Of a DNA stretch of 64,000 nt, positions 1 through 64,000 are shown one piece after another. Position 1 is the first letter of the stretch, and every line of letters starts with the position of its first letter. The stretch spans positions 9,872,121 to 9,936,120 of the forward strand of contig JABAKD010000016.1 of NCBI GenBank assembly GCA_012845835.1, in the 5' to 3' direction. The stretch is from Undaria pinnatifida (taxonomy: Eukaryota; Sar; Phaeophyceae; Laminariales; Alariaceae). The position numbers were made by a program, and so were the translations under genes. The notes under the pieces are model-generated. The model was not told where the DNA came from and did no database searches. It was given only the letters and a program-made list of their open reading frames with translations.

Positions 1-109
1 ATTGGTGGCAAAAAGGAATGGAAATAACCGCGCCAGTACGAGTGAGATGCGAGATGGGGGAAATCGTGGGCGAACGTCGGGATAGGATGGGGACAACCAA
101 GCAGGCAAT

Positions 110-335
110 GGGGTGGGAAAAAGTCGGGGCGGGAACAAGACGCGTTACGGCAGGATGGTAAACAGTCGGGACGGGAACAAGACACCTTACGGCAGGATGG
201 TAAACGGTGGGAACAGAAACCAACAACGACGGGAACGGTCGGGAAGTGGAGGGCGGGAACGAACCATCGCACGGTTTCCCGTTCCCGTCCCGGCCAGATT
301 TTCCCGTCCCGACTTTTACCGCGCGTAGCCTTGAT
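110..335. repeat. GGGACGGGAA foldback repeat
   Basis: Left half has GTCGGGGCGGGAACAAGA at 123 and GTCGGGACGGGAACAAGA at 165 (42-bp tandem pair, each followed by TTACGGCAGGATGGTAAAC). Right half has the inverse, GTTCCCGTCCC and TTTTCCCGTCCCGACTTTTACC. It could fold back on itself. No terminal repeat was pinned down. Confidence 0.5.
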
Positions 336-434
336 TTTATCGCGTTTTCAACCGGCTTCCACTAAGCAAGTATTTGGTATTATTTGGCCGATCTCTGACA
401 CTTGCACCGCTTCCTGTTCTTCTTTAGATGGTTG

Positions 435-542
435 ATGTTAGCGCACCTCCCGTTGCTTACGTTGTGCTACCCGTGGAGTGTGGAGGCCCAAAAGAGAAAA
501 TACGGTTACACTCCTCCTGCAGTAGCGTGTAACCAGTACCAG
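435..542 (+). other. Possible first exon with signal-peptide-like start
   Basis: ATG at 435 opens 36 codons, MLAHLPLLTLCYPWSVEAQK then RKYGYTPPAVACNQYQ, ending at CAG|GTACGT, phase 0. The hydrophobic start followed by VEAQ looks like a short secretory signal. The donor-like site coincides with the recurrent TACCAGGTAC motif, so it may be chance, and no second exon was found. Confidence 0.18.
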
Positions 543-545
543 GTA

Positions 546-2263
546 CGTACCTCACCAGTACACTTTTGTTCAGGTTTCATCACATCATGCGGACATGTGA
601 CCACAGCCAGCCGCAACTATGAATATGATACCGCGGCGCAATAGCAGGGCCTGTTGCGCGTGTACGTAGACGCGATGCCATACTCGTACTTCAAGCTCAC
701 CGCGGTTTCTACGTGAAAAGGGTGAAATAAACATTATCGATCGGGTGTAATATAATGGGTTGCACAGCCAGTAGGTCGTTACATGTCGTTGTCGATGGTC
801 GATTTGTCCATATCTTTTCGAAAGGATGATTTTGTTTATTTTTTTAGCAAGAATTCGGAAGATCAAGATATTTACTGGTATTAGAAAACAACACGCACGA
901 GCCAGCGCGGCTCGCGTGCCGCATACCTGGTACCATATTTTGCTGCTGCATTCCGGGTTTCGCGATTTCAGTGAAGCGCTCTGAGGATTTACGAAACCGT
1001 CAACATAAATATATATAATATGATCATTCTTTTTTTTTTATTCGGTCAGGAGTTTTTTTCGTCTCGACCTCAGTATGGGATTCTCGGACTGGAATTTATC
1101 GGTCAAATCGCTTCGTTCGAGCGCCGTCTTCGGGGTGCGGATCCAACGCCCCTCGCCCTTCCTCATCCGTTCGGCACCTCGACGTGAACGTGGATGAACG
1201 CTGAGCGAGACAAGCGAGGAGTGGGCAAAATTTTGTATTTTGAACGGTACTTTCGAGTTACTCTCCGGATCTTGATGTACATGGGAGAGGTTGATAAAAT
1301 AAAACTTGGCAAGACACTATTTAATATTTCCAAATTGGCGTCATATTCTTGTCCCAAAACAAATACCAGGGGTAATACGTATTTGTACTGTAAAAATAAT
1401 CCCCATGGTACCGCGGTAAGTATCATAGTAGTAGTGCATTTAATTATTGAATTTTGGTGGGTACGTACGTACATGGATACAGACGCGGCAAGCCCACGCA
1501 TGACTAACACGAGGAGGTAGCGTCACGATTACTGCGCCAGATAAAGCAAAAAGCCACACGGCAACATTTTACGAGTGGCGGCGTCCCCGGCCTCGAGGGT
1601 GGTAGTTCGGGCACATCGACATAGTTTATACTCGTGTAAGTAATATAGGTACGAGTAAGAGCACACACACTGACTGATGCTCTATTGCATACACGCTTTT
1701 TGTCTGACTTATTATGGCATGGACGGGGAGGGTGTGTGTACCAAAAAACAGGGAATAACTGTTCGACATAAAAAACAAGGGGGAAAATCGTTCCTCCTGT
1801 TGTTACGCGGCACCACCCGAAGCTCGTGGCTGTAGCAGTAGACGGTATCCACGTACGAAACCAGTGGCATGCATTCGTCCCTGTATCGCCTCGGCGGGTG
1901 GTTCTTTTTTCCTAGAAACTCTATCTATGGAGAAGTATAGGCGGTGTGGAAGGGGTGCTTTGTTGTTGCTGTGGTGCCCCTGTCCCTCCGTTGCTGTGTT
2001 TTGGTCGTTTGCCGCGGCCAACTGGAAAAAAAACGGTCGTACGTGTTGGTACGTAACTGACAAATAATGTTGTGTTGCTTCCTACACGACGTGCTCCTTG
2101 CTGCTGATTGCTGATTGATCATCTCTAGTGAGTTATATAGATAGTATTCCATGATCATTCGACCATTACGCGAGTCAAATACGCACGTGTTTCGGCCTAA
2201 TTTCAGGCTTTTTTCCACGGTTATTTTTTGCTCGAATTGTGCCAGTCTTTCAGATCCATTTAT
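546..2263. other. No gene seen
   Basis: AT/GC-mixed sequence with short ORFs only, none protein-like. It holds scattered TACCTGGTACC-type motifs (near 927) and no recognised repeat family. Confidence 0.5.
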
Positions 2264-2442
2264 TATTATAAAAATTAAAATACACTCCAGCTGTGAGATC
2301 GAAGATTTCGTCGAAACTCATCTTTGCAAGCTGTGTGTGATACTCCGAACGCGCGCATTACGAGTTGTGTGTCCTCATTAAGGATATAGGTCGGCGACTC
2401 CCCTTACAGCTACAGTGTAGCTATCAGGGTCAACAGGATGAT
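2264..2442 (+). repeat. Dispersed repeat R, copy 1
   Basis: Family marked by ACACTCCAGCTGTGAGATCG, TCTTTGCAAGCTGTGTGTGA, TACTCCGATCGCGCG, TCCTCATTAAGGATATAG, CGGCGACTCCCCTTA, the palindrome CTACAGTGTAG and GGGTCAACAGG. It has no tRNA box and no coding. Every copy found in the window is on the plus strand. Confidence 0.8.
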
Positions 2443-2804
2443 ATATCGTATCGTTTTGATTTGAACACCTCATTTTTGTTTGAAATAGAATTTACAACCG
2501 GGGGGGGCTGAATCCTCGATACAAATCGCTCTATAATTCGTCCAATCATATTGCATTTGGTGCTGCTGTTGTTGCCGTTCAATGACAAGTTTAGTGTCTC
2601 TCTCATCCTCATTTTGAGCGTGCTTCCTCGGCACGCCAACCTGACGTTACTGTAGGCTTGAAATCGTTTTTTTTGTGCGACCTACGAGTCATGCAAATAA
2701 ATGGCTCGTCGAATTTGCGTTCGCATTGCGAATAATTGCCGAACACGGACGTACGCGAGAAAACCCGAGTTGGTCGAAGCAATTGTGAGTTTATTGGGTC
2801 AAGG

Positions 2805-3450
2805 CCTACCAGCCAATCACGAATAAGCCAATGAGGTCGGGGTTGACACGGCGTGCGGGGAGGTATCGAACCGGGAGCAGATCATCGTAATTGTTCCCGC
2901 TAGCTAGTTCCCGCGTTGTTGGAGCTGTAGATATTACGAGGATCTCTAAACCGGGGATGGGGCCCTATCTCCCCCGTGTGCGACGGAACTGCCTCCCACT
3001 GGTTGGTGAGCCCCTGTCATCCTCCTAGGGTGTGGGGCAGCGCCGTGGAGCTCGAACCAATCAATCAGCGATTTTAGCCAACGGAGTTGGGGGTTCCACG
3101 CCGTGAGGGGCGGTGACGACCCGAGAGAACTCGGTTTCATTCCCCGGTTTGTCTAACTTTCAGAGATACAGGATGACCTCCGGACCTGGGATGGGACACT
3201 ATCGTCCCCGGGTGGACCCGGCTCTATATTTTATACGACCCCCGGCCAATCAGAGATCGGCCGGTAGGTGGGGTTGGGAATTATTTCCACGCCGTACGGG
3301 ATGGTGTCAATCCTGGTGATATCCGTGTTCGTTCCCGGGTTGTCAGAGATGTATATGTATGCGTGGATGGATTATGATCGTGGGATGGGACCTTATCGTC
3401 CCCAGATGACGGTTATTTTCGGTACGATCCCCGGCCAATGAGCGACCAGC
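2805..3450. repeat. Degenerate ~190-250-bp tandem repeat with CCAAT boxes
   Basis: Four diverged copies share GGCCAATCA/GCCAATGAG, CACGCCGTACGGG-like and GGGATGGGACACTATCGTCCCC-like blocks (CCAAT blocks near 2811, 3057, 3244 and 3429). Non-coding. Confidence 0.6.
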
Positions 3451-3837
3451 GATCAGACAAAAAGGCCAAACCTGGTACCAGGAAATACTTCGAAGTACAC
3501 GTTTTTTTATTTTCGTCTAAAACTCGAGCCTGAAATTCTCAACTGCCAAATTTTTAGTGCGGTGCTACGTATCGCGTATTACTAATACTCTATCTACCAC
3601 ATAGCAGCAAGTAGCAGCATTATAATAGCATTCGAGGAATTGAATGACGAAGGCAGCGGCACCGTGTTTCACGCGTTGGCTCGGAATCGGATTCACACAA
3701 GAAACGGCAAAGTAAGTAGTCCACTGTTAGTCTATATCGATCTCTTGGCATTACTTTACATTCTACTCGCGGAGACTACGTGTTCTGTGGTAACGGTATT
3801 GAATCGAACAGGTCGAAGTGCTGACCTGCCCTACCCG

Positions 3838-3921
3838 GAGCATGCCGTCAGCCATGCGGAGCCCTTGTGTGTTGTGCCGGAGCATGCCGGCAGCCATGCG
3901 GAGCCCTTGTGTGTTGTATGT
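3838..3921. repeat. 42-bp tandem duplication
   Basis: GGAGCATGCCGTCAGCCATG... and GGAGCATGCCGGCAGCCATG..., both running to GAGCCCTTGTGTGTTGT, 42 bp apart. Confidence 0.85.
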
Positions 3922-3978
3922 ATGATACCATGCAAATGACACGTACTCGTATGTATGTGTGTGCAACATGAGTGCACA

Positions 3979-4273
3979 CGTTTTTTTTTTTTTTTCGCAC
4001 ACTCGTAATTTCCAGCTTCTGGACAAGCCGTGGTCACAGGTGTCGTCCCTTCTTCCCGCCGGTTCGTGCCTTCAACTTTTATCGCGAATATGGTTCAGCA
4101 ATCCCACTGCTCGTCGATTTTTCATCGGATGTTGCTAACCCACGCTCTCGCGTTTTCCGCAAGTCAATTTGTGCGCAAGAAAAAGTCCCCACGAATATAT
4201 GAGCATGGATTCGAATTCACGAAACTGACCTATACCAGGCTCGAGGATAACCTGATACGCCACCGGGGTGACT
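3979..4273 (-). mobile_element. tRNA-derived SINE, copy 1
   Basis: Read on the minus strand it starts with a tRNA-like head: a Pol III A box, TGGCGTATCAGG, and a B box-like GAATTCGAATCC about 45 bases on. A body of about 220 bp follows, ending in a poly(A) tract (the T-run at 3979-3993). A second copy lies at 40030-40345 and is estimated by eye at about 85% identical. Target duplications were not identified. Confidence 0.7.
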
Positions 4274-5957
4274 AGCTGTGGTACAGTATGCTGACTTGCT
4301 ATGAAAGTGTCTATGTCGTCTTCTCTCGTGTCTGTTGTTGCTTGATACCCGCCACAAAAGGCGAACAGGAGTTTCGACGACATAAAGTAGTGTACTCGAT
4401 CAGCTTTACAAGAAAAATTTCAAAACATTTCAAATTTTATAACAAAAAAGTCTCGGCGCGGTGCAACCAATTGCAGTCGCGCAACACAGCAACACAGCAC
4501 TACCATGCGACACGCAGCATTGCCACTCACCGGGCATCAACTCGCGCTGAAGGCCAGCCTAGCCACAGCCCTCGAAGCCTTGGCCCCGGCGGCTGAGAAA
4601 ATCGGTGGTGCAGGAAAAAATGAATGCGAGCCGTAGACCAATTCGGTCTACTACGTCGAAGGCGCAAACCAAGAACAAAAGCTGGAAGCTGGAAGCATGG
4701 CAATCTTCATCACGGGAGCATGATCCGGCAGTTAGATTACTACATAGGCGCAAGACACGGCGTGAGAGGGTCCTCATACGAGAGCATCGATCCGAGCTGG
4801 AAGGGGGGTTACCGCTGCGAGGAACCCACATACAAGTGAGAGCACGAAGCGGCTGTCAAAAGATGCCATTTATTTGATATTGCACGAGCAATAATATATT
4901 ATAGACAAAAAACGAGAAACGCAAAAAATGGTAAATCATGTGCGGCGTAGTTATTGGCCAATCAATGGAGTTCACAGCAAATATGTGTCTGCAGCAGACA
5001 GAAACTGCAATTTTTAGCCTTTGACCTGTGACGGACGGCCGTCTAGACGTAACACTTTGGTATTAGTCTTTGATACCGTCAAGGTGTGACTGACGCCGAC
5101 CAAACTGCCGTCTCCTCATATCTTTGGTGATGAGCGTCGTGTATTCGCGACTGCATTTTTATCATTCACACCACTGCACCTGGCGAAAACTGCCCCTATC
5201 AAATACATCACTGATCAAGCACAGAGGGGAGGCAGCCAGCCCTACCATGTCGTATCCCACCGCGCGTAATGCGGCACTGTTGTATGTTGGCTGTGTCCTT
5301 CGGGTGGAGCAGCGTATACATTGGGCGATGCTCACGTAGGCTAGAGACACATACATGACTCAAATATGCATACACGCAGAAACACACGGTCTCCCTACTG
5401 TGATCAGTATATTCCTGGCACATACGTGCCAGCCAACGATACCGGCAATAATATCCGGACACCGGCACTATTGAGCAGTATCGATACTGGCACCGGTGTG
5501 TCGGGTTCACGTCCTGCTAAGCGATTTCACCCGCACTATACCGGCAACAGGCACTATCCAACCGGCACTCTATATGGGTGCCCCCACCGATTTCTTCAAG
5601 ATTCTTCACCCCAACTTAGAACTGCGCACATGTTTTGGCGGACAAACTACCTGCAATTAGTACGGGATACCAGGTACTTTTTCTTGCAGCTCCAAAAGGG
5701 TTGGTATTTCTCGGCCGGTTGTTTGTCTTCGTGTCTTGCTTAGCTGTTCGTCACGCTCCCTGTGCACGACCAAAAGCGCGCCGAAGCTACCAGCCTGCCA
5801 TTTCGCTGCTACACGGCTAGCTACTAGGTGGTAGAACCCCCGGTACAGTGTAGCAACGGGATGGAACGGGGTTCGTTCGCCTATACTGCGCGAGGCTACC
5901 AAGAAGCTCCCCAGACGAACTGAAGACAAGCCAAGCGTAAAAACGACGTACACTATC
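4274..5957. other. No gene seen
   Basis: Short ORFs only. CAACACAGCAACACAGCA near 4482 is a small local repeat. TACCGGCA/CACCGGCA motifs cluster at 5440-5570. Nothing else is recognisable. Confidence 0.45.
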
Positions 5958-6425
5958 CCAGCATGTGCCTGCGTTCCATCAAGTCGACAATTGCTGCGTG
6001 CGGCAGTGCACACGAGCAAGCGCCCTGAACAATCACGTGCCCGCGCGGTTATCGGACGCGACATCGCTACGTGCCGACATAACACCGCACCCAAGAGATG
6101 ATCCCATCATGCTTGTGTTCCACGAAGTCGAATTTGCTGCGTGCGGTATTGAACACGAACGAGCGCACTATAGCCACTCGCCCGCGCGGTTATCGGACGC
6201 GACATCGCTACACACACGCATAATACCGCACCTACCCTGCCCCTCTCTGCGCCGCGTCCACTACCAGAGGCTTCCGATAGGCCAGCTGGCGGGGTCGAAA
6301 ACAACGAACGCAAACGAGCGATGATCCCAGCATGCCTGGGTCACGAAATCGAAAACGATTACTCTATGCGGTCTTGCAACGAGTGCCCAACGGCGACGCG
6401 CCCTCGCGGCTATACTACCACACTA
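5958..6425. repeat. ~149-bp tandem repeat, 2 good copies and a third degenerate
   Basis: Shared blocks: CAGCATG..CATCATG, GTTCCA(T/C)(C/G)AAGTCGA, TTGCTGCGTGCGG, CCGCGCGGTTATCGGACGCG and ACATCGCTAC. Copy starts are near 5958, 6107 and (diverged) 6327. Confidence 0.75.
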
Positions 6426-8120
6426 GACAGAACAAATGCATCCTCACCGTGCCCACCGGCTGACGATGGTGACGTTGCTCGCCGGAGTTGTCGTGGTGAT
6501 TCATGGCACGAAGCAAGGAAGGAGTGAGTGAGAAAAATAACTTGTCGTCATATAGCCACGAAAGGGGTCGTCGTCGTGCTGCGGTACGGTGGCGGTAGTA
6601 GTAGTTGTATTATAGTATCATCAATAGATACGCGGTGACGGATCTTTAGAGCTGCTCGTGGAGCCCCAGAGGAACGTTGGGTCGCCTGAGTTCGCGACCC
6701 TTCAGTTCGGCGGATGCAGATCACGAAGTTGGCGTTGTTTAGGACCAGACTTGGAAGGAAATTGAGTGGGTTTAAGGAGGCGGGGGGGGGTATCGGGATT
6801 AATTCAAACACAACCAAAATGAGGCGTTGTTGAACCTAACACACACTCGCCCCTTGACGGTTAAACCGATGAGTGAGGTAATCGAGACGCGCCTGTCTTG
6901 ACGCGATGGTGATGCAAGGTTTACTGCCGCAGTCGGTCGTAATTCAATACTACTCGTATACATCGCACCGCTCTCTCCTGCGAAGTACCTGTCTGCCTGT
7001 GTGTACGAATCCTGCTTGCTGTTTGCATGTATTATATATCTTGTCAACAACTAACTGACATTAATTAACTGTCGAGAGCACTATATTATAGCGTGCGGGT
7101 AAGCACAATTCGACGCGACGAGTCGACGAGAGGGAAAACAGCTCTGAACCATTTTCGCGATGAAAACGAAGGCGCGTACCGTAGCAGGGAAAGAGAAGGA
7201 GAAAGGAAAGTGTGAAGATAGCAATAATAGCAATAATAATGAAAATAATAGAAGATGAGGGTGCTCAAGCAAAAAAAAAAAAACACACACACACACATAC
7301 ATGCATACCGCACAAGGTCGCGACGGGCCCGATGTGAATCGAGTGCTCTTCTCACGTACAGCTAGTTCCTTTGCATCACTCTCGCCCGCGCTCCCCTCGC
7401 TTGAAAGCTCCGCTGCCTCTGTTTTTCCAGAGGAAAGTATTGCCCTGCTACGTCCTAAGACCGCGAGTTAGTTGTTGTCATATCGCTCGTATTTGAGTAC
7501 AAATAATAAACATCCTGCTCCCTATACAAATTAATATTGTTGTTGATTGCCCTCCGACAAAATAGCGTAGATGAGGATTAAGGTAGACTCTCAGCTGAAA
7601 CATATACCAGGTATAGGGAAAGGAAACAGTAGACTCTCAGCTAAAACGTATGCCAGGTATAGGGAAAGGAAACAGTGGATATAAGATAAAAGGAGAAGAT
7701 GTGGGGAAAGGGTAAATGGGCAAATTGTTGGCGGAAGGTACCACTGCATTACAAGTATGGTGCGATCATTCGACTTCATATTATAGGTACTACTACTACC
7801 GCTGCTTTATGGAAGGACATTCGATTTACATCGGAACAGCATCTATCTACGCTATATTGTCGGAGGGCAAACATAATAACAATAAGAATGTAGCGTAGAT
7901 AGATGTCGTTGCCTGTACCAGTTAGCTACTACCAATTAAAACGGTGGCTCGGTACAACCGTGTCCTCGGCCTTCCCTGTGCTAATCGATGGTGGTCCACC
8001 ATGACCATGGGATGAATACCATGACGCATATACCGCGATACATTACACTCACCAAGACTACGGTATACCTGGTAGGGAAGCGGGTTTGCTACGTACGATA
8101 ATTGTTAGACTATAGAGGTA
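6426..8120. other. No gene; small tandem pair
   Basis: Only feature: a 46-bp duplication at about 7586-7680 (TAGACTCTCAGCTGAAACAT..., CAGGTATAGGGAAAGGAAAC). The rest is AT-rich with a CA microsatellite near 7283. Confidence 0.5.
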
Positions 8121-10799
8121 TTCAGGTGTACCATTTTTTGGCTGAACGCTCTTCTGAATGACGGGGGAGCTCCTTAACAACCCCTTTAGAACCCCAACCC
8201 CCCCATACTAACTTCAAGTAAATTTGCCCCCCAAAACGGGTTTCCACTTGTAAAGGCGTTGACCCAAATCGTCGGGATAATTTCAGTATTTTTTCCGTCA
8301 GGGTGTGTGAACATGTATGATGTGTTTTGTTTTGCTATATACCTACGAAGGGCAGGGGGTTGTTCATCGCGGGTGAACTACTGAATTTTCTCCAAAAAAT
8401 CGAATTACAACAACAGCAGTTCTTGGGTGAGATACAGATCTCCGCACGGAGTGAGGGCCACGCTCATAAAATGTATGGTGCACCTCTAGCCTAGAATGCG
8501 TTGGAAGGGGCGGGGGGGGGGGGGGGGGGGCACTCAGTTTGTGCATGGCCGTAGTCGTATGACCATAGACCCTCGCACCCCTACTATGCCGGGGGGGAAA
8601 GAGCACGTCGGGTTTCCACCAACTAGGCAGGCATCGCTTGCACCAAGCGCGAAGCGCCGTGAGGTGTTCGGCGAGTCGCATGAAAAGGGTGAACTGCGTC
8701 CTTTCAAGAACCGCTCGTAAGACGGGGACAGGGGGGCTTTAGGGCTAGGACCCCTGCTTCACCGGCTCGGGATCACCACGCTCACATCAGGTGCGAGTCA
8801 CCTCGCGGTAGCGGATGAAGCAGATTCTAAGAAGTTTCTGGGCCTCCTTACACGAGGAGCTCAATATCTTACCCGAAAAACACGACTTACTTCGAAGACA
8901 TTCGCGTTCGCGCAACCCGACTGCTGCTAGAGCATTTCCGTGCGCCGGCCCCTGAGACAAACGCACTCGTGAAAAAATGGGTATCACAATACTAACCACC
9001 GACTATAGCTCCATACCTGGGGATGGAACTAGAAAAACCCCGCGGTGAGAAAACGTTTTGCCCCCAAAAGCGTGGAAAACCCGCCGTGGGATGTCTCGCG
9101 TCTGCCCCTACTTACATTTTCAAGTCGGAGCACGCTCTCTTCTGTGGTTTTATCTGACACATGCTATATGGTATGGTATGTATGGTAGAGCTAGGTAGCA
9201 CTTTCGGGCAAAAAAAAATATATATATATACATATTTATTTATGAAAAAAACGGAAGTGCTTCCTTAACTCCCCAAATCGTCGGATTTTATGCCCCCCCC
9301 CCAAAAAATGTTGTTCGCAATATTTAGTTTTGTATACCTAGCCCATAATGTATGGAAATCTCTGCTCATCGGGGGTTTTGCACTTCCGAGTTTCTTCAAA
9401 AGTGAGTTTTCGGGTGAGGTATATACCAGCCATTGTTTTATCAAGCCGTCACCCGCCACCCCTCAGAAGGAAGAAAAAGAGCCGGTGCACCTCCTAGACC
9501 GCGTTCTGTGTGTGTCTTCTTTTCGTTTCGCGATGTGTTACCCCCCCCCCCCCCCCCCCCCCCCCCGACCATGAAATTATTTTCATTTTGAAATCATTCT
9601 CTAACTCTACTGCGTCAGCTGTGAGTTCGACAAAATTTAGGGTCGATGCTCATTTCGTTTCGCGCGCGCTTTGGAGTGATTGTTCGGAGTCCGTTCGCGC
9701 TATTGATAGCGGCCTTGTCTCGGTAGTGACAATGGGTGTTTAGCCGTAACTTCCCTGCCCTATCGTAGCTCGGACCCAATCATGGTGGGGTAGTGCGTGT
9801 TTGCTCCCCAAGAGCGTTATCACGACCACACTCACTTTGTGGGCGAAGGGTAATAACTTGTGCGCGGCACCAAACCAACGTCGCCGTATATTCAGGTGAT
9901 GGGTGTTGTTCGTCTGCGGTGTACACGGCGGCCATTGCCGAAAATTTCATATACCGTATATAGGAGCCAGGTTTACAACTATCTGTTATGGTATTGCCTT
10001 GGGAGCCTAACGAGGCGCAAGATTTAGGGTACGGGAACGGTATAAAGGGTTTCACAAGCCTTTGAAGGCATGCGCACATAGGAAAAAGGGGATTGTGCAC
10101 TTTCTCCCATGGATTTAGCACGCGGTTATTAACAGCGTTCAGATACGTAAATCCGTGGTACTGCGGGACTATTAAAAGAGCTTACATAACACAAGCGAGT
10201 GACCAAACGTGGAACCTGCCTACTGTATGTATCAGCAGTAGATAGACCTGCGAGTGGGTGGCCTGTCGCAAACAGCCGATACATGGCGTCGTCGGCAGGT
10301 AAGCTTTTTAGAACAGATCAACAATGACTAGAGAGACGGGCGATCGATTTAGTACGCGGCTTGCAAAATAATGTAGATGAGGATCGAACCTGAAGTCGTG
10401 GAACTCACAGTTGGCGTCGTTACAATATTTTTTGTTGAATCAGCAATGATCGCGAGATCGAATTTGTATCGTGAACACTGATTTGTCACCGCCCACTACA
10501 TACAGTGATGAGCGTTCGATGGTGACGCAATGTATTTCTTCGAAACATCCGTGACTATTATCCGAAACTTCCCGGCGAATTGACCACTTGTACGATACTG
10601 GTGAGTCCTATATATATAATACCTGGTACTCGTTCGCCTCCCTTTGAAAGTCCAATGCATGGTGATCGAAACAAAGTGGAACCTGTATATGTGAACCCCC
10701 CCCCCGGCTTTTTGACATTATAGTAGGACTCACACAGTAAGACAATGCGAAATATATAAGGAGGAGATGAGGAAATTAGACGACTGTGGACAAGGAAGA
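8121..10799. other. No gene; repeat fragments and C/G tracts
   Basis: Fragments of the GACGCGTG-family MITE (8130-8300), repeat Q (8511-8690), a block AAGATTCTAAGAAGTTTCTGG with ACACGAGGAGCTCA near 8820 that recurs at 11170 and 27480, a 26-base C tract at 9541-9566 and a fragment of repeat R near 9610. Confidence 0.5.
8511..8690 (-). repeat. Poly(C)-tailed repeat Q, left region copy
   Basis: A G-tract of about 19 (8512-8530), then CACTCAGTTTGTGCATGGCC, GTAGTCGTATGACCATAGAC, CCTCGCACCCCTACTATGCC and GCACGTCGGGTTTCCACC, matching the intron 2 copy. Confidence 0.65.
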
Positions 10800-11090
10800 G
10801 TTTGGTAGACTAGAGAGCAGCGACCAAAACGATCGCTCTCCCAGGAGATAGATGGTGGTCGCAGACGGCGAAACAGGACTGGGATAGGATAAGCAAGCAG
10901 TTTCTATGTAATATATATGGAAGAGGCGTAACGAGCGCCCAAATGCTGAAGGTGTGTGTCTCTAGTAGGAGTAGGAACGGTGCTTCGTCTCGAAAGGATT
11001 GCGTGGTCAATGGTCAAGTGACTAAGGCAAGCAGCCAATTAGTACCCCCCCCCCCCCCCAACCCCCCCCCAACCCCCCCCCGCCGCTTTC
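10800..11090 (+). repeat. Poly(C)-tailed repeat P, copy 1
   Basis: Starts GAAGAGTTTGGTA, contains AGGAGATAGATGGTGG, GGCGAAACAGGAC, GGAAGAGGCGTAACGAGCGC, GTCTCGAAAGGATTGCGTGG and GACTAAGGCAAGCAGCC, and ends TTAGTAC followed by C-tracts. Related copies lie at 17950-18241 and (inverted, split by a MITE) 22530-23130. Confidence 0.75.
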
Positions 11091-11388
11091 ACCCATCCGG
11101 AGACACGCCACTTCGGTAGATGTGCTTTATTTTTTTTTTCTTGGTCATGTCATGGTAGGGGGTGCATCAGAAGATTCTAAGAAGTTTCTGAGCTCCTGAC
11201 ACGAGGAGCTCAGCATCCCACCAGAGATACACGACTGCGAAGGCGTTCATTCGCGCGACTCGGCCAACATTTTCTATCATAATATATACACGCCAGGTTC
11301 TAAAAACGAATATAATCGTAACATTTTTTCATGCTCAGTCTAGGACACGGAAGGGGAGGCACCCCCGTTTTTCACTATTGACAAGAGA

Positions 11389-11506
11389 TTCGAGCCCCTC
11401 GAGCACGAGTGACTCTGTTCGAGCCCCTCGAGCACGAGTGACTCTGTTCGAGCCCCTCGAGCACGAGTGACTCTGTTCGAGCCCCTCGAGCACGAGTGAC
11501 TCTGCA
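11389..11506. repeat. 29-bp minisatellite, 4 copies
   Basis: Four perfect or near-perfect copies of a 29-bp unit containing TTCGAGCCCCTCGAGCACGA and GTGACTCTG. Confidence 0.93.
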
Positions 11507-11509
11507 CCT

Positions 11510-12860
11510 CGCGGACGAAAACAAAATTACGCGACACGCTTGGCGCAAGCGAGGCTAACTGTTGCATTGCGGGTTCACGTCGCCAGATTAAAGTAGCACC
11601 ATAGCCCCCAAGACCGCAATGAAAGGAACCGGGGGGGTCATTCGCGCGAGTCACTCCGGGCTAACCACTACTGCAAACAAAAGTCCCTTAAAAGGGGACA
11701 CACATCCCTTATCGTAGCAACCGGTCAGAAACGTTTGCCCCTCCCCTCCCCCCCTCCCAAAAAAACAAATGGTCTTGACCCTCGTAGACCCCCGCTACGC
11801 TAGAGGTGCACCCATATTATTCTGAGTCTCTCTTTGGTTCAGGAGCTCTATTATTCCCCACTCCCCCCCCCCCCCAAAACAAAAAAGAGATTTTTTTAGA
11901 GAAAAAAAATGAAAGTGCAAAGACCTCCGATGTAAAAAGTCTCACAAACAACCTACTTGTAGGGGAAAACGAAGACAATCGAAAAGAGGAAATAAAAAAT
12001 AAATAAAAATAAAATAAAACGGGCGATATTGGGTTAAGAAATGCCAAACTTGAGAAAACGTTATTATTGGGCACCAAAAGGTGCTACAGTACCTCGAGAA
12101 GAGCTATCGCAGCAGGCGTCTCACCTACCATGAGATGACTCCCCCTTTTGTTTGCGGAAGGGGTTACGCCTGAGGAGCTCTGCGCACCACCTCGCCCGAA
12201 AAACTGATTTGCGTGTCGTCGTAGGAAAAACTGAGAGTGCAACAACTCCCCATGCCATGATAAAAATCCGCGGGCCCTCGAGATATTCCAAAACAGTCAT
12301 ATTTATTGCAAAACAAGACGAGACGTCTGCCGATGATTTGTGGTTTTAGAACCCCCCCCCCCCAACGCTCCACCAAATTCGGAAAATGGTCTAGCCAAAA
12401 AGCGCCACCTCTGGCGTAGCAAGCGTCCAGACACTTCGTGTATCTTAGCTGGCGCACATTGCTCTTATCTTTAGTGGGAAATATAAAGATTTTAAGTATA
12501 GGTGGAGGTCATATATATTTAACCGCTCGTAAGTCCAGAATGCTCTTCTTGCACCCAGGTGTTCTTAAATAGAGGTACCCACCAAATGTATAATATAGAA
12601 CCCAAGTACGCACACACCTTCAGTGCTCGTCCCCTGCAATCCCAGCATCGTGATCGTGTATCTAGCTGGCGCTACACCACCAGGTGTTCGGATCGTATGC
12701 GAAAAAATATATACCGTGTATTCCCAAGGTGAACACTGACTGTTGTGTCGTTTTCGATCTGTCTCCCCCATATGAAACCGGGGGGGGGGGGGGGAGTTGT
12801 ATGCGCGTCGGCGGTATGTGACGGAAGTAAGTGGAAACCGTGTGACGAGAATCAAAGCTG
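11510..12860. other. No gene seen
   Basis: Low-complexity C tracts near 11860 and 12352, short AT-rich stretches and MITE fragments near 12110-12140. No protein-like ORF. Confidence 0.45.
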
Positions 12861-12861
12861 C

Positions 12862-13227
12862 GACCCATGCTACGATAAAGGTACACCTTTTTTTGGCTTT
12901 TTTTTTCTGAATGACGGGGCTCCTTAACCCTTTTAGCACCGCACTCCCGACATGGAGACAAAATACCTGGAGTTAGAGTAGGAAAAAATCGGGGTTGGAA
13001 ATGGGTCAACTCAAAATCGTCGGAAAAAATGGAACTTTTTTGTTTCTGCATGATTTTCGTTGAACACCTATTAATAGGCCATGAGACGTTTCATCCGGTA
13101 TCGTAGCAGTTTTAGTTTTGCTCTAAATCAGTTTTTGGGTCAAGAAGGACATGTCTTAAACCTCAGAAAGTGAGGGGTAGTGTATTAAGAAAAAAAAGTG
13201 GTGCACCTCTATATCGTGGCACGCGTC
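12862..13227 (+). mobile_element. MITE of the GACGCGTG family, long copy
   Basis: Same block order as the 22.8 kb copy (tacgataaaggt, gacggggctccttaaccc, aaaatcgtcgg, aggccatgag, catccggtatcgtagc, gacatgtcttaa, ggtgcacctct) and ends CACGCGTC. It is about 80 bp longer because of an insertion near the left end. A G-tract of 14 lies just upstream at 12781-12794. Confidence 0.65.
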
Positions 13228-13504
13228 TTGTTTCTTGGTGATTTCGCCTTCGATCAGGGCCAGACGAGGGGGGAGAACGTTTCTTGCTCGTGGTTCAACA
13301 GCCCTTCGGCAGTCAATTTATAGCACCTTTCGACATACTCACACGTTGCACCCGTATACAACTATAGCTGACGCTGCCGGAGTAGGAACGGGGACCGGCG
13401 GTAACGACAGCTCGCATTATAGCTATCACGGGAACTAAAGGACACGCCAGCAAACCAGCTGGATTGCGAATGCAATAGAGTCAAATTGACACACGGCATG
13501 TATG

Positions 13505-13881
13505 TGTTAAGGTATTAGTGGGGTATTAGTCCGTTTGACCACTTGCAAAAGCTTAACCAACAGCTCACCCAACTAAGCCTTATAAAACTCTCCCCCCCCC
13601 TGAAACGGCGGGATAGCAGGTCGGCCGGATATACGGGCGGACCTGTCGATGTCCAAGCGGTTTCATATCCTGGGGATACCGCGGAGAGCATTTTTCAAGT
13701 TCGACATGGGAAAAAGCCTGAAAAAGTTTATTATTGTGGATGTTGGGATTCGAACCCACGACCCCAAAAAAAACATGGTCCTGCCGACGACGCCATTTGC
13801 TAAGGTATTAGCGGGGTAATTAGTCGGTTCGACCACTTGCAAAAGGTTAACCAATAGGTCACCCAAACTAAGCCTTCTAAC
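13505..13881 (-). mobile_element. tRNA-like module between 75-bp direct repeats
   Basis: Imperfect direct repeats at about 13505-13583 and 13798-13881 (both with taaggtattag, gaccacttgcaaaag, ttaaccaa and taagcctt) flank about 215 bp. Abutting the right repeat, on the minus strand, is a tRNA-like sequence with A box TGGCGTCGTCGG, a poly-T-containing variable part and a perfect B box GGTTCGAATCC in a paired T-arm. It resembles a SINE, but the direct repeats are far longer than usual target duplications. Confidence 0.5.
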
Positions 13882-14696
13882 ATATGACCAAATACGTGGA
13901 AGTGTGGTGAGCTTGAGCTTTATTTTTCCCCGGCCGCCGGAGGATGAAAAAAAAAAAGGTACCTTTCAGGCTAATACAGTGGCGCTGCTTGCTGCGTTTT
14001 CGTATGTTTTAATATGACGGTGTTCATTTTTTTAAAGACGTGCGCAACGTTCATAGCTACTCCTGTAAACGTCTGTCGCGCGAAGATCTTTTTTTTTTTC
14101 ATATTTCGGTTTTATGTTTTCGTGTGTGGATTGCTGTTGTAAACAACCCACTTACTTGCGTACAGTTCTGCTCTTTTGACTCCCAAACCCGCTTGCGTAA
14201 GACATTACTTTTTGACTTAAATGAAACCGCTGCTTGCACACACAACACTGCTATTAAAAAAAAAAATGCTTGAAATTCGTCAGCTGTGAGTTCGATCAAT
14301 TCATGGGCCGATACTCATGCTTGCAAGCTGCGTGATACTCCGGTCGCGCGTTTTTACCCTTTAAAAACATTATTTGACCATCAAGCAAGAACCCAGTTGC
14401 GCATTCGCAGCATTGCCGTTCTGACCGCCGAAAACAAACACTTGGGTACAGTGTTGAAGTTATCGGACATATCTTGACTTCCCGTTAGAAGGGGCGCGCG
14501 AGATCAATGCGTCGTGTACACAGCTGTCTGCCAAGCTCCTAACCGTAGGCGAAAACACGGGCCATCGTGTCATGGCGTATAACCCTATACCCACCACACC
14601 AAGTAACCTTGTCCCACTACGAAGATGTGGAAGGCGTTTTTTTAGCGCGGGCGACCCGACAAAAAAAAAACCCGGTTAGTTGAGCGACGATGCGTC

Positions 14697-14985
14697 GACT
14701 GCTGACTGATTCTATGACCCCCCCCCCCCCCCCCGACCCACGCCAAGAAACCAGCGATCTTCTTTAACGAACGTTTCGTGGTTGCTCGACACGAGGAGTT
14801 ACGCTGTTTAAAAATTGTTTTCATATATTTTCTCGTTTGGGAGAAGGACTATCGGAAGACGGCGTCGGGGCGGCGAGGGGCACCGTATTTCAGGACATCC
14901 GGCCGGGAGCTGGTTTAAAAGCCGGCGACTTCTCGTCAGAGCAAAATTGTTGGGGATACACCGTGGAACGACTAGGCTGACGTTG
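14697..14985 (+). repeat. Dispersed repeat S, copy 1
   Basis: GACTGATTCTATGA plus a C-tract of 17, then CCAGCGATCTTCTTTAACGA, ACGTTTCGTGG, GACGGCGTCGGGG, CCGTATTTCAGGACATCC, GGGAGCTGGTTT and ACTTCTCG. Copy 2 is at 18334-18580. Coding is not apparent. Confidence 0.6.
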
Positions 14986-14989
14986 CACC

Positions 14990-15788
14990 TTTGTTTTTAT
15001 AATCATATATAGCGGTCGTCGTGTCAAACCCAGCTCCATGCAAAACAAATATCCGCATATATATGGTAGAAATTAATGAGTAAAGCAAATGCTAATAATA
15101 GGAAGACTGGATGTCAAACTATCCTTTCATAGTGGGATGGCGAGCCCAATGCGCAGACACCGTGTATCGATCTAGAGCCGCTTGGTGTTTTGAGAGCTCC
15201 ATCCTGAGACCGGTTCGAACACGGTTTTTTCGCGCCTGACGTGCGTCATCATTTGACTCATTATGTTCTGCATGCTGCCCCCCTTCGCAGGCGGGTTACG
15301 GACGGACGTATATGCCACACTTGGGGGTACAAAATCACATCGAATACCGCCGGTACTCGAAGCTTCACTCGACCACCAACACACACAAAGAAAAAGAAAA
15401 ATGAACCTAGCTCTCTTATCACAGCCGCAGCGGGCACGCACACCTGGTATGCTGCTACACGAGTATACCGCTGTCCTGCACACCCCGCGATCAGGGCTAC
15501 GGTCATTTTCAGGGATTATCTCTGTTCACGTCTCGGCTCGGAGCTGGCTACTCGCGCGGTTGGCTCTACGCGGTATCTTATCTTTGTTGCAGTCTTAGAT
15601 AGCAAGCATGTGTATTTCGGAGAGGCGTGTCGTCGACGCCATCGAGAGTCATATTCTACACGCTAGAGGTGCAGCAGATTCGAAAAAAAAAATCTGAGCT
15701 CCTAGTAGTATCATGATCGATGAGCCCTAAAAAAACATCAGGCGTGAAGCTGGTGAAGGTCGAAATCCCTTCAGAAGCGTATTTAGAT
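14990..15788. other. No gene seen
   Basis: Overlapping ORFs of 80-140 codons on both strands at 15170-15666 are not protein-like and oppose one another. No repeat family recognised except a fragment near 15660-15720. Confidence 0.4.
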
Positions 15789-16092
15789 GCGGGTGTGCTA
15801 CGATAGAGAGGTGGATTTTTTTTTTTTCTGCGAGAGGCCCCTCACTTTCGGAGCCTAAAAGATGTCCTTCTTATCGCCCTGAAAATATTGGACGCAGAAA
15901 AATGAAACTGCTCCCCGACCCGGATGAAAAAATTCACCTGGCCTACAAGTAGGGTACCAGTATATACAAGGAGAAAACCATACTAAGAACAATGATAGAA
16001 CCTAGATTTCTGACGAAAACGGGTTAAGGAGCCCCGTGTCATCCGGAAATCATTTCAGACGAAAAGTGCTACCTCGCTATCGTAGCACGAGT
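15789..16092 (-). mobile_element. MITE of the GACGCGTG family, reversed copy
   Basis: Left end GTGCTACGATAGAG, right end CTATCGTAGCACGAGTC. Internal blocks appear in reverse order relative to the 22.8 kb copy (agatgtccttc, cacctggcctac, gggttaaggagccccgtgtcatccgg). Confidence 0.6.
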
Positions 16093-16587
16093 CTTTAAAG
16101 CAACGCAAGTTGCCGCGCCACCGGAACGTTTTACCGATGCAGCAGATATCGAGCCGGGGAACCTGGGGGGGAGTCCGGGGTTGGATACGACTGACATTTT
16201 TTTTATGTGTTCGTTAGGGACGGGGGAAGGGCCCCCTCACGCACATGTACTCAATAATTCATAGACTGCTGTTTCAAGACATTATTTTTTTGTAAGTATT
16301 ATTTTTCATGTTTCAAGAGGGAGACACGATATATCTCTTTCACCAGCAGACTTCGAAGGCATTCGTTCGCGCGCACTCAACCCGACCAAGACTTCAACGC
16401 GCTACGTACGACCCGTGCTACGGCAGAGGTACACCCTTTCTTTCTTTTTTTTTCTTTTTTTTCCTTACCACCCAAAATCGTCGGTAAAATAGGACTTTTT
16501 TTTGTTTTTTGCACGATTTTCTCGTTGCGTATCTAGGCCGTCGGATTTTCCATCCGGTATCAAAGAAGGTTTGTTTTTTTCTTCAAA

Positions 16588-16960
16588 GAGCCATCCCACG
16601 GTAAGGTTGCAGTTGTTAGATTCACCAATAGTATACACGAGCCATCCCACGGTAGGGTTGCAGCATCAATCCCTGAGCTCCTCGCATGAGGGACTCAATA
16701 TCTCGCCCGACAAATAGGCTTCGAAGGCATTCGTTCGCACAACCCGACCAAGCTTCTATGCCTTGAAGACCGAAAAAAAAAAAAGTACTCGTGAAATTAC
16801 TTCGTTGACTGGCAGTTCCTCACATGAGGAACTCAATCGCCCAGGGACAACCCGACCAAGCTTCTATGCCTTGCAGTCCAAAAATAAAACGTACTCGTGA
16901 AGTTACTTCGTTGACTGGCAGTTCCTCACATGACATGAGGAACTTAATCGCCCAGGGACT
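16588..16960. repeat. Local repeats seeding the 28-bp satellite
   Basis: Two inverted copies of the satellite unit (CCATCCCACGGTAGGGTTGC) at 16588-16670, then three copies of a block with CTCCTCRCATGAGG..CTCAAT, CAACCCGACCAAGCTTCTATGCCTTG and TTACTTCGTTGACTGGCAG between 16676 and 16960. Confidence 0.7.
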
Positions 16961-16972
16961 TTTTGGTGCAAA

Positions 16973-17572
16973 AACTGCAACCCCTACCGTGGGATGACTC
17001 CATTATTACTTAATCCAACAACTGCAACCCCTACCGTGGGATGACTCAACACTGCAACCCCTACCGTGGGATGACTCCACGGCAACCCCTATCGTGGAAT
17101 GACTTCACGGCAACCCCTACCGTGGGATAACTCCACGGCAACCCCTACCGTGGGATGACTCCACGGCAACCCCTACCGTGGGATGATTCCACGGCAACCC
17201 CTACCGTGGGATGGTTCCATTATTAGGTAATCCAACAACTGCGACCCCTATCGTGGGATGACTCCACGGCTACCCCTACCATGGGATGACTCCACGGCAA
17301 CTCCTACCGTGGGATGACTCCACGGCAACCCCTACCGTGGGATGATTCAACGGCAACCCCTACCGTGGGATGACTCCACGGCTACCCCTACCGTGGGATG
17401 ACTCCACGGCAACCTCTACCGTAGGATGGCTCCATTATTAGTTAATCCAACAACTGCAACCCCTACCGTGGGATGACTCCACGGCAACCCCTACCGTGGG
17501 ATGACTCCACGGCAACCCCTACCGTGGGATGACTCCACGGCAATCCCTACCGTGGGAGGACTCAAAATCAGT
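16973..17572. repeat. 28-bp satellite with 216-bp higher-order period
   Basis: About 20 copies of a 28-bp unit (CAACCCCTACCGTGGGATGA, then CTCCACGG). Three times a spacer with CCATTATTA..TAATCCAACAACTG interrupts it, at 17011, 17228 and 17443, giving a super-period of about 216 bp (seven units plus spacer). Confidence 0.93.
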
Positions 17573-17949
17573 TTTTCGTGGATCTGGGACATGTCTTAAG
17601 CTCTCCCCAAATTGAGGAAATCTCGCGCAAAAAAAAAAAGTAGTGCACCTCTATTGTAACACGCGCGTCCTACTACAGTACTAGTAGTAGTACTAGTTCT
17701 AGAAATAGTATACTCTCGTAACATCATACCAGGTACTGACCGAAAGCTCCACACCCTCCCGAGGACTTCAACCGGTCAGAGAACGTTTGGCCCACAACGC
17801 TCAACCCCTTCCGTGTGGGATGACTCCATGGAGGATGAGAGTAGTTGCTACCCTCCGGCGCCAACAAAACAAATTGAATTGTCAGAGCTACTCACGCGAC
17901 TGGCGTAAACTCTTCCGCGAAAAGCCCCCCACCGCCTCTCCCGTAGCGT

Positions 17950-18241
17950 GCCATTAAAGAGTTTGGTATTAGACTAGATCATAGTAGCGAGGAAACGATC
18001 GCTATCCTAGGAGATAGATGGTGGCCGCAAACGGCGAAACAGGACGGGGACAGAGGATAAGCAAACAGTTTCTATGTAGTACACATGGAAGAGGCGTAAC
18101 GAGCGCCCAAATGTTTGGAGGTGTCTCTATTTGGAGTAGAAACGGTGCTCCGTCTCGAAAGGATTGCGTGGTCAATGAATGGTCAAATGACTGAAAGGCA
18201 AGCAACAAATAAGTACGCCCCCCCCCCCCCCCCCCCCCCCT
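17950..18241 (+). repeat. Poly(C)-tailed repeat P, copy 2
   Basis: Same block order as copy 1, starting AAAGAGTTTGGTATTAG and ending AAATAAGTACG plus about 23 C residues. Confidence 0.75.
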
Positions 18242-18333
18242 CCCTTCCCACCGCAGCCTTTGCCCGGCACGCCTCTTATCGCGTGATACATCTATATGCA
18301 TTGACGCGGGCTACGATAGAGATGAACCACTTG

Positions 18334-18580
18334 TTTCGACTGATTCTACGATAGCCCCCTCCCAAACCAGCGATATTCTTTAACGAACGTTTCATGGCTG
18401 CTCGGCACAAGCAAGGATACTATTGAAAAAGAAGTATCCATACATTTTCTTGTGTGCAACGGTCTATCGATCGATGACGTCGGCGTGTCGAGGGACACCG
18501 GATTTCAGGAGATGTACGACCAGGAGCTGGTTTTGAAACCGGGGATTTCGATTGAAAAAATGTTGGGGGGACTACCGTAA
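18334..18580 (+). repeat. Dispersed repeat S, copy 2
   Basis: Same blocks as copy 1 (CCAGCGATATTCTTTAACGA, ACGTTTCATGG, GATGACGTCGGCG, CCGGATTTCAGGAG, GGAGCTGGTTTTG). It follows poly-C repeat P at the same relative position that a C-tract precedes copy 1. Confidence 0.6.
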
Positions 18581-18594
18581 AACGATTCTTTCTT

Positions 18595-18858
18595 GATACG
18601 TACTACCCCTCATTGTGGGAGCTTAAGACCTCTCCCAGAAACTGACTCGTGTCGGAGAAAAAACAAAACTGCTATAGACCGAAGATGAAAAATCCCATGG
18701 CCTAGATACACGACGAGAAAATCATGCCAAAGGAAAAGAAAATGGCCTACTCTCGTATTATTTATTTTTTTCCGACGATTTTTGGGGGTTAAGGAGCCCA
18801 TCCATTCAGAAACAAAAAAGGCCAAAAAACGGTATACCGCTATATCGCTGCACCCGCC
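18595..18858 (-). mobile_element. MITE of the GACGCGTG family, diverged reversed copy
   Basis: Contains gagcttaagacc, aatcccatggcctag, acgacgagaaaatcatgc, ccgacgatttttgggggttaaggagccc and ends ccgctatatcgctgcacccgcc. Ends are eroded; boundaries are approximate. Confidence 0.5.
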
Positions 18859-18999
18859 CATTCTGGTACACCATTATTAAGTGAAGCGCAATACAACCAT
18901 AAAACAATGAACGGGTGCGCGGGTGTTCGCCGCAAGCAGCATGCAGCTGTTCACTTTTTTGGCGGGTTAGGGTTAAAAAAATGCTCGTCATATATGATC

Positions 19000-21060
19000 G
19001 ATTCTTCTCTTCGCTCTCAACTTATCAAAACTCGCGGCCAGCACGGCGTGAGCCCTTCATGAGCCTTCATGTAAAGACACGGTAGCCCATTCACGCGTGC
19101 GCAGCCAGTCGTGCGCGAAGGGTTCTCCTCACGTAGGCAAAGCACATACATCGTGTCAACAGTGACCAAACACATTTTGCATACGAAAATACGGCTGTAC
19201 TGCCATCTTCTATCACGGGGGGCTCCACGTGCAAGGCTATTATTATACTTCGGCTGCTGGCACCACATAGAAACTTGCAAAAGAAACCGCAAAGCGTCAC
19301 ACAATCTAGCTAGTGTACGGTGTCCATGTCGCTCAAATAACTAACAAGCAAAGAGGGGGGAGCGATTGGCTCCGACCCTCATCTCTTGGCAAATCTTGCC
19401 ACCATCAAACCACTGCCAATGGCTTGCCCTGCTGCGTGGCAGGGGCGGACACAAAATCCGTCCCCTCTCCGACGTAAAAGCAAATCATATTCGTATGTTT
19501 ACGCCGCCAAAAAAGTGTGGCGGACATGCGTCTGGTCCCCGGTCAGCCCAGCCAGAAACCCCGTATACGTCCCATAAATAACTCCGGTCTCCTTGTCGTC
19601 GGGGGCATGCATCTGGCCCCCGGTCAGCCCAGCTAGGAATCCCAGGTGGCCAATATGGAACTCCGGTTTCCTTGTCGTCAGGCAATTCCTCTACAAATCG
19701 TTTGCTTGGGGCTTTGTTGAGCTCTGCAGGGCATAAAAAAAAAAGGCAATCGCAACAACACTAATGAAACGCGCTCTTAATGCCACCATTCGCGCGTCGT
19801 GTATCTACCATTATGCCCGCCGTTCGATCGTATCGCACACAAAACGCACGTCCGAGAGCATTCATTGCCTACAGAAAAAAAGAAAGAAAAAAAAAAAAAA
19901 AAAAGAAGCAATACAAAAAAATATGACAAAAAAAACGGTTTTTAACCGTGTGGGTCTCTTAATATAACCGCCCCCTCAACCTTCCCCACACTTGTCTTCT
20001 CCAACACCCACTACAAAAATCAAGTTCACGCGCGCACACAAAATGGAAATCCGATAGATACCAAAGTACATCGATCGGTACAGTGACCGGCACATAGATA
20101 CACGTCTCTGCGCTGCTGATAGCCATCATGCATACCGTAAACGTAGTTTACACGCAACAGCCATGGTGACACGACGCGCACCCTCCAACATATCCAATCC
20201 GCCGCCAACATCAATCTCTACCATGCTCGCCCCAATGCTTTGGGAAGACATCAAAATACACCCGTTCGCCCGACCAAAAAATCCCCCCATCTTCAATTAA
20301 ATACGCCTCATCTCGCGACTTTTCGTTCGCCACAAGCTACACCCGAGTTAAAATTGGCACACGAAAACAGGACCTGCGGTGACCTTAACCTTCATTTTTG
20401 CCCCCTCCGCCAGAAATGAAAAAAAAAAACACAAAAAAGCTCTTGTGTCAAGACACAAAAACCGCGACGAGTTTTCTTCTCGACCGAATCGGGGGGGTTA
20501 TTCAACATGCAAGGATCCCCGACAGAAGCGCGAGCCGTTAAACTACCGCTACGGTATACCTGGTAGAGCCATTACGACAGAGAGCTGATGAGGTTTAGAG
20601 CCGTTAAGGCATGGAGCCGTCGCCGTTGCGGCACAGAGACGTTGCGACATAGACGACACGGCAACTAGACGCGAATTATTCCCGACGAAAACGCTTCGAG
20701 GCTGGGCGGAAATCAACGAAAACACAAACCAAAACAGAGCAAAAACTTTCTAAAGAGACACCGTCCGCGCTCATCAAAAGCACGCCAACCGCGACCGCCT
20801 CTTTATATGTCGCAATAAAAAATAAAAAACAGGGGGAAGGAGGGAGGGGGGGGGGTATGGCACGAAAACACAAAACTAAAGCGTCCATGCCTCCGCATGA
20901 AGGCGATTGCACCCCGTCTTTCGTCCCGCTCCGCCGTGTGTTTTCTTACCAAAACGCCTCCGTTCGAGGCGAAGAAACGAAGAAAAAGCAAAGGCAACCC
21001 AGAAACAAAAGTAAGTGCGGCATTCACCGCCACGACCAACTCTTCCTCGTTTTTCTAATT
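19000..21060. other. No gene seen
   Basis: Contains a 67-bp-like duplication at 19510-19660 (CATGCGTCTGGTCCCCGGTC and CATGCATCTGGCCCCCGGTC) and short AGAGCCGTTA-type repeats at 20530-20660, also found in transporter intron 11. A-rich tracts at 19876-19905. Confidence 0.5.
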
Positions 21061-21119
21061 TCATCGCAGTGATTCAACGCTGACGCAGGCGTTTTGCTCT
21101 GTCCTTGTCGAAGACGTGC

Positions 21120-22170
21120 AGCGGAGGGGAGGGGGGGGGGGGGGGGGGGCGCACCCGAATATCATGAAACAACCATGAGGATGAAGGGGGGGGGAACAAA
21201 CTCGCTGAAACCCCCTGTATCACACGCCTAAACAGGCTGATCGCCAAACCAAACCAAACCAAAGCGAACGAACAAAGCAGCAGCATACGCAGATGACGCC
21301 CGGATGATGAGAATATACACAGCGGCCGGCCCGCCGGCCCGCCGGTCCGTCCGTCCGTCCGCCTGCCCGCCTGCCGGCCCGCCTGCCAGCCCGCCCGCCC
21401 GTCCGCCCGCCGTCGTATAAATCGTATCGTAGATCGCCCCCCCCCCCGGCCAATCCGCCCAAAATAAAATACGATATAGACGCAATCCGGAATACAGATA
21501 CCTTGGGGCATATAATGGCTCAAGGCCAAAGACGCATCACCAAGGACTTTCCACGAACGGTGTGGTGCGGGGAACGAAAATAAAAACGAAAAATGAAAAC
21601 AAAAAAGGGCAATGGAAAAAGGAGCCACCCAAAAAGGGCCACTCTCGAAGAACCATCTTAAAAATGCATTTTAAAATGGAACACCCACCCAAAAGGAACC
21701 ACCCCCAAAGGGCCCACTTGACAGGGCCCACCCAAAAAAGGGTAACACAAAAAGGGCCATGAAAAAAGGTCCACGCAAAAGAAAGGCCCATGCCAACACA
21801 CCGGCATTCCATGCTCTCGAGGGAGCATCGCCGCTCAGGCCAAACGGTCCAACCGTCGTGACCCCCCCCTCCCCCCTGTTGCAAGAGTACGCCTGTCATC
21901 GTCGTCATCAACCATCATCGTCATCATCACCACCACCATGGTGATGATCATTACCATTACCATCATCATCACCACCACCACCACCGCCACCAACATCATC
22001 ATCATCGCTACCGGCACCACCATCAGCAGCAGCGACACCACCATCATCATCATCCTCATCATCATCATCGGCATCACCGCAGTGGTCATCACTATCACCA
22101 CCAACCCCACTCCACCGCCATCAGGATGTCATCACCATCACGTTCTCATCCCATCACAACCACCACTACC
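21120..22170. repeat. Microsatellite cluster
   Basis: G tract at 21125-21150, a (CCGTCCG/CCGCCCG)n tract at 21325-21415, AAAGGGCCAC-type repeats at 21600-21790, and a CAT/CAC trinucleotide tract at 21905-22165. ORFs through these are low complexity. Confidence 0.85.
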
Positions 22171-22279
22171 ACCATCATCAGTAGATGTAGCTCCCGCTTC
22201 CACTACGGCTGCGCGCCCTGCCTCTGCCCCCGCCCTCGCCCCCCCTCTCCTCTGCTCGCCCCCTCATGCGCGACAGGTC

Positions 22280-22431
22280 CGAGCTGCTAACCACCGCTAC
22301 CAGCTTGCTGCTGCTCATGGACGACACCAAACGATGGTTCGACGGGTACGCCGTGATGTTCATCAAGTCCGACCCCTGGCTCATCGACCTGTGCAACAAA
22401 AGCGAAACATGCAACGGCGAGGGGGGGGGGG
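22280..22431 (+). other. Coding-like patch of unknown family
   Basis: After a possible acceptor (GCGCGACAG) the plus strand reads SELLTTATSLLLLMDDTKRW, then FDGYAVMFIKSDPWLIDLCN and KSETCNGEG before a G-tract. Composition is protein-like and GC-rich, unlike the surrounding microsatellites. No stop occurs within it and no clear donor follows. Probably an exon or a gene fragment. I do not recognise it. Confidence 0.3.
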
Positions 22432-22529
22432 GGGGGCGTAGGTCGGTGGGAGGAAAAAAGAAGAGATTGCGGATGGTACGGATTGAGGGCGGGAGGCGAG
22501 GGGCAAGGGAGGCGAGCGGGGGGAGGGGG

Positions 22530-23130
22530 GGGGGTACTTATTTGTTGCTTGCCTTAGTCATTCAACCATTGACCACATCCCTTTAGGGACGGACCAAGCA
22601 CCGAGGGGGGGGGGCGTGCTCATTCGTTGCTTGCCTTAGTCACTTGACCATTGACCACGCATCCCCTTCGAGACGGAGCACCGTTCCTACTCCTAATAGA
22701 GACACACACCTCCAGCATTTGGGCGCTCAAGAATACAAAGCATCAAGTAATTTTTTTATACTGTTAATAGTATAGACGCGTGCTACGATCGAGGTAGCGT
22801 TTTTCGTCTGAAATGATTTCTGAACGACGGGGCTCCTTGACCCAAAATCGTCGGAAAAAAATGAATAATAGGCCATTTTCATTTTTGCACGATTCTCGTT
22901 GTATACCTAGGCCATGGGGTTTTCATCCGGTATCATAGCAGTTTTGGATTCATCCGGGATCAAATCGGTTTTTGGGTTGAGGACATGTCTTAAGCTCCGA
23001 AAACGAGGGGTAGTGTTGAGAAAAAAAAACGCGGTGCACCTCTGTTGTACCACGCGTCTAATAACCCCTTCCCATTTCGTCGTCTGTGGCCACCATCTAT
23101 CCCTAGGATAGCGATCGTTTTTTTCCTCGC
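22530..23130 (-). repeat. Poly(C)-tailed repeat P, copy 3, split by a MITE
   Basis: On the minus strand the family begins at about 23130 (GAAGTTTGGTACACC lies a little upstream), is interrupted at 23059 by the TA-flanked MITE (22775-23058), resumes at 22774 and ends in the poly-G tract (poly-C on this strand) near 22610. A second partial 3' end lies at 22530-22600. The outer end is about 65 bp from the transporter stop codon. Confidence 0.65.
22775..23058 (+). mobile_element. MITE of the GACGCGTG family, TA target site
   Basis: Begins GACGCGTGCTACGATCGAGG and ends with the near inverse of GACGCGTGGTACAACAGAGG. Both flanks are TA, matching a Tc1/mariner-type duplication. The body carries ACGGGGCTCCTTGACCC, AAAATCGTCGG, CTAGGCCATGG, TTCATCCGGTATCATAGC and GACATGTCTTAAGCTCC, blocks shared with other copies. 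It interrupts a poly-C-family repeat whose two halves lie at 22530-22774 and 23059-23130. It is non-coding, with no transposase. Confidence 0.75.
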
Positions 23131-23196
23131 GACAAAATGGTGTACCAAACTTCTCCACGTCACATTCATCAACCATTCTCGTCGGGTAGAGGGGAC

Positions 23197-23319
23197 TCAC
23201 GTGTTCCAGGCGTGGTGGTCCTTGGGCAGTCTGAACTCGGCTGCCAGGTCGTCGGAGATCTGCTCCAGGGTCTTGCCGCGTGTCTCGGGCACGCACAAGT
23301 AGTAGAAGAAAACGGACGC
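23197..23319 (-). CDS. Transporter exon 12: PETRGKTLE tail and stop
   Basis: Encodes ASVFFYYLCVPETRGKTLEQ and a short soluble tail ending HHAWNT with a TGA stop. The acceptor is GCGGCAG. PETRGKTLE is the terminal signature of sugar porters. The 3' untranslated region would run straight into nested repeats (a poly-C-family copy interrupted by a MITE), the nearest ending about 65 bp beyond the stop. Confidence 0.95.
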   Translation of the reverse strand, partial: ASVFFYYLCVPETRGKTLEQISDDLAAEFRLPKDHHAWNT

Positions 23320-26300
23320 CTGCCGCATTAAAAAACAACGTCAACAGAAGAAAAAAAACGCGCCGCGTGGTATATAGCCGTAGCGTCAGAGAGCCTGTAC
23401 GACAGGAAGAGAGCTGCTAAGACAGGAAGAGAGCTGCCAGGAAGGGCAGCGAACTGTTAGGTCAGGCTGGGAGCTGCCACACCAGGCAGAGGGCTGATAG
23501 GGTAGGCAGAGAGCCGTTCCGACAGGACGGGAGCCGTTATGACAGAGATCCGTCGCGGTAGAGCTGTCACGTCGTAATTCAGATACAGCTTGAATAAGAA
23601 CGCCGTTAAGACAGGCAGAGAGCAACTACTGCACAAAGCCGATACCATTAAAGCAGAAAGACGTTACTTCAGACACTCGGTACGTCACAGAGCCGTTCTG
23701 TCAAAGTCGCTTCGCGTCAGCGACACAAACACCGTTCCGGCAGAGAGCCGTTACAGCAGAGATCCGTTACGGGAACAAAACAAAATACAACACTTTTACC
23801 GAAAAGCGACGTATAAGACGTGTCCGCCTTCGGATTCGCGCCGGTGGCACCAAGGCAGCACGATATAGGTCGTTCGGCACCGGCCCAGGAGCAGGCGAGC
23901 CACGCACTCCTTGATGCGCGGGGGGGGGGGGGGGGGGGGGGGGTCGGCCAGGCCAGAAAATACTCTGGTACGGCACTATCACGTATAAACACGGATATAA
24001 AAACTGAGACATTACGGCAATAACGTCCGTACATCCTACCCCGCAAAGACCATTTCTCCGCCCCAAGCACACACAAACGAGACCGTGCCGTCACTCAACA
24101 CCAACCGCCCGCTGCGACAACCCGCTGCGACAACACCGCACAACGCACAACACTAGCCCCGTCCTCACTCACCATTGAGATTCCCGCGAACATGAGGAAC
24201 GCTCCTCCCGTTGACAACGCCTCCGCAATACTGTACAAACACATTGAAACGGAAAGGAGTATAGCGGAGCGAGGCACAACGGACCAGTTTCATCGCGTGC
24301 GGGGGAGGCAGGCACGGCGGGGGGGGCGGGGGGAGCACACCGGAACAATTATGTCGGGGGTGGAGGGGGGGCGGAGATGAGGGGGGGGGCGGGGCGGGGA
24401 GGGGGGTGGGGGGGGAGGGGGGGGGTAGAGGCGGTTGAACAGTATTGCCAGCGAGCAGGCGTAACATGCGGTAAACACACCGGTATATTGAAATAATTTT
24501 TGCACGGCGCGCGTCGGAATCAATGAAATTTTATAAAATATCGTACAACAGCTGTCGCTAGAAAACTCGGTCGCGCAGAAGGACATTGATAATATATTGT
24601 CACCGTGCGTGCTTTGGGTGAAAAACCAAGAAAAAAATCATAAAAATTAATCTCGGGTCGGCGGTCGGAGAATCCGGCTTCACCCATTCCCCGTAATGGA
24701 TGCCATATATATTTTTTGGTTGTCGCGGTCAAAATTAGAAACTCACATTCGATCGTAAAAAACAGCGATAGCAAAAGCATCGCCCAGATTTCGCACAGCA
24801 GGATATTTGAAACTGCATTCAAGTAGGGTGCGTTTTTTTCGGTCGGTGGACGCTACCGGCCACTCGAGAGGGGCTCTCTTATTTTCGACACACATCACAA
24901 TTAGAACACTTTGCAAAATAAAAAAACGCAATATCAGACCTGAGGAATGACGTCGCGATGAGGCCGCTCAATAATCGGTTCACGAAGACCACCAGGCTAA
25001 CCGCCTTCCCTCGCACCTGCATCGGGAAAACCTGCCAAATACGAAACGAAACCCATCCGCACCGAGGCACCGACCGCCCCACCGAAGTCGGCATTATTAA
25101 AAAAAAAAAAATACCAATACATACGTGCGAAAAACGTGAAACAAAAAAACGCGAAAAAAAAAACAAAAAACAAAAAAACGAACAATGCGTAAAAACCAAA
25201 AAATGTTAACAAAAAAAAAGAAAAGGCTGAACGAAAAACTTGAAAAGTGTGTGAGCACAGGAAAAAAATGCGAAAATGATTCGAGAAAAAATTATGAAAT
25301 ATCAAAATGCGAACAGTGCTGCGGAAGCACGCACCACCTCTTGCTGTCTGGCTTTACCCGAAAAAAAACACGAGCCGGAGACTGCTGTCCACGATAACTT
25401 TTCACCGGAACGACAAAACGTTTGGGGGGGGGGGGGGGGGCACACGCTCAATATTATGTCTTCTTGGCTCCGCATTTAACAATTGTCGCGTTCCACAAAC
25501 GTTGTGAAAGCCTTATCATACAGCCCAGACCGTTCTGGAGACTAGATTTGGCCCCAGAGAGCGCTCTTCTTATCATGAAAATTAAAATACACTCCAGCTG
25601 TGAGATCGAATATTTTGTCGAAACTCTTCTTTGCAAGCTGTGTGTGATACTCCGATCGCGCGTATTACGGGTTATTGTAGCAACGTAACAAAAAAAAAAA
25701 GGAGAAGCCGCTGACCTCGGCGGCTACGACGAACGTTCGTTTGCGTCCTAGGCTGACGCTGAAGCAGAAAAAGAGCAAGACGAGGACCAAGACCAAAGAC
25801 AACAACACCAACACCCACACCGACAGCACCAACACCAAAACCAACACAACCACCAACACCAACACCAACACCACCACCACCACCAACACCAACACCAACA
25901 CCAACACCAACACCAACAAGAACGAAACTAACGAACAAAAAAAACAGGGCAAGACCAAACAAAAGAACACGATCAAGAACACCGCAAACCTCGGCGGCCA
26001 CGACAAACGTGAGCGGTCCCAGGCCGATGCTGAAGCAGAACATGAAGAGGCAGAGGACGACAAGGGTGGGTATCGCGCTCCACTCAAGGTAAAACGACAG
26101 AGAGATGCCCAGCAGCGCCAAGGTGCTCGTTATCGAGCTTAACAAGAACAAAGGCCGTCTTCCCACCCTATTTTAGGTTGTGTATAGAGTTGCGGAGCGG
26201 GGGGGGTGGGGGGAGGATGGGGTGGGGGATGGAGTTACCAGGAAGGGGGGAGGAGGTGCTCCGGCGGAGGGAAGGGGGGCTATAGAGAGTTGCGGAGAAG

Positions 26301-29300
26301 GGGGGAGGGGTGAGGGGGAGCTACGGAGGGGCGGACGGGGGGTGGGGTTGGCATTACGGAGGAGGGCGGACGTGGGGTGGGGGGGTGGGGGGCTCACCGG
26401 GGTTGCCGGAAAAATCAGTGTGAAGAAAAAAATATGGCTCAATATAGACAGGGATGTACGACAAACCATTGGCAGGATTCACTCTGCAAGGTGCGATGGT
26501 TGACGTGTTAGTCGCGAATGCCGTACTATTTCCGCCGCACGATCAACGACCCAATCAATAGTCCCGTCACTTGTCGCTCATCACGCCCCTGTGCATGCAC
26601 GGCGCCCGCCGCCTGCACAGCAGTAACATGTAGCCGTTTCGCAACCACGCGGAACCGGGATCACCCTCCGCAGGTACGCCCTGCCGGCCGCACGGCGGAA
26701 ACAGTTACTTCCAACCGCGCCAACGCAGGACCACCGCCTGTCTACATATGACGCGTGCCATTAATACGATAGAGGTTGAACTTTTTTCTTCCGAAAATCT
26801 ATTCTGAACGACGGGGCTTCTTAACCCAATTTCGTCGGTCATCTCACTTGAGTTAGCACTTGTTCCCGAAAGAAAATAATTCCTGAACGACGGCCGGGGA
26901 CTTTGACCCCTATATCTGGAGCCCCCCAAAATCCCTCCCTACATTACCTTCAAGTAAATTTGTAAACAAAAAAAAAGGGTTTCCGGTTGAAAAGGCGTTA
27001 CAAACCCGTTTTCGTTGGAATGTCATTATTTTTTAAGCAACCACCGGTATATGGTTGGGATTCCTAGGCCATGGTTGCACTCTTCATTTTTCTCGAAACC
27101 CGTTTTTTTTTTTTGGGGGGGGGGGTGTAGCGTTTCTCGTGTGAGGAGCCTTGAGGAAAAAAAAAGGGTGTACTGAGGAATTAAGGTATACCCCTTTTTG
27201 GCGATTACTATTATACTAACACTCGTTTTCGCAATGACGGGGGCGCACCTTAACACGCACAATCATCGGAATTTCATTTTCCCGTTTTTCGGTATTGTTC
27301 GTCTCGTACACCTGGGCTATTATGGGATGTTTTCATCATCGGGCGGAACTCTAGCTTTTCGCCCAAATGGGTTTTCGCCAAAACAGCCCCTCCAGTGAAA
27401 CGATCCAAAAAAAAAAAAAAAACAGCACGTGTCCTGAGTCATCCATCCCACGCTACTAGTAGTATCAATAGGGGCGCAGAAGAATTTTCTGGGCTCTTTT
27501 AACACGAGCTCAACATGTCACCCGAAACATGCCTTTGAAGACAGTCGTTCGCGCAATCCGGCCAACACTTCTTTCTCTGCGCTGGTCCTAAAAATCAACC
27601 ATTGTGCTCGTGAAAGCATCAGGCTAACCGGGAGCTCCATACTGGAGAGGCTCAACCGCCCAGAAACACCAAACGGCCCCCCAAAAAAAACAAAAAAAAA
27701 AGAAGCGTGATGCGATAGAGGCGCGCCCCTTGTTTTCGGCGGTTTTCTCAATTTTGGGTGCTTAAGACATCTTCCCACCAAAAACGGATTTGGAGAAGGA
27801 AAAAAAAAAACGCCACCGGACACAAAAAATCCCACGGCCTACGTACACAACGAGAATCGTGTAAAAAAAAATGGCCTATTTTTTTATTTTCCCGACGATT
27901 TTGGGTTGAGGAGCCCCCGTCATTCGGAAACCATTTTCGCCAAAAAAAGGTATACCTCTATCGTACCATGCGTTCTCTACCGTGGGATGAACCTCTTACA
28001 GTCTCTTATAATTGTTTTCACACCAAGCGAAAACAGGAAGAGAGGGGGTCACTCGGAGCTACCTCCCGCCCCACCAAAGGGGACAAGAAAGAACACGACA
28101 TATATATATATAGTGATCCCGACGTGCTAACCTTTCGATCAGCAACGCGGCCAGGACCTCTCCCAGCAGCTTGAACACCCCCACCATGCAGGTGCCGGCC
28201 AGCAGCAACCCTCGCGACGTCATTCCCGCCGCCTGAGCCATGTTGGTTCCCGGGGAGCGGGCGGGGGGGTAGGGGTAAGACAGGGTCAGAAGAAGCACCC
28301 GCGCGAAAAGACCCTCTAAAGTTCGCTACAGCACGTGAATAATATCATGGTATGGGAGATGGTACCTCGGGGTTCGATACTGCAGATACTGGGCGACAAC
28401 TCGGGAGCACCAAGTATACTGCGGGATTCGATATTGCAAATATTGGCCAAAAACTCTGGAGCAGGAAGTATACTGCGAGTGGGAGCACCAAGTATACTGT
28501 GGGATTCGATATTGCAGATACTGGCCAAAACTCTGGAGCAGGAAGTATACTGCGAGTGCTCGCGGTATTTTGACGTTCTGCACTCTTCTGTAGGTACCGA
28601 CTACAAGTACATAGGCGGATACTGCCCTTATAGTCAGGCGGAGCACGACGTGCACTGGGCGTATCTACGCACGGAGACATACTGCGATAGAGGCGACCTG
28701 TTTCTGAGAGTCCTCATTGGAGAAGCTTTACACCCCAGCCCAAAAAAAAAACGTTTCGATATAAACGGGCGTTCAACCCGATGAACATATAAATATCCCA
28801 TGGCTGAGACCGATGACAATGGAAAGCCGATAGTTTGGCCGAAAAAAATCCCAAACTGTTTTTTGGGGCTATTTGCTGAAAGATCCCGGGTAACATCGCT
28901 ATGGGGAAAAAATGACCAAACATTTTTCTTTTCCAGCTCTTTTTTGGGTCATGCGGTCCAACCAGTGGTCAATTTGTCTATTTTTCATCAAGCCTTGATG
29001 AACGCTGCCCACCAAACACGATTGACCTTCGATCTAGAGATAGAGACAACCCATGGTCACTCCTCTTCGTTCCGAACAAGGCCACATGAGTGTAGGTGAC
29101 AGCGCTAAATAATTCATCTCGATCCATGCCCTAGGGCGTGAGAGGTTGCTCGTGTTACCCTGTGCTCTTTCGTCACATCCTCTCGAAATTCTGTTTTTCG
29201 CTCGTTGGGAGACGATAGAGAGTTTTTGTCTCAGTTTTCTACACACCAGCCGCCAAATGTGTTTGTAACAGAAGTCTGATCGGCGCCCGCCACAAATCAC

Positions 29301-32300
29301 CAGCCGTAGAGTGAGCGCTGTACACCGAGGGGGGGGGTCGGAGCCCCTAACGAGCTCGCCACGTTCAGAGTTCACGACGCTCTCTCGTCGATTTCGTCGA
29401 ACGAAGTGTGTGGAGAACACGAAATTGCGCCACGTCTAGTTCAAGATCTGCTAGACAAATTCTCAGGCCGATGCCGGCCAAGATCGCCGCGAGAAATTGT
29501 TTATTTTTCCGGAACTCTGCAAAGTTTCAAAAACAAATCTACCGAATTGGGTCCATAGGCGACCGACCGTTCAGGCAAAGTTTGGCAGGGATCTTCGGGA
29601 ATATTAAGCTTTTTTCGCCTTCAAATTGTCATCGATCTGACGCTTACAAAAAAAACACACACGATTCAGGGTTAAGGAGTTCTATACCCCAGCCAACAAA
29701 GGGTATACCTCTATCGTAGCACTCGTCGCAACCCGATCAACATATCCCAAGGCTGAGGCTTACAACAAAAAACAAAACACAGACTGAAGAAAAAAAAAAA
29801 AAGAATTGACATTCCGACGACTTTGGGTTATGAACCTATCCCAAGGCTGAGGCTTACAAAAAAACAACACAGATTGAAAATAAAACAAGAATGGACCTCC
29901 CGACGATTTGGGGTAATTACCCCTTTAGAGCCCCAAAACTCCTCCCGATACTAACTCCAAGTAATTGTCGTCTCAAAAACGGTTTTCCAGCTGTGAAAGG
30001 CGTAAAATAGCCCCCCCATTCAGACAATACTTGGGGGCAAAAAGTGCTACCTTGTCGTAACTCGGGTCCAAGGCGGTACACCTTACAGCAGCAGAGCGTA
30101 CGATGCGACGCCCCCTCACCTCGAGAACGTGCGGAGAGTAGTACACCGCGGCCTCGGAACCGCTAGCTTGTTGCCAGAACCCGAGCCCCAGCCCCACGAA
30201 CAGTGCCGCCCCCACCACCTTGTCGCTGTTGCAGTAAGTCATGATACATTCCGCCGTGCGTGTGTGAACAAGGAGTTAGTCATGGAAAAGTCACATTCCG
30301 CCGCGTTTACATCATAACAAAAAAAAATACACCAGAGCTGTGAGATGGATTTTTTTTTCGTCGAAACTTATCTTTTCGCACTGTTACTCCGATCGCGCGT
30401 GTTATACTGGGCTTGTGTCCGCATTAAGGATATACGCCGGCGACTCACCTTAGAACTAGAGCAGCTTGTACCAGGGTCAACAGGGTGATGTTAATCAATA
30501 TGTGCACGGCAACTATAAAAGCTCTTATATGTATACTGCGAAATATGATGGATATCGAACAATAATCGAAGTATCGATGGATATGGAACAATAATCGACT
30601 TGGATACGATCTAACTAGACCATAAATAATAGCTGTAATCAACTGTCTACTGTAGGCTGCAATATGTGGTTGACGGAACTCTTGTCCGTTGACGGATAGC
30701 CGTCAAGGCAAGGAACTCCACTCACTAAAACTAGTATGGAGAGTACAAAAAAGCTTTGACGGGTCAAAAACTAGACCGCCAAACGACATCTTCGACCGTA
30801 CGGTACGAAGAGCGTGCAGCAGCACGACCATCATCATGCCGCGCGGTTGTCGTACAACTCCTTCACGCCTCAGATAGATCACCATCTAGATCATCTATAC
30901 ACAACAGGTCCTATAGCTACGATTATAAGATGCTGAGCAGGATCTGTATAGGAGTACAGAACTAACCACGGAAGCAATTGTCATATATAGATCATAGATC
31001 ATACAGATCGCACATGATCTATAGACCATACAGATCTTCTCTGACAGATCTAGACCACCAAATGGGGATCGGTCATCTGTCCGACGTGTGCATACTTTCC
31101 ACATTTGTTTCCCTCGGAATCCCCGAAGGAGTTGCAGCGTTATAGGAGACTCAATAAAAAACGCCTCGGCGCTGGGGCGAATTTTTAGTCCGATCGACCA
31201 CTATTTAGCGTGACAAGATCACACGTACATTTTTTTTACGATTTCACCATAACAATTTTGCGCTGCTGCCTGTCCCACCTTGGCCACAACACCTCCATCC
31301 ACCCCGGCTCCCGGTTGAGGCTGTCGTCCGTCCCCGACTTCGGCTGCACGGACTTTACGATGGCCTGCACCACGAGTTCCCCCCCCCAAAAGCGGGAAAA
31401 AGACAAGAAACATAATATCATATCATACGAGTCACGAACCAAGAAACGAGAGACTGGCCAGGGCTGGCAGTAGTAGCGTTTGATGATTGCGTTTGATGAC
31501 TCGGGCCAGCACCGACGAAAAGGAAAATTCCAAGAAACTTGCTCCGAAATACGTGGGTGCAGTTCTTGTTACACAGTACAGTAATAGAAACAAACCGACC
31601 TATGTCGCCGTCCAAAAAACAAAAAAAACGACTTACATTGATATTTTATACCTGCCAGTGTTTTTTCCCCACAATGGCCATCGGTGGCCGCTGAACGAAC
31701 GTTACGTGAGACTTGTATTGTTTTTTATAAATCTATGTCGAATGCGTCAGATGCGAGTTCGTCCCATTGAGTGGTCGATACGCATCTTTGCAAGTTGCGT
31801 GATACTCCGGCCGCGCGTTTTTACAGCATCCTTCATGAGGACACAAATACCCCGTACACGCGCGATCGGCGTATCACACACCGCTTGCAAAGACGAGTTT
31901 CGACGAGATCCTCAATCTCGCAGCCGTATTGTATTTTTTCACCAGTAACGAAAACATATGATTGACTGACAAAACCTTAAGATAGAAGCAAAATACAACG
32001 GGGCGCCTCACCTGCATGGTCTCCATCACCTCCGCGGGGTCGTCGATAACTCTCTTCAGCACCTGAGTTTTTCGGTCGAGCGGCAACAACGCAGGCAGGA
32101 AACACGCGCGACAGAAGAAAACGAACAAACGCAAAAAAGGTGAGAACAAGAAAACAACCCATAAAAGTAAGGTGGTTCGAAAAAGCGAGAAAAAAAATAG
32201 ACAAAAGGAACGAAAAAAATATAGACTACATACTCGCACTATGCATCCTCTTAATACTACAACGAATACCCCCGAACACCCTCCCACAGTTAAACATTGC

Positions 32301-35300
32301 GGAGGGGGGGACAAGGGAAATCGTTCGGCGCCAAACCGACACAAAGCAGCCAAGACCTGCGAGGCATTCGCCGCCCCCCTCGGACGTGGAAGTAAATCAA
32401 TGTCTTCCCCTCTGGGTACCTCTGGCATATATATTTTCTACCTTGATAAACACGCTATTTTTCAGGGCTTTTCACGGGCCATGACCCGACCCACCGTTCG
32501 GCCCAGGAGTTTTCCAAAACTCGCGGGCCGGGCCGGGTCGGGTGGGGTCGGGTGGGGTCGGGTGGGGTCGGGTCGGGTGGGGTGGGGTGGGGTGGGGTCG
32601 GGTGGGGTCGGGTGAGGTCGGGTCGGGTCGGGTCGGGTCGGGTCGGGTCGGGTCGGGTCGGGTCGGGTCGGGTCGGGTCGGGTCGGGTCGGGTCGGGTCG
32701 GGTCGTGTCGGGTTGGGTGGAGTGGGGTCGGATCAGGAGGTTTCCAAATCTTGCGGGTCCGGGTCGGTTCATCCTGACCAGACCCGATCCGCAAGACGTG
32801 AAACGACCCATGAAAAGCCCTGCTATAATTTGTTTAATTATTCTGCGCTGTCGGGGCCTTGCGGCAAGGATAGTCCGCCAGCGGGAACTCAGTCCACAAG
32901 CACACGCCGAGTCACCTCATATCCCTCCGAGTTGCGTCCCCTGGAGATGAGCCACCTTGGCGACTCTGGCAGGAAGGTGAGGCACAGCAAGATCACTGCC
33001 GGAGGGATAATGCCGATGCCTATCATCACCCTCCACTTCAGCCACACGTGCGGGACGGCCTCCTGGACCGCGAATCCGGTAACGTACCCTGAGAATCGCC
33101 GACAAAAGATGCAAGAGCACGACCAAAAAAAAAAAGTGGGTAGGGTTGCTATTTAGCGCATGCTCAACTACGTCTCCGAACGGGATAACAACGAAACGTC
33201 AACAAAGTAAGTCATGGCGCCGTCGAGGTCTCTCCCCCACCCCCTCCACCCTTTTGTCCCCTTCCCCCTCCTTCCCCCTTCTCCTCCGTCCCCCTTTTCT
33301 CCTTCTGCCCCCCCTCCCTTCGCCGCCCCCCGCGCAAAATCAGCGCACAAAATTCCGCCCTTTCGTCCCACCTAGCAAGATCCCCATGTTGATCATGATG
33401 TCCGTGAGCGCCACGAGCTTTCCACGAATATGGGGAGGCGTAATTTCCGTGATGTACACCGGGGCCACCACGAACCCGCACCCCACTCCTAGGCCCGTCA
33501 GCAGCCGCCCCAGCAAAAGCTGCACGTAGGTGATCGACACCGTCATGCCCCCCGCCCCCGCGATGAAAATAAAGCACGCGATCGCGATCGCCATCTTGCG
33601 CCCGAGCGCGTCCGAAGCCTTGCCTGAAACGAAACGTTTTCGGGAGCGAGAAAAAAAAGAAAGGCGGTACAAAGGGGGGGGGGTGAGGGTTGAGGGGTTG
33701 GTATCATCTTACGCCCGAGCACGTGGGAAGCCTTCCCCGTCATGTAATGTTTCCGGAAGCGAGAAAAATTGGAAGGACGCATAACGGGGGCGGGGGCGGG
33801 GGCGGGGGGGATATACTCATTTCATGCATGGCCGTAGTCGTGAGACCATGGACGCTCGCATCCCTAGCATGCCGAGACGGAGCGCGTCGGGTTTTCACAG
33901 ACCAGGCAGACATCAAAGGGGGGGGGGGGAGAGACGGGCTACACACTAGTGTTGGATATCGTATCGGAATTGTCAAGTTTCGAATATATCGAAATATCGG
34001 TAAGAGTGTACAGTACTTGAACGCGTTTTTTTATCCCTCAACATCCCCCGGCAGCCCCAATTTCTTGTGCGGCTGCAAAAAATTTCGAGGTACAGCAGTA
34101 TCGAATATCCAAATCGTATCGACCTTACTTGATTCTTGGTTATCGGTATCATATCGCATCGAACTCGCTTCTGATATCCATCGCTACTACACACCCATGT
34201 TTCACGCAGTAGCCTGCTAGTGGTGATAAACCTTGAACTCAACGGAGGGCGGGGTGTACTCATTTCATGCATAGCCGTAGTCGTGTGACCAGGGGTGGGG
34301 GTGTATTCATTGTATCGGAGGGGGCGGGGTGGGGGGGTTATCATGCTCGGGGGGGCATCGAAGCAACAGCGCCTGGCGCGTAGAAACCGGCAAACCAACC
34401 ACCATAAAACCGTAGTACCATACAGCAGTATCACCCCAGGGTTGTTGCAGTAGTGTAGCGGCGGTAGTGTAGTGCCGGTTCGCCGCTATAGTGCGTGTGA
34501 AATCGCTTGGCACAGATGAGAACAACCAGTAGTGGCGGCATGCGCAGTGCCGGTGGCCGCTATACTGCTGGTATTTTCCGGCTGGCACATACAAGCGCCA
34601 TAGAGGGACCACATACCAGGTGAACTGCCGAAGACGCCCGCTCGTTACCAATCACGGAGAAAGAAAAAAAAAAACACCGGGTCTGAGAACAGCAACCAGC
34701 CAATTACAAAAAACGCCCCACTCCATGTCACTACGCGCGACCGAAGTACTGCGCGTAGCTTGCAAAGTGTGAGATTCGGACACATGTTATCGATCTCACA
34801 CCTGAGAGAGGAGTTTCAAAATTCTAATTTCGAGAAAAACAGACGAGAGAAAGGTTATTACGCCGCACGACACCAACATTCTCACTCGCTGAGGTCAACC
34901 CCTTCGTCTCGCTCGAGCCAAAAAACAGCACCGCCGCGGGCCGCGCCCCACCCACTCCCTCTCTGCCCGTACGCAAAATAAACAAAACACAAAAAAAAAA
35001 CAAGAAACACAAAAACAGCAAACACCCCGCACTACTGTCGCTGCAGCAGCGCGCGCGCCCACGCGTGTACAACAACCAACGCACCGGCAATGAGGCCTCC
35101 GAACGCCGCTATGACGTTGAGAGACCCCACCAAAACTTCCGCCTGAACGGGGGACAGGTCCATGTCCTCCTCGATGTCCAAGATGGCCGCCGACATAACC
35201 CCAACGTCTGAGGGAGAGCAGATACAACAATACAAAACAAGGTTCGAGCGAGGAGTTGCGCACATAATCGTCAGAGCCTCAACGGGGGGGGGGGGGGGGG

Positions 35301-38300
35301 GTGATCACATTCATGCATAGCCAAATTCTGCAACACCATAGACCCTCGCATCCCTACAATGTCGGCACGGAGCACGTCGATTTTTCGCTGACCGGGTGTT
35401 AGGGAACCAAGAAAGTCGGTCGGTCGGTGAGTTTCAAGACCCGAGGGAGAGGAGGCTCAGCTAACCGGGGGCCGGGGGAGGGGGGCAGACGGTCAGCCGG
35501 CGACCTCCAAAGCCCGAAGGGGTTGCACACTCTTCGTCGGCGTCTTTGCTAACCGAGGGGTGGGGGATGGTCGGTCGGCGAGCTTCAAGGCTCAAGGGAG
35601 TTGCGTAAAGCGTCGGCAGAGGCCTACCAAACCGGGGTGGGGGGGGTGGGGGGGCAAGATGGTCAGTTGGCGAGCTTAAAAGCCTGAGGAAATTTGCACA
35701 CTTTTCGTCAGCTTCTCAGCTAACCAGGGCGGGGGGGGAGACGGCCCATCTGCGAGCTTCAAGGCCGGAGGGAGTTGTTCACATCTTCGTCAGAGGCTCA
35801 GCTAACCGGGGTAGGTGGGGCGGGGGGGGGTGGCGAGCTTCAAGGCCCCGAGGGAGTCGCATACATCGTCGCTTCAGCATATTCCGCCGATTCGCGGTCG
35901 CGCGGCTGTCGGACCCTCCTTTTGGCAGTTTTCTTTGCCAGGCACAAGACCTGGCCAGCCGCCGGCGGTTGGTGGCTACTTTTGCAGGAGTTTTATGACA
36001 CCGGAGGAAGTCAGCGTTTCGCTACCATAACCATATCGAGACGAGAAGCACAGGACCGCTCTTCCGGCAGGTGCCAAAAGTTTGTCTTGGGGTGGCGTTA
36101 GAGGCAACAAATGGCAGAGATAGGCCCGGCAATGATGGTGTCAGGTGCCATACGGGCGACCCGAACCGCGGCGCGCCTTTCCCTTCTTTGCGCGCGATCA
36201 CGCCACGATAACGCGGCGGGAACAGGCGGCCGTAGACGGCGCAAAGTAAAATCAAAACAAAGAAAAAAAAGGGAAAAAAAAAGGGGGGGGGGAGGGGGGG
36301 GGTACCAAGGATTGTACGACGATACTAATGTGATGCCATAATAACATGGAACAATATCGTATATATAAATAATACAGGACAATATACATGAATAAAATAG
36401 AAGAAGAGACTGAGGTGCTGAACGAGGGAGTACTGACTCACTGACTGACTGATGCCACTGGTCACACCGAGTGATAGCTACGCCGCCCACGTGTCCCCAC
36501 GTAAGAGCAGTACGTACCAGGTACCTGGTATGTACCTACGCCGTCGATGGTCCCTGCCACCCTCAGTCCCCTATCCCCTATCATACGACGTAGGTGTCGT
36601 CGCCATAACGGCGGTAGTCGCTATAATGACGCCGCCACGGCAGCGAAGTCGAAACCACGAGCAGTGCGCACCGCTACTCACGATATACCAGGTACAGATA
36701 AATACACACACAAAATAGTATTGCTCGTGCTGTGCGTGCATCAGTGTCAATAGGTCTACATGCAACAATAGGTAACGACCATTGATAGGCCTAGAGGATA
36801 GGTCTACTGTTGACGTTTCGCGCCCCAGCCGCGGCGCGGTAGTGGGTAGTGGGGTGGATGCCCTCGCGCGGAGTGGGGTTCTGCGGCCGCGGTTCGCATG
36901 ACGGCGTGAGGTATGATTTATACATGCGAACGCGCTCAAACAAACGCCGTGTCACAAAATCGTTCAACCATCTTGTTTTTTAATGCGGAAAATATTATTC
37001 CACACTTCGTATTGCAATCAATTATTCAACAGTTCGAATAATTCCAAGTACTGACGATGTCGGCATGGACCCCGCCGTCGAAGATATATACCTGGTACAG
37101 CATAAGTGAGTAGAGGAGAGACGAGGCAGCAATGCTCCTGACCCTCCATTAGTTGCATTCGGAAACCCAGATTGGTGCTGCCTCGACGCCGTCCGGGTGG
37201 TGACATCTGCTTTGTTGCTGTGTGTTTGCTTGCTTAATTATTTGGCTTCGTTTTTGTATTCGGTACGGGGGAAGATGATGGCGGAATTTGCACCGCAGTC
37301 GTCAGGAACAGTGCGCAGGTGATGGGCCGTGCGGCAATGCTCCTACAACTACATCAGTAGGGTAATTCGAAACCCAACTTGGTTGCTGGGCCCGACGTTG
37401 GTTGGATGGAGTCATCTATCTGCTGTGTTGCTATTTGCTACTAATACGAGCTGTCTGTTGTACCTTGCTTTTTGCATTTTGGTCGCGCCGTCCTGTTTCC
37501 CTGTTTTCTTCTATTTTTTTTCCTTTTGGCTTTCTCTTTTTTCTCGTTAATCTTTCTATATATTTAGAAACATGAAAAATACACTTCGGCTGTGAGATCG
37601 ACCAAAAATGATTTTTTTGATCGAAACTCAGCTTTGCAAGCTGCGTGTGTGATACTTCGATCGCGTGTGTTACGGGGTGTGTATACCCTCGTGAAGGGTA
37701 CAGATCGGTGACTCCCCTGCTAATGCCAAGGTAAACAGGACTAAGACGCTCAGCCTTGTTCTGCGCACGGAAACTGTATAACCCGCGTTACGGGGGACAA
37801 AACCGGACACATGTGGAATTCAGTATCCATTAAACCATTAATAATTGTTATACGTGGCGTGAGTTAACGTGTGGAGTGGGCTACTTGGGTTTACCGGGTT
37901 CGTGCGCAAGTTTCTGTGTACTCCCTGCGTATGTAGCAGGCCAGCCGAGGTCCAGCCCAGGCCTGATGCTCGGGTTGTTAGTGCTGTCGAGTCATGATGG
38001 AACATGCGGTGGACGTCGATCGCTACTACTGTTCCGAAGTGCTCTCTCTTCTGCTCTAGATGTAATGCAAAGGGACACTCACACACCTGTATTGATCGAA
38101 TGAAGACCGACGAGCTTTAATATTTTATTCAAAAAAAAAAAAAAAAAAACACTCCAGCTGTGAGATCGAAGATGTCGTCGAAACCCACACTCAGAAGCTG
38201 TGTGTGATACTCCGATCGCGCGGACTAATGCGTGTGTGTCCTCATGAAGGATACTGCTGTATAGGTCGGCGACTCCCCTTATATATTACAAAAATGAAAA

Positions 38301-41300
38301 TACAATCCAGCTGTGAGATCGAATATTTTGTCGAAACTCATCTTTGCAAGCTGTGTGTGATACTCCGATCGCGCGTATTACGGGTTGTGCGTCCTCATTA
38401 AGGATATAGCTCGGCGACTCCCCTTGCAACTACAGTGTAGCTATCAGGGTCAACAGGGTGATGTTAGGCAGTCTGTGCGCGGAAACTATAAAACCCGTTT
38501 CTGAGGGGGACACAATCTGACAGCTGTGGAAGGAACTGCATCAGTTCATTAAGTGAATCCTGTGAGTCGAATAACCGGCGAGGGGAGGGCGGAGTTTTTA
38601 AGGACGTGGGGGCCTGATTTTGATCAAAAAGGGGGCGGGAGGGGGGGAGGGGGGGGGGGACAGGTGGGGCAGCTCAATTTGTGCGTGGAAACTATAAATC
38701 CTTTTTGAGGGGGAGGGGGGGGGGGAATACAACATATAAGTATCATATACTTCAAACAAGCGGTAGTCTGGTGTGCTGCTTGCAATATTTTTTTTGTTCT
38801 TCGCCCGCGTGCTCATTGCGGTTGACATCGCATGCATATGGCCGAATCACCTTGTCATATCTGCAATGTGTATCTCTGTCTTGTAGTTTGTGACCACAGA
38901 GCTCATCTCTCTCGCTCTGAGGCATCAGCACGGACAGTGGTTGTGCTGGATGTGGATGGATGAAAATGTCAGTTTTATGTGAGGAACACAAACACTGCCG
39001 CCACGTACCTGTACGAGTAGTTTCTTCCCAAAATCGTAGTTGGGCAGTTCTAGCATACTTCGGGGTAGAAGGGTTTACCCTCTTGGGACCGCCCTCTCCA
39101 AAAAAACGCCACCAGGTTATGTATATGTTATAGAAACAATCGAGGCGTGCGGCCTTATCAAGCGTCTATTAATAGTATCATGTTTATACTATCATGTTAA
39201 TAGTTGTTGTTTTCTCACATTAACTCTTGGCGAAAATCTAGAGTCCGTGGTCACACAAAAGGTGCTGGAGCCATAGGAAGATCCGAAAAACCAAATGAAA
39301 CAAAAAGTCGTCCGGGAAACACTACGCTTTCCCGCCTAAAACGCACGATACGAAGGCGCACAAGTGAAAAGGTCCAATGTGCACTCAACTCACATGGCCG
39401 CGGGTATCCACTCAACTACAGCATAGAGTTCCCCCGTTCCCACAACTAACCAACTCGCGGTTACAATCCACAGCGGTTCAGCTGCCTGCACCGTACGAAC
39501 CGTACGGTAATCGTGAGCACAGACGAACGCGCCTGCTGTCTGGAGTGCTGCCAGAGTGACGACCCGCGGGCACGTAGTGAAACAAGAGTAATCAAACCAA
39601 AACCACAATACAAATATAAATGATCGCCCCTCCTTCCCGAGTTATTCAACAGGTTGCAGCGAAGCTACTACGCCCGTGCCTGAAGATTGAAAATTGCGGG
39701 GGGTCGTTCCCCATGAAGGGTATACAACTCTTCTACCAACTCTACAAAAATCAGTGACGTGAGTAACATGTTGTACTACTGCCTCGTTAAAAAACCCTGA
39801 AAAAAAGACGATCGCTGCTTTCGTGATGATGGTGTGCGTGCCGGTCGTGGGTCCCGTGTGCCATCCTCCTGCTGTGGTTCTCCATGGACGCCTCATCGCC
39901 TACTCGGCCCGGTCCTTCGCACTTGCTCCCGTTGACACTCCATTCCAATCGGTTCCCCTTTTCCCCCGTCCCAAAAAAACAAAATGCTCCACGCAGCTTG
40001 CGGTGCTGATGTGACAAAAATAGTATCTGTTTTTTTTTTTCTTCTTTTTTCTTTTTCGCACACTTTTACTTTCCAGCTTCTGGACAAACCGTGGTCACAG
40101 GTGTCATCCCTTCTCCTCCCCGGTTCTTGCCTTCAATTTTTATCGCGCATAGGGCTCAGCAATCCCACTGCTTGTCGATTGTTCATCGAGTGTTGCTAAC
40201 TCACGCTCTCGCGCTTTCCGCAAGTCAATTTGTCCACAAGAAAAAGTCCCAAGGAATTTATACAAGTATGCACTCGGCGGGGCTCGAACTCACGAAACTG
40301 ACCTATATCAGGCTCGAGGATAACCTGATACGCCACCGGGGCGACTTGTATCATGTACCAGGTACCATGCAAAGAGCGTGTCGTGCCTGTACAACTCCTT
40401 GGAATGTTGTACTCTAACCATCCTCGAACCCAGCAACCCGCTTTGCTTCGGTTCGCGTGGTGAATGTTGTATTCGTCAGTTTTATTCGTAAATTTTCCCT
40501 TTGAAGTCCGAAAGGGAGTTATGACCAGCTCGCCTCTGCACTTGACAAGCACTCTGTATAACCAGTATGACCACGGTTGTTATTGTTGTTGTTGTTCTCA
40601 TATAAATTCGCATAATCAAGCCCGTGGTCACAGGACAGGCTCCAGTCATTCATGAGTGGAGGAATACCCCACGGGGAAACAAAACATGAACAAAAACAAA
40701 AGTGGTACACGCATAAATCATAGCTGACGCAACTAACGCCTCCGCCAGAAAAATCCTTGTTACAGGAGTAATACGGTAAGGTGGTCGTGACGTTTTTTTG
40801 GATCTTTGAAAATATCTTGGTTATTATTCCCCCCCCCCAAAAGCGGCGACTCCCGAGCTCCACCCGGCCGCCGGCGGCCTCGTGGTGCCGCTACATCCCA
40901 TTCGCACAGCAGCACTACCACGTGCCGGCGAAAGAACGGCCGTCGGTGCCCCACCTCGGCGAGGGGGGAGCGTGGAAATCACCCTCCCGGGGACGGCTCG
41001 CTTGCCCCCCCCCCCGCTTTTTCTTCGTCGCTGCCCACTATTATTTTTTTCGAACTCCAACTATATTGGTCTAAACTTTATAATTGCTTTTTGGCCACTT
41101 GAGCCATGGACAGAGCCATGGGCACGAGACGACAAGCGCACCTGCGTGAACAGCAAGCACAACAACACCAGGACCAATCACAGCAGCGTGCAGCCGTCGC
41201 CGCTCACCGTGCGCAGAATCGGCAACGCGAGCGCTTTTCGCTCGGCCCCCGGCGTGGCGGGGAATAGTACGTAAAAAATTGAAAATCCCGCCCAGCCCGA

Positions 41301-44300
41301 GAGCATTGTAACCAACGAATCGGCTGGTGCTCGCCTGTCAGGTGTATTGCTCCACGTACTGCTGCATTTGCTGTACTGCTGTACTGGGTAGGTCCGTGGG
41401 TGGATGGTGGGTGGTGGGTGGGTGGCGGACGGCGGCTCGCTCCCCGAGATGGCTGAGTATCGTCAAAAAAATGAAACTCCCCCCGTCTGTTTCCTGTTTC
41501 ATACAACGTCCTCAAGAACAAACCAACTAACTGCTCCCCCCGTGCCAGGTGTACTGCTGTACGTAGTGCTGCACTGCTGTACTGCTGTATATAGTAAAGG
41601 TCTGGTCGGTGGGTGGGTGGAGGGTCCACTGCGTCGTCCGTGGTGGGTGGGTGGGCCGTTCCGTACGTGGGAGTCCTTCTTCGTCCTGTGGGAGATGAAC
41701 CTTTTTGTCTCGTTTCTAAAATGCCGGCCTCCCACTGGTGCTTGGGAGTACCACCGTCCCCACTCCTGCACTCCTCTGTCCTTTACTATCGTACGTACTG
41801 CTGCCCTGTTATTATTTTGTTTTTGTATTACTTAAATACAGAGGATGATACCTTTACTACCGTACGTACTGCTGCAGTGCCGTACTGCCTTGTTGTTATT
41901 TTGTTATTATAGTACTTACATACAGAGGATGATACAGCACCAAGTTGTTTTTGTCCGCCATACCGGCCGGCAACAGGCATACTTCGGGAGTAAATATGAA
42001 ATCGGGAGTCAGCTACGACGTGCCAGGTTCATACTACTGGTACATACGTCTCACTACTCGCCCCTGAAAAATCCCGACTACACCGCTTGCCACCCAGAAA
42101 GGACTACGAGCTGGGCCGGGCAAGAAGCTAACATTTCTTCAGAAAAGCATATCTCTGCTGCTCCTAACTCGTTTCCCAAACCGAAAAGACTGCTGAAATC
42201 CTTGAACTCAGGGCTGCAACAGAGAGCCCTCCACAAGCCCTGTACGAGTTGGTTGTACAAACGAAGGGAAACTGACCAATCACAGCACGCTATGATGCGG
42301 CGTGAAAGCGGCGTGAAACCGTCATTTCCGCCCGATTTTTTTTTTTAAATGCGGCGGAATTGCAAGTGGTGGTCAAAACAGCAGCAGCAACAACAGCAGC
42401 AGCAAGGCAACGCTCTCTTGCCAGCGCGCTGTGCCGCGACGCCGCACATGCCTGACGTGATAGAGTGGAAGAGGACCTCCGTCCCTACCGTAATCCATGA
42501 CAAAACCCGGAAGAAGTGGCGGCTGTCGCTGCAATACACGCACAGCAAGAAGAAACGAACTCAGCGGCAATTATCACGGCTTTTCGACACGCGGGAGGAG
42601 GCTGAGGGATGCTCCAGTTGGTGGAGATTGAGCTGGGAACAAGGCCACAAGGGCACGAAGATCGACCCGGGCACTCTTGCCGACGAAGCCTCAAGCATGG
42701 ATACTGAGATTCCTCAAGTTGTGGAGCTTTGCAGAGATGTGTACGTAACATTGCTGTCGAGCGTACCACCGATTTCCAGCAACACCATGTTCTCGCAGGT
42801 GCATGCCGTTGGGGTTGCTCGAGTATGATGCGCACCCGTGCATACCGAACAACTGCTCAACAACGAGTTGCAGCGCTCCTTACGTTGCTGTACCACATGC
42901 GCTGCCGCTGTAGTGTTGTATTCCGTGACCTGTACGTTTGTTTACCAGCGCACACATGCAGCAGTCTCCACTGCTGCTGTGCAGCACCTGTGCAGACCGC
43001 TGTTTTACAGCAGTCTCCACTGCTGCTGTGCAGCACCTGTGCAGACCGCTGTTTTACAGCAGTCTCCACTGCTGCTGTGCAGCAGCAGTGCAGACCGCTG
43101 TTTTACAGCTGTCTCCACTGCTGCTGTGCAGGACCTGTGCAGACAGCTGTTTTACAGCAGTCTCCACTGCTGCTGTGCAGCACCTGTGCAGACCGCTGTT
43201 TTACTGACTGTATTTGATCGCTGTGTGATGGTGCGTGGTGGGTCTGATGAAACGAATGAATTCTCCCAAGGTGTCGAAGTGGCGTCTGCCCGGTAGATGC
43301 AAGTACTTGCAGGTTGCGGTAGGATCCCGTTGCTGGTTGCTCGTGTTCATATAGGGGTGTTCTTACATACAGGGAGTGCTCGCGATAGCGTACGAGTATT
43401 GTTTGGAATGATCCGGGCGTTTTTTGTACGAGAAATGACCAGCGCGAGCATTCGTACGCGTCATTCCGAAGTTATTCTCGTGGAGTGAAACAAGAATGTA
43501 GCCAGCCTGCTGCGCAGTAAAGTACCTATCATACTAATAAAACAGATTTTATCACCGTGTATTCCTGTTGCAGCTGAACCCAAACGTCTTGAAATGCAAT
43601 GCGCACGCATTGCACGAGCTTCTCCAAGTGCAAACATGACATTACTGGGACAGTGGAGGGCGTATTCGCCACCGAATCGATGGTGGGAATTTTGCTCACG
43701 GCAGAGGTGAATCACAAATTCGCGGTGCCCCGCTCAGTTTTTCGAGTTCGGACCTGAAATTTTGACACGTGATTCGTATCAATATTTCCAACACACTCAA
43801 TGTTGATCACCTCGAAAAAAAAAAAATCTTCCGGACTTACGGCGGGTCAAAAGAATTCTGAAATCATGAAATCGAGGGAAAATGCTCCGAAAAAAAAAAA
43901 AAAAAAAATTGATCAGCATTCAGTGTTTTTGTAAGCTTGATAAGAATCACGTCTCAAATTTTCAGATCCGAACTCGAAAAATTGAGCGGGGCAGAGCGAA
44001 ATCAAGCTTTTTTCAGCTTCTTGCCCGGCCCAGCTCGTACCACGTTTATATTTAAAAAAAATATATTGCACCTGGTACCTACGATATCACTACGCTTTTT
44101 CCCTAGGGTATTCCTCAGCTCCAGAGTGACTGGAGCCTGTCCTGTGACCACGGACTTGATTATGCGAGTTAATGTGAGAACATCAACAACAACTACGCAT
44201 ACGCACGTCAAACTCAAGCCGATTGGGAAAAAAAGAAGAGACTAAAAAAAAAAAAAAGGTGAGGAAAAAAAACGAAACGTGAAAGAAAAAGAAAAGAAAC

Positions 44301-45789
44301 GAAAAGCAGAAAGATACCAAGAGGAAGGAGGCAAAAAAAAAGAAACACACACAGCAGTATTATTGATATTAATAGCAGACCCCAGGAACTGACCAAATAC
44401 TAAATACGGCATCGGGCTCGTAGACGGTGTCACGTGCATCAATGGCACAGGGAGGAGAACGCAACAAGGCGAAGAACTCAGACCGGCGTTACGAAAACTT
44501 CTTTTTTTTATTAGAAATTGAAAAACGTCGGCTGGAGTGCAACCGATTGAATGGTTGAAACTCAACAACTTGTGACGGCCATTGGAAGGCCCACAAGCTT
44601 CAGGACGATGATGGCCGGTATTCGGCTTCCAAGTATAACCACGGCGGCGATGCTGCTGCACTCGGTACTGCTGCTGCTGTACTTTCTGCACCTGGTAAAG
44701 AATAGATGCGTACCAGCCAAGTGCACAAGTTTTAAAATAGGTTTGTGCGGTCAGCAAACGTCACACCGGCGAAGAGAGCAGGTCGAGTCGCGGGTCGCGG
44801 GCTCCTGCTTAAACATTTCTCGGTTTGGGTTCGCTGGCGTCTCGCAAGTTCAAGTCCCGTCGAAAAAATCAGGCAACGAACACCAACTCACGAACACGGA
44901 ACTTGGAATACGTACGTACATACGTACAGCAGCACAATGTACCGCGTATGCTCCATCTGCACTCTGCGCTCGTTGCGTATCAGGAACAATAACCATTTTA
45001 TGATGTAGATTTATTATGTAGAGTTCACAAACGCCCTCATCACGCTTGGAAATTGCAAGGCAATGCCAAAACAGGTTTTGCACCCCCTTTGCGAGCACGC
45101 GCGCGAACTTCGTCCACCATGCATGGGGGAGATGGAAGCGGAAGGAGAAAGCATTTTTTCTTTCCGATTTTCGAATAATGTGAACAAGGCCGTACATTGA
45201 GTACGTTTCGACTACGTGGTGTGTTGGTACGTTGAGCAAAAAGCAGCCAGCGGCTACCCTTCCTCTCGACAGGCAGGAGGTACAAAAAAGAACAAAAGGC
45301 TAAAGTCTGTCATGATGCAGCAGCAGCCGCACAGAAGCAGCCGCCGCATCGCACTCCCGAGAGATAAAGGCATGCCGACAGCAGACAACACAACTCTCCT
45401 TCTTCCTTCCAACCCTCCCTCCCTACCGCCCTCTCTCCCTCCCTTCGTCTCCCATCCTCACCGTAGCCGAGCAGCACCGACGTGAGCGACGAGCACAGAG
45501 CGCAGAGGTAAATCAGCGTCGTCGCCGAAGGTCTGTTGGAGTCGACCTCGCTCTCGTAGCCGTCCCCTGTCACGATGCGCCCGTCAGCCCATACTCCAGC
45601 ACCACCCCCGCCGCCCAGGGGCAGAAACTCACCCATCACCGGAACAAAGGCCCCGTAGTTGTGCGACGAACTGATCTCGTCGTCGTCTGGAGCGCCGTCG
45701 AGAAGTGACGATGTTGGCACCGCCATCACCGGTGGCAAAAACTTACCAGTTACGCCATTAGAATCCTCGGGATCCTCAGGCGCCGGCAT
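23197..45789 (-). CDS. MFS sugar/polyol transporter, 12 exons, 569 aa
   Basis: Membrane transporter of the sugar porter family (MFS, Sugar_tr), predicted to carry a hexose or polyol across the plasma or an internal membrane by proton symport or facilitated transport. Exons: 45789-45462, 35207-35085, 33623-33372, 33088-32916, 32062-32012, 31364-31240, 30225-30120, 28232-28132, 26167-25990, 25031-24940, 24230-24173, 23319-23197. Every junction is GT-AG, phases agree, and the total is 1710 nt. Motifs in order: GYDVGVMS after TM1 (from residue 108), GKASDALGRK (151-160), GRLLTGLGVG, PVYITEI, IRGKL, PESPRWL (275-281), GFWQQASGSEAAVYYSP (366-382), ER-VGRRP (419-425), GLGPLTFVVAAEVFP, VRGKAVS and PETRGKTLE (540-548). 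Spacing fits 12 TM helices with a central loop of about 70 residues. The pattern most resembles plant polyol/monosaccharide transporters, but substrate is inferred. The start is the first ATG after an in-frame stop near 45927; an upstream 5' exon cannot be excluded. Confidence 0.93.
23390..23790. repeat. Degenerate AGAGAGCCGTT repeats in intron 11
   Basis: Roughly fifteen short degenerate units around GACAGGCAGAGAGCCGTTA. The same motif recurs at 20530-20660, outside the gene. Confidence 0.65.
23905..23945. repeat. Long G tract in intron 11
   Basis: About 23 uninterrupted G residues on the plus strand (C in the transcript). One of at least ten such tracts in the window. Confidence 0.9.
24173..24230 (-). 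CDS. Transporter exon 11: TM12 part
   Basis: A 58-bp exon after GTACAG encoding S-IAEALSTGGAFLMFAGISM, the GGAF-FMFAG-like segment of the last helices. The donor is ATG|GTGAGT, phase 0. Confidence 0.92.
24300..24432. repeat. G-rich tract in intron 10
   Basis: GGGGCGGGG/GGGTGGGGG runs, C-rich in the transcript, beginning 70 bp from the exon 11 acceptor. Could form G-quadruplexes on the plus strand. Confidence 0.8.
24940..25031 (-). CDS. Transporter exon 10: VFP loop and TM11
   Basis: Begins after TTGGCAG and encodes VFPMQVRGKAVS, the E-V-FP-x-x-x-R-GKA motif of the family, then the FVNRLLSGLIATSFL helix. The donor is AG|GTCTGA, phase 2. Confidence 0.93.
25575..25690 (+). repeat. Dispersed repeat R, truncated copy in intron 9
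   Basis: Matches the first ~115 bases of the family (ACACTCCAGCTGTGAGATCG to ATTACGGGTTATTGTAGC) and then stops at an A-run. It is antisense to the transporter. Confidence 0.7.
25715..26045 (-). repeat. Duplicated exon 9 3' end with minisatellite between
   Basis: The stretch 25715-25775 repeats 25989-26050 imperfectly, including the codons for FVVAAEV and a GAG|GT donor-like junction. Between the two lies a (CCAACA)n/(CCAACACCAACC) array of about 130 bp, roughly 25790-25925. The duplicate lies inside intron 9 and lacks the upstream part of the exon. Confidence 0.75.
25990..26167 (-). CDS. Transporter exon 9: second motif A, TM9-TM10
   Basis: Begins after AAAATAG with a base that completes the Arg of ER-VGRRP, the second-half motif A. 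Two helices follow, the second ending GLGPLTFVVAAE. The donor is GAG|GTTTGC. A second, imperfect copy of the 3' end of this exon lies 274 bp downstream in intron 9. Confidence 0.94.
26190..26400. repeat. G-rich low-complexity tract in intron 8
   Basis: GGGGAG/GGGTGGGG repeats including two copies of ATAGAGAGTTGCGGAG-like blocks; pyrimidine-rich in the transcript just upstream of the exon 9 acceptor, where a polypyrimidine tract is expected. Confidence 0.75.
26750..27010 (+). mobile_element. MITE of the GACGCGTG family, partial
   Basis: Starts GACGCGTGCCATTAATACGA and keeps gaacgacggggcttcttaaccc, then a second, partly repeated block (gaacgacggccggggactt). The right terminus was not located; probably nested or tandem fragments. 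In intron 8. Confidence 0.4.
27705..27975 (-). mobile_element. MITE of the GACGCGTG family in intron 8
   Basis: Left end GCGTGATGCGATAGAGG, right end CCTCTATCGTACCATGCG, so the termini are inverted repeats of one another. Internal blocks gcttaagacatc, aatcccacggcctacgtac, ccgacgattttgggttgagg and gagcccccgtcattcgg match the family. It lies in intron 8 of the transporter, in the sense orientation of neither known coding frame. Confidence 0.65.
28132..28232 (-). CDS. Transporter exon 8: TM8
   Basis: Encodes AAGMTSRG, then the hydrophobic LLLAGTCMVGVFKLLGEVLA helix and the start of the ER-VGRR loop. The acceptor is GGCTCAG and the donor AG|GTTAGC, phase 2. Confidence 0.92.
28365..28570. repeat. 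78-bp minisatellite, ~2.5 copies, in intron 7
   Basis: Units contain GGAGCACCAAGTATACTG, GGGATTCGATATTGCA and CTCTGGAGCAGGAAGTATAC; starts at 28404 and 28482, with a diverged half copy before them. Confidence 0.88.
29650..30060. repeat. Mosaic of GACGCGTG-family MITE fragments in intron 7
   Basis: Carries several short blocks of the family (gggttaaggagtt, gtatacctctatcgtagcac, tcccaaggctgaggcttac twice, ccgacgatttggggtaatt). The block around 29740-29790 is repeated at 29835-29870, suggesting a local duplication. No complete copy. Confidence 0.5.
30120..30225 (-). CDS. Transporter exon 7: TM7 substrate-site helix
   Basis: Encodes S-D-K-V-V then GFWQQASGSEAAVYYSP and HVLE. The QQ-x-SG motif in TM7 is the sugar-contacting helix in characterised sugar porters. 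The acceptor is GCAACAG, phase 2, and the donor GAG|GTGAGG, phase 0. Confidence 0.94.
30318..30525 (+). repeat. Dispersed repeat R, diverged copy in intron 6
   Basis: Family blocks are recognisable but mutated (GAGCTGTGAGATGG, CCGATCGCGCGTGTTA, CATTAAGGATATACGCCGG, GGGTCAACAGGGTGATG, CGGCAACTATAAAAG). Confidence 0.65.
31240..31364 (-). CDS. Transporter exon 6: central loop to TM7
   Basis: Starts after GGTGCAG and encodes AIVKSVQPKSGTDD... then the WMEVLWP segment found in this family just before TM7, ending KIVMVK plus two bases. The donor is TC|GTAAAA; it is chosen because it alone gives phase 2, matching the next exon. An alternative GT nine bases earlier breaks the frame. Confidence 0.85.
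32012..32062 (-). CDS. Transporter exon 5: 17-codon central loop microexon
   Basis: A 51-bp exon between AACTCAG and CAG|GTGAGG encoding VLKRVIDDPAEVMETMQ. It is phase 0 on both sides, so it could be skipped without a frame change. The sequence matches the charged helical cytosolic loop expected after PESPRWL. Confidence 0.85.
32463..32822. mobile_element. hAT-like foldback MITE with (GGGTC)n core
   Basis: The ends form an 18-bp terminal inverted repeat with two mismatches: CAGGGCTTTTCACGGGCC at the left, and the reverse complement of CAGGGCTTTTCATGGGTC at the right. CAGGG is the usual hAT terminus. The 8 bp outside each end are CTATTTTT and CTATAATT (6 of 8 identical), fitting an aged 8-bp hAT target duplication. 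The core is GGGTCGGGTGGGG-type repeats followed by about 20 pure GGGTC units, resembling subterminal transposase-binding repeats expanded as a microsatellite. It lies in intron 4 of the transporter. No transposase is present. Confidence 0.75.
32916..33088 (-). CDS. Transporter exon 4: TM5-TM6 and PESPRWL
   Basis: Follows a 283-bp intron with acceptor GATTCTCAG. Encodes G-Y-V-T-G-F, a WLKWRVMIGIG helix, and the family signature PESPRWL at residues 275-281, then RGRNSEGYE. The donor is GAG|GTGACT, phase 0. The motif is the classic end of the N-terminal half of sugar porters. Confidence 0.94.
33372..33623 (-). CDS. Transporter exon 3: motif A, TM3-TM4
   Basis: Encodes residues 151-234: the MFS motif A equivalent GKASDALGRK in the loop after TM2, two hydrophobic helices, GRLLTGLGVG and PVYITEITPPHIRGKL, ending GILLG. 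The acceptor is TTTCAG and the donor CTAG|GTGGG. An imperfect copy of this exon's first 30 or so bases lies 113 bp upstream in intron 2. Confidence 0.95.
33592..33790 (-). repeat. Tandem duplication across the intron 2/exon 3 boundary
   Basis: The stretch 33705-33790 is an imperfect copy (roughly three quarters identical by eye) of 33592-33677, offset 113 bp. It covers the last ~50 bases of intron 2 and the first ~30 bases of exon 3. The copy still reads GKASHVLGRKM in frame where the true exon reads GKASDALGRKM, but the acceptor TTTCAG has become ATGACG, so it cannot act as the same splice site. A decoy half-exon. Confidence 0.8.
33799..33915 (-). repeat. Poly(C)-tailed repeat Q in intron 2
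   Basis: On the plus strand a G-tract is followed by TACTCATTTCATGCATGGCC, GTAGTCGTGAGACCATGGAC, GCTCGCATCCCTAGCATGCC and GAGACGGAGC. Read on the minus strand it ends GAGTA plus poly(C), the same ending as family P. Other copies: 8511-8690, 34250-34295, 35283-35395. Confidence 0.65.
35085..35207 (-). CDS. Transporter exon 2: loop 1-2 and TM2
   Basis: Begins after a CCCTCAG acceptor and encodes DVGVMSAAILDIEEDMDL, then the TM2 segment ending GGLIAG. The donor is G|GTGCGT and the phase is 1 on both sides. It is separated from exon 1 by a 10,254-bp intron, by far the largest in the gene. Confidence 0.93.
35283..35395 (-). repeat. Poly(C)-tailed repeat Q in intron 1
   Basis: A G-tract of about 18, then TGATCACATTCATGCATAGCC, ACCATAGACCCTCGCATCCC and CGGCACGGAGCACGTCG. 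It lies just upstream (transcript sense) of exon 2, beginning 75 bp from its acceptor. Confidence 0.6.
35405..35880. repeat. ~80-bp G-rich minisatellite in intron 1
   Basis: Six degenerate units sharing CGAGCTTCAAGGC, GAGGGAGTTG, TCGTCAGAGGCTCAGCTAACC and a G tract; marks near 35428, 35501, 35579, 35673, 35753 and 35833. Confidence 0.85.
35900..37560. other. Intron 1 stretch, no gene seen
   Basis: No protein-like ORF. Holds an A/G tract at 36262-36302, the palindrome-like TACCAGGTACCTGGTA at 36515 and a diverged ~200-bp duplication (GGCAGCAATGCTCCT at 37130, GGCAATGCTCCTAC at 37333). Confidence 0.45.
37565..37835 (+). repeat. Dispersed repeat R copy in intron 1
   Basis: Contains GGCTGTGAGATCGAC, CTTTGCAAGCTGCGTG, CGATCGCGTGTGTTACGG, CGGTGACTCCCC, GCACGGAAACTGTATAACCC. 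It extends about 90 bases beyond the first copy into the region with a TATA-like stretch. Confidence 0.65.
38131..38600 (+). repeat. Two adjacent copies of dispersed repeat R in intron 1
   Basis: A partial copy at 38131-38283 runs directly into a longer one at 38284-38600. The second contains GCGCGGAAACTATAAAACCC and CTGACAGCTGTGGAAGGAA, then a G-rich tail with a further GTGCGTGGAAACTATAAA block at 38682. Confidence 0.75.
38700..40025. other. Intron 1 stretch, no gene seen
   Basis: Short ORFs only on both strands; no repeat family recognised between the R copies and the SINE. Confidence 0.4.
40030..40345 (-). mobile_element. tRNA-derived SINE, copy 2, in transporter intron 1
   Basis: Homologous over its whole length to the SINE at 3979-4273, with the same A box TGGCGTATCAGG and B box GAGTTCGAGCCCC, and a mixed A-rich tail (T/C-rich on the plus strand, 40030-40058). 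It shares the transporter's strand. Confidence 0.7.
41106..41267 (+). CDS. Short Q/R-rich ORF, unknown
   Basis: A 53-codon ORF starting MDRAMGTRRQAHLREQQAQQ and ending SLGPRRGGE, rich in Gln, Arg and Ala and likely helical. It is preceded by a GC-rich stretch (40850-41030). The terminal codons overlap a donor-like GTACGT, so it could be an exon. No family recognised. Confidence 0.2.
   Translation: MDRAMGTRRQAHLREQQAQQHQDQSQQRAAVAAHRAQNRQRERFSLGPRRGGE
42349..42828 (+). CDS. Hypothetical ORF, polyglutamine start, weak AP2-like stretch
   Basis: A 159-codon ORF lying inside transporter intron 1 on the opposite strand. It opens MRRNCKWWSK, then ten glutamines within a CAG/CAA tract, then IHDKTRKKWRLSLQY and SRLFDTREEAEG. 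The latter spacing (KW-R-I/L, a basic stretch, F-DT-EEA) vaguely recalls AP2/ERF-type DNA-binding domains, but key glycines are missing. No homology can be claimed. It is followed by a CTG-rich 49-bp tandem array, so it could equally be part of a repeat. Confidence 0.3.
   Translation: MRRNCKWWSKQQQQQQQQQGNALLPARCAATPHMPDVIEWKRTSVPTVIHDKTRKKWRLSLQYTHSKKKRTQRQLSRLFDTREEAEGCSSWWRLSWEQGHKGTKIDPGTLADEASSMDTEIPQVVELCRDVYVTLLSSVPPISSNTMFSQVHAVGVARV
42958..43203. repeat. 49-bp minisatellite, 5 copies
   Basis: Unit CAGTCTCCACTGCTGCTGTG...CAGACCGCTGTTTTACAG, with starts at 42961, 43010, 43059, 43108 and 43157, exactly 49 bp apart. The repeat is rich in CTGCTG and CAGCAG and in self-complementary pieces. 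As 49 is not a multiple of 3, the cysteine-rich ORFs across it are artefacts. Confidence 0.92.
43731..43994. mobile_element. Long foldback MITE in intron 1
   Basis: The left arm runs from TGCCCCGCTCAGTTTTTCGA through ACGTGATTCGTATCAA and ACTCAATGTTGATCA (43731-43823). The right arm is the imperfect inverse (43908-43994), ending ATTGAGCGGGGCA. The two arms are about 90 bp with a loop of about 85 bp containing two A-tracts. It is non-coding. No clear target duplication, so the superfamily is not assigned. Confidence 0.65.
45462..45789 (-). CDS. Transporter exon 1: N-terminal tail and TM1
   Basis: Encodes residues 1-109 plus one base. About 85 residues of acidic, glycine-rich cytosolic tail come first, including a run of five glycines, then TM1 ending LLGY. 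The exon stops at TAC G before the donor GTGAGG, and the split codon G|AC makes the Asp of GYD. The ATG at 45789 has a purine-poor but GCC-rich context. No other in-frame ATG exists back to the TAA near 45927. Confidence 0.88.
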
Positions 45790-45996
45790 GGCCGCGTTCG
45801 CGTGTCTGCTGCGGGCACAGGAGCGCTTGGAGGCGGCTCTGTGTGTCTCGCTGAGCACGCTTACGACTAGGAATTTAAAGCAATAATCTGGATGGTGTGG
45901 TGTCGCATGCAGGTTGTTGTGATTAAAACATTAAAACTGTCATCCCTTTACCCTGTTGTACTCGGCCGCGTCCGTAATGGAAAACCCATGTCCTTT

Positions 45997-46416
45997 TGTG
46001 AGGAAGTAGACTAAAAATGTTGAACAACAAATGCTACTCGAGTTATTTCCTTCTAAACTCGTTTTTCCACCACATTCTCCCCCACTAAACCTGACATATT
46101 TCCCAGATTATGTCAGGAACCCCGATGAGGTACCCAGTATCCAATGCGACTTTTTCGGTATTGGAGTGACTTGCAATGATCCTCTACATTGCTCTCATCG
46201 TTGTTTTTCAAGTGGTAGAGTTTTACAGGTTCTTGAACGTGAGAAAATCCCTTTTTTTTTTCTTTTTTCTGGGAAAGACGGTGAGAATCGAACCAGCGAC
46301 CTCACTGTTCATAATCTCACATCCTGTCTGCGACGCCATTGTGAGGAAGTAGACTAAAAATGTTGAACAACAAATGCTACTCGAGTTATTTCCTTCTAAA
46401 CTCGTTTTTCCACCAC
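45997..46416 (-). repeat. Left inverted arm with 77-bp direct repeats and tRNA-like module
   Basis: A 77-bp sequence starting TGTGAGGAAGTAGAC is present at 45997-46073 and again at 46340-46416, with no differences seen by eye. Between them is a body ending in a pyrimidine tract (46248-46268) and a minus-strand tRNA-like segment with TGGCGTCGCAGACAGG and GGTTCGATTCT. The part 45997-46283 recurs inverted at 59662-59958. The layout copies that of the 13.5-13.9 kb element: in both, GACGCCAT touches the second direct repeat. Confidence 0.7.
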
Positions 46417-47153
46417 TACGGCAAACTTTTTGTAGGGTGGGACAGAATTTTTGGGAGTTTAAATAGCCGTCGGAGGCGGTAAAAAATGGGTAAAAAGGGG
46501 GGGGACGGAAAAAAAGAACGAAGAAAGAGAGAGGAGCACGAGGCTAGAGCAAAGCACAGCTAAGCGAGCCTTGCTTACGCGATTGGCGACGGCCGTGATG
46601 GAGAAACGAGATGCACGAGGTCAGGCCTCGAATGTAATTGGAATGCATACATCCTGCGGGATGTTTGGGTGCTTGGCGGGCGCTCATGACCAAGAGAAGC
46701 TGCGGTACTTGGATGCTTTTTTTCGGAGGGCGCCTACTTTTAAACCAAGATAATAAGGAGAAGGTACGTACCAGGCACCATGTACGGGTACCAACTGTGA
46801 TTTAGAGGGGGCGTAGGCAGGCAGGTACATGCCCTCCATCCGCGGAGAAGGAAACGTATATAGCAACAAAGGTCCAACAAGGCTGTCTCCACTTTTCCTG
46901 AAGCCGTCATAGCATCGAACCTGCTTCTTTGGCTTCCTCTGTTGGGACGAAGCCAGTATGAAATTCGCAAGGCCTAGGGTAAGAGGGTGTTGTTTTAAAT
47001 TTCAGTACTACAGTGTAGTGTGGTTGAACTGGACTACTTGTCGTAGTTGCAAACGCAAGGCTGTTCGCGGTACGAAGCAAACGCGAACGCGTGCTATCAT
47101 ATGTAGGACCGACCCGTGGTGGCGTGGTGTGGTTGTTCTATTTGCAGGAGCGT

Positions 47154-47335
47154 GCGGTGCGGTGCGGTGCGGTGCGGTGCGGTGCGGTGCGGTGCGGTGC
47201 GGTGCGGTGCGGTGCGGTGCGGTGCGGTGCGGTGCGGTGCGGTGCGGTGCGGTGCGGTGCGGTGCGGTGCGGTGCGGTGCGGTGCGGTGCGGTGCGGTGC
47301 GGTGCGGTGCGGTGCGGTGCGGTGCGGTGCGGTGC
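47154..47335. repeat. (GGTGC)n microsatellite, unit 1
   Basis: About 36 perfect copies of the pentamer GGTGC, followed by one GCCGT interruption. Because the period is 5, long ORFs run through it in every frame (repeated CGAVR or HRTAP peptides); these are artefacts. Equivalent arrays occur at about 51541-51727 and 55936-56134. Confidence 0.95.
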
Positions 47336-48997
47336 CGTGCGATGATGCAGCTACGGTGCGGTTCGGTGGTACCGCGCTGCACCTCGTTGCAACTGGAAGC
47401 TGCCGCACGCCCGCACCGTAAGAGCGACGCGCACCCTTATTAAAAACGCTGACAAATAAAAGCAAGCGTACAGCAAATATAATTTGAAGTCAGATGCGTG
47501 CACAGCAGATACCCGCCATCCTTGCATCGTACAAGTACAACAGTACGTACGTACTTTGGCGTGCCTTCCGACTTGTGAGCTGGCTTTGCTTGTGCTGCCG
47601 GCTAAGTCTCCAGCCACCCCCCCGCCCAACTTAACGCTCCTGCCAGATGATGGACCGGGACGCTGCGGAGGCACACCCGAAATTCCAGGCGTTGGGTACG
47701 AGTGCAGGCGTCGTGAAAGGAATCGAAATGGCCTCGAGTCAAGATGACCTCCCGATCCTGCCCGAGTAACGAACACACTCCGTTGTAAGCGTGGCGTAAG
47801 AAGGTGGGCTACATTGGTGCACATCACAGCAGACGGCAGCAAGCTGTTATAAACAAACTCCTTGCGAAACTACTCTGACGTCATGTCGGAGGGTCATGTC
47901 GGAGGTACCCAATTCGTAATGTCGTTCATGTGGCCGACCTTTTTCTTCTAACCTGCTGTTGCAGCTGCTGCTGCTGCTGTTGCTGCTGTTTGGTGTTTAT
48001 GTGCAGTTTGAGTACAACGCATACGCTAGTGCTCGCGTACCGCTCCGGTTGCTTGCTTCTGTTAATTTTGTGTTCCGCTTGATAGGAGTCTCACCGACGG
48101 TGACCCCAACACTGTAACAGGAACGTGCGGTGATAATAGTTTTTACTTGGTATAATCATCACCGGGGACGGCGTGGTTCTGTGGAGTAGTGTTGAGGGGA
48201 CCCCCGGCGACAAGAGGAAAGCTGCGCGAGGCCTGAATTTCAAGGGAATGCGCCAAAATCCACGGGCAACTTTCACGGGGTTGATATCGAGGAGATCTGG
48301 AACCAATATTATATGGGCGCTTGAGGCGCGACATCAGTTGGTCTCGCGGACGCGGACGCGTTAGCTCCACTTCGATGGGCCACTCATAGGGGAAAACTTT
48401 GCACCTCCTCCGTCTTGGTAGCCTCGTGCTCTTGCTTAGTGCGGTTGCAGTTGATTTATTTTCGTCAGTGTCGATTGCACCTCATTCAACCTGCTCTTTT
48501 CTCCTGTTGCTTCGTTGCGTGCTCCGTCTTTCCCTTCTCGTTGCTGCTGTGTTTTGTTGTTTACTGCTGCTGCTGCTTCCTTCCATGCGTACTGCTGTAC
48601 CTTATTTTCTTTTTTTCGTAGGGCGAGGACCTTGAAGATGGAGAACCCGCTACTAGCGTTGTGACGATTACTGGCTAGCGTGTCTAGTCTGATCCCTGTG
48701 CGCGTTTGCACTATTTTTAAATAGTGGACGGAGAGGTGTTGATTGTGCATCTTGCGTACCATTTAGTTGCAGAACGACACACCCCTGCGTGGTTTTGGTG
48801 CTGCTCCATTTCGAACCCTTTGGTTTACCTCCCCCTTGCAGATCGTCGTACACCCTCTCGGCTGGGAGTTGGATGGTGGATGGTGCCTGATGGCTCTTCT
48901 CAGAAACTTCGAGAGTCAGTCCTTTGAATTTTGTATTTGGGCACAGTACACGTTAAGAAGTACGCATGACTGTGAATACCGATGTCAGATATATTAT

Positions 48998-49290
48998 AAA
49001 AAATGAAAATACACTCCAGCTGTGAGATGGAAGAACTTGTCGAAACTCATCTTTGCAAGCTGTGTGTGATACTCCGATCGCGCGTATTACGGGTTGTGTG
49101 TCCTCATTAAGGATATAGGTCGGCGACTCCCCTTACAACTACAGTGTAGCTGTCAGGGTCGACAGGGTGATGTCAGTCAGTCTGTGCGCGGAAACTATAA
49201 AACCCGTTTCTGAGTGGTACAAAATCTGACAGCTGTGGAAGGAAATGTATCCGTTTGTCAAGTGAATCCTGTAAGTCGAATAACCGGTGA
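48998..49290 (+). repeat. Dispersed repeat R copy inside tandem unit 1
   Basis: Full-length family member with the TATAAA-containing half. It is followed by two degenerate echoes of that half (GTGCGTGGAAGCTATAAATC near 49411 and GTGCGTGGAAACTGTACATT near 49531). Identical positions recur in units 2 (53390-53682) and 3 (57797-58089). Confidence 0.8.
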
Positions 49291-50426
49291 GGGGAGGGCG
49301 GGGTTTTGAAGGACGCGGGGGGCTGGTTTTGATCAAAAGCGAGCCGGGTTGGATGGGGGGGGAAAGGGGGGGGGGGGGGGACTGGGGGGGAGCGGACGGG
49401 CGGGCAATTTGTGCGTGGAAGCTATAAATCCTTCAAGGGGATAAATCTGACGGTTTTGGAAAACAACAAATGAAAAATGCACCAGTTTATCATAGGGTTT
49501 ATCATAGGGGGGGGGGTGGGGCAGCAATCTGTGCGTGGAAACTGTACATTATTTCAAGGGGGTAAATGTGACGGTTTGGGAAATAATGCATCATTTTATC
49601 ATGTATATCCTGGGGTAAGTCGTACAATCAGTGAGTAGAGAGAGGGCGGAGTGTTCGAGGGGGTGGGGGTGGGATGGGGTGGGGGGCTGTGGGGAGGTGG
49701 GGGGCGGGGGCGGGGGCGGGGCGGGGGGTGGGGGGGGGGGGGGGAGAAGCAACGGAATGGATGGCTCTAAAAAGATAATGAGGTGATATCCAGTGCGTGA
49801 AGGGTTTATTATATATAAGTTGCTGTTGAATCACACCCAGAACGAGGGCGGTTCATTGACGGCAACCTCTAGGCGTACATTTGGCTCGTGTGCTCGCCTG
49901 ACGAAAGAGACCGCATCATTCGTTCGCGTGCCTGCATTATTTAAAATTTCCCATTTATGTCCCCCTTTACCTGCTCTCCCCTTCTATCTTTACTAGCCCC
50001 CCCCCCTACTCGGCTGCTCGTGTGAAAAAAATAGACGCAATCAGTCACATCGCAGGTCATCAGGAGACCAAAAAAAGTGGGCGGCCAAAAAAACAAAAAA
50101 AAAACACAAGAAAGTGCAAGCGATTAGTAGTATCGTACATTTTATGCTTTGTTGTACCGTGCATTGCCGTGTATTATGCCTGGTATATCACCGTACATTA
50201 TGCCTGGTGTTAAAGCCATTAAATGAGAGCCTCGGCGTAAGAAAGAGCAAACACATTCCGTAAATATTTAACCTCGTAATAATAGAAAAAATACTTGGGC
50301 CAAAACAAAACAAATCTGCACATATTATACCAGGACAGGTACAAAAAAAAGACGAAAAAAAGACAAATTTGCATACTATATCTGGTATAAAAAATGAAAA
50401 ACAGCGGCAAAAAAAAAAGGAACGAG

Positions 50427-50490
50427 GGTCGCCGGGGCTCGAACCAGTGATGTTGGTGCTTACTGGGCCCAAGTTGAGGTGGTGATCCCA
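50427..50490 (-). repeat. tRNA-like module in tandem unit 1
   Basis: On the minus strand, a B box GGTTCGAGCCC lies near 50440, with GGGATCACCACC as a weak A box candidate about 45 bases upstream and a run of T after the 3' end (a Pol III stop signal). Copies lie in unit 2 (about 54824-54888) and unit 3 (about 59231-59296). I cannot fold a full cloverleaf, so it is called a tRNA-derived repeat, not a tRNA gene. Confidence 0.45.
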
Positions 50491-50534
50491 CAGTTTGGGG
50501 ATGCAGCAGGACGCGAGCTGTCGAAGGGACTTAC

Positions 50535-50700
50535 ACCTTGCGCTTTGCCGTGATCCGTGAACCTGTATGTCCCTCGAGGGACTCCAGTGCTTCTCGAGCC
50601 GTCAGGGTGCTTTGTACCCTCTGGGCAACCCCCGGCTCCTCACAGAACCGAGCGTGAGCCCCAAACATAGAGGGAAAAGACTGGGATATACTGAAAACAA
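50535..50700 (-). other. Exon-like coding patch in each tandem unit, unknown
   Basis: On the minus strand a potential acceptor (TATATCCCAG) precedes an open frame reading FPSMFGAHARFCEEPGVAQR and ending ITAKRK just before AAG|GTGTAAGT, a good donor. The amino acid composition is protein-like and not low complexity, unlike the rest of the unit. Copies lie at about 54932-55097 and 59340-59505. I do not recognise the family. It could be a captured exon fragment or chance. Confidence 0.3.
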
Positions 50701-50773
50701 GTTTAATTCTTTGTCGTTCTTTGTCGATTCTTTGTCGTGAATGCGCAATCTGATTGGTCATTCTTTGTCGGAG

Positions 50774-50833
50774 TCTGTCCCACCCTCAAAACTTTTCGCC
50801 ACCACTGGCAAACTTTTTGTAGGGTGGGACAGA
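50774..50833. other. Hairpin at the unit 1/2 junction
   Basis: TCTGTCCCACCCT (50774-50786) and its exact reverse complement AGGGTGGGACAGA (50821-50833) enclose a 34-nt loop containing GCCACCACTGGC. The same hairpin spans the unit 2/3 and unit 3/partial junctions (loops around 55185-55217 and 59593-59625). At the left edge of unit 1 the first arm is missing, replaced by the flanking arm. Confidence 0.8.
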
Positions 50834-53800
50834 ATTTTTGGGAGTTTAAATAGCCGTCGGAGGCGGTAAAAAATGGGTAAAAAGGGGGGGGACGGAAAAA
50901 AAGAACGAAGAAAGAGAGAGGAGCACGAGGCTAGAGCAAAGCACAGCTAAGCGAGCCTTGCTTACGCGATTGGCGACGGCCGTGATGGAGAAACGAGATG
51001 CACGAGGTCAGGCCTCGAATGTAATTGGAATGCATACATCCTGCGGGATGTTTGGGTGCTTGGCGGGCGCTCATGACCAAGAGAAGCTGCGGTACTTGGA
51101 TGCTTTTTTTCGGAGGGCGCCTACTTTTAAACCAAGATAATAAGGAGAAGGTACGTACCAGGCACCATGTACGGGTACCAACTGTGATTTAGAGGGGGCG
51201 TAGGCAGGCAGGTACATGCCCTCCATCCGCGGAGAAGGAAACGTATATAGCAACAAAGGTCCAACAAGGCTGTCTCCACTTTTCCTGAAGCCGTCATAGC
51301 ATCGAACCTGCTTCTTTGGCTTCCTCTGTTGGGACGAAGCCAGTATGAAATTCGCAAGGCCTAGGGTAAGAGGGTGTTGTTTTAAATTTCAGTACTACAG
51401 TGTAGTGTGGTTGAACTGGACTACTTGTCGTAGTTGCAAACGCAAGGCTGTTCGCGGTACGAAGCAAACGCGAACGCGTGCTATCATATGTAGGACCGAC
51501 CCGTGGTGGCGTGGTGTGGTTGTTCTATTTGCAGGAGCGTGCGGTGCGGTGCGGTGCGGTGCGGTGCGGTGCGGTGCGGTGCGGTGCGGTGCGGTGCGGT
51601 GCGGTGCGGTGCGGTGCGGTGCGGTGCGGTGCGGTGCGGTGCGGTGCGGTGCGGTGCGGTGCGGTGCGGTGCGGTGCGGTGCGGTGCGGTGCGGTGCGGT
51701 GCGGTGCGGTGCGGTGCGGTGCGGTGCCGTGCGATGATGCAGCTACGGTGCGGTTCGGTGGTACCGCGCTGCACCTCGTTGCAACTGGAAGCTGCCGCAC
51801 GCCCGCACCGTAAGAGCGACGCGCACCCTTATTAAAAACGCTGACAAATAAAAGCAAGCGTACAGCAAATATAATTTGAAGTCAGATGCGTGCACAGCAG
51901 ATACCCGCCATCCTTGCATCGTACAAGTACAACAGTACGTACGTACTTTGGCGTGCCTTCCGACTTGTGAGCTGGCTTTGCTTGTGCTGCCGGCTAAGTC
52001 TCCAGCCACCCCCCCGCCCAACTTAACGCTCCTGCCAGATGATGGACCGGGACGCTGCGGAGGCACACCCGAAATTCCAGGCGTTGGGTACGAGTGCAGG
52101 CGTCGTGAAAGGAATCGAAATGGCCTCGAGTCAAGATGACCTCCCGATCCTGCCCGAGTAACGAACACACTCCGTTGTAAGCGTGGCGTAAGAAGGTGGG
52201 CTACATTGGTGCACATCACAGCAGACGGCAGCAAGCTGTTATAAACAAACTCCTTGCGAAACTACTCTGACGTCATGTCGGAGGGTCATGTCGGAGGTAC
52301 CCAATTCGTAATGTCGTTCATGTGGCCGACCTTTTTCTTCTAACCTGCTGTTGCAGCTGCTGCTGCTGCTGTTGCTGCTGTTTGGTGTTTATGTGCAGTT
52401 TGAGTACAACGCATACGCTAGTGCTCGCGTACCGCTCCGGTTGCTTGCTTCTGTTAATTTTGTGTTCCGCTTGATAGGAGTCTCACCGACGGTGACCCCA
52501 ACACTGTAACAGGAACGTGCGGTGATAATAGTTTTTACTTGGTATAATCATCACCGGGGACGGCGTGGTTCTGTGGAGTAGTGTTGAGGGGACCCCCGGC
52601 GACAAGAGGAAAGCTGCGCGAGGCCTGAATTTCAAGGGAATGCGCCAAAATCCACGGGCAACTTTCACGGGGTTGATATCGAGGAGATCTGGAACCAATA
52701 TTATATGGGCGCTTGAGGCGCGACATCAGTTGGTCTCGCGGACGCGGACGCGTTAGCTCCACTTCGATGGGCCACTCATAGGGGAAAACTTTGCACCTCC
52801 TCCGTCTTGGTAGCCTCGTGCTCTTGCTTAGTGCGGTTGCAGTTGATTTATTTTCGTCAGTGTCGATTGCACCTCATTCAACCTGCTCTTTTCTCCTGTT
52901 GCTTCGTTGCGTGCTCCGTCTTTCCCTTCTCGTTGCTGCTGTGTTTTGTTGTTTACTGCTGCTGCTGCTTCCTTCCATGCGTACTGCTGTACCTTATTTT
53001 CTTTTTTTCGTAGGGCGAGGACCTTGAAGATGGAGAACCCGCTACTAGCGTTGTGACGATTACTGGCTAGCGTGTCTAGTCTGATCCCTGTGCGCGTTTG
53101 CACTATTTTTAAATAGTGGACGGAGAGGTGTTGATTGTGCATCTTGCGTACCATTTAGTTGCAGAACGACACACCCCTGCGTGGTTTTGGTGCTGCTCCA
53201 TTTCGAACCCTTTGGTTTACCTCCCCCTTGCAGATCGTCGTACACCCTCTCGGCTGGGAGTTGGATGGTGGATGGTGCCTGATGGCTCTTCTCAGAAACT
53301 TCGAGAGTCAGTCCTTTGAATTTTGTATTTGGGCACAGTACACGTTAAGAAGTACGCATGACTGTGAATACCGATGTCAGATATATTATAAAAAATGAAA
53401 ATACACTCCAGCTGTGAGATGGAAGAACTTGTCGAAACTCATCTTTGCAAGCTGTGTGTGATACTCCGATCGCGCGTATTACGGGTTGTGTGTCCTCATT
53501 AAGGATATAGGTCGGCGACTCCCCTTACAACTACAGTGTAGCTGTCAGGGTCGACAGGGTGATGTCAGTCAGTCTGTGCGCGGAAACTATAAAACCCGTT
53601 TCTGAGTGGTACAAAATCTGACAGCTGTGGAAGGAAATGTATCCGTTTGTCAAGTGAATCCTGTAAGTCGAATAACCGGTGAGGGGAGGGCGGGGTTTTG
53701 AAGGACGCGGGGGGCTGGTTTTGATCAAAAGCGAGCCGGGTTGGATGGGGGGGGAAAGGGGGGGGGGGGGGGACTGGGGGGGAGCGGACGGGCGGGCAAT

Positions 53801-55203
53801 TTGTGCGTGGAAGCTATAAATCCTTCAAGGGGATAAATCTGACGGTTTTGGAAAACAACAAATGAAAAATGCACCAGTTTATCATAGGGTTTATCATAGG
53901 GGGGGGGGTGGGGCAGCAATCTGTGCGTGGAAACTGTACATTATTTCAAGGGGGTAAATGTGACGGTTTGGGAAATAATGCATCATTTTATCATGTATAT
54001 CCTGGGGTAAGTCGTACAATCAGTGAGTAGAGAGAGGGCGGAGTGTTCGAGGGGGTGGGGGTGGGATGGGGTGGGGGGCTGTGGGGAGGTGGGGGGCGGG
54101 GGCGGGGGCGGGGCGGGGGGGTGGGGGGGGGGGGGGGGGAGAAGCAACGGAATGGATGGCTCTAAAAAGATAATGAGGTGATATCCAGTGCGTGAAGGGT
54201 TTATTATATATAAGTTGCTGTTGAATCACACCCAGAACGAGGGCGGTTCATTGACGGCAACCTCTAGGCGTACATTTGGCTCGTGTGCTCGCCTGACGAA
54301 AGAGACCGCATCATTCGTTCGCGTGCCTGCATTATTTAAAATTTCCCATTTATGTCCCCCTTTACCTGCTCTCCCCTTCTATCTTTACTAGCCCCCCCCC
54401 CTACTCGGCTGCTCGTGTGAAAAAAATAGACGCAATCAGTCACATCGCAGGTCATCAGGAGACCAAAAAAAGTGGGCGGCCAAAAAAACAAAAAAAAAAC
54501 ACAAGAAAGTGCAAGCGATTAGTAGTATCGTACATTTTATGCTTTGTTGTACCGTGCATTGCCGTGTATTATGCCTGGTATATCACCGTACATTATGCCT
54601 GGTGTTAAAGCCATTAAATGAGAGCCTCGGCGTAAGAAAGAGCAAACACATTCCGTAAATATTTAACCTCGTAATAATAGAAAAAATACTTGGGCCAAAA
54701 CAAAACAAATCTGCACATATTATACCAGGACAGGTACAAAAAAAAGACGAAAAAAAGACAAATTTGCATACTATATCTGGTATAAAAAATGAAAGAAACA
54801 GCGGCAAAAAAAAAAGGAACGAGGGTCGCCGGGGCTCGAACCAGTGATGTTGGTGCTTACTGGGCCCAAGTTGAGGTGGTGATCCCACAGTTTGGGGATG
54901 CAGCAGGACGCGAGCTGTCGAAGGGACTTACACCTTGCGCTTTGCCGTGATCCGTGAACCTGTATGTCCCTCGAGGGACTCCAGTGCTTCTCGAGCCGTC
55001 AGGGTGCTTTGTACCCTCTGGGCAACCCCCGGCTCCTCACAGAACCGAGCGTGAGCCCCAAACATAGAGGGAAAAGACTGGGATATACTGAAAACAAGTT
55101 TAATTCTTTGTCGTTCTTTGTCGATTCTTTGTCGTGAATGCGCAATCTGATTGGTCATTCTTTGTCGGAGTCTGTCCCACCCTCAAAACTTTTCGCCACC
55201 ACT
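50807..55203. repeat. 4.4-kb tandem unit 2
   Basis: Second unit (4397 bp), colinear with unit 1. Its (GGTGC)n array is one repeat longer than in unit 1. It has GAAAGAAACAG near 54790 where unit 1 has GAAAAACAG. The start is preceded by the end of unit 1, forming the junction hairpin. Confidence 0.92.
51541..51727. repeat. (GGTGC)n microsatellite, unit 2
   Basis: Same pentamer array as in unit 1, 5 bp longer by comparison of the flanking coordinates. Confidence 0.93.
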
Positions 55204-58200
55204 GGCAAACTTTTTGTAGGGTGGGACAGAATTTTTGGGAGTTTAAATAGCCGTCGGAGGCGGTAAAAAATGGGTAAAAAGGGGGGGGACGGAAAAAAAG
55301 AACGAAGAAAGAGAGAGGAGCACGAGGCTAGAGCAAAGCACAGCTAAGCGAGCCTTGCTTACGCGATTGGCGACGGCCGTGATGGAGAAACGAGATGCAC
55401 GAGGTCAGGCCTCGAATGTAATTGGAATGCATACATCCTGCGGGATGTTTGGGTGCTTGGCGGGCGCTCATGACCAAGAGAAGCTGCGGTACTTGGATGC
55501 TTTTTTTCGGAGGGCGCCTACTTTTAAACCAAGATAATAAGGAGAAGGTACGTACCAGGCACCATGTACGGGTACCAACTGTGATTTAGAGGGGGCGTAG
55601 GCAGGCAGGTACATGCCCTCCATCCGCGGAGAAGGAAACGTATATAGCAACAAAGGTCCAACAAGGCTGTCTCCACTTTTCCTGAAGCCGTCATAGCATC
55701 GAACCTGCTTCTTTGGCTTCCTCTGTTGGGACGAAGCCAGTATGAAATTCGCAAGGCCTAGGGTAAGAGGGTGTTGTTTTAAATTTCAGTACTACAGTGT
55801 AGTGTGGTTGAACTGGACTACTTGTCGTAGTTGCAAACGCAAGGCTGTTCGCGGTACGAAGCAAACGCGAACGCGTGCTATCATATGTAGGACCGACCCG
55901 TGGTGGCGTGGTGTGGTTGTTCTATTTGCAGGAGCGTGCGGTGCGGTGCGGTGCGGTGCGGTGCGGTGCGGTGCGGTGCGGTGCGGTGCGGTGCGGTGCG
56001 GTGCGGTGCGGTGCGGTGCGGTGCGGTGCGGTGCGGTGCGGTGCGGTGCGGTGCGGTGCGGTGCGGTGCGGTGCGGTGCGGTGCGGTGCGGTGCGGTGCG
56101 GTGCGGTGCGGTGCGGTGCGGTGCGGTGCGGTGCCGTGCGATGATGCAGCTACGGTGCGGTTCGGTGGTACCGCGCTGCACCTCGTTGCAACTGGAAGCT
56201 GCCGCACGCCCGCACCGTAAGAGCGACGCGCACCCTTATTAAAAACGCTGACAAATAAAAGCAAGCGTACAGCAAATATAATTTGAAGTCAGATGCGTGC
56301 ACAGCAGATACCCGCCATCCTTGCATCGTACAAGTACAACAGTACGTACGTACTTTGGCGTGCCTTCCGACTTGTGAGCTGGCTTTGCTTGTGCTGCCGG
56401 CTAAGTCTCCAGCCACCCCCCCGCCCAACTTAACGCTCCTGCCAGATGATGGACCGGGACGCTGCGGAGGCACACCCGAAATTCCAGGCGTTGGGTACGA
56501 GTGCAGGCGTCGTGAAAGGAATCGAAATGGCCTCGAGTCAAGATGACCTCCCGATCCTGCCCGAGTAACGAACACACTCCGTTGTAAGCGTGGCGTAAGA
56601 AGGTGGGCTACATTGGTGCACATCACAGCAGACGGCAGCAAGCTGTTATAAACAAACTCCTTGCGAAACTACTCTGACGTCATGTCGGAGGGTCATGTCG
56701 GAGGTACCCAATTCGTAATGTCGTTCATGTGGCCGACCTTTTTCTTCTAACCTGCTGTTGCAGCTGCTGCTGCTGCTGTTGCTGCTGTTTGGTGTTTATG
56801 TGCAGTTTGAGTACAACGCATACGCTAGTGCTCGCGTACCGCTCCGGTTGCTTGCTTCTGTTAATTTTGTGTTCCGCTTGATAGGAGTCTCACCGACGGT
56901 GACCCCAACACTGTAACAGGAACGTGCGGTGATAATAGTTTTTACTTGGTATAATCATCACCGGGGACGGCGTGGTTCTGTGGAGTAGTGTTGAGGGGAC
57001 CCCCGGCGACAAGAGGAAAGCTGCGCGAGGCCTGAATTTCAAGGGAATGCGCCAAAATCCACGGGCAACTTTCACGGGGTTGATATCGAGGAGATCTGGA
57101 ACCAATATTATATGGGCGCTTGAGGCGCGACATCAGTTGGTCTCGCGGACGCGGACGCGTTAGCTCCACTTCGATGGGCCACTCATAGGGGAAAACTTTG
57201 CACCTCCTCCGTCTTGGTAGCCTCGTGCTCTTGCTTAGTGCGGTTGCAGTTGATTTATTTTCGTCAGTGTCGATTGCACCTCATTCAACCTGCTCTTTTC
57301 TCCTGTTGCTTCGTTGCGTGCTCCGTCTTTCCCTTCTCGTTGCTGCTGTGTTTTGTTGTTTACTGCTGCTGCTGCTTCCTTCCATGCGTACTGCTGTACC
57401 TTATTTTCTTTTTTTCGTAGGGCGAGGACCTTGAAGATGGAGAACCCGCTACTAGCGTTGTGACGATTACTGGCTAGCGTGTCTAGTCTGATCCCTGTGC
57501 GCGTTTGCACTATTTTTAAATAGTGGACGGAGAGGTGTTGATTGTGCATCTTGCGTACCATTTAGTTGCAGAACGACACACCCCTGCGTGGTTTTGGTGC
57601 TGCTCCATTTCGAACCCTTTGGTTTACCTCCCCCTTGCAGATCGTCGTACACCCTCTCGGCTGGGAGTTGGATGGTGGATGGTGCCTGATGGCTCTTCTC
57701 AGAAACTTCGAGAGTCAGTCCTTTGAATTTTGTATTTGGGCACAGTACACGTTAAGAAGTACGCATGACTGTGAATACCGATGTCAGATATATTATAAAA
57801 AATGAAAATACACTCCAGCTGTGAGATGGAAGAACTTGTCGAAACTCATCTTTGCAAGCTGTGTGTGATACTCCGATCGCGCGTATTACGGGTTGTGTGT
57901 CCTCATTAAGGATATAGGTCGGCGACTCCCCTTACAACTACAGTGTAGCTGTCAGGGTCGACAGGGTGATGTCAGTCAGTCTGTGCGCGGAAACTATAAA
58001 ACCCGTTTCTGAGTGGTACAAAATCTGACAGCTGTGGAAGGAAATGTATCCGTTTGTCAAGTGAATCCTGTAAGTCGAATAACCGGTGAGGGGAGGGCGG
58101 GGTTTTGAAGGACGCGGGGGGCTGGTTTTGATCAAAAGCGAGCCGGGTTGGATGGGGGGGGAAAGGGGGGGGGGGGGGGACTGGGGGGGAGCGGACGGGC

Positions 58201-59611
58201 GGGCAATTTGTGCGTGGAAGCTATAAATCCTTCAAGGGGATAAATCTGACGGTTTTGGAAAACAACAAATGAAAAATGCACCAGTTTATCATAGGGTTTA
58301 TCATAGGGGGGGGGGGTGGGGCAGCAATCTGTGCGTGGAAACTGTACATTATTTCAAGGGGGTAAATGTGACGGTTTGGGAAATAATGCATCATTTTATC
58401 ATGTATATCCTGGGGTAAGTCGTACAATCAGTGAGTAGAGAGAGGGCGGAGTGTTCGAGGGGGTGGGGGTGGGATGGGGTGGGGGGCTGTGGGGAGGTGG
58501 GGGGCGGGGGCGGGGGCGGGGCGGGGGGTGGGGGGGGGGGGGGGGGGAGAAGCAACGGAATGGATGGCTCTAAAAAGATAATGAGGTGATATCCAGTGCG
58601 TGAAGGGTTTATTATATATAAGTTGCTGTTGAATCACACCCAGAACGAGGGCGGTTCATTGACGGCAACCTCTAGGCGTACATTTGGCTCGTGTGCTCGC
58701 CTGACGAAAGAGACCGCATCATTCGTTCGCGTGCCTGCATTATTTAAAATTTCCCATTTATGTCCCCCTTTACCTGCTCTCCCCTTCTATCTTTACTAGC
58801 CCCCCCCCCTACTCGGCTGCTCGTGTGAAAAAAATAGACGCAATCAGTCACATCGCAGGTCATCAGGAGACCAAAAAAAGTGGGCGGCCAAAAAAACAAA
58901 AAAAAAACACAAGAAAGTGCAAGCGATTAGTAGTATCGTACATTTTATGCTTTGTTGTACCGTGCATTGCCGTGTATTATGCCTGGTATATCACCGTACA
59001 TTATGCCTGGTGTTAAAGCCATTAAATGAGAGCCTCGGCGTAAGAAAGAGCAAACACATTCCGTAAATATTTAACCTCGTAATAATAGAAAAAATACTTG
59101 GGCCAAAACAAAACAAATCTGCACATATTATACCAGGACAGGTACAAAAAAAAGACGAAAAAAAGACAAATTTGCATACTATATCTGGTATAAAAAATGA
59201 AAGAAACAGCGGCAAAAAAAAAAGGAACGAGGGTCGCCGGGGCTCGAACCAGTGATGTTGGTGCTTACTGGGCCCAAGTTGAGGTGGTGATCCCACAGTT
59301 TGGGGATGCAGCAGGACGCGAGCTGTCGAAGGGACTTACACCTTGCGCTTTGCCGTGATCCGTGAACCTGTATGTCCCTCGAGGGACTCCAGTGCTTCTC
59401 GAGCCGTCAGGGTGCTTTGTACCCTCTGGGCAACCCCCGGCTCCTCACAGAACCGAGCGTGAGCCCCAAACATAGAGGGAAAAGACTGGGATATACTGAA
59501 AACAAGTTTAATTCTTTGTCGTTCTTTGTCGATTCTTTGTCGTGAATGCGCAATCTGATTGGTCATTCTTTGTCGGAGTCTGTCCCACCCTCAAAACTTT
59601 TCGCCACCACT
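55204..59611. repeat. 4.4-kb tandem unit 3 (with 44-bp start of a fourth to 59655)
   Basis: Third unit (4408 bp); its (GGTGC)n array is three repeats longer than in unit 1. After it, 59612-59655 repeats the first 44 bases of a unit (to GGGAGTTTAAA) and then switches to the inverted arm. It shares the GAAAGAAACAG variant with unit 2. Confidence 0.92.
55936..56134. repeat. (GGTGC)n microsatellite, unit 3
   Basis: Same pentamer array, 15 bp longer than in unit 1 by comparison of flanking coordinates. Confidence 0.93.
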
Positions 59612-59661
59612 GGCAAACTTTTTGTAGGGTGGGACAGAATTTTTGGGAGTTTAAACCACTA

Positions 59662-59958
59662 CACCGTCTTTCCCAGAAAAAAAGAAAAAAAAAAAAAAAA
59701 AAAGGGATTTTCTCACGTTCAAGAACCTGTAAAACTCTACCACTTGAAAAACAACGATGAGAGCAATGTAGAGGATCATTGCAAGTCACTCCAATACCGA
59801 AAAAGTCGCATTGGATACTGGGTACCTCATCGGGGTTCCTGACATAATCTGGGAAATATGTCAGGTTTAGTGGGGGAGAATGTGGTGGAAAAACGAGTTT
59901 AGAAGGAAATAACTCGAGTAGCATTTGTTGTTCAACATTTTTAGTCTACTTCCTCACA
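59662..59958 (+). repeat. Right inverted arm of the 4.4-kb array
   Basis: Reverse complement of 45997-46283, running from CACCGTCTTTCCCAG to CTTCCTCACA. The only obvious difference is a longer A-rich tract (59677-59703). It closes the tandem array on the right, so the whole block 45997-59958 is bounded by inverted repeats. Confidence 0.85.
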
Positions 59959-60019
59959 CTTTGGTCACGAAACCCGAGCAGGGTGCTCGTCGTGTGCTCG
60001 CCGTAGAGGTGCGGCGGTG

Positions 60020-60460
60020 ATGTGGAGCAGACGAGTGAGAATGTTGGCGGTGGTCTTACGTTCTGTGCATCTAAGCGGCGTGCCGGCGGCTGCCTTCGTA
60101 CCCCCATTCCCCGCCGCTACGTGCCAGATTATCAACAGCACCAAGAGGAGCGTCTCCCGCTGGATTGTGCCAGGTGAACGACCTGTAGCATCGACAGCAG
60201 CGATAAACAGCAGCAGCAATAACAACAGCAACAGCAACAGCAGCGGCAGCAGCGGCAGTAGCAACAGTATCAGCAACCGTGTACCGGCGGTGAAATATAT
60301 TGAGTCAGGAGGAAGCAAGAGCGCTGCACCAAGAAGAAGGGGAGGCCGGGGCATGTCTAGCAGCAGAGCGTATGGGCGAGGGGGTGGGCGAAGCAGAGGA
60401 GGCGGGAGGGCGAGAAGCCCTCCGGACTACGGACCCAACCGAGCAGGACAACACAGGTGA
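60020..60460 (+). CDS. Hypothetical Ser/Asn-rich ORF beside the inverted arm
   Basis: A 146-codon ORF starting 62 bp beyond the right inverted arm. The N-terminus MWSRRVRMLAVVLRSVHLSG is followed by VPAAAFVPPF, which resembles the AxAFxP cleavage motif of stramenopile plastid preproteins. The rest is a Ser/Asn tract made by CAG/AAC repeats (60195-60275) and a Gly/Arg-rich end. ACAG|GTGACC at the end could be a donor. The hydrophobic core is short and the sequence low in complexity, so this is a weak candidate. Confidence 0.22.
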   Translation: MWSRRVRMLAVVLRSVHLSGVPAAAFVPPFPAATCQIINSTKRSVSRWIVPGERPVASTAAINSSSNNNSNSNSSGSSGSSNSISNRVPAVKYIESGGSKSAAPRRRGGRGMSSSRAYGRGGGRSRGGGRARSPPDYGPNRAGQHR

Positions 60461-60654
60461 CCGAAGGACGTGCCGCGCATACTTTATTGTTTTTGTTGCG
60501 CAATCGTTCCGTACTTGTCTTTACTGGAGTAGCGGATGGGTGTGTGTTCCAATGCGCGGTGCTGTCCCGTACTGCCGTGAGAGATGGCGACAATGAACGC
60601 ACCCTACACAATAATAGCACATCCCCTTGAACAAAATTCCAAGCTGATTTTCTC

Positions 60655-61390
60655 GACAGGAGCAGAGTTGTTGTTGTTGTTCTCACATTAACTCGCATAA
60701 TCAAGTCCGTGGTCACAGGACAGGCTCCAGTCACTCTGGAGCTGAGGAATACCCCAGGGAAAACACACACACAACCCAAGGTGGTACACGCATATATCAC
60801 AGCTGACGCAATTCATGCCTCCACCAGAAACATATAAAAGTGAAATCGGGAGTCAGTCTACGATGTGCCAGGTCCAGGCCGGTGCATACGTCTCACTACT
60901 CACGCCTGGAGAAACCAAATATTCCGATTGCCACCCAAGGAAGACTACCACGTATATATTACACGTAGTATCTATCACTACGCACAGCATACGCACGACA
61001 GGCATAAGTCAATTGGAGAAAAAGAAACAAAGAAAAAAAAAGAAGATAAAGGAAAGGAAAGAAAAGAGAAGAAAAAACGAAACAAGACGAGAAAGGCAAG
61101 CAAAGAGAAGCAAAAGACAAGAAAAGCAAGAAAAGACAAGACAGGAAAGCAAGGAAAGAAGAAGAGAAAAAAAGAAAAAAGAAATAGAAGAAGAAAAGAA
61201 AGAAAAATGTCATACTAGCAGACCCTAGGAACTGGCTAAGGATGGCATTGGGCTAACAGAGGGTATCACGTCCATCATCAATGGCACCTGGGAGAGAACG
61301 CAACATGGCGAAGAAGTCAGGGCGGTCTTATGCTATCTTGTGATGGCCATTAGAAAGCCCACAACAATTTCAATACGATGATGGCCAAAC
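60655..61390 (+). repeat. Composite dispersed repeat X (right copy)
   Basis: Contains ACTCGCATAATCAAG, CACAGGACAGGCTCCAGTC with its hairpin partner CTCTGGAGC, AAATCGGGAGTCAG, TACGTCTCACTACTC, a long (GAAA)n-like purine tract (61015-61205), and GTGATGGCCATTAGAAAGCC. Fragments of the same sequences lie in intron 1 at 40590-40745, 41990-42125, 44108-44180 (inverted) and 44190-44630. Confidence 0.65.
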
Positions 61391-61499
61391 CCAGACTTCA
61401 GTCTCTTGGGCATGACGCTCCCCCTTCCGCCCCTCCCCCCTTCCTCCCTTTCCCCCTCCCCCCTCCCCCCCCTCCCCCAGTCCCCTCCCCGCCCCCCCC

Positions 61500-63335
61500 C
61501 CCCCCCTTCCCCCTCCCCCCGGCCGCTTAGAGATGCCAACGGTGGATGACGCTGCCGCAGCCTTTGCGCGTCGCTTTGCAGCTTTGCGTCTCTCAGTTTC
61601 ATGCCAATTCCGCATGAACAACTCGGCTCCCTCCTCTACTCTTCGAAACCATCTGCCAGCCTTCTGAGCAGCCTTTCGCCATCCTTCGAATTTCATTCCA
61701 AAAACCGACATATCCTCCTTCAGATGATCCATCCAGTCTTTCTCTTGCCCCCATGAGTAGCCTTTACCCCCAACAAACTCCCCAAACATCACCCTCTGTG
61801 GCAGACGCTCCTCCCCCATGCGTGCCACGAATCCCGCAAACAAAATCCTCCGTTTGCGCACTATCACCTCAACGCTCTCGGAATCTGTCTGGGCAAGCGC
61901 GTCGGCGTACGATAGGGTGTGGTCGTCGCGCTTCCGTTTCCGCCATCCAAGGCATCGGAGGAGCATGGAGCGGTGAACCCGACGTAGCCTGTCATAGTCA
62001 GGCTTCTTCGGGCTCCACGTCATGCAACCGTACAGCAGTGTCTCGACCACCTCAGCTTTCAGCAACCGCACCTTCAACCGTAAACGCACACCCGGGCGAT
62101 CATAGATTTCCATCTTGTACCGCTGGAAACACGCCCAGGCCCTCTGAAGACGCCGCGTTATTTCAGTGCTAAGGTTTCTGTCTGCGGTGATAGCCCCGCC
62201 CAAGTATACAAACTGGATTGTTTGTTTGTAAACCTGGCCGGCTGCATTGATCGTGAAGGACACCTTCCCCCCGCTTTTGGTTTCCAGGCACATTATCTCT
62301 GTTTTTGCCTCGGATACTGTAAGCCCGAACGACGAACACGCAGTCACGATCGTCGTCATCATCCTCTCCAGACCTTCTGATGATCGCGATACGATGCCCG
62401 CATCGTCCGCGTACAGCATACCCCACACTCTCTGCACCCCCTCCCCCTCCTTCCCCCTCCGTCCGTCGACTTTGCCTGTGCGTGAAGTGCCCTTCGCGCC
62501 TTCCTTCTTTCGTTGAAGCTGCACCATGTTGTCCGTGATGGCTGCTTCAGCGAGGAAGCGTTTCTCGGCCACACGCAGTACCGCAGTGAAAAAACATGTT
62601 GAACAGCAGTGGCGCGAGCACGCATCCTTGCCTGAGACCTTGCCCCACGTCGAACTTATCCGAGCACTCTCCATCATCCAGCCGCACGCATGCTTGCATA
62701 CCGTCGTGGAATTTGCGGATGACGGCGAGCATTCTCGGTGGCACGCCAAAACGAGCAAGGACATCCCACAAAAGGCTTCGGTCGACGGAGTCGTATGCTT
62801 TGGTGAGGTCGATAAAGCACATGTACAAGGGGGTGTCCTTCTTCCGCGCCAGTTCCTGCAGTCGTCGTACTACGAACATCATGTCAACCGTCGAGCGTTG
62901 GGGTCTGAACCCACACTGTTCCTCCGGCAGAATGTTCTCGCGTTCGCAATAGTCACTCAGGCGACCCGCGATGACTTTGAGGAGTACTTTACCGGCGTGA
63001 GCCACGAGGGAGATGCCACGATAATTGCCACACTCAGTCCGATCTTTCTTCTTGTGAAGCACCTTAATCGTAGCATCTTTCCATTGTTGGGGTACGCCAC
63101 CCCCCCTCCACACAGCGACGATGATATGGTGGAAGTTTCCGAGGGTGTTGAATTCTCCTTCGTCGGCCAAAACCTTCAAGAGCTCGGCCGGGAGACCATC
63201 GGGCCCTACCGCCTTTCGGTTCGCCAGCGCCCGGATCGCCTCCTCTACTTCGTACCTAGACGGGACATCGTCCAGTGGTCTGCACGGGGGCCACTGCTCA
63301 AGCTCGCCCACAGTAAGAGCCCAGCGATGTTTCTA
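61500..63335 (-). mobile_element. 5'-truncated LINE (APE-type non-LTR retrotransposon)
   Basis: Minus-strand element holding the reverse transcriptase and C-terminal region but no endonuclease. It is cut off at about 63335, just upstream of the start of the RT domain. The coding region ends near 61530 and passes into a C-rich low-complexity tract (61420-61520). A further repeat (60655-61390) abuts its 3' side and recurs in intron 1. No target duplication was identified. Clade not assigned. Confidence 0.88.
61530..63311 (-). pseudogene. LINE reverse transcriptase, frameshifted
   Basis: RNA-dependent DNA polymerase of a LINE. Frame one (63311-62590) shows [36 protein letters not shown], the catalytic [13 protein letters not shown] and [15 protein letters not shown]. 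Frame two (62600 down to about 61530) carries LYADDAGIVSRS with the catalytic YADD, VSEAKTEIMCL, then the thumb and C-terminal region with FVARMGEERLPQRVMF and RRVEEGAELFMRNWH. The frames meet at a T-homopolymer near 62590-62596, consistent with one extra T. The upstream frame has a TAG near 63335 where homology ends. The endonuclease domain is absent, so the copy is dead on arrival. Confidence 0.88.
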
Positions 63336-63399
63336 AAAAGGGCCCGTCTTATCGAAGCGCATGAAAAATCGTGAGTCGATTTTTTTCAGAATTGAACTA

Positions 63400-64000
63400 G
63401 TTTAATGAAAAATACCCGAATAGTAAGGGCCCGAATTAAGGGCCCAGATTAACGAGGAACTTGCAAAATCGAATTTCGATTTTTTTTTATAGAATTGAAT
63501 TTAATTTGCATCTGATTGGTCAAGAAATGAATCACCAAGCAGGCATTCTCAGAATTATTACGAAAAATCAAATTCAACAAAGGAGTAAAAAAAGACTTTC
63601 TCGGTCGGACTTAGTCGAAAATCAAAATTGAATTTAGGGGGTTTGTCCACCTAGACATGGCTTGTTCTGTGTAACCGAAGCCGGCCACGCGAATTGGTGC
63701 CATGTCGTCGGCTGATTGAGAGGCGAGAAGCCAACATTGCGAGAGGTAGGACCACCGGAGCAGCCGCCGCGCGGCCTCCGAAGGTCCTTAGCACAGCGTA
63801 GACCGCCTGCGACGCTTCGAAAACAACCGAGACCGCCGCAAACCCAGTTTTTCGTCGCCCTGCACCTCGAAAGTTACACGACCAACTACCACATGATGAC
63901 TTCGCGCAGAAGTTCGACCGCTAAATCCCCGTCGCTGCTGCCCGTGTCGGGCGGCGGGGTGGCGCCAGCCCATCCAAGAGACACCTAGAGCCATAGCCTC
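63400..64000. other. Right edge, no supported gene
   Basis: AT-rich TTTTTT/AAATCGAATT repeats at 63365-63630, then GC-rich sequence. A plus-strand ORF at 63896 (MMTSRRSSTAKSPSLL...) stops 14 bases before the window end. It could be a first exon but nothing supports it. Confidence 0.35.

Follow-up and report, generated by a model that had tools for sequence, protein, structure and literature searches.

How did three nearly identical 4.4-kb units come to lie in direct orientation between two inverted arms? The locus is part of a 64,000-nt stretch of the Undaria pinnatifida contig JABAKD010000016.1 (the window, whose coordinates are used throughout), and an earlier note on this DNA had offered foldback-derived amplification, a composite element, or a rolling-circle or break-induced copying event as possible origins. 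As that note described, the array consists of three full head-to-tail units and 44 nt of a fourth, enclosed by inverted arms of ~290 bp: the direct repeat starts at 46420, 50807, 55204 and 59612 (spacings 4387, 4397 and 4408), and the fourth copy (59612-59655) is 100% identical to the others. Base-by-base alignment of the three units, a check that the note had proposed, yields four variable places, which are simple tracts apart from one 2-bp indel: the copy number of (GTGCG)n (38, 39 and 41), two G-runs, one at unit column 3102 and the other, which includes a shifted T, at columns 3325-3328, and an AG indel of 2 bp at columns 3998-3999. Pairwise mismatches number 1, 0 and 2, every one of them within the 3325-3328 G-run, and copies 2 and 3 have a common 2-bp difference from copy 1. 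The note's attribution of unit differences to homopolymers and to the length of a 5-bp repeat stands, while its 4-bp indel was not found, the nearest candidates being the 3325-3328 G-run, whose length varies by 3 to 4 columns, and the separate 2-bp indel. Because there is no clear substitution among the three 4.4-kb units in this alignment, the amplification appears to be recent, as had been argued.

Individually, the units resemble a non-coding DNA transposon of 4381-4402 bp, here called E. On the plus strand, copy 1 occupies 46420-50800 (4381 bp), copy 2 50807-55197 (4391 bp) and copy 3 55204-59605 (4402 bp), while the truncated copy 4 holds the 27-bp left terminal inverted repeat (TIR) and a further 17 bp. 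The TIRs are 27 bp long and imperfect with GGC/GCC ends (form GGC...GGGTGGGACAGA), and both ends are found in 3/3 full copies; their alignment scores 18, a value reached by 0/2000 single-base shuffles of the 60-nt right end, the best of which scored 13. No further copy of the TIR occurs elsewhere in the window when up to 8 substitutions are allowed. The same six bases, ACCACT, separate the copies at 3/3 junctions (50801-50806, 55198-55203 and 59606-59611, plus strand), and ACCACTAC stands on both sides of the array (46412-46419 and 59655-59662, plus strand), its left copy overlapping the end of the left-hand retroelement described below. For comparison, random pairs in this window match at rates of 8.65e-5 for 8-mers and 4.2e-4 for 6-mers. 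We read the ACCACTAC flanks as a target duplication of 8 bp that apparently belongs to the array, seen at one site where the first A of the right copy is common to E copy 4, such that the final A of the stub may be part of the duplication.

The content of E is consistent with a non-autonomous DNA transposon, presumably mobile now or in the past. A Pfam scan of stop-to-stop frames of at least 90 aa gave no match above family cut-offs in 18/18 frames overlapping 46420-50806, and a gene-bearing element was rejected on this ground; matches to Sprouty (E-value 0.0013) and T4SS_pilin (0.037) in one frame, and to a riboflavin transporter (0.046) in another, fall below the cut-offs and were taken as chance. 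Copy 1 has four subterminal direct repeats of TTCTTTGTCG close to its right TIR (50707-50770, plus strand), the tandem part of which is found in copies 2 and 3 too; the exact TTCTTTGTCG does not occur on either strand outside the array. The plus strand of copy 1 also carries three G-quadruplex-like runs which, at 0.68 per kb versus 0.60 outside, are not enriched. Helitrons have no TIR. They are also without target duplication (PMC9659126), and were rejected as a class for E on account of its TIRs and apparent 8-bp duplication. The criteria that we used for the Mutator/IS256-like superfamily are an 8-9 bp duplication and a Mutator-type DDE transposase; the duplication beside E is 8 bp, read at one site, and E is at most a candidate member of this superfamily. 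Across the window there were no RNA families at gathering thresholds and no tRNA genes (ARAGORN); a sub-threshold match to mir-1421 (E-value 0.11), partly inside the GTGCG repeat, was taken as chance. Neither exact 23-mers from the left end of E nor a 17-mer and a 23-mer from the terminal repeat of the arm retroelement matched anything in viral_contigs or genome_contigs, and of six stretches of viral_contigs that fit the pattern of a neighbouring reverse transcriptase, none encodes a relative; as these collections are viral or prokaryotic, such null matches say little for a eukaryotic element.

The arms are best described as inverted copies of a retroelement of ~420 bp, resembling a TRIM and separate from E. 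The pairing reported by the earlier note (45997-46283 with 59662-59958) is confirmed at 286/297 identical columns with 10 gap columns, the differences being confined to a poly-A stretch, and the outer 272 nt (45997-46268 and 59687-59958) are 100% complementary. The left arm as then delimited is a portion of a longer, complete or nearly complete element, R (45997-46416, minus strand), bounded by 77-bp direct terminal repeats that are LTR-like and 100% identical. The 5' repeat (46340-46416, minus strand) matches the 3' repeat (45997-46073, minus strand) at 77/77 positions, recurs inverted at 59882-59958, and the sense strand terminates in ...CTCACA. The note had been silent on this repeat, as on the 27-bp TIRs, the ACCACT spacers and the ACCACTAC flanks. 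Two further motifs were read by eye on the minus strand: TGGCGTCGCAGAC (46326-46338), which begins one base past the 5' terminal repeat and which resembles a primer-binding site (PBS), and AGTGGGGGAGAA (46075-46086), one base ahead of the 77-bp 3' terminal repeat and similar to a polypurine tract (PPT).

The criteria that we applied to R as a TRIM are short direct terminal repeats in a non-coding element of <1 kb in total, a PBS and PPT in their customary positions, and a target duplication of 4-6 bp. R is 420 bp long with identical 77-bp repeats and no Pfam-supported frame (for R and its partner together, 8/8 stop-to-stop frames of at least 60 aa gave no match above cut-off), and it shows no target duplication of its own, having CTTT on one side and CTAC on the other. 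As an alternative to a TRIM, R may be read as a tRNA-derived SINE dimer. The right arm is a second TRIM-like copy, R' (59662-59958, plus strand), which is without the 5' terminal repeat and the next ~55 bp, so that one 5' end is absent from the head-to-head pair of R and R'. Twin-primed or 5'-inverted retroposition is expected to leave complementary parts of an element, and was rejected for this pair since both arms hold the same 3' 287-297 bp. CTTT adjoins the outer ends of both R (45993-45996, plus strand) and R' (59959-59962, plus strand), and is a possible 4-bp target duplication of the pair; given a random 4-mer match rate of 0.0044 in this window, the composite element suggested by the earlier note is weakly possible. 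Because the ACCACTAC duplication lies at the ends of the array, the array was probably inserted into the R/R' pair, and the arms would then be older than the array.

For the origin of the array we favour, at somewhat less than an even chance, insertion of E at the seam of R and R' followed by multiplication through an aberrant transposase joint between its left end and the sixth base past its right end. E would have inserted between two head-to-head, already inverted TRIM-like elements, at an empty site predicted to read ...CCACCACTACACCGTC.... A transposase supplied in trans would then have acted on E such that its left end, instead of joining a new target, joined DNA 6 bp past its right end on the same molecule or on the sister chromatid. 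The resulting junction, right TIR - ACCACT - left TIR, would have the form of the joint in a copy-out 'figure-eight', a circle or a tandem dimer. Three full copies might have come from replication round this joint or from one dimer enlarged by unequal exchange, and the fourth would have halted at, or later been trimmed to, 44 bp. The spacer ACCACT is identical to the first 6 nt of the right flank (the last 6 of the left flank are CACTAC), as would be expected had the left end attacked the flank on the right, and junctions two bases short of the duplication hint that transposition machinery, not foldback, made the array. This origin is close to a rolling-circle or aberrant-transposition event, the first of which is among the earlier note's suggestions. 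The geometry would be different were AC to belong to the left end of E, leaving a true duplication of 6 bp (ACCACT), and the 44-bp stub is unpredicted by any simple version of the model, each of which needs an extra event. A bolder form of the same idea, in which a Mutator/IS256-type eukaryotic TIR transposon was multiplied in place by a figure-eight joint, with three laps of replication and a stop 44 bases into the fourth, seems to us doubtful; if true, the locus would be a chromosomal snapshot of rolling-circle-like replicative movement in a class of transposons usually called cut-and-paste.

The main rival, possible in our judgement and on balance unlikely, is double insertion with unequal exchange, whereby a second E entered the duplicated target beside the first, the dimer grew by unequal exchange, and the right-most copy was excised with incomplete repair leaving 44 bp. 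Interrupted gap repair can leave a stub next to a target duplication, and the stub observed here, adjoining the duplication, looks like such a product. Preference for particular insertion sites is described as the major route to transposon dimers in Drosophila (McGurk and Barbash, 2018, via PMC12628747; also cited in PMC12368964). Exact same-site insertion, however, predicts a spacer of 8 bp, and 6 bp are found at 3/3 junctions; a second target shifted by 2 bp would give the 6-bp spacer, but predicts CCACCACTAC past the last copy where CCACTAC or ACCACTAC is observed, and so requires a trimming deletion as well. We consider it improbable that the array arrived in one step as a preformed concatemer. 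In that case rolling-circle copying of an E circle would have supplied the DNA, and the inserted piece would have run from the left TIR to an arbitrary position in the fourth turn, 44 bp along, with an 8-bp duplication of the target. The exact TIR at the left end, the arbitrary right end and the same 8 bp flanking the whole are what such one-ended transposition, a term with bacterial precedents, would leave. The insertion responsible for melanism in the peppered moth reportedly has a partial last copy and a duplication. It is a 9-kb tandemly inserted element (PMC12368964), and an anomalous rolling-circle product of Bari1 is cited as having reintegrated within an LTR retrotransposon (PMC9659126). 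Had the circle arisen anywhere but at this very site, however, its spacer ACCACT would need to have matched by coincidence the first 6 bp of the target that it entered.

An assembly artefact, that is, a repeat collapsed or expanded at a heterozygous or hard-to-read locus, is a thin prospect: the near-identical units do differ mainly where reads are error-prone, in homopolymers and in a tandem repeat of 5 bp, yet assembly error would not be expected to produce defined TIRs, the same 6-bp spacer at each junction, an 8-bp repeat that matches at the two outer ends and a fourth-copy stub, nor a 2-bp difference from copy 1 that copies 2 and 3 have in common. Least probable of all is amplification driven by a foldback or palindrome, or by break-induced copying between the arms. 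The perfect complementarity of the arms over 272 nt speaks for it, as does the near-palindrome (arms of 287 and 297 bp) that the empty site would form, but the arms end exactly at the 3' end of R with unlike DNA outside, the units are direct rather than inverted, and the array itself is bordered by an apparent target duplication. As the arms probably predate the array, the foldback origin put forward in the earlier note is not supported, and we rejected it. Nor does the locus resemble a foldback transposon, in which long inverted repeats around the mobile unit would be the ends of the element itself, as the arms belong to a separate retroelement with terminal direct repeats of its own, and E has its own TIRs and matching 8-bp flanks. 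Inverted arms around an array thus do not necessarily imply foldback amplification.

The origin favoured here, a joint formed 6 bp outside E on its right, bears on a wider question, as tandem arrays of whole DNA transposons are seeds of satellite DNA, and both double insertion and a rolling-circle-like transposase error are listed as their sources (PMC12628747). One close parallel is Bari1 of Drosophila melanogaster, which forms tandem clusters of roughly 80 and 6 copies; in its head-to-tail arrays the same two bases are absent from every copy, a rolling-circle-like transposase error was proposed, and its reviewers state that, to their knowledge, such two-base-short arrays are without a comparable described example (PMC8834629). 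The E array, with whole TIR transposons head to tail and each internal junction two bases short, may be an independent case with known flanks and near-identical copies, and would permit both routes to be tested through junction arithmetic across the genome. It differs from Bari1 in that E has no recognizable coding frame and its membership in Tc1/mariner is not shown, and in its apparent 8-bp duplication, its three copies and stub, and the 6 bp of flank-like sequence between copies. In Drosophila, hobo forms tandem runs that reach 16 copies (McGurk and Barbash, 2018, via PMC12628747), and double-insertion dimers of this kind are similar to the E array in that head-to-tail DNA transposons seed a tandem array; same-site insertion, in contrast, keeps the full target duplication between copies, whereas the E spacer is 2 bp short.

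At the level of the junction, the apparent 8-bp duplication and the 6-bp spacer of the E array fit the copy-out junctions of the IS256 family as described in PMC7780238. There, ISCth4 makes 8-bp target duplications and TIR-TIR spacers of 6-8 bp that derive from the recipient end's flank, with best integration at a 6-bp spacer; IS256 circles carry spacers of 5, 6, 7 or 19 bp, and tandem dimers besides circles are indicated for IS256 by the title of a work cited. Since either end of ISCth4 serves as donor in such joints (PMC7780238), one direction read at one site in the E array lends weak support. The likeness comprises an 8-bp target duplication, apparent in the case of E, a TIR-TIR joint and a 6-bp spacer copied from one flank, while the differences are that IS256 and ISCth4 are bacterial, encode their own transposase, and are described with joints on figure-eights or circles, not in a chromosomal array. 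IS256-family transposases are called similar to eukaryotic Mutator-like ones (PMC7780238), and for plant Mutator-like elements there are proposals of circular intermediates and descriptions of circles that contain filler sequence (PMC5907723, citing others); the literature that we surveyed on IS256/Mutator-like joints yielded no eukaryotic Mutator-like element with a figure-eight joint. Finally, R is similar to the TRIMs described in PMC4717578 in its length of 420 bp, its short direct terminal repeats, its PBS-like and PPT-like motifs and its want of a recognized coding frame, and differs in the head-to-head arrangement of R and R' with one 5' end absent and no demonstrable target duplication of R itself.

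The repeated unit, E, lies in direct copies starting at 46420, 50807, 55204 and 59612 (spacings 4387, 4397 and 4408 bp), the fourth being only 44 nt long, just as the earlier note had described. Aligned with one another, the three full units vary at four places, in the GTGCG copy number, in each of two G-runs and at a 2-bp AG indel by which copy 1 differs from copies 2 and 3. The mismatches between unit pairs (1, 0 and 2) all fall in one G-run (columns 3325–3326). Divergence among the copies is small, because no clear substitution separates any two of them over about 4.38 kb; its upper bound is near 3.4 × 10^-4 (rule of three, two comparisons taken as independent). The (GTGCG)n tract climbs along the array, with 38 copies in the first unit (47152–47341), 39 in the second (51539–51733) and 41 in the third (55936–56140), an increase that could record the order of copying or plain slippage.

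The ends of each full copy, GGCAAACTTTTTGTAGGGTGGGACAGA at the start and TCTGTCCCACCCTCAAAACTTTTCGCC at the close, form an imperfect terminal inverted repeat of 27 bp (TIR; alignment score 18, against a best of 13 in 2000 shuffles) that was not found in the window outside the array at up to 8 substitutions, ungapped. The sequence TTCTTTGTCG is directly repeated four times close to the right TIR and has no exact copy outside the array. GC skew reveals a strand bias: over the array, covered by seven 2-kb bins, it ranges from +0.08 to +0.20, and the remaining 25 bins lie between −0.16 and +0.09, so that the two ranges barely touch. The unit's 18 stop-to-stop frames (90 aa or longer) were all scanned; they gave only matches below the cut-offs, and none encodes a recognisable protein. 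Within copy 1, the segment 48989–49433 is one member of a dispersed family, for which seven further places are listed in the window; the longest of these is 38281–38703 (86%). E is therefore most simply seen as a non-autonomous element containing older repeat DNA.

The dispersed family has a core of about 110–180 bp, occurs in each of the three full copies, and occupies eight places with E counted once (listed pairwise matches about 71–97%); the others are 2260–2442, 25567–25673, 30308–30520, 37557–37818, 31828–31937 (minus strand) and 38136–38281, which abuts 38281–38703 in tandem. Another dispersed repeat (40583–40754, 44096–44194 inverted, 60666–60833; matches 83–98%) flanks the array in opposite orientations (44097–44194 versus 60666–60763, 98%). 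Tandem repeats occur at 42959–43204 (five 49-bp copies, CAG/CTG-rich, about 95–100% alike and partly self-complementary) and, with longer units, at 16969–17565 (several overlapping self-matches, about 75–91% alike). On the minus strand, reverse transcriptase matches at 62547–63311 (RVT_1, E-value 1.2e-25) and 61370–62764 (E-value 1.9e-6, slightly under the family cut-off) fall in two overlapping frames, and 61370–63311 is probably a decayed retroelement. With its retroelements and long stretches free of coding sequence, the window looks eukaryotic.

The left arm enclosing the array belongs to R, a 420-bp minus-strand element (46416–45997) whose 77-bp direct terminal repeats are 100% identical and can be framed TG...CA. 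TGGCGTCGCAGAC begins one base past the first terminal repeat and the purine run AGTGGGGGAGAA sits one base ahead of the second, both of which we take to be motifs of TRIM anatomy. Judged by its sequence, R has the anatomy of a TRIM, sharing the small size and terminal direct repeats of elements described as under 1 kb, with 4–6 bp duplications and without retrotransposon proteins (PMC4717578). None of eight stop-to-stop frames of at least 60 aa in R and its second copy, R', has a Pfam match above cut-off. Alternatively R might be a tRNA-derived SINE dimer, as its GGTTCGATTC stretch resembles a pol III B box; ARAGORN detects no tRNA there. R' (59662–59958, plus strand), the right arm, lacks the first terminal repeat and about 55 more bases. 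Both copies share the end ...CTTCCTCACA, past which they differ, one side continuing with AAAGGACATGG and the other with CTTTGGTCACG; it is thus the end of the element itself that limits the inverted repeat. The tetramer CTTT stands at both outer ends (4-mer chance match 0.0044) and may, we would guess, mark either a single event that inserted the pair or two insertions into one target and a later deletion.

The array is flanked by ACCACTAC on the left (46412–46419) and, after the 44-bp stub, on the right (59655–59662), where the first A could equally be the final base of the stub. All three junctions between copies carry the spacer ACCACT (50801–50806, 55198–55203, 59606–59611); for random position pairs in the window, chance sharing is 8.65e-5 for 8-mers and 4.2e-4 for 6-mers. 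We read the flanks as a putative 8-bp target duplication of the array and the spacers as the initial six bases of it; every internal joint lacks the dinucleotide AC. The stub retains exactly the left TIR and 17 further bases; copying may have halted at this point, or a complete fourth copy may have been excised and incompletely repaired. Removing the array and one duplication copy leaves ...TTTTTCCACCACTAC joined to ACCGTCTTTCCC..., a near-palindrome whose arms measure 287 and 297 bp. Provided that the 8 bp represent a target duplication, the two inverted retroelements are older than the array, which disfavours a foldback or arm-driven origin.

Transposon dimers in Drosophila are reported to form mainly by insertion at a target that is preferred or has been duplicated (summaries in PMC12628747 and PMC12368964). 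At the E array, insertion at the same site should keep all 8 bp in each spacer; a shifted target can yield a 6-bp spacer and then predicts two extra bases at the array's right edge. We regard such double insertion as the main rival, somewhat less likely than the route that follows. A direct joint made by a transposase, to which we give slightly less than an even chance, would arise if the left end of E attacked the flank six bases past the right end; the spacer matches the right array flank and not the left, so under this model the direction of attack would be fixed.

The transposases of the IS256 family are described as resembling those of Mutator-like elements in eukaryotes, and the ISCth4 enzyme as forming such joints with 6–8 bp spacers from the recipient flank, either end serving as donor, the 6-bp-spacer junction integrating best and 8-bp duplications being produced; for IS256 circles the figures are 5, 6, 7 or 19 bp (PMC7780238). 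The E array likewise pairs 6-bp spacers that match one flank with a putative 8-bp duplication. Prokaryotic Mutator-type elements are described as having 8–9 bp duplications and circular forms in common (PMC3942029, whose references include a paper on an extrachromosomal form of maize Mu), and a guayule study refers to circular intermediates that others proposed for Mutator-like elements and to circles with filler sequence that others described (PMC5907723). In Drosophila, reintegration of Bari1 inside an LTR retrotransposon is cited (PMC9659126), and Bari1 arrays, for which a rolling-circle-like transposase error is proposed as the cause, consist of copies that are each short of their first two bases (PMC8834629), much as two bases are missing at each internal joint of the E array.
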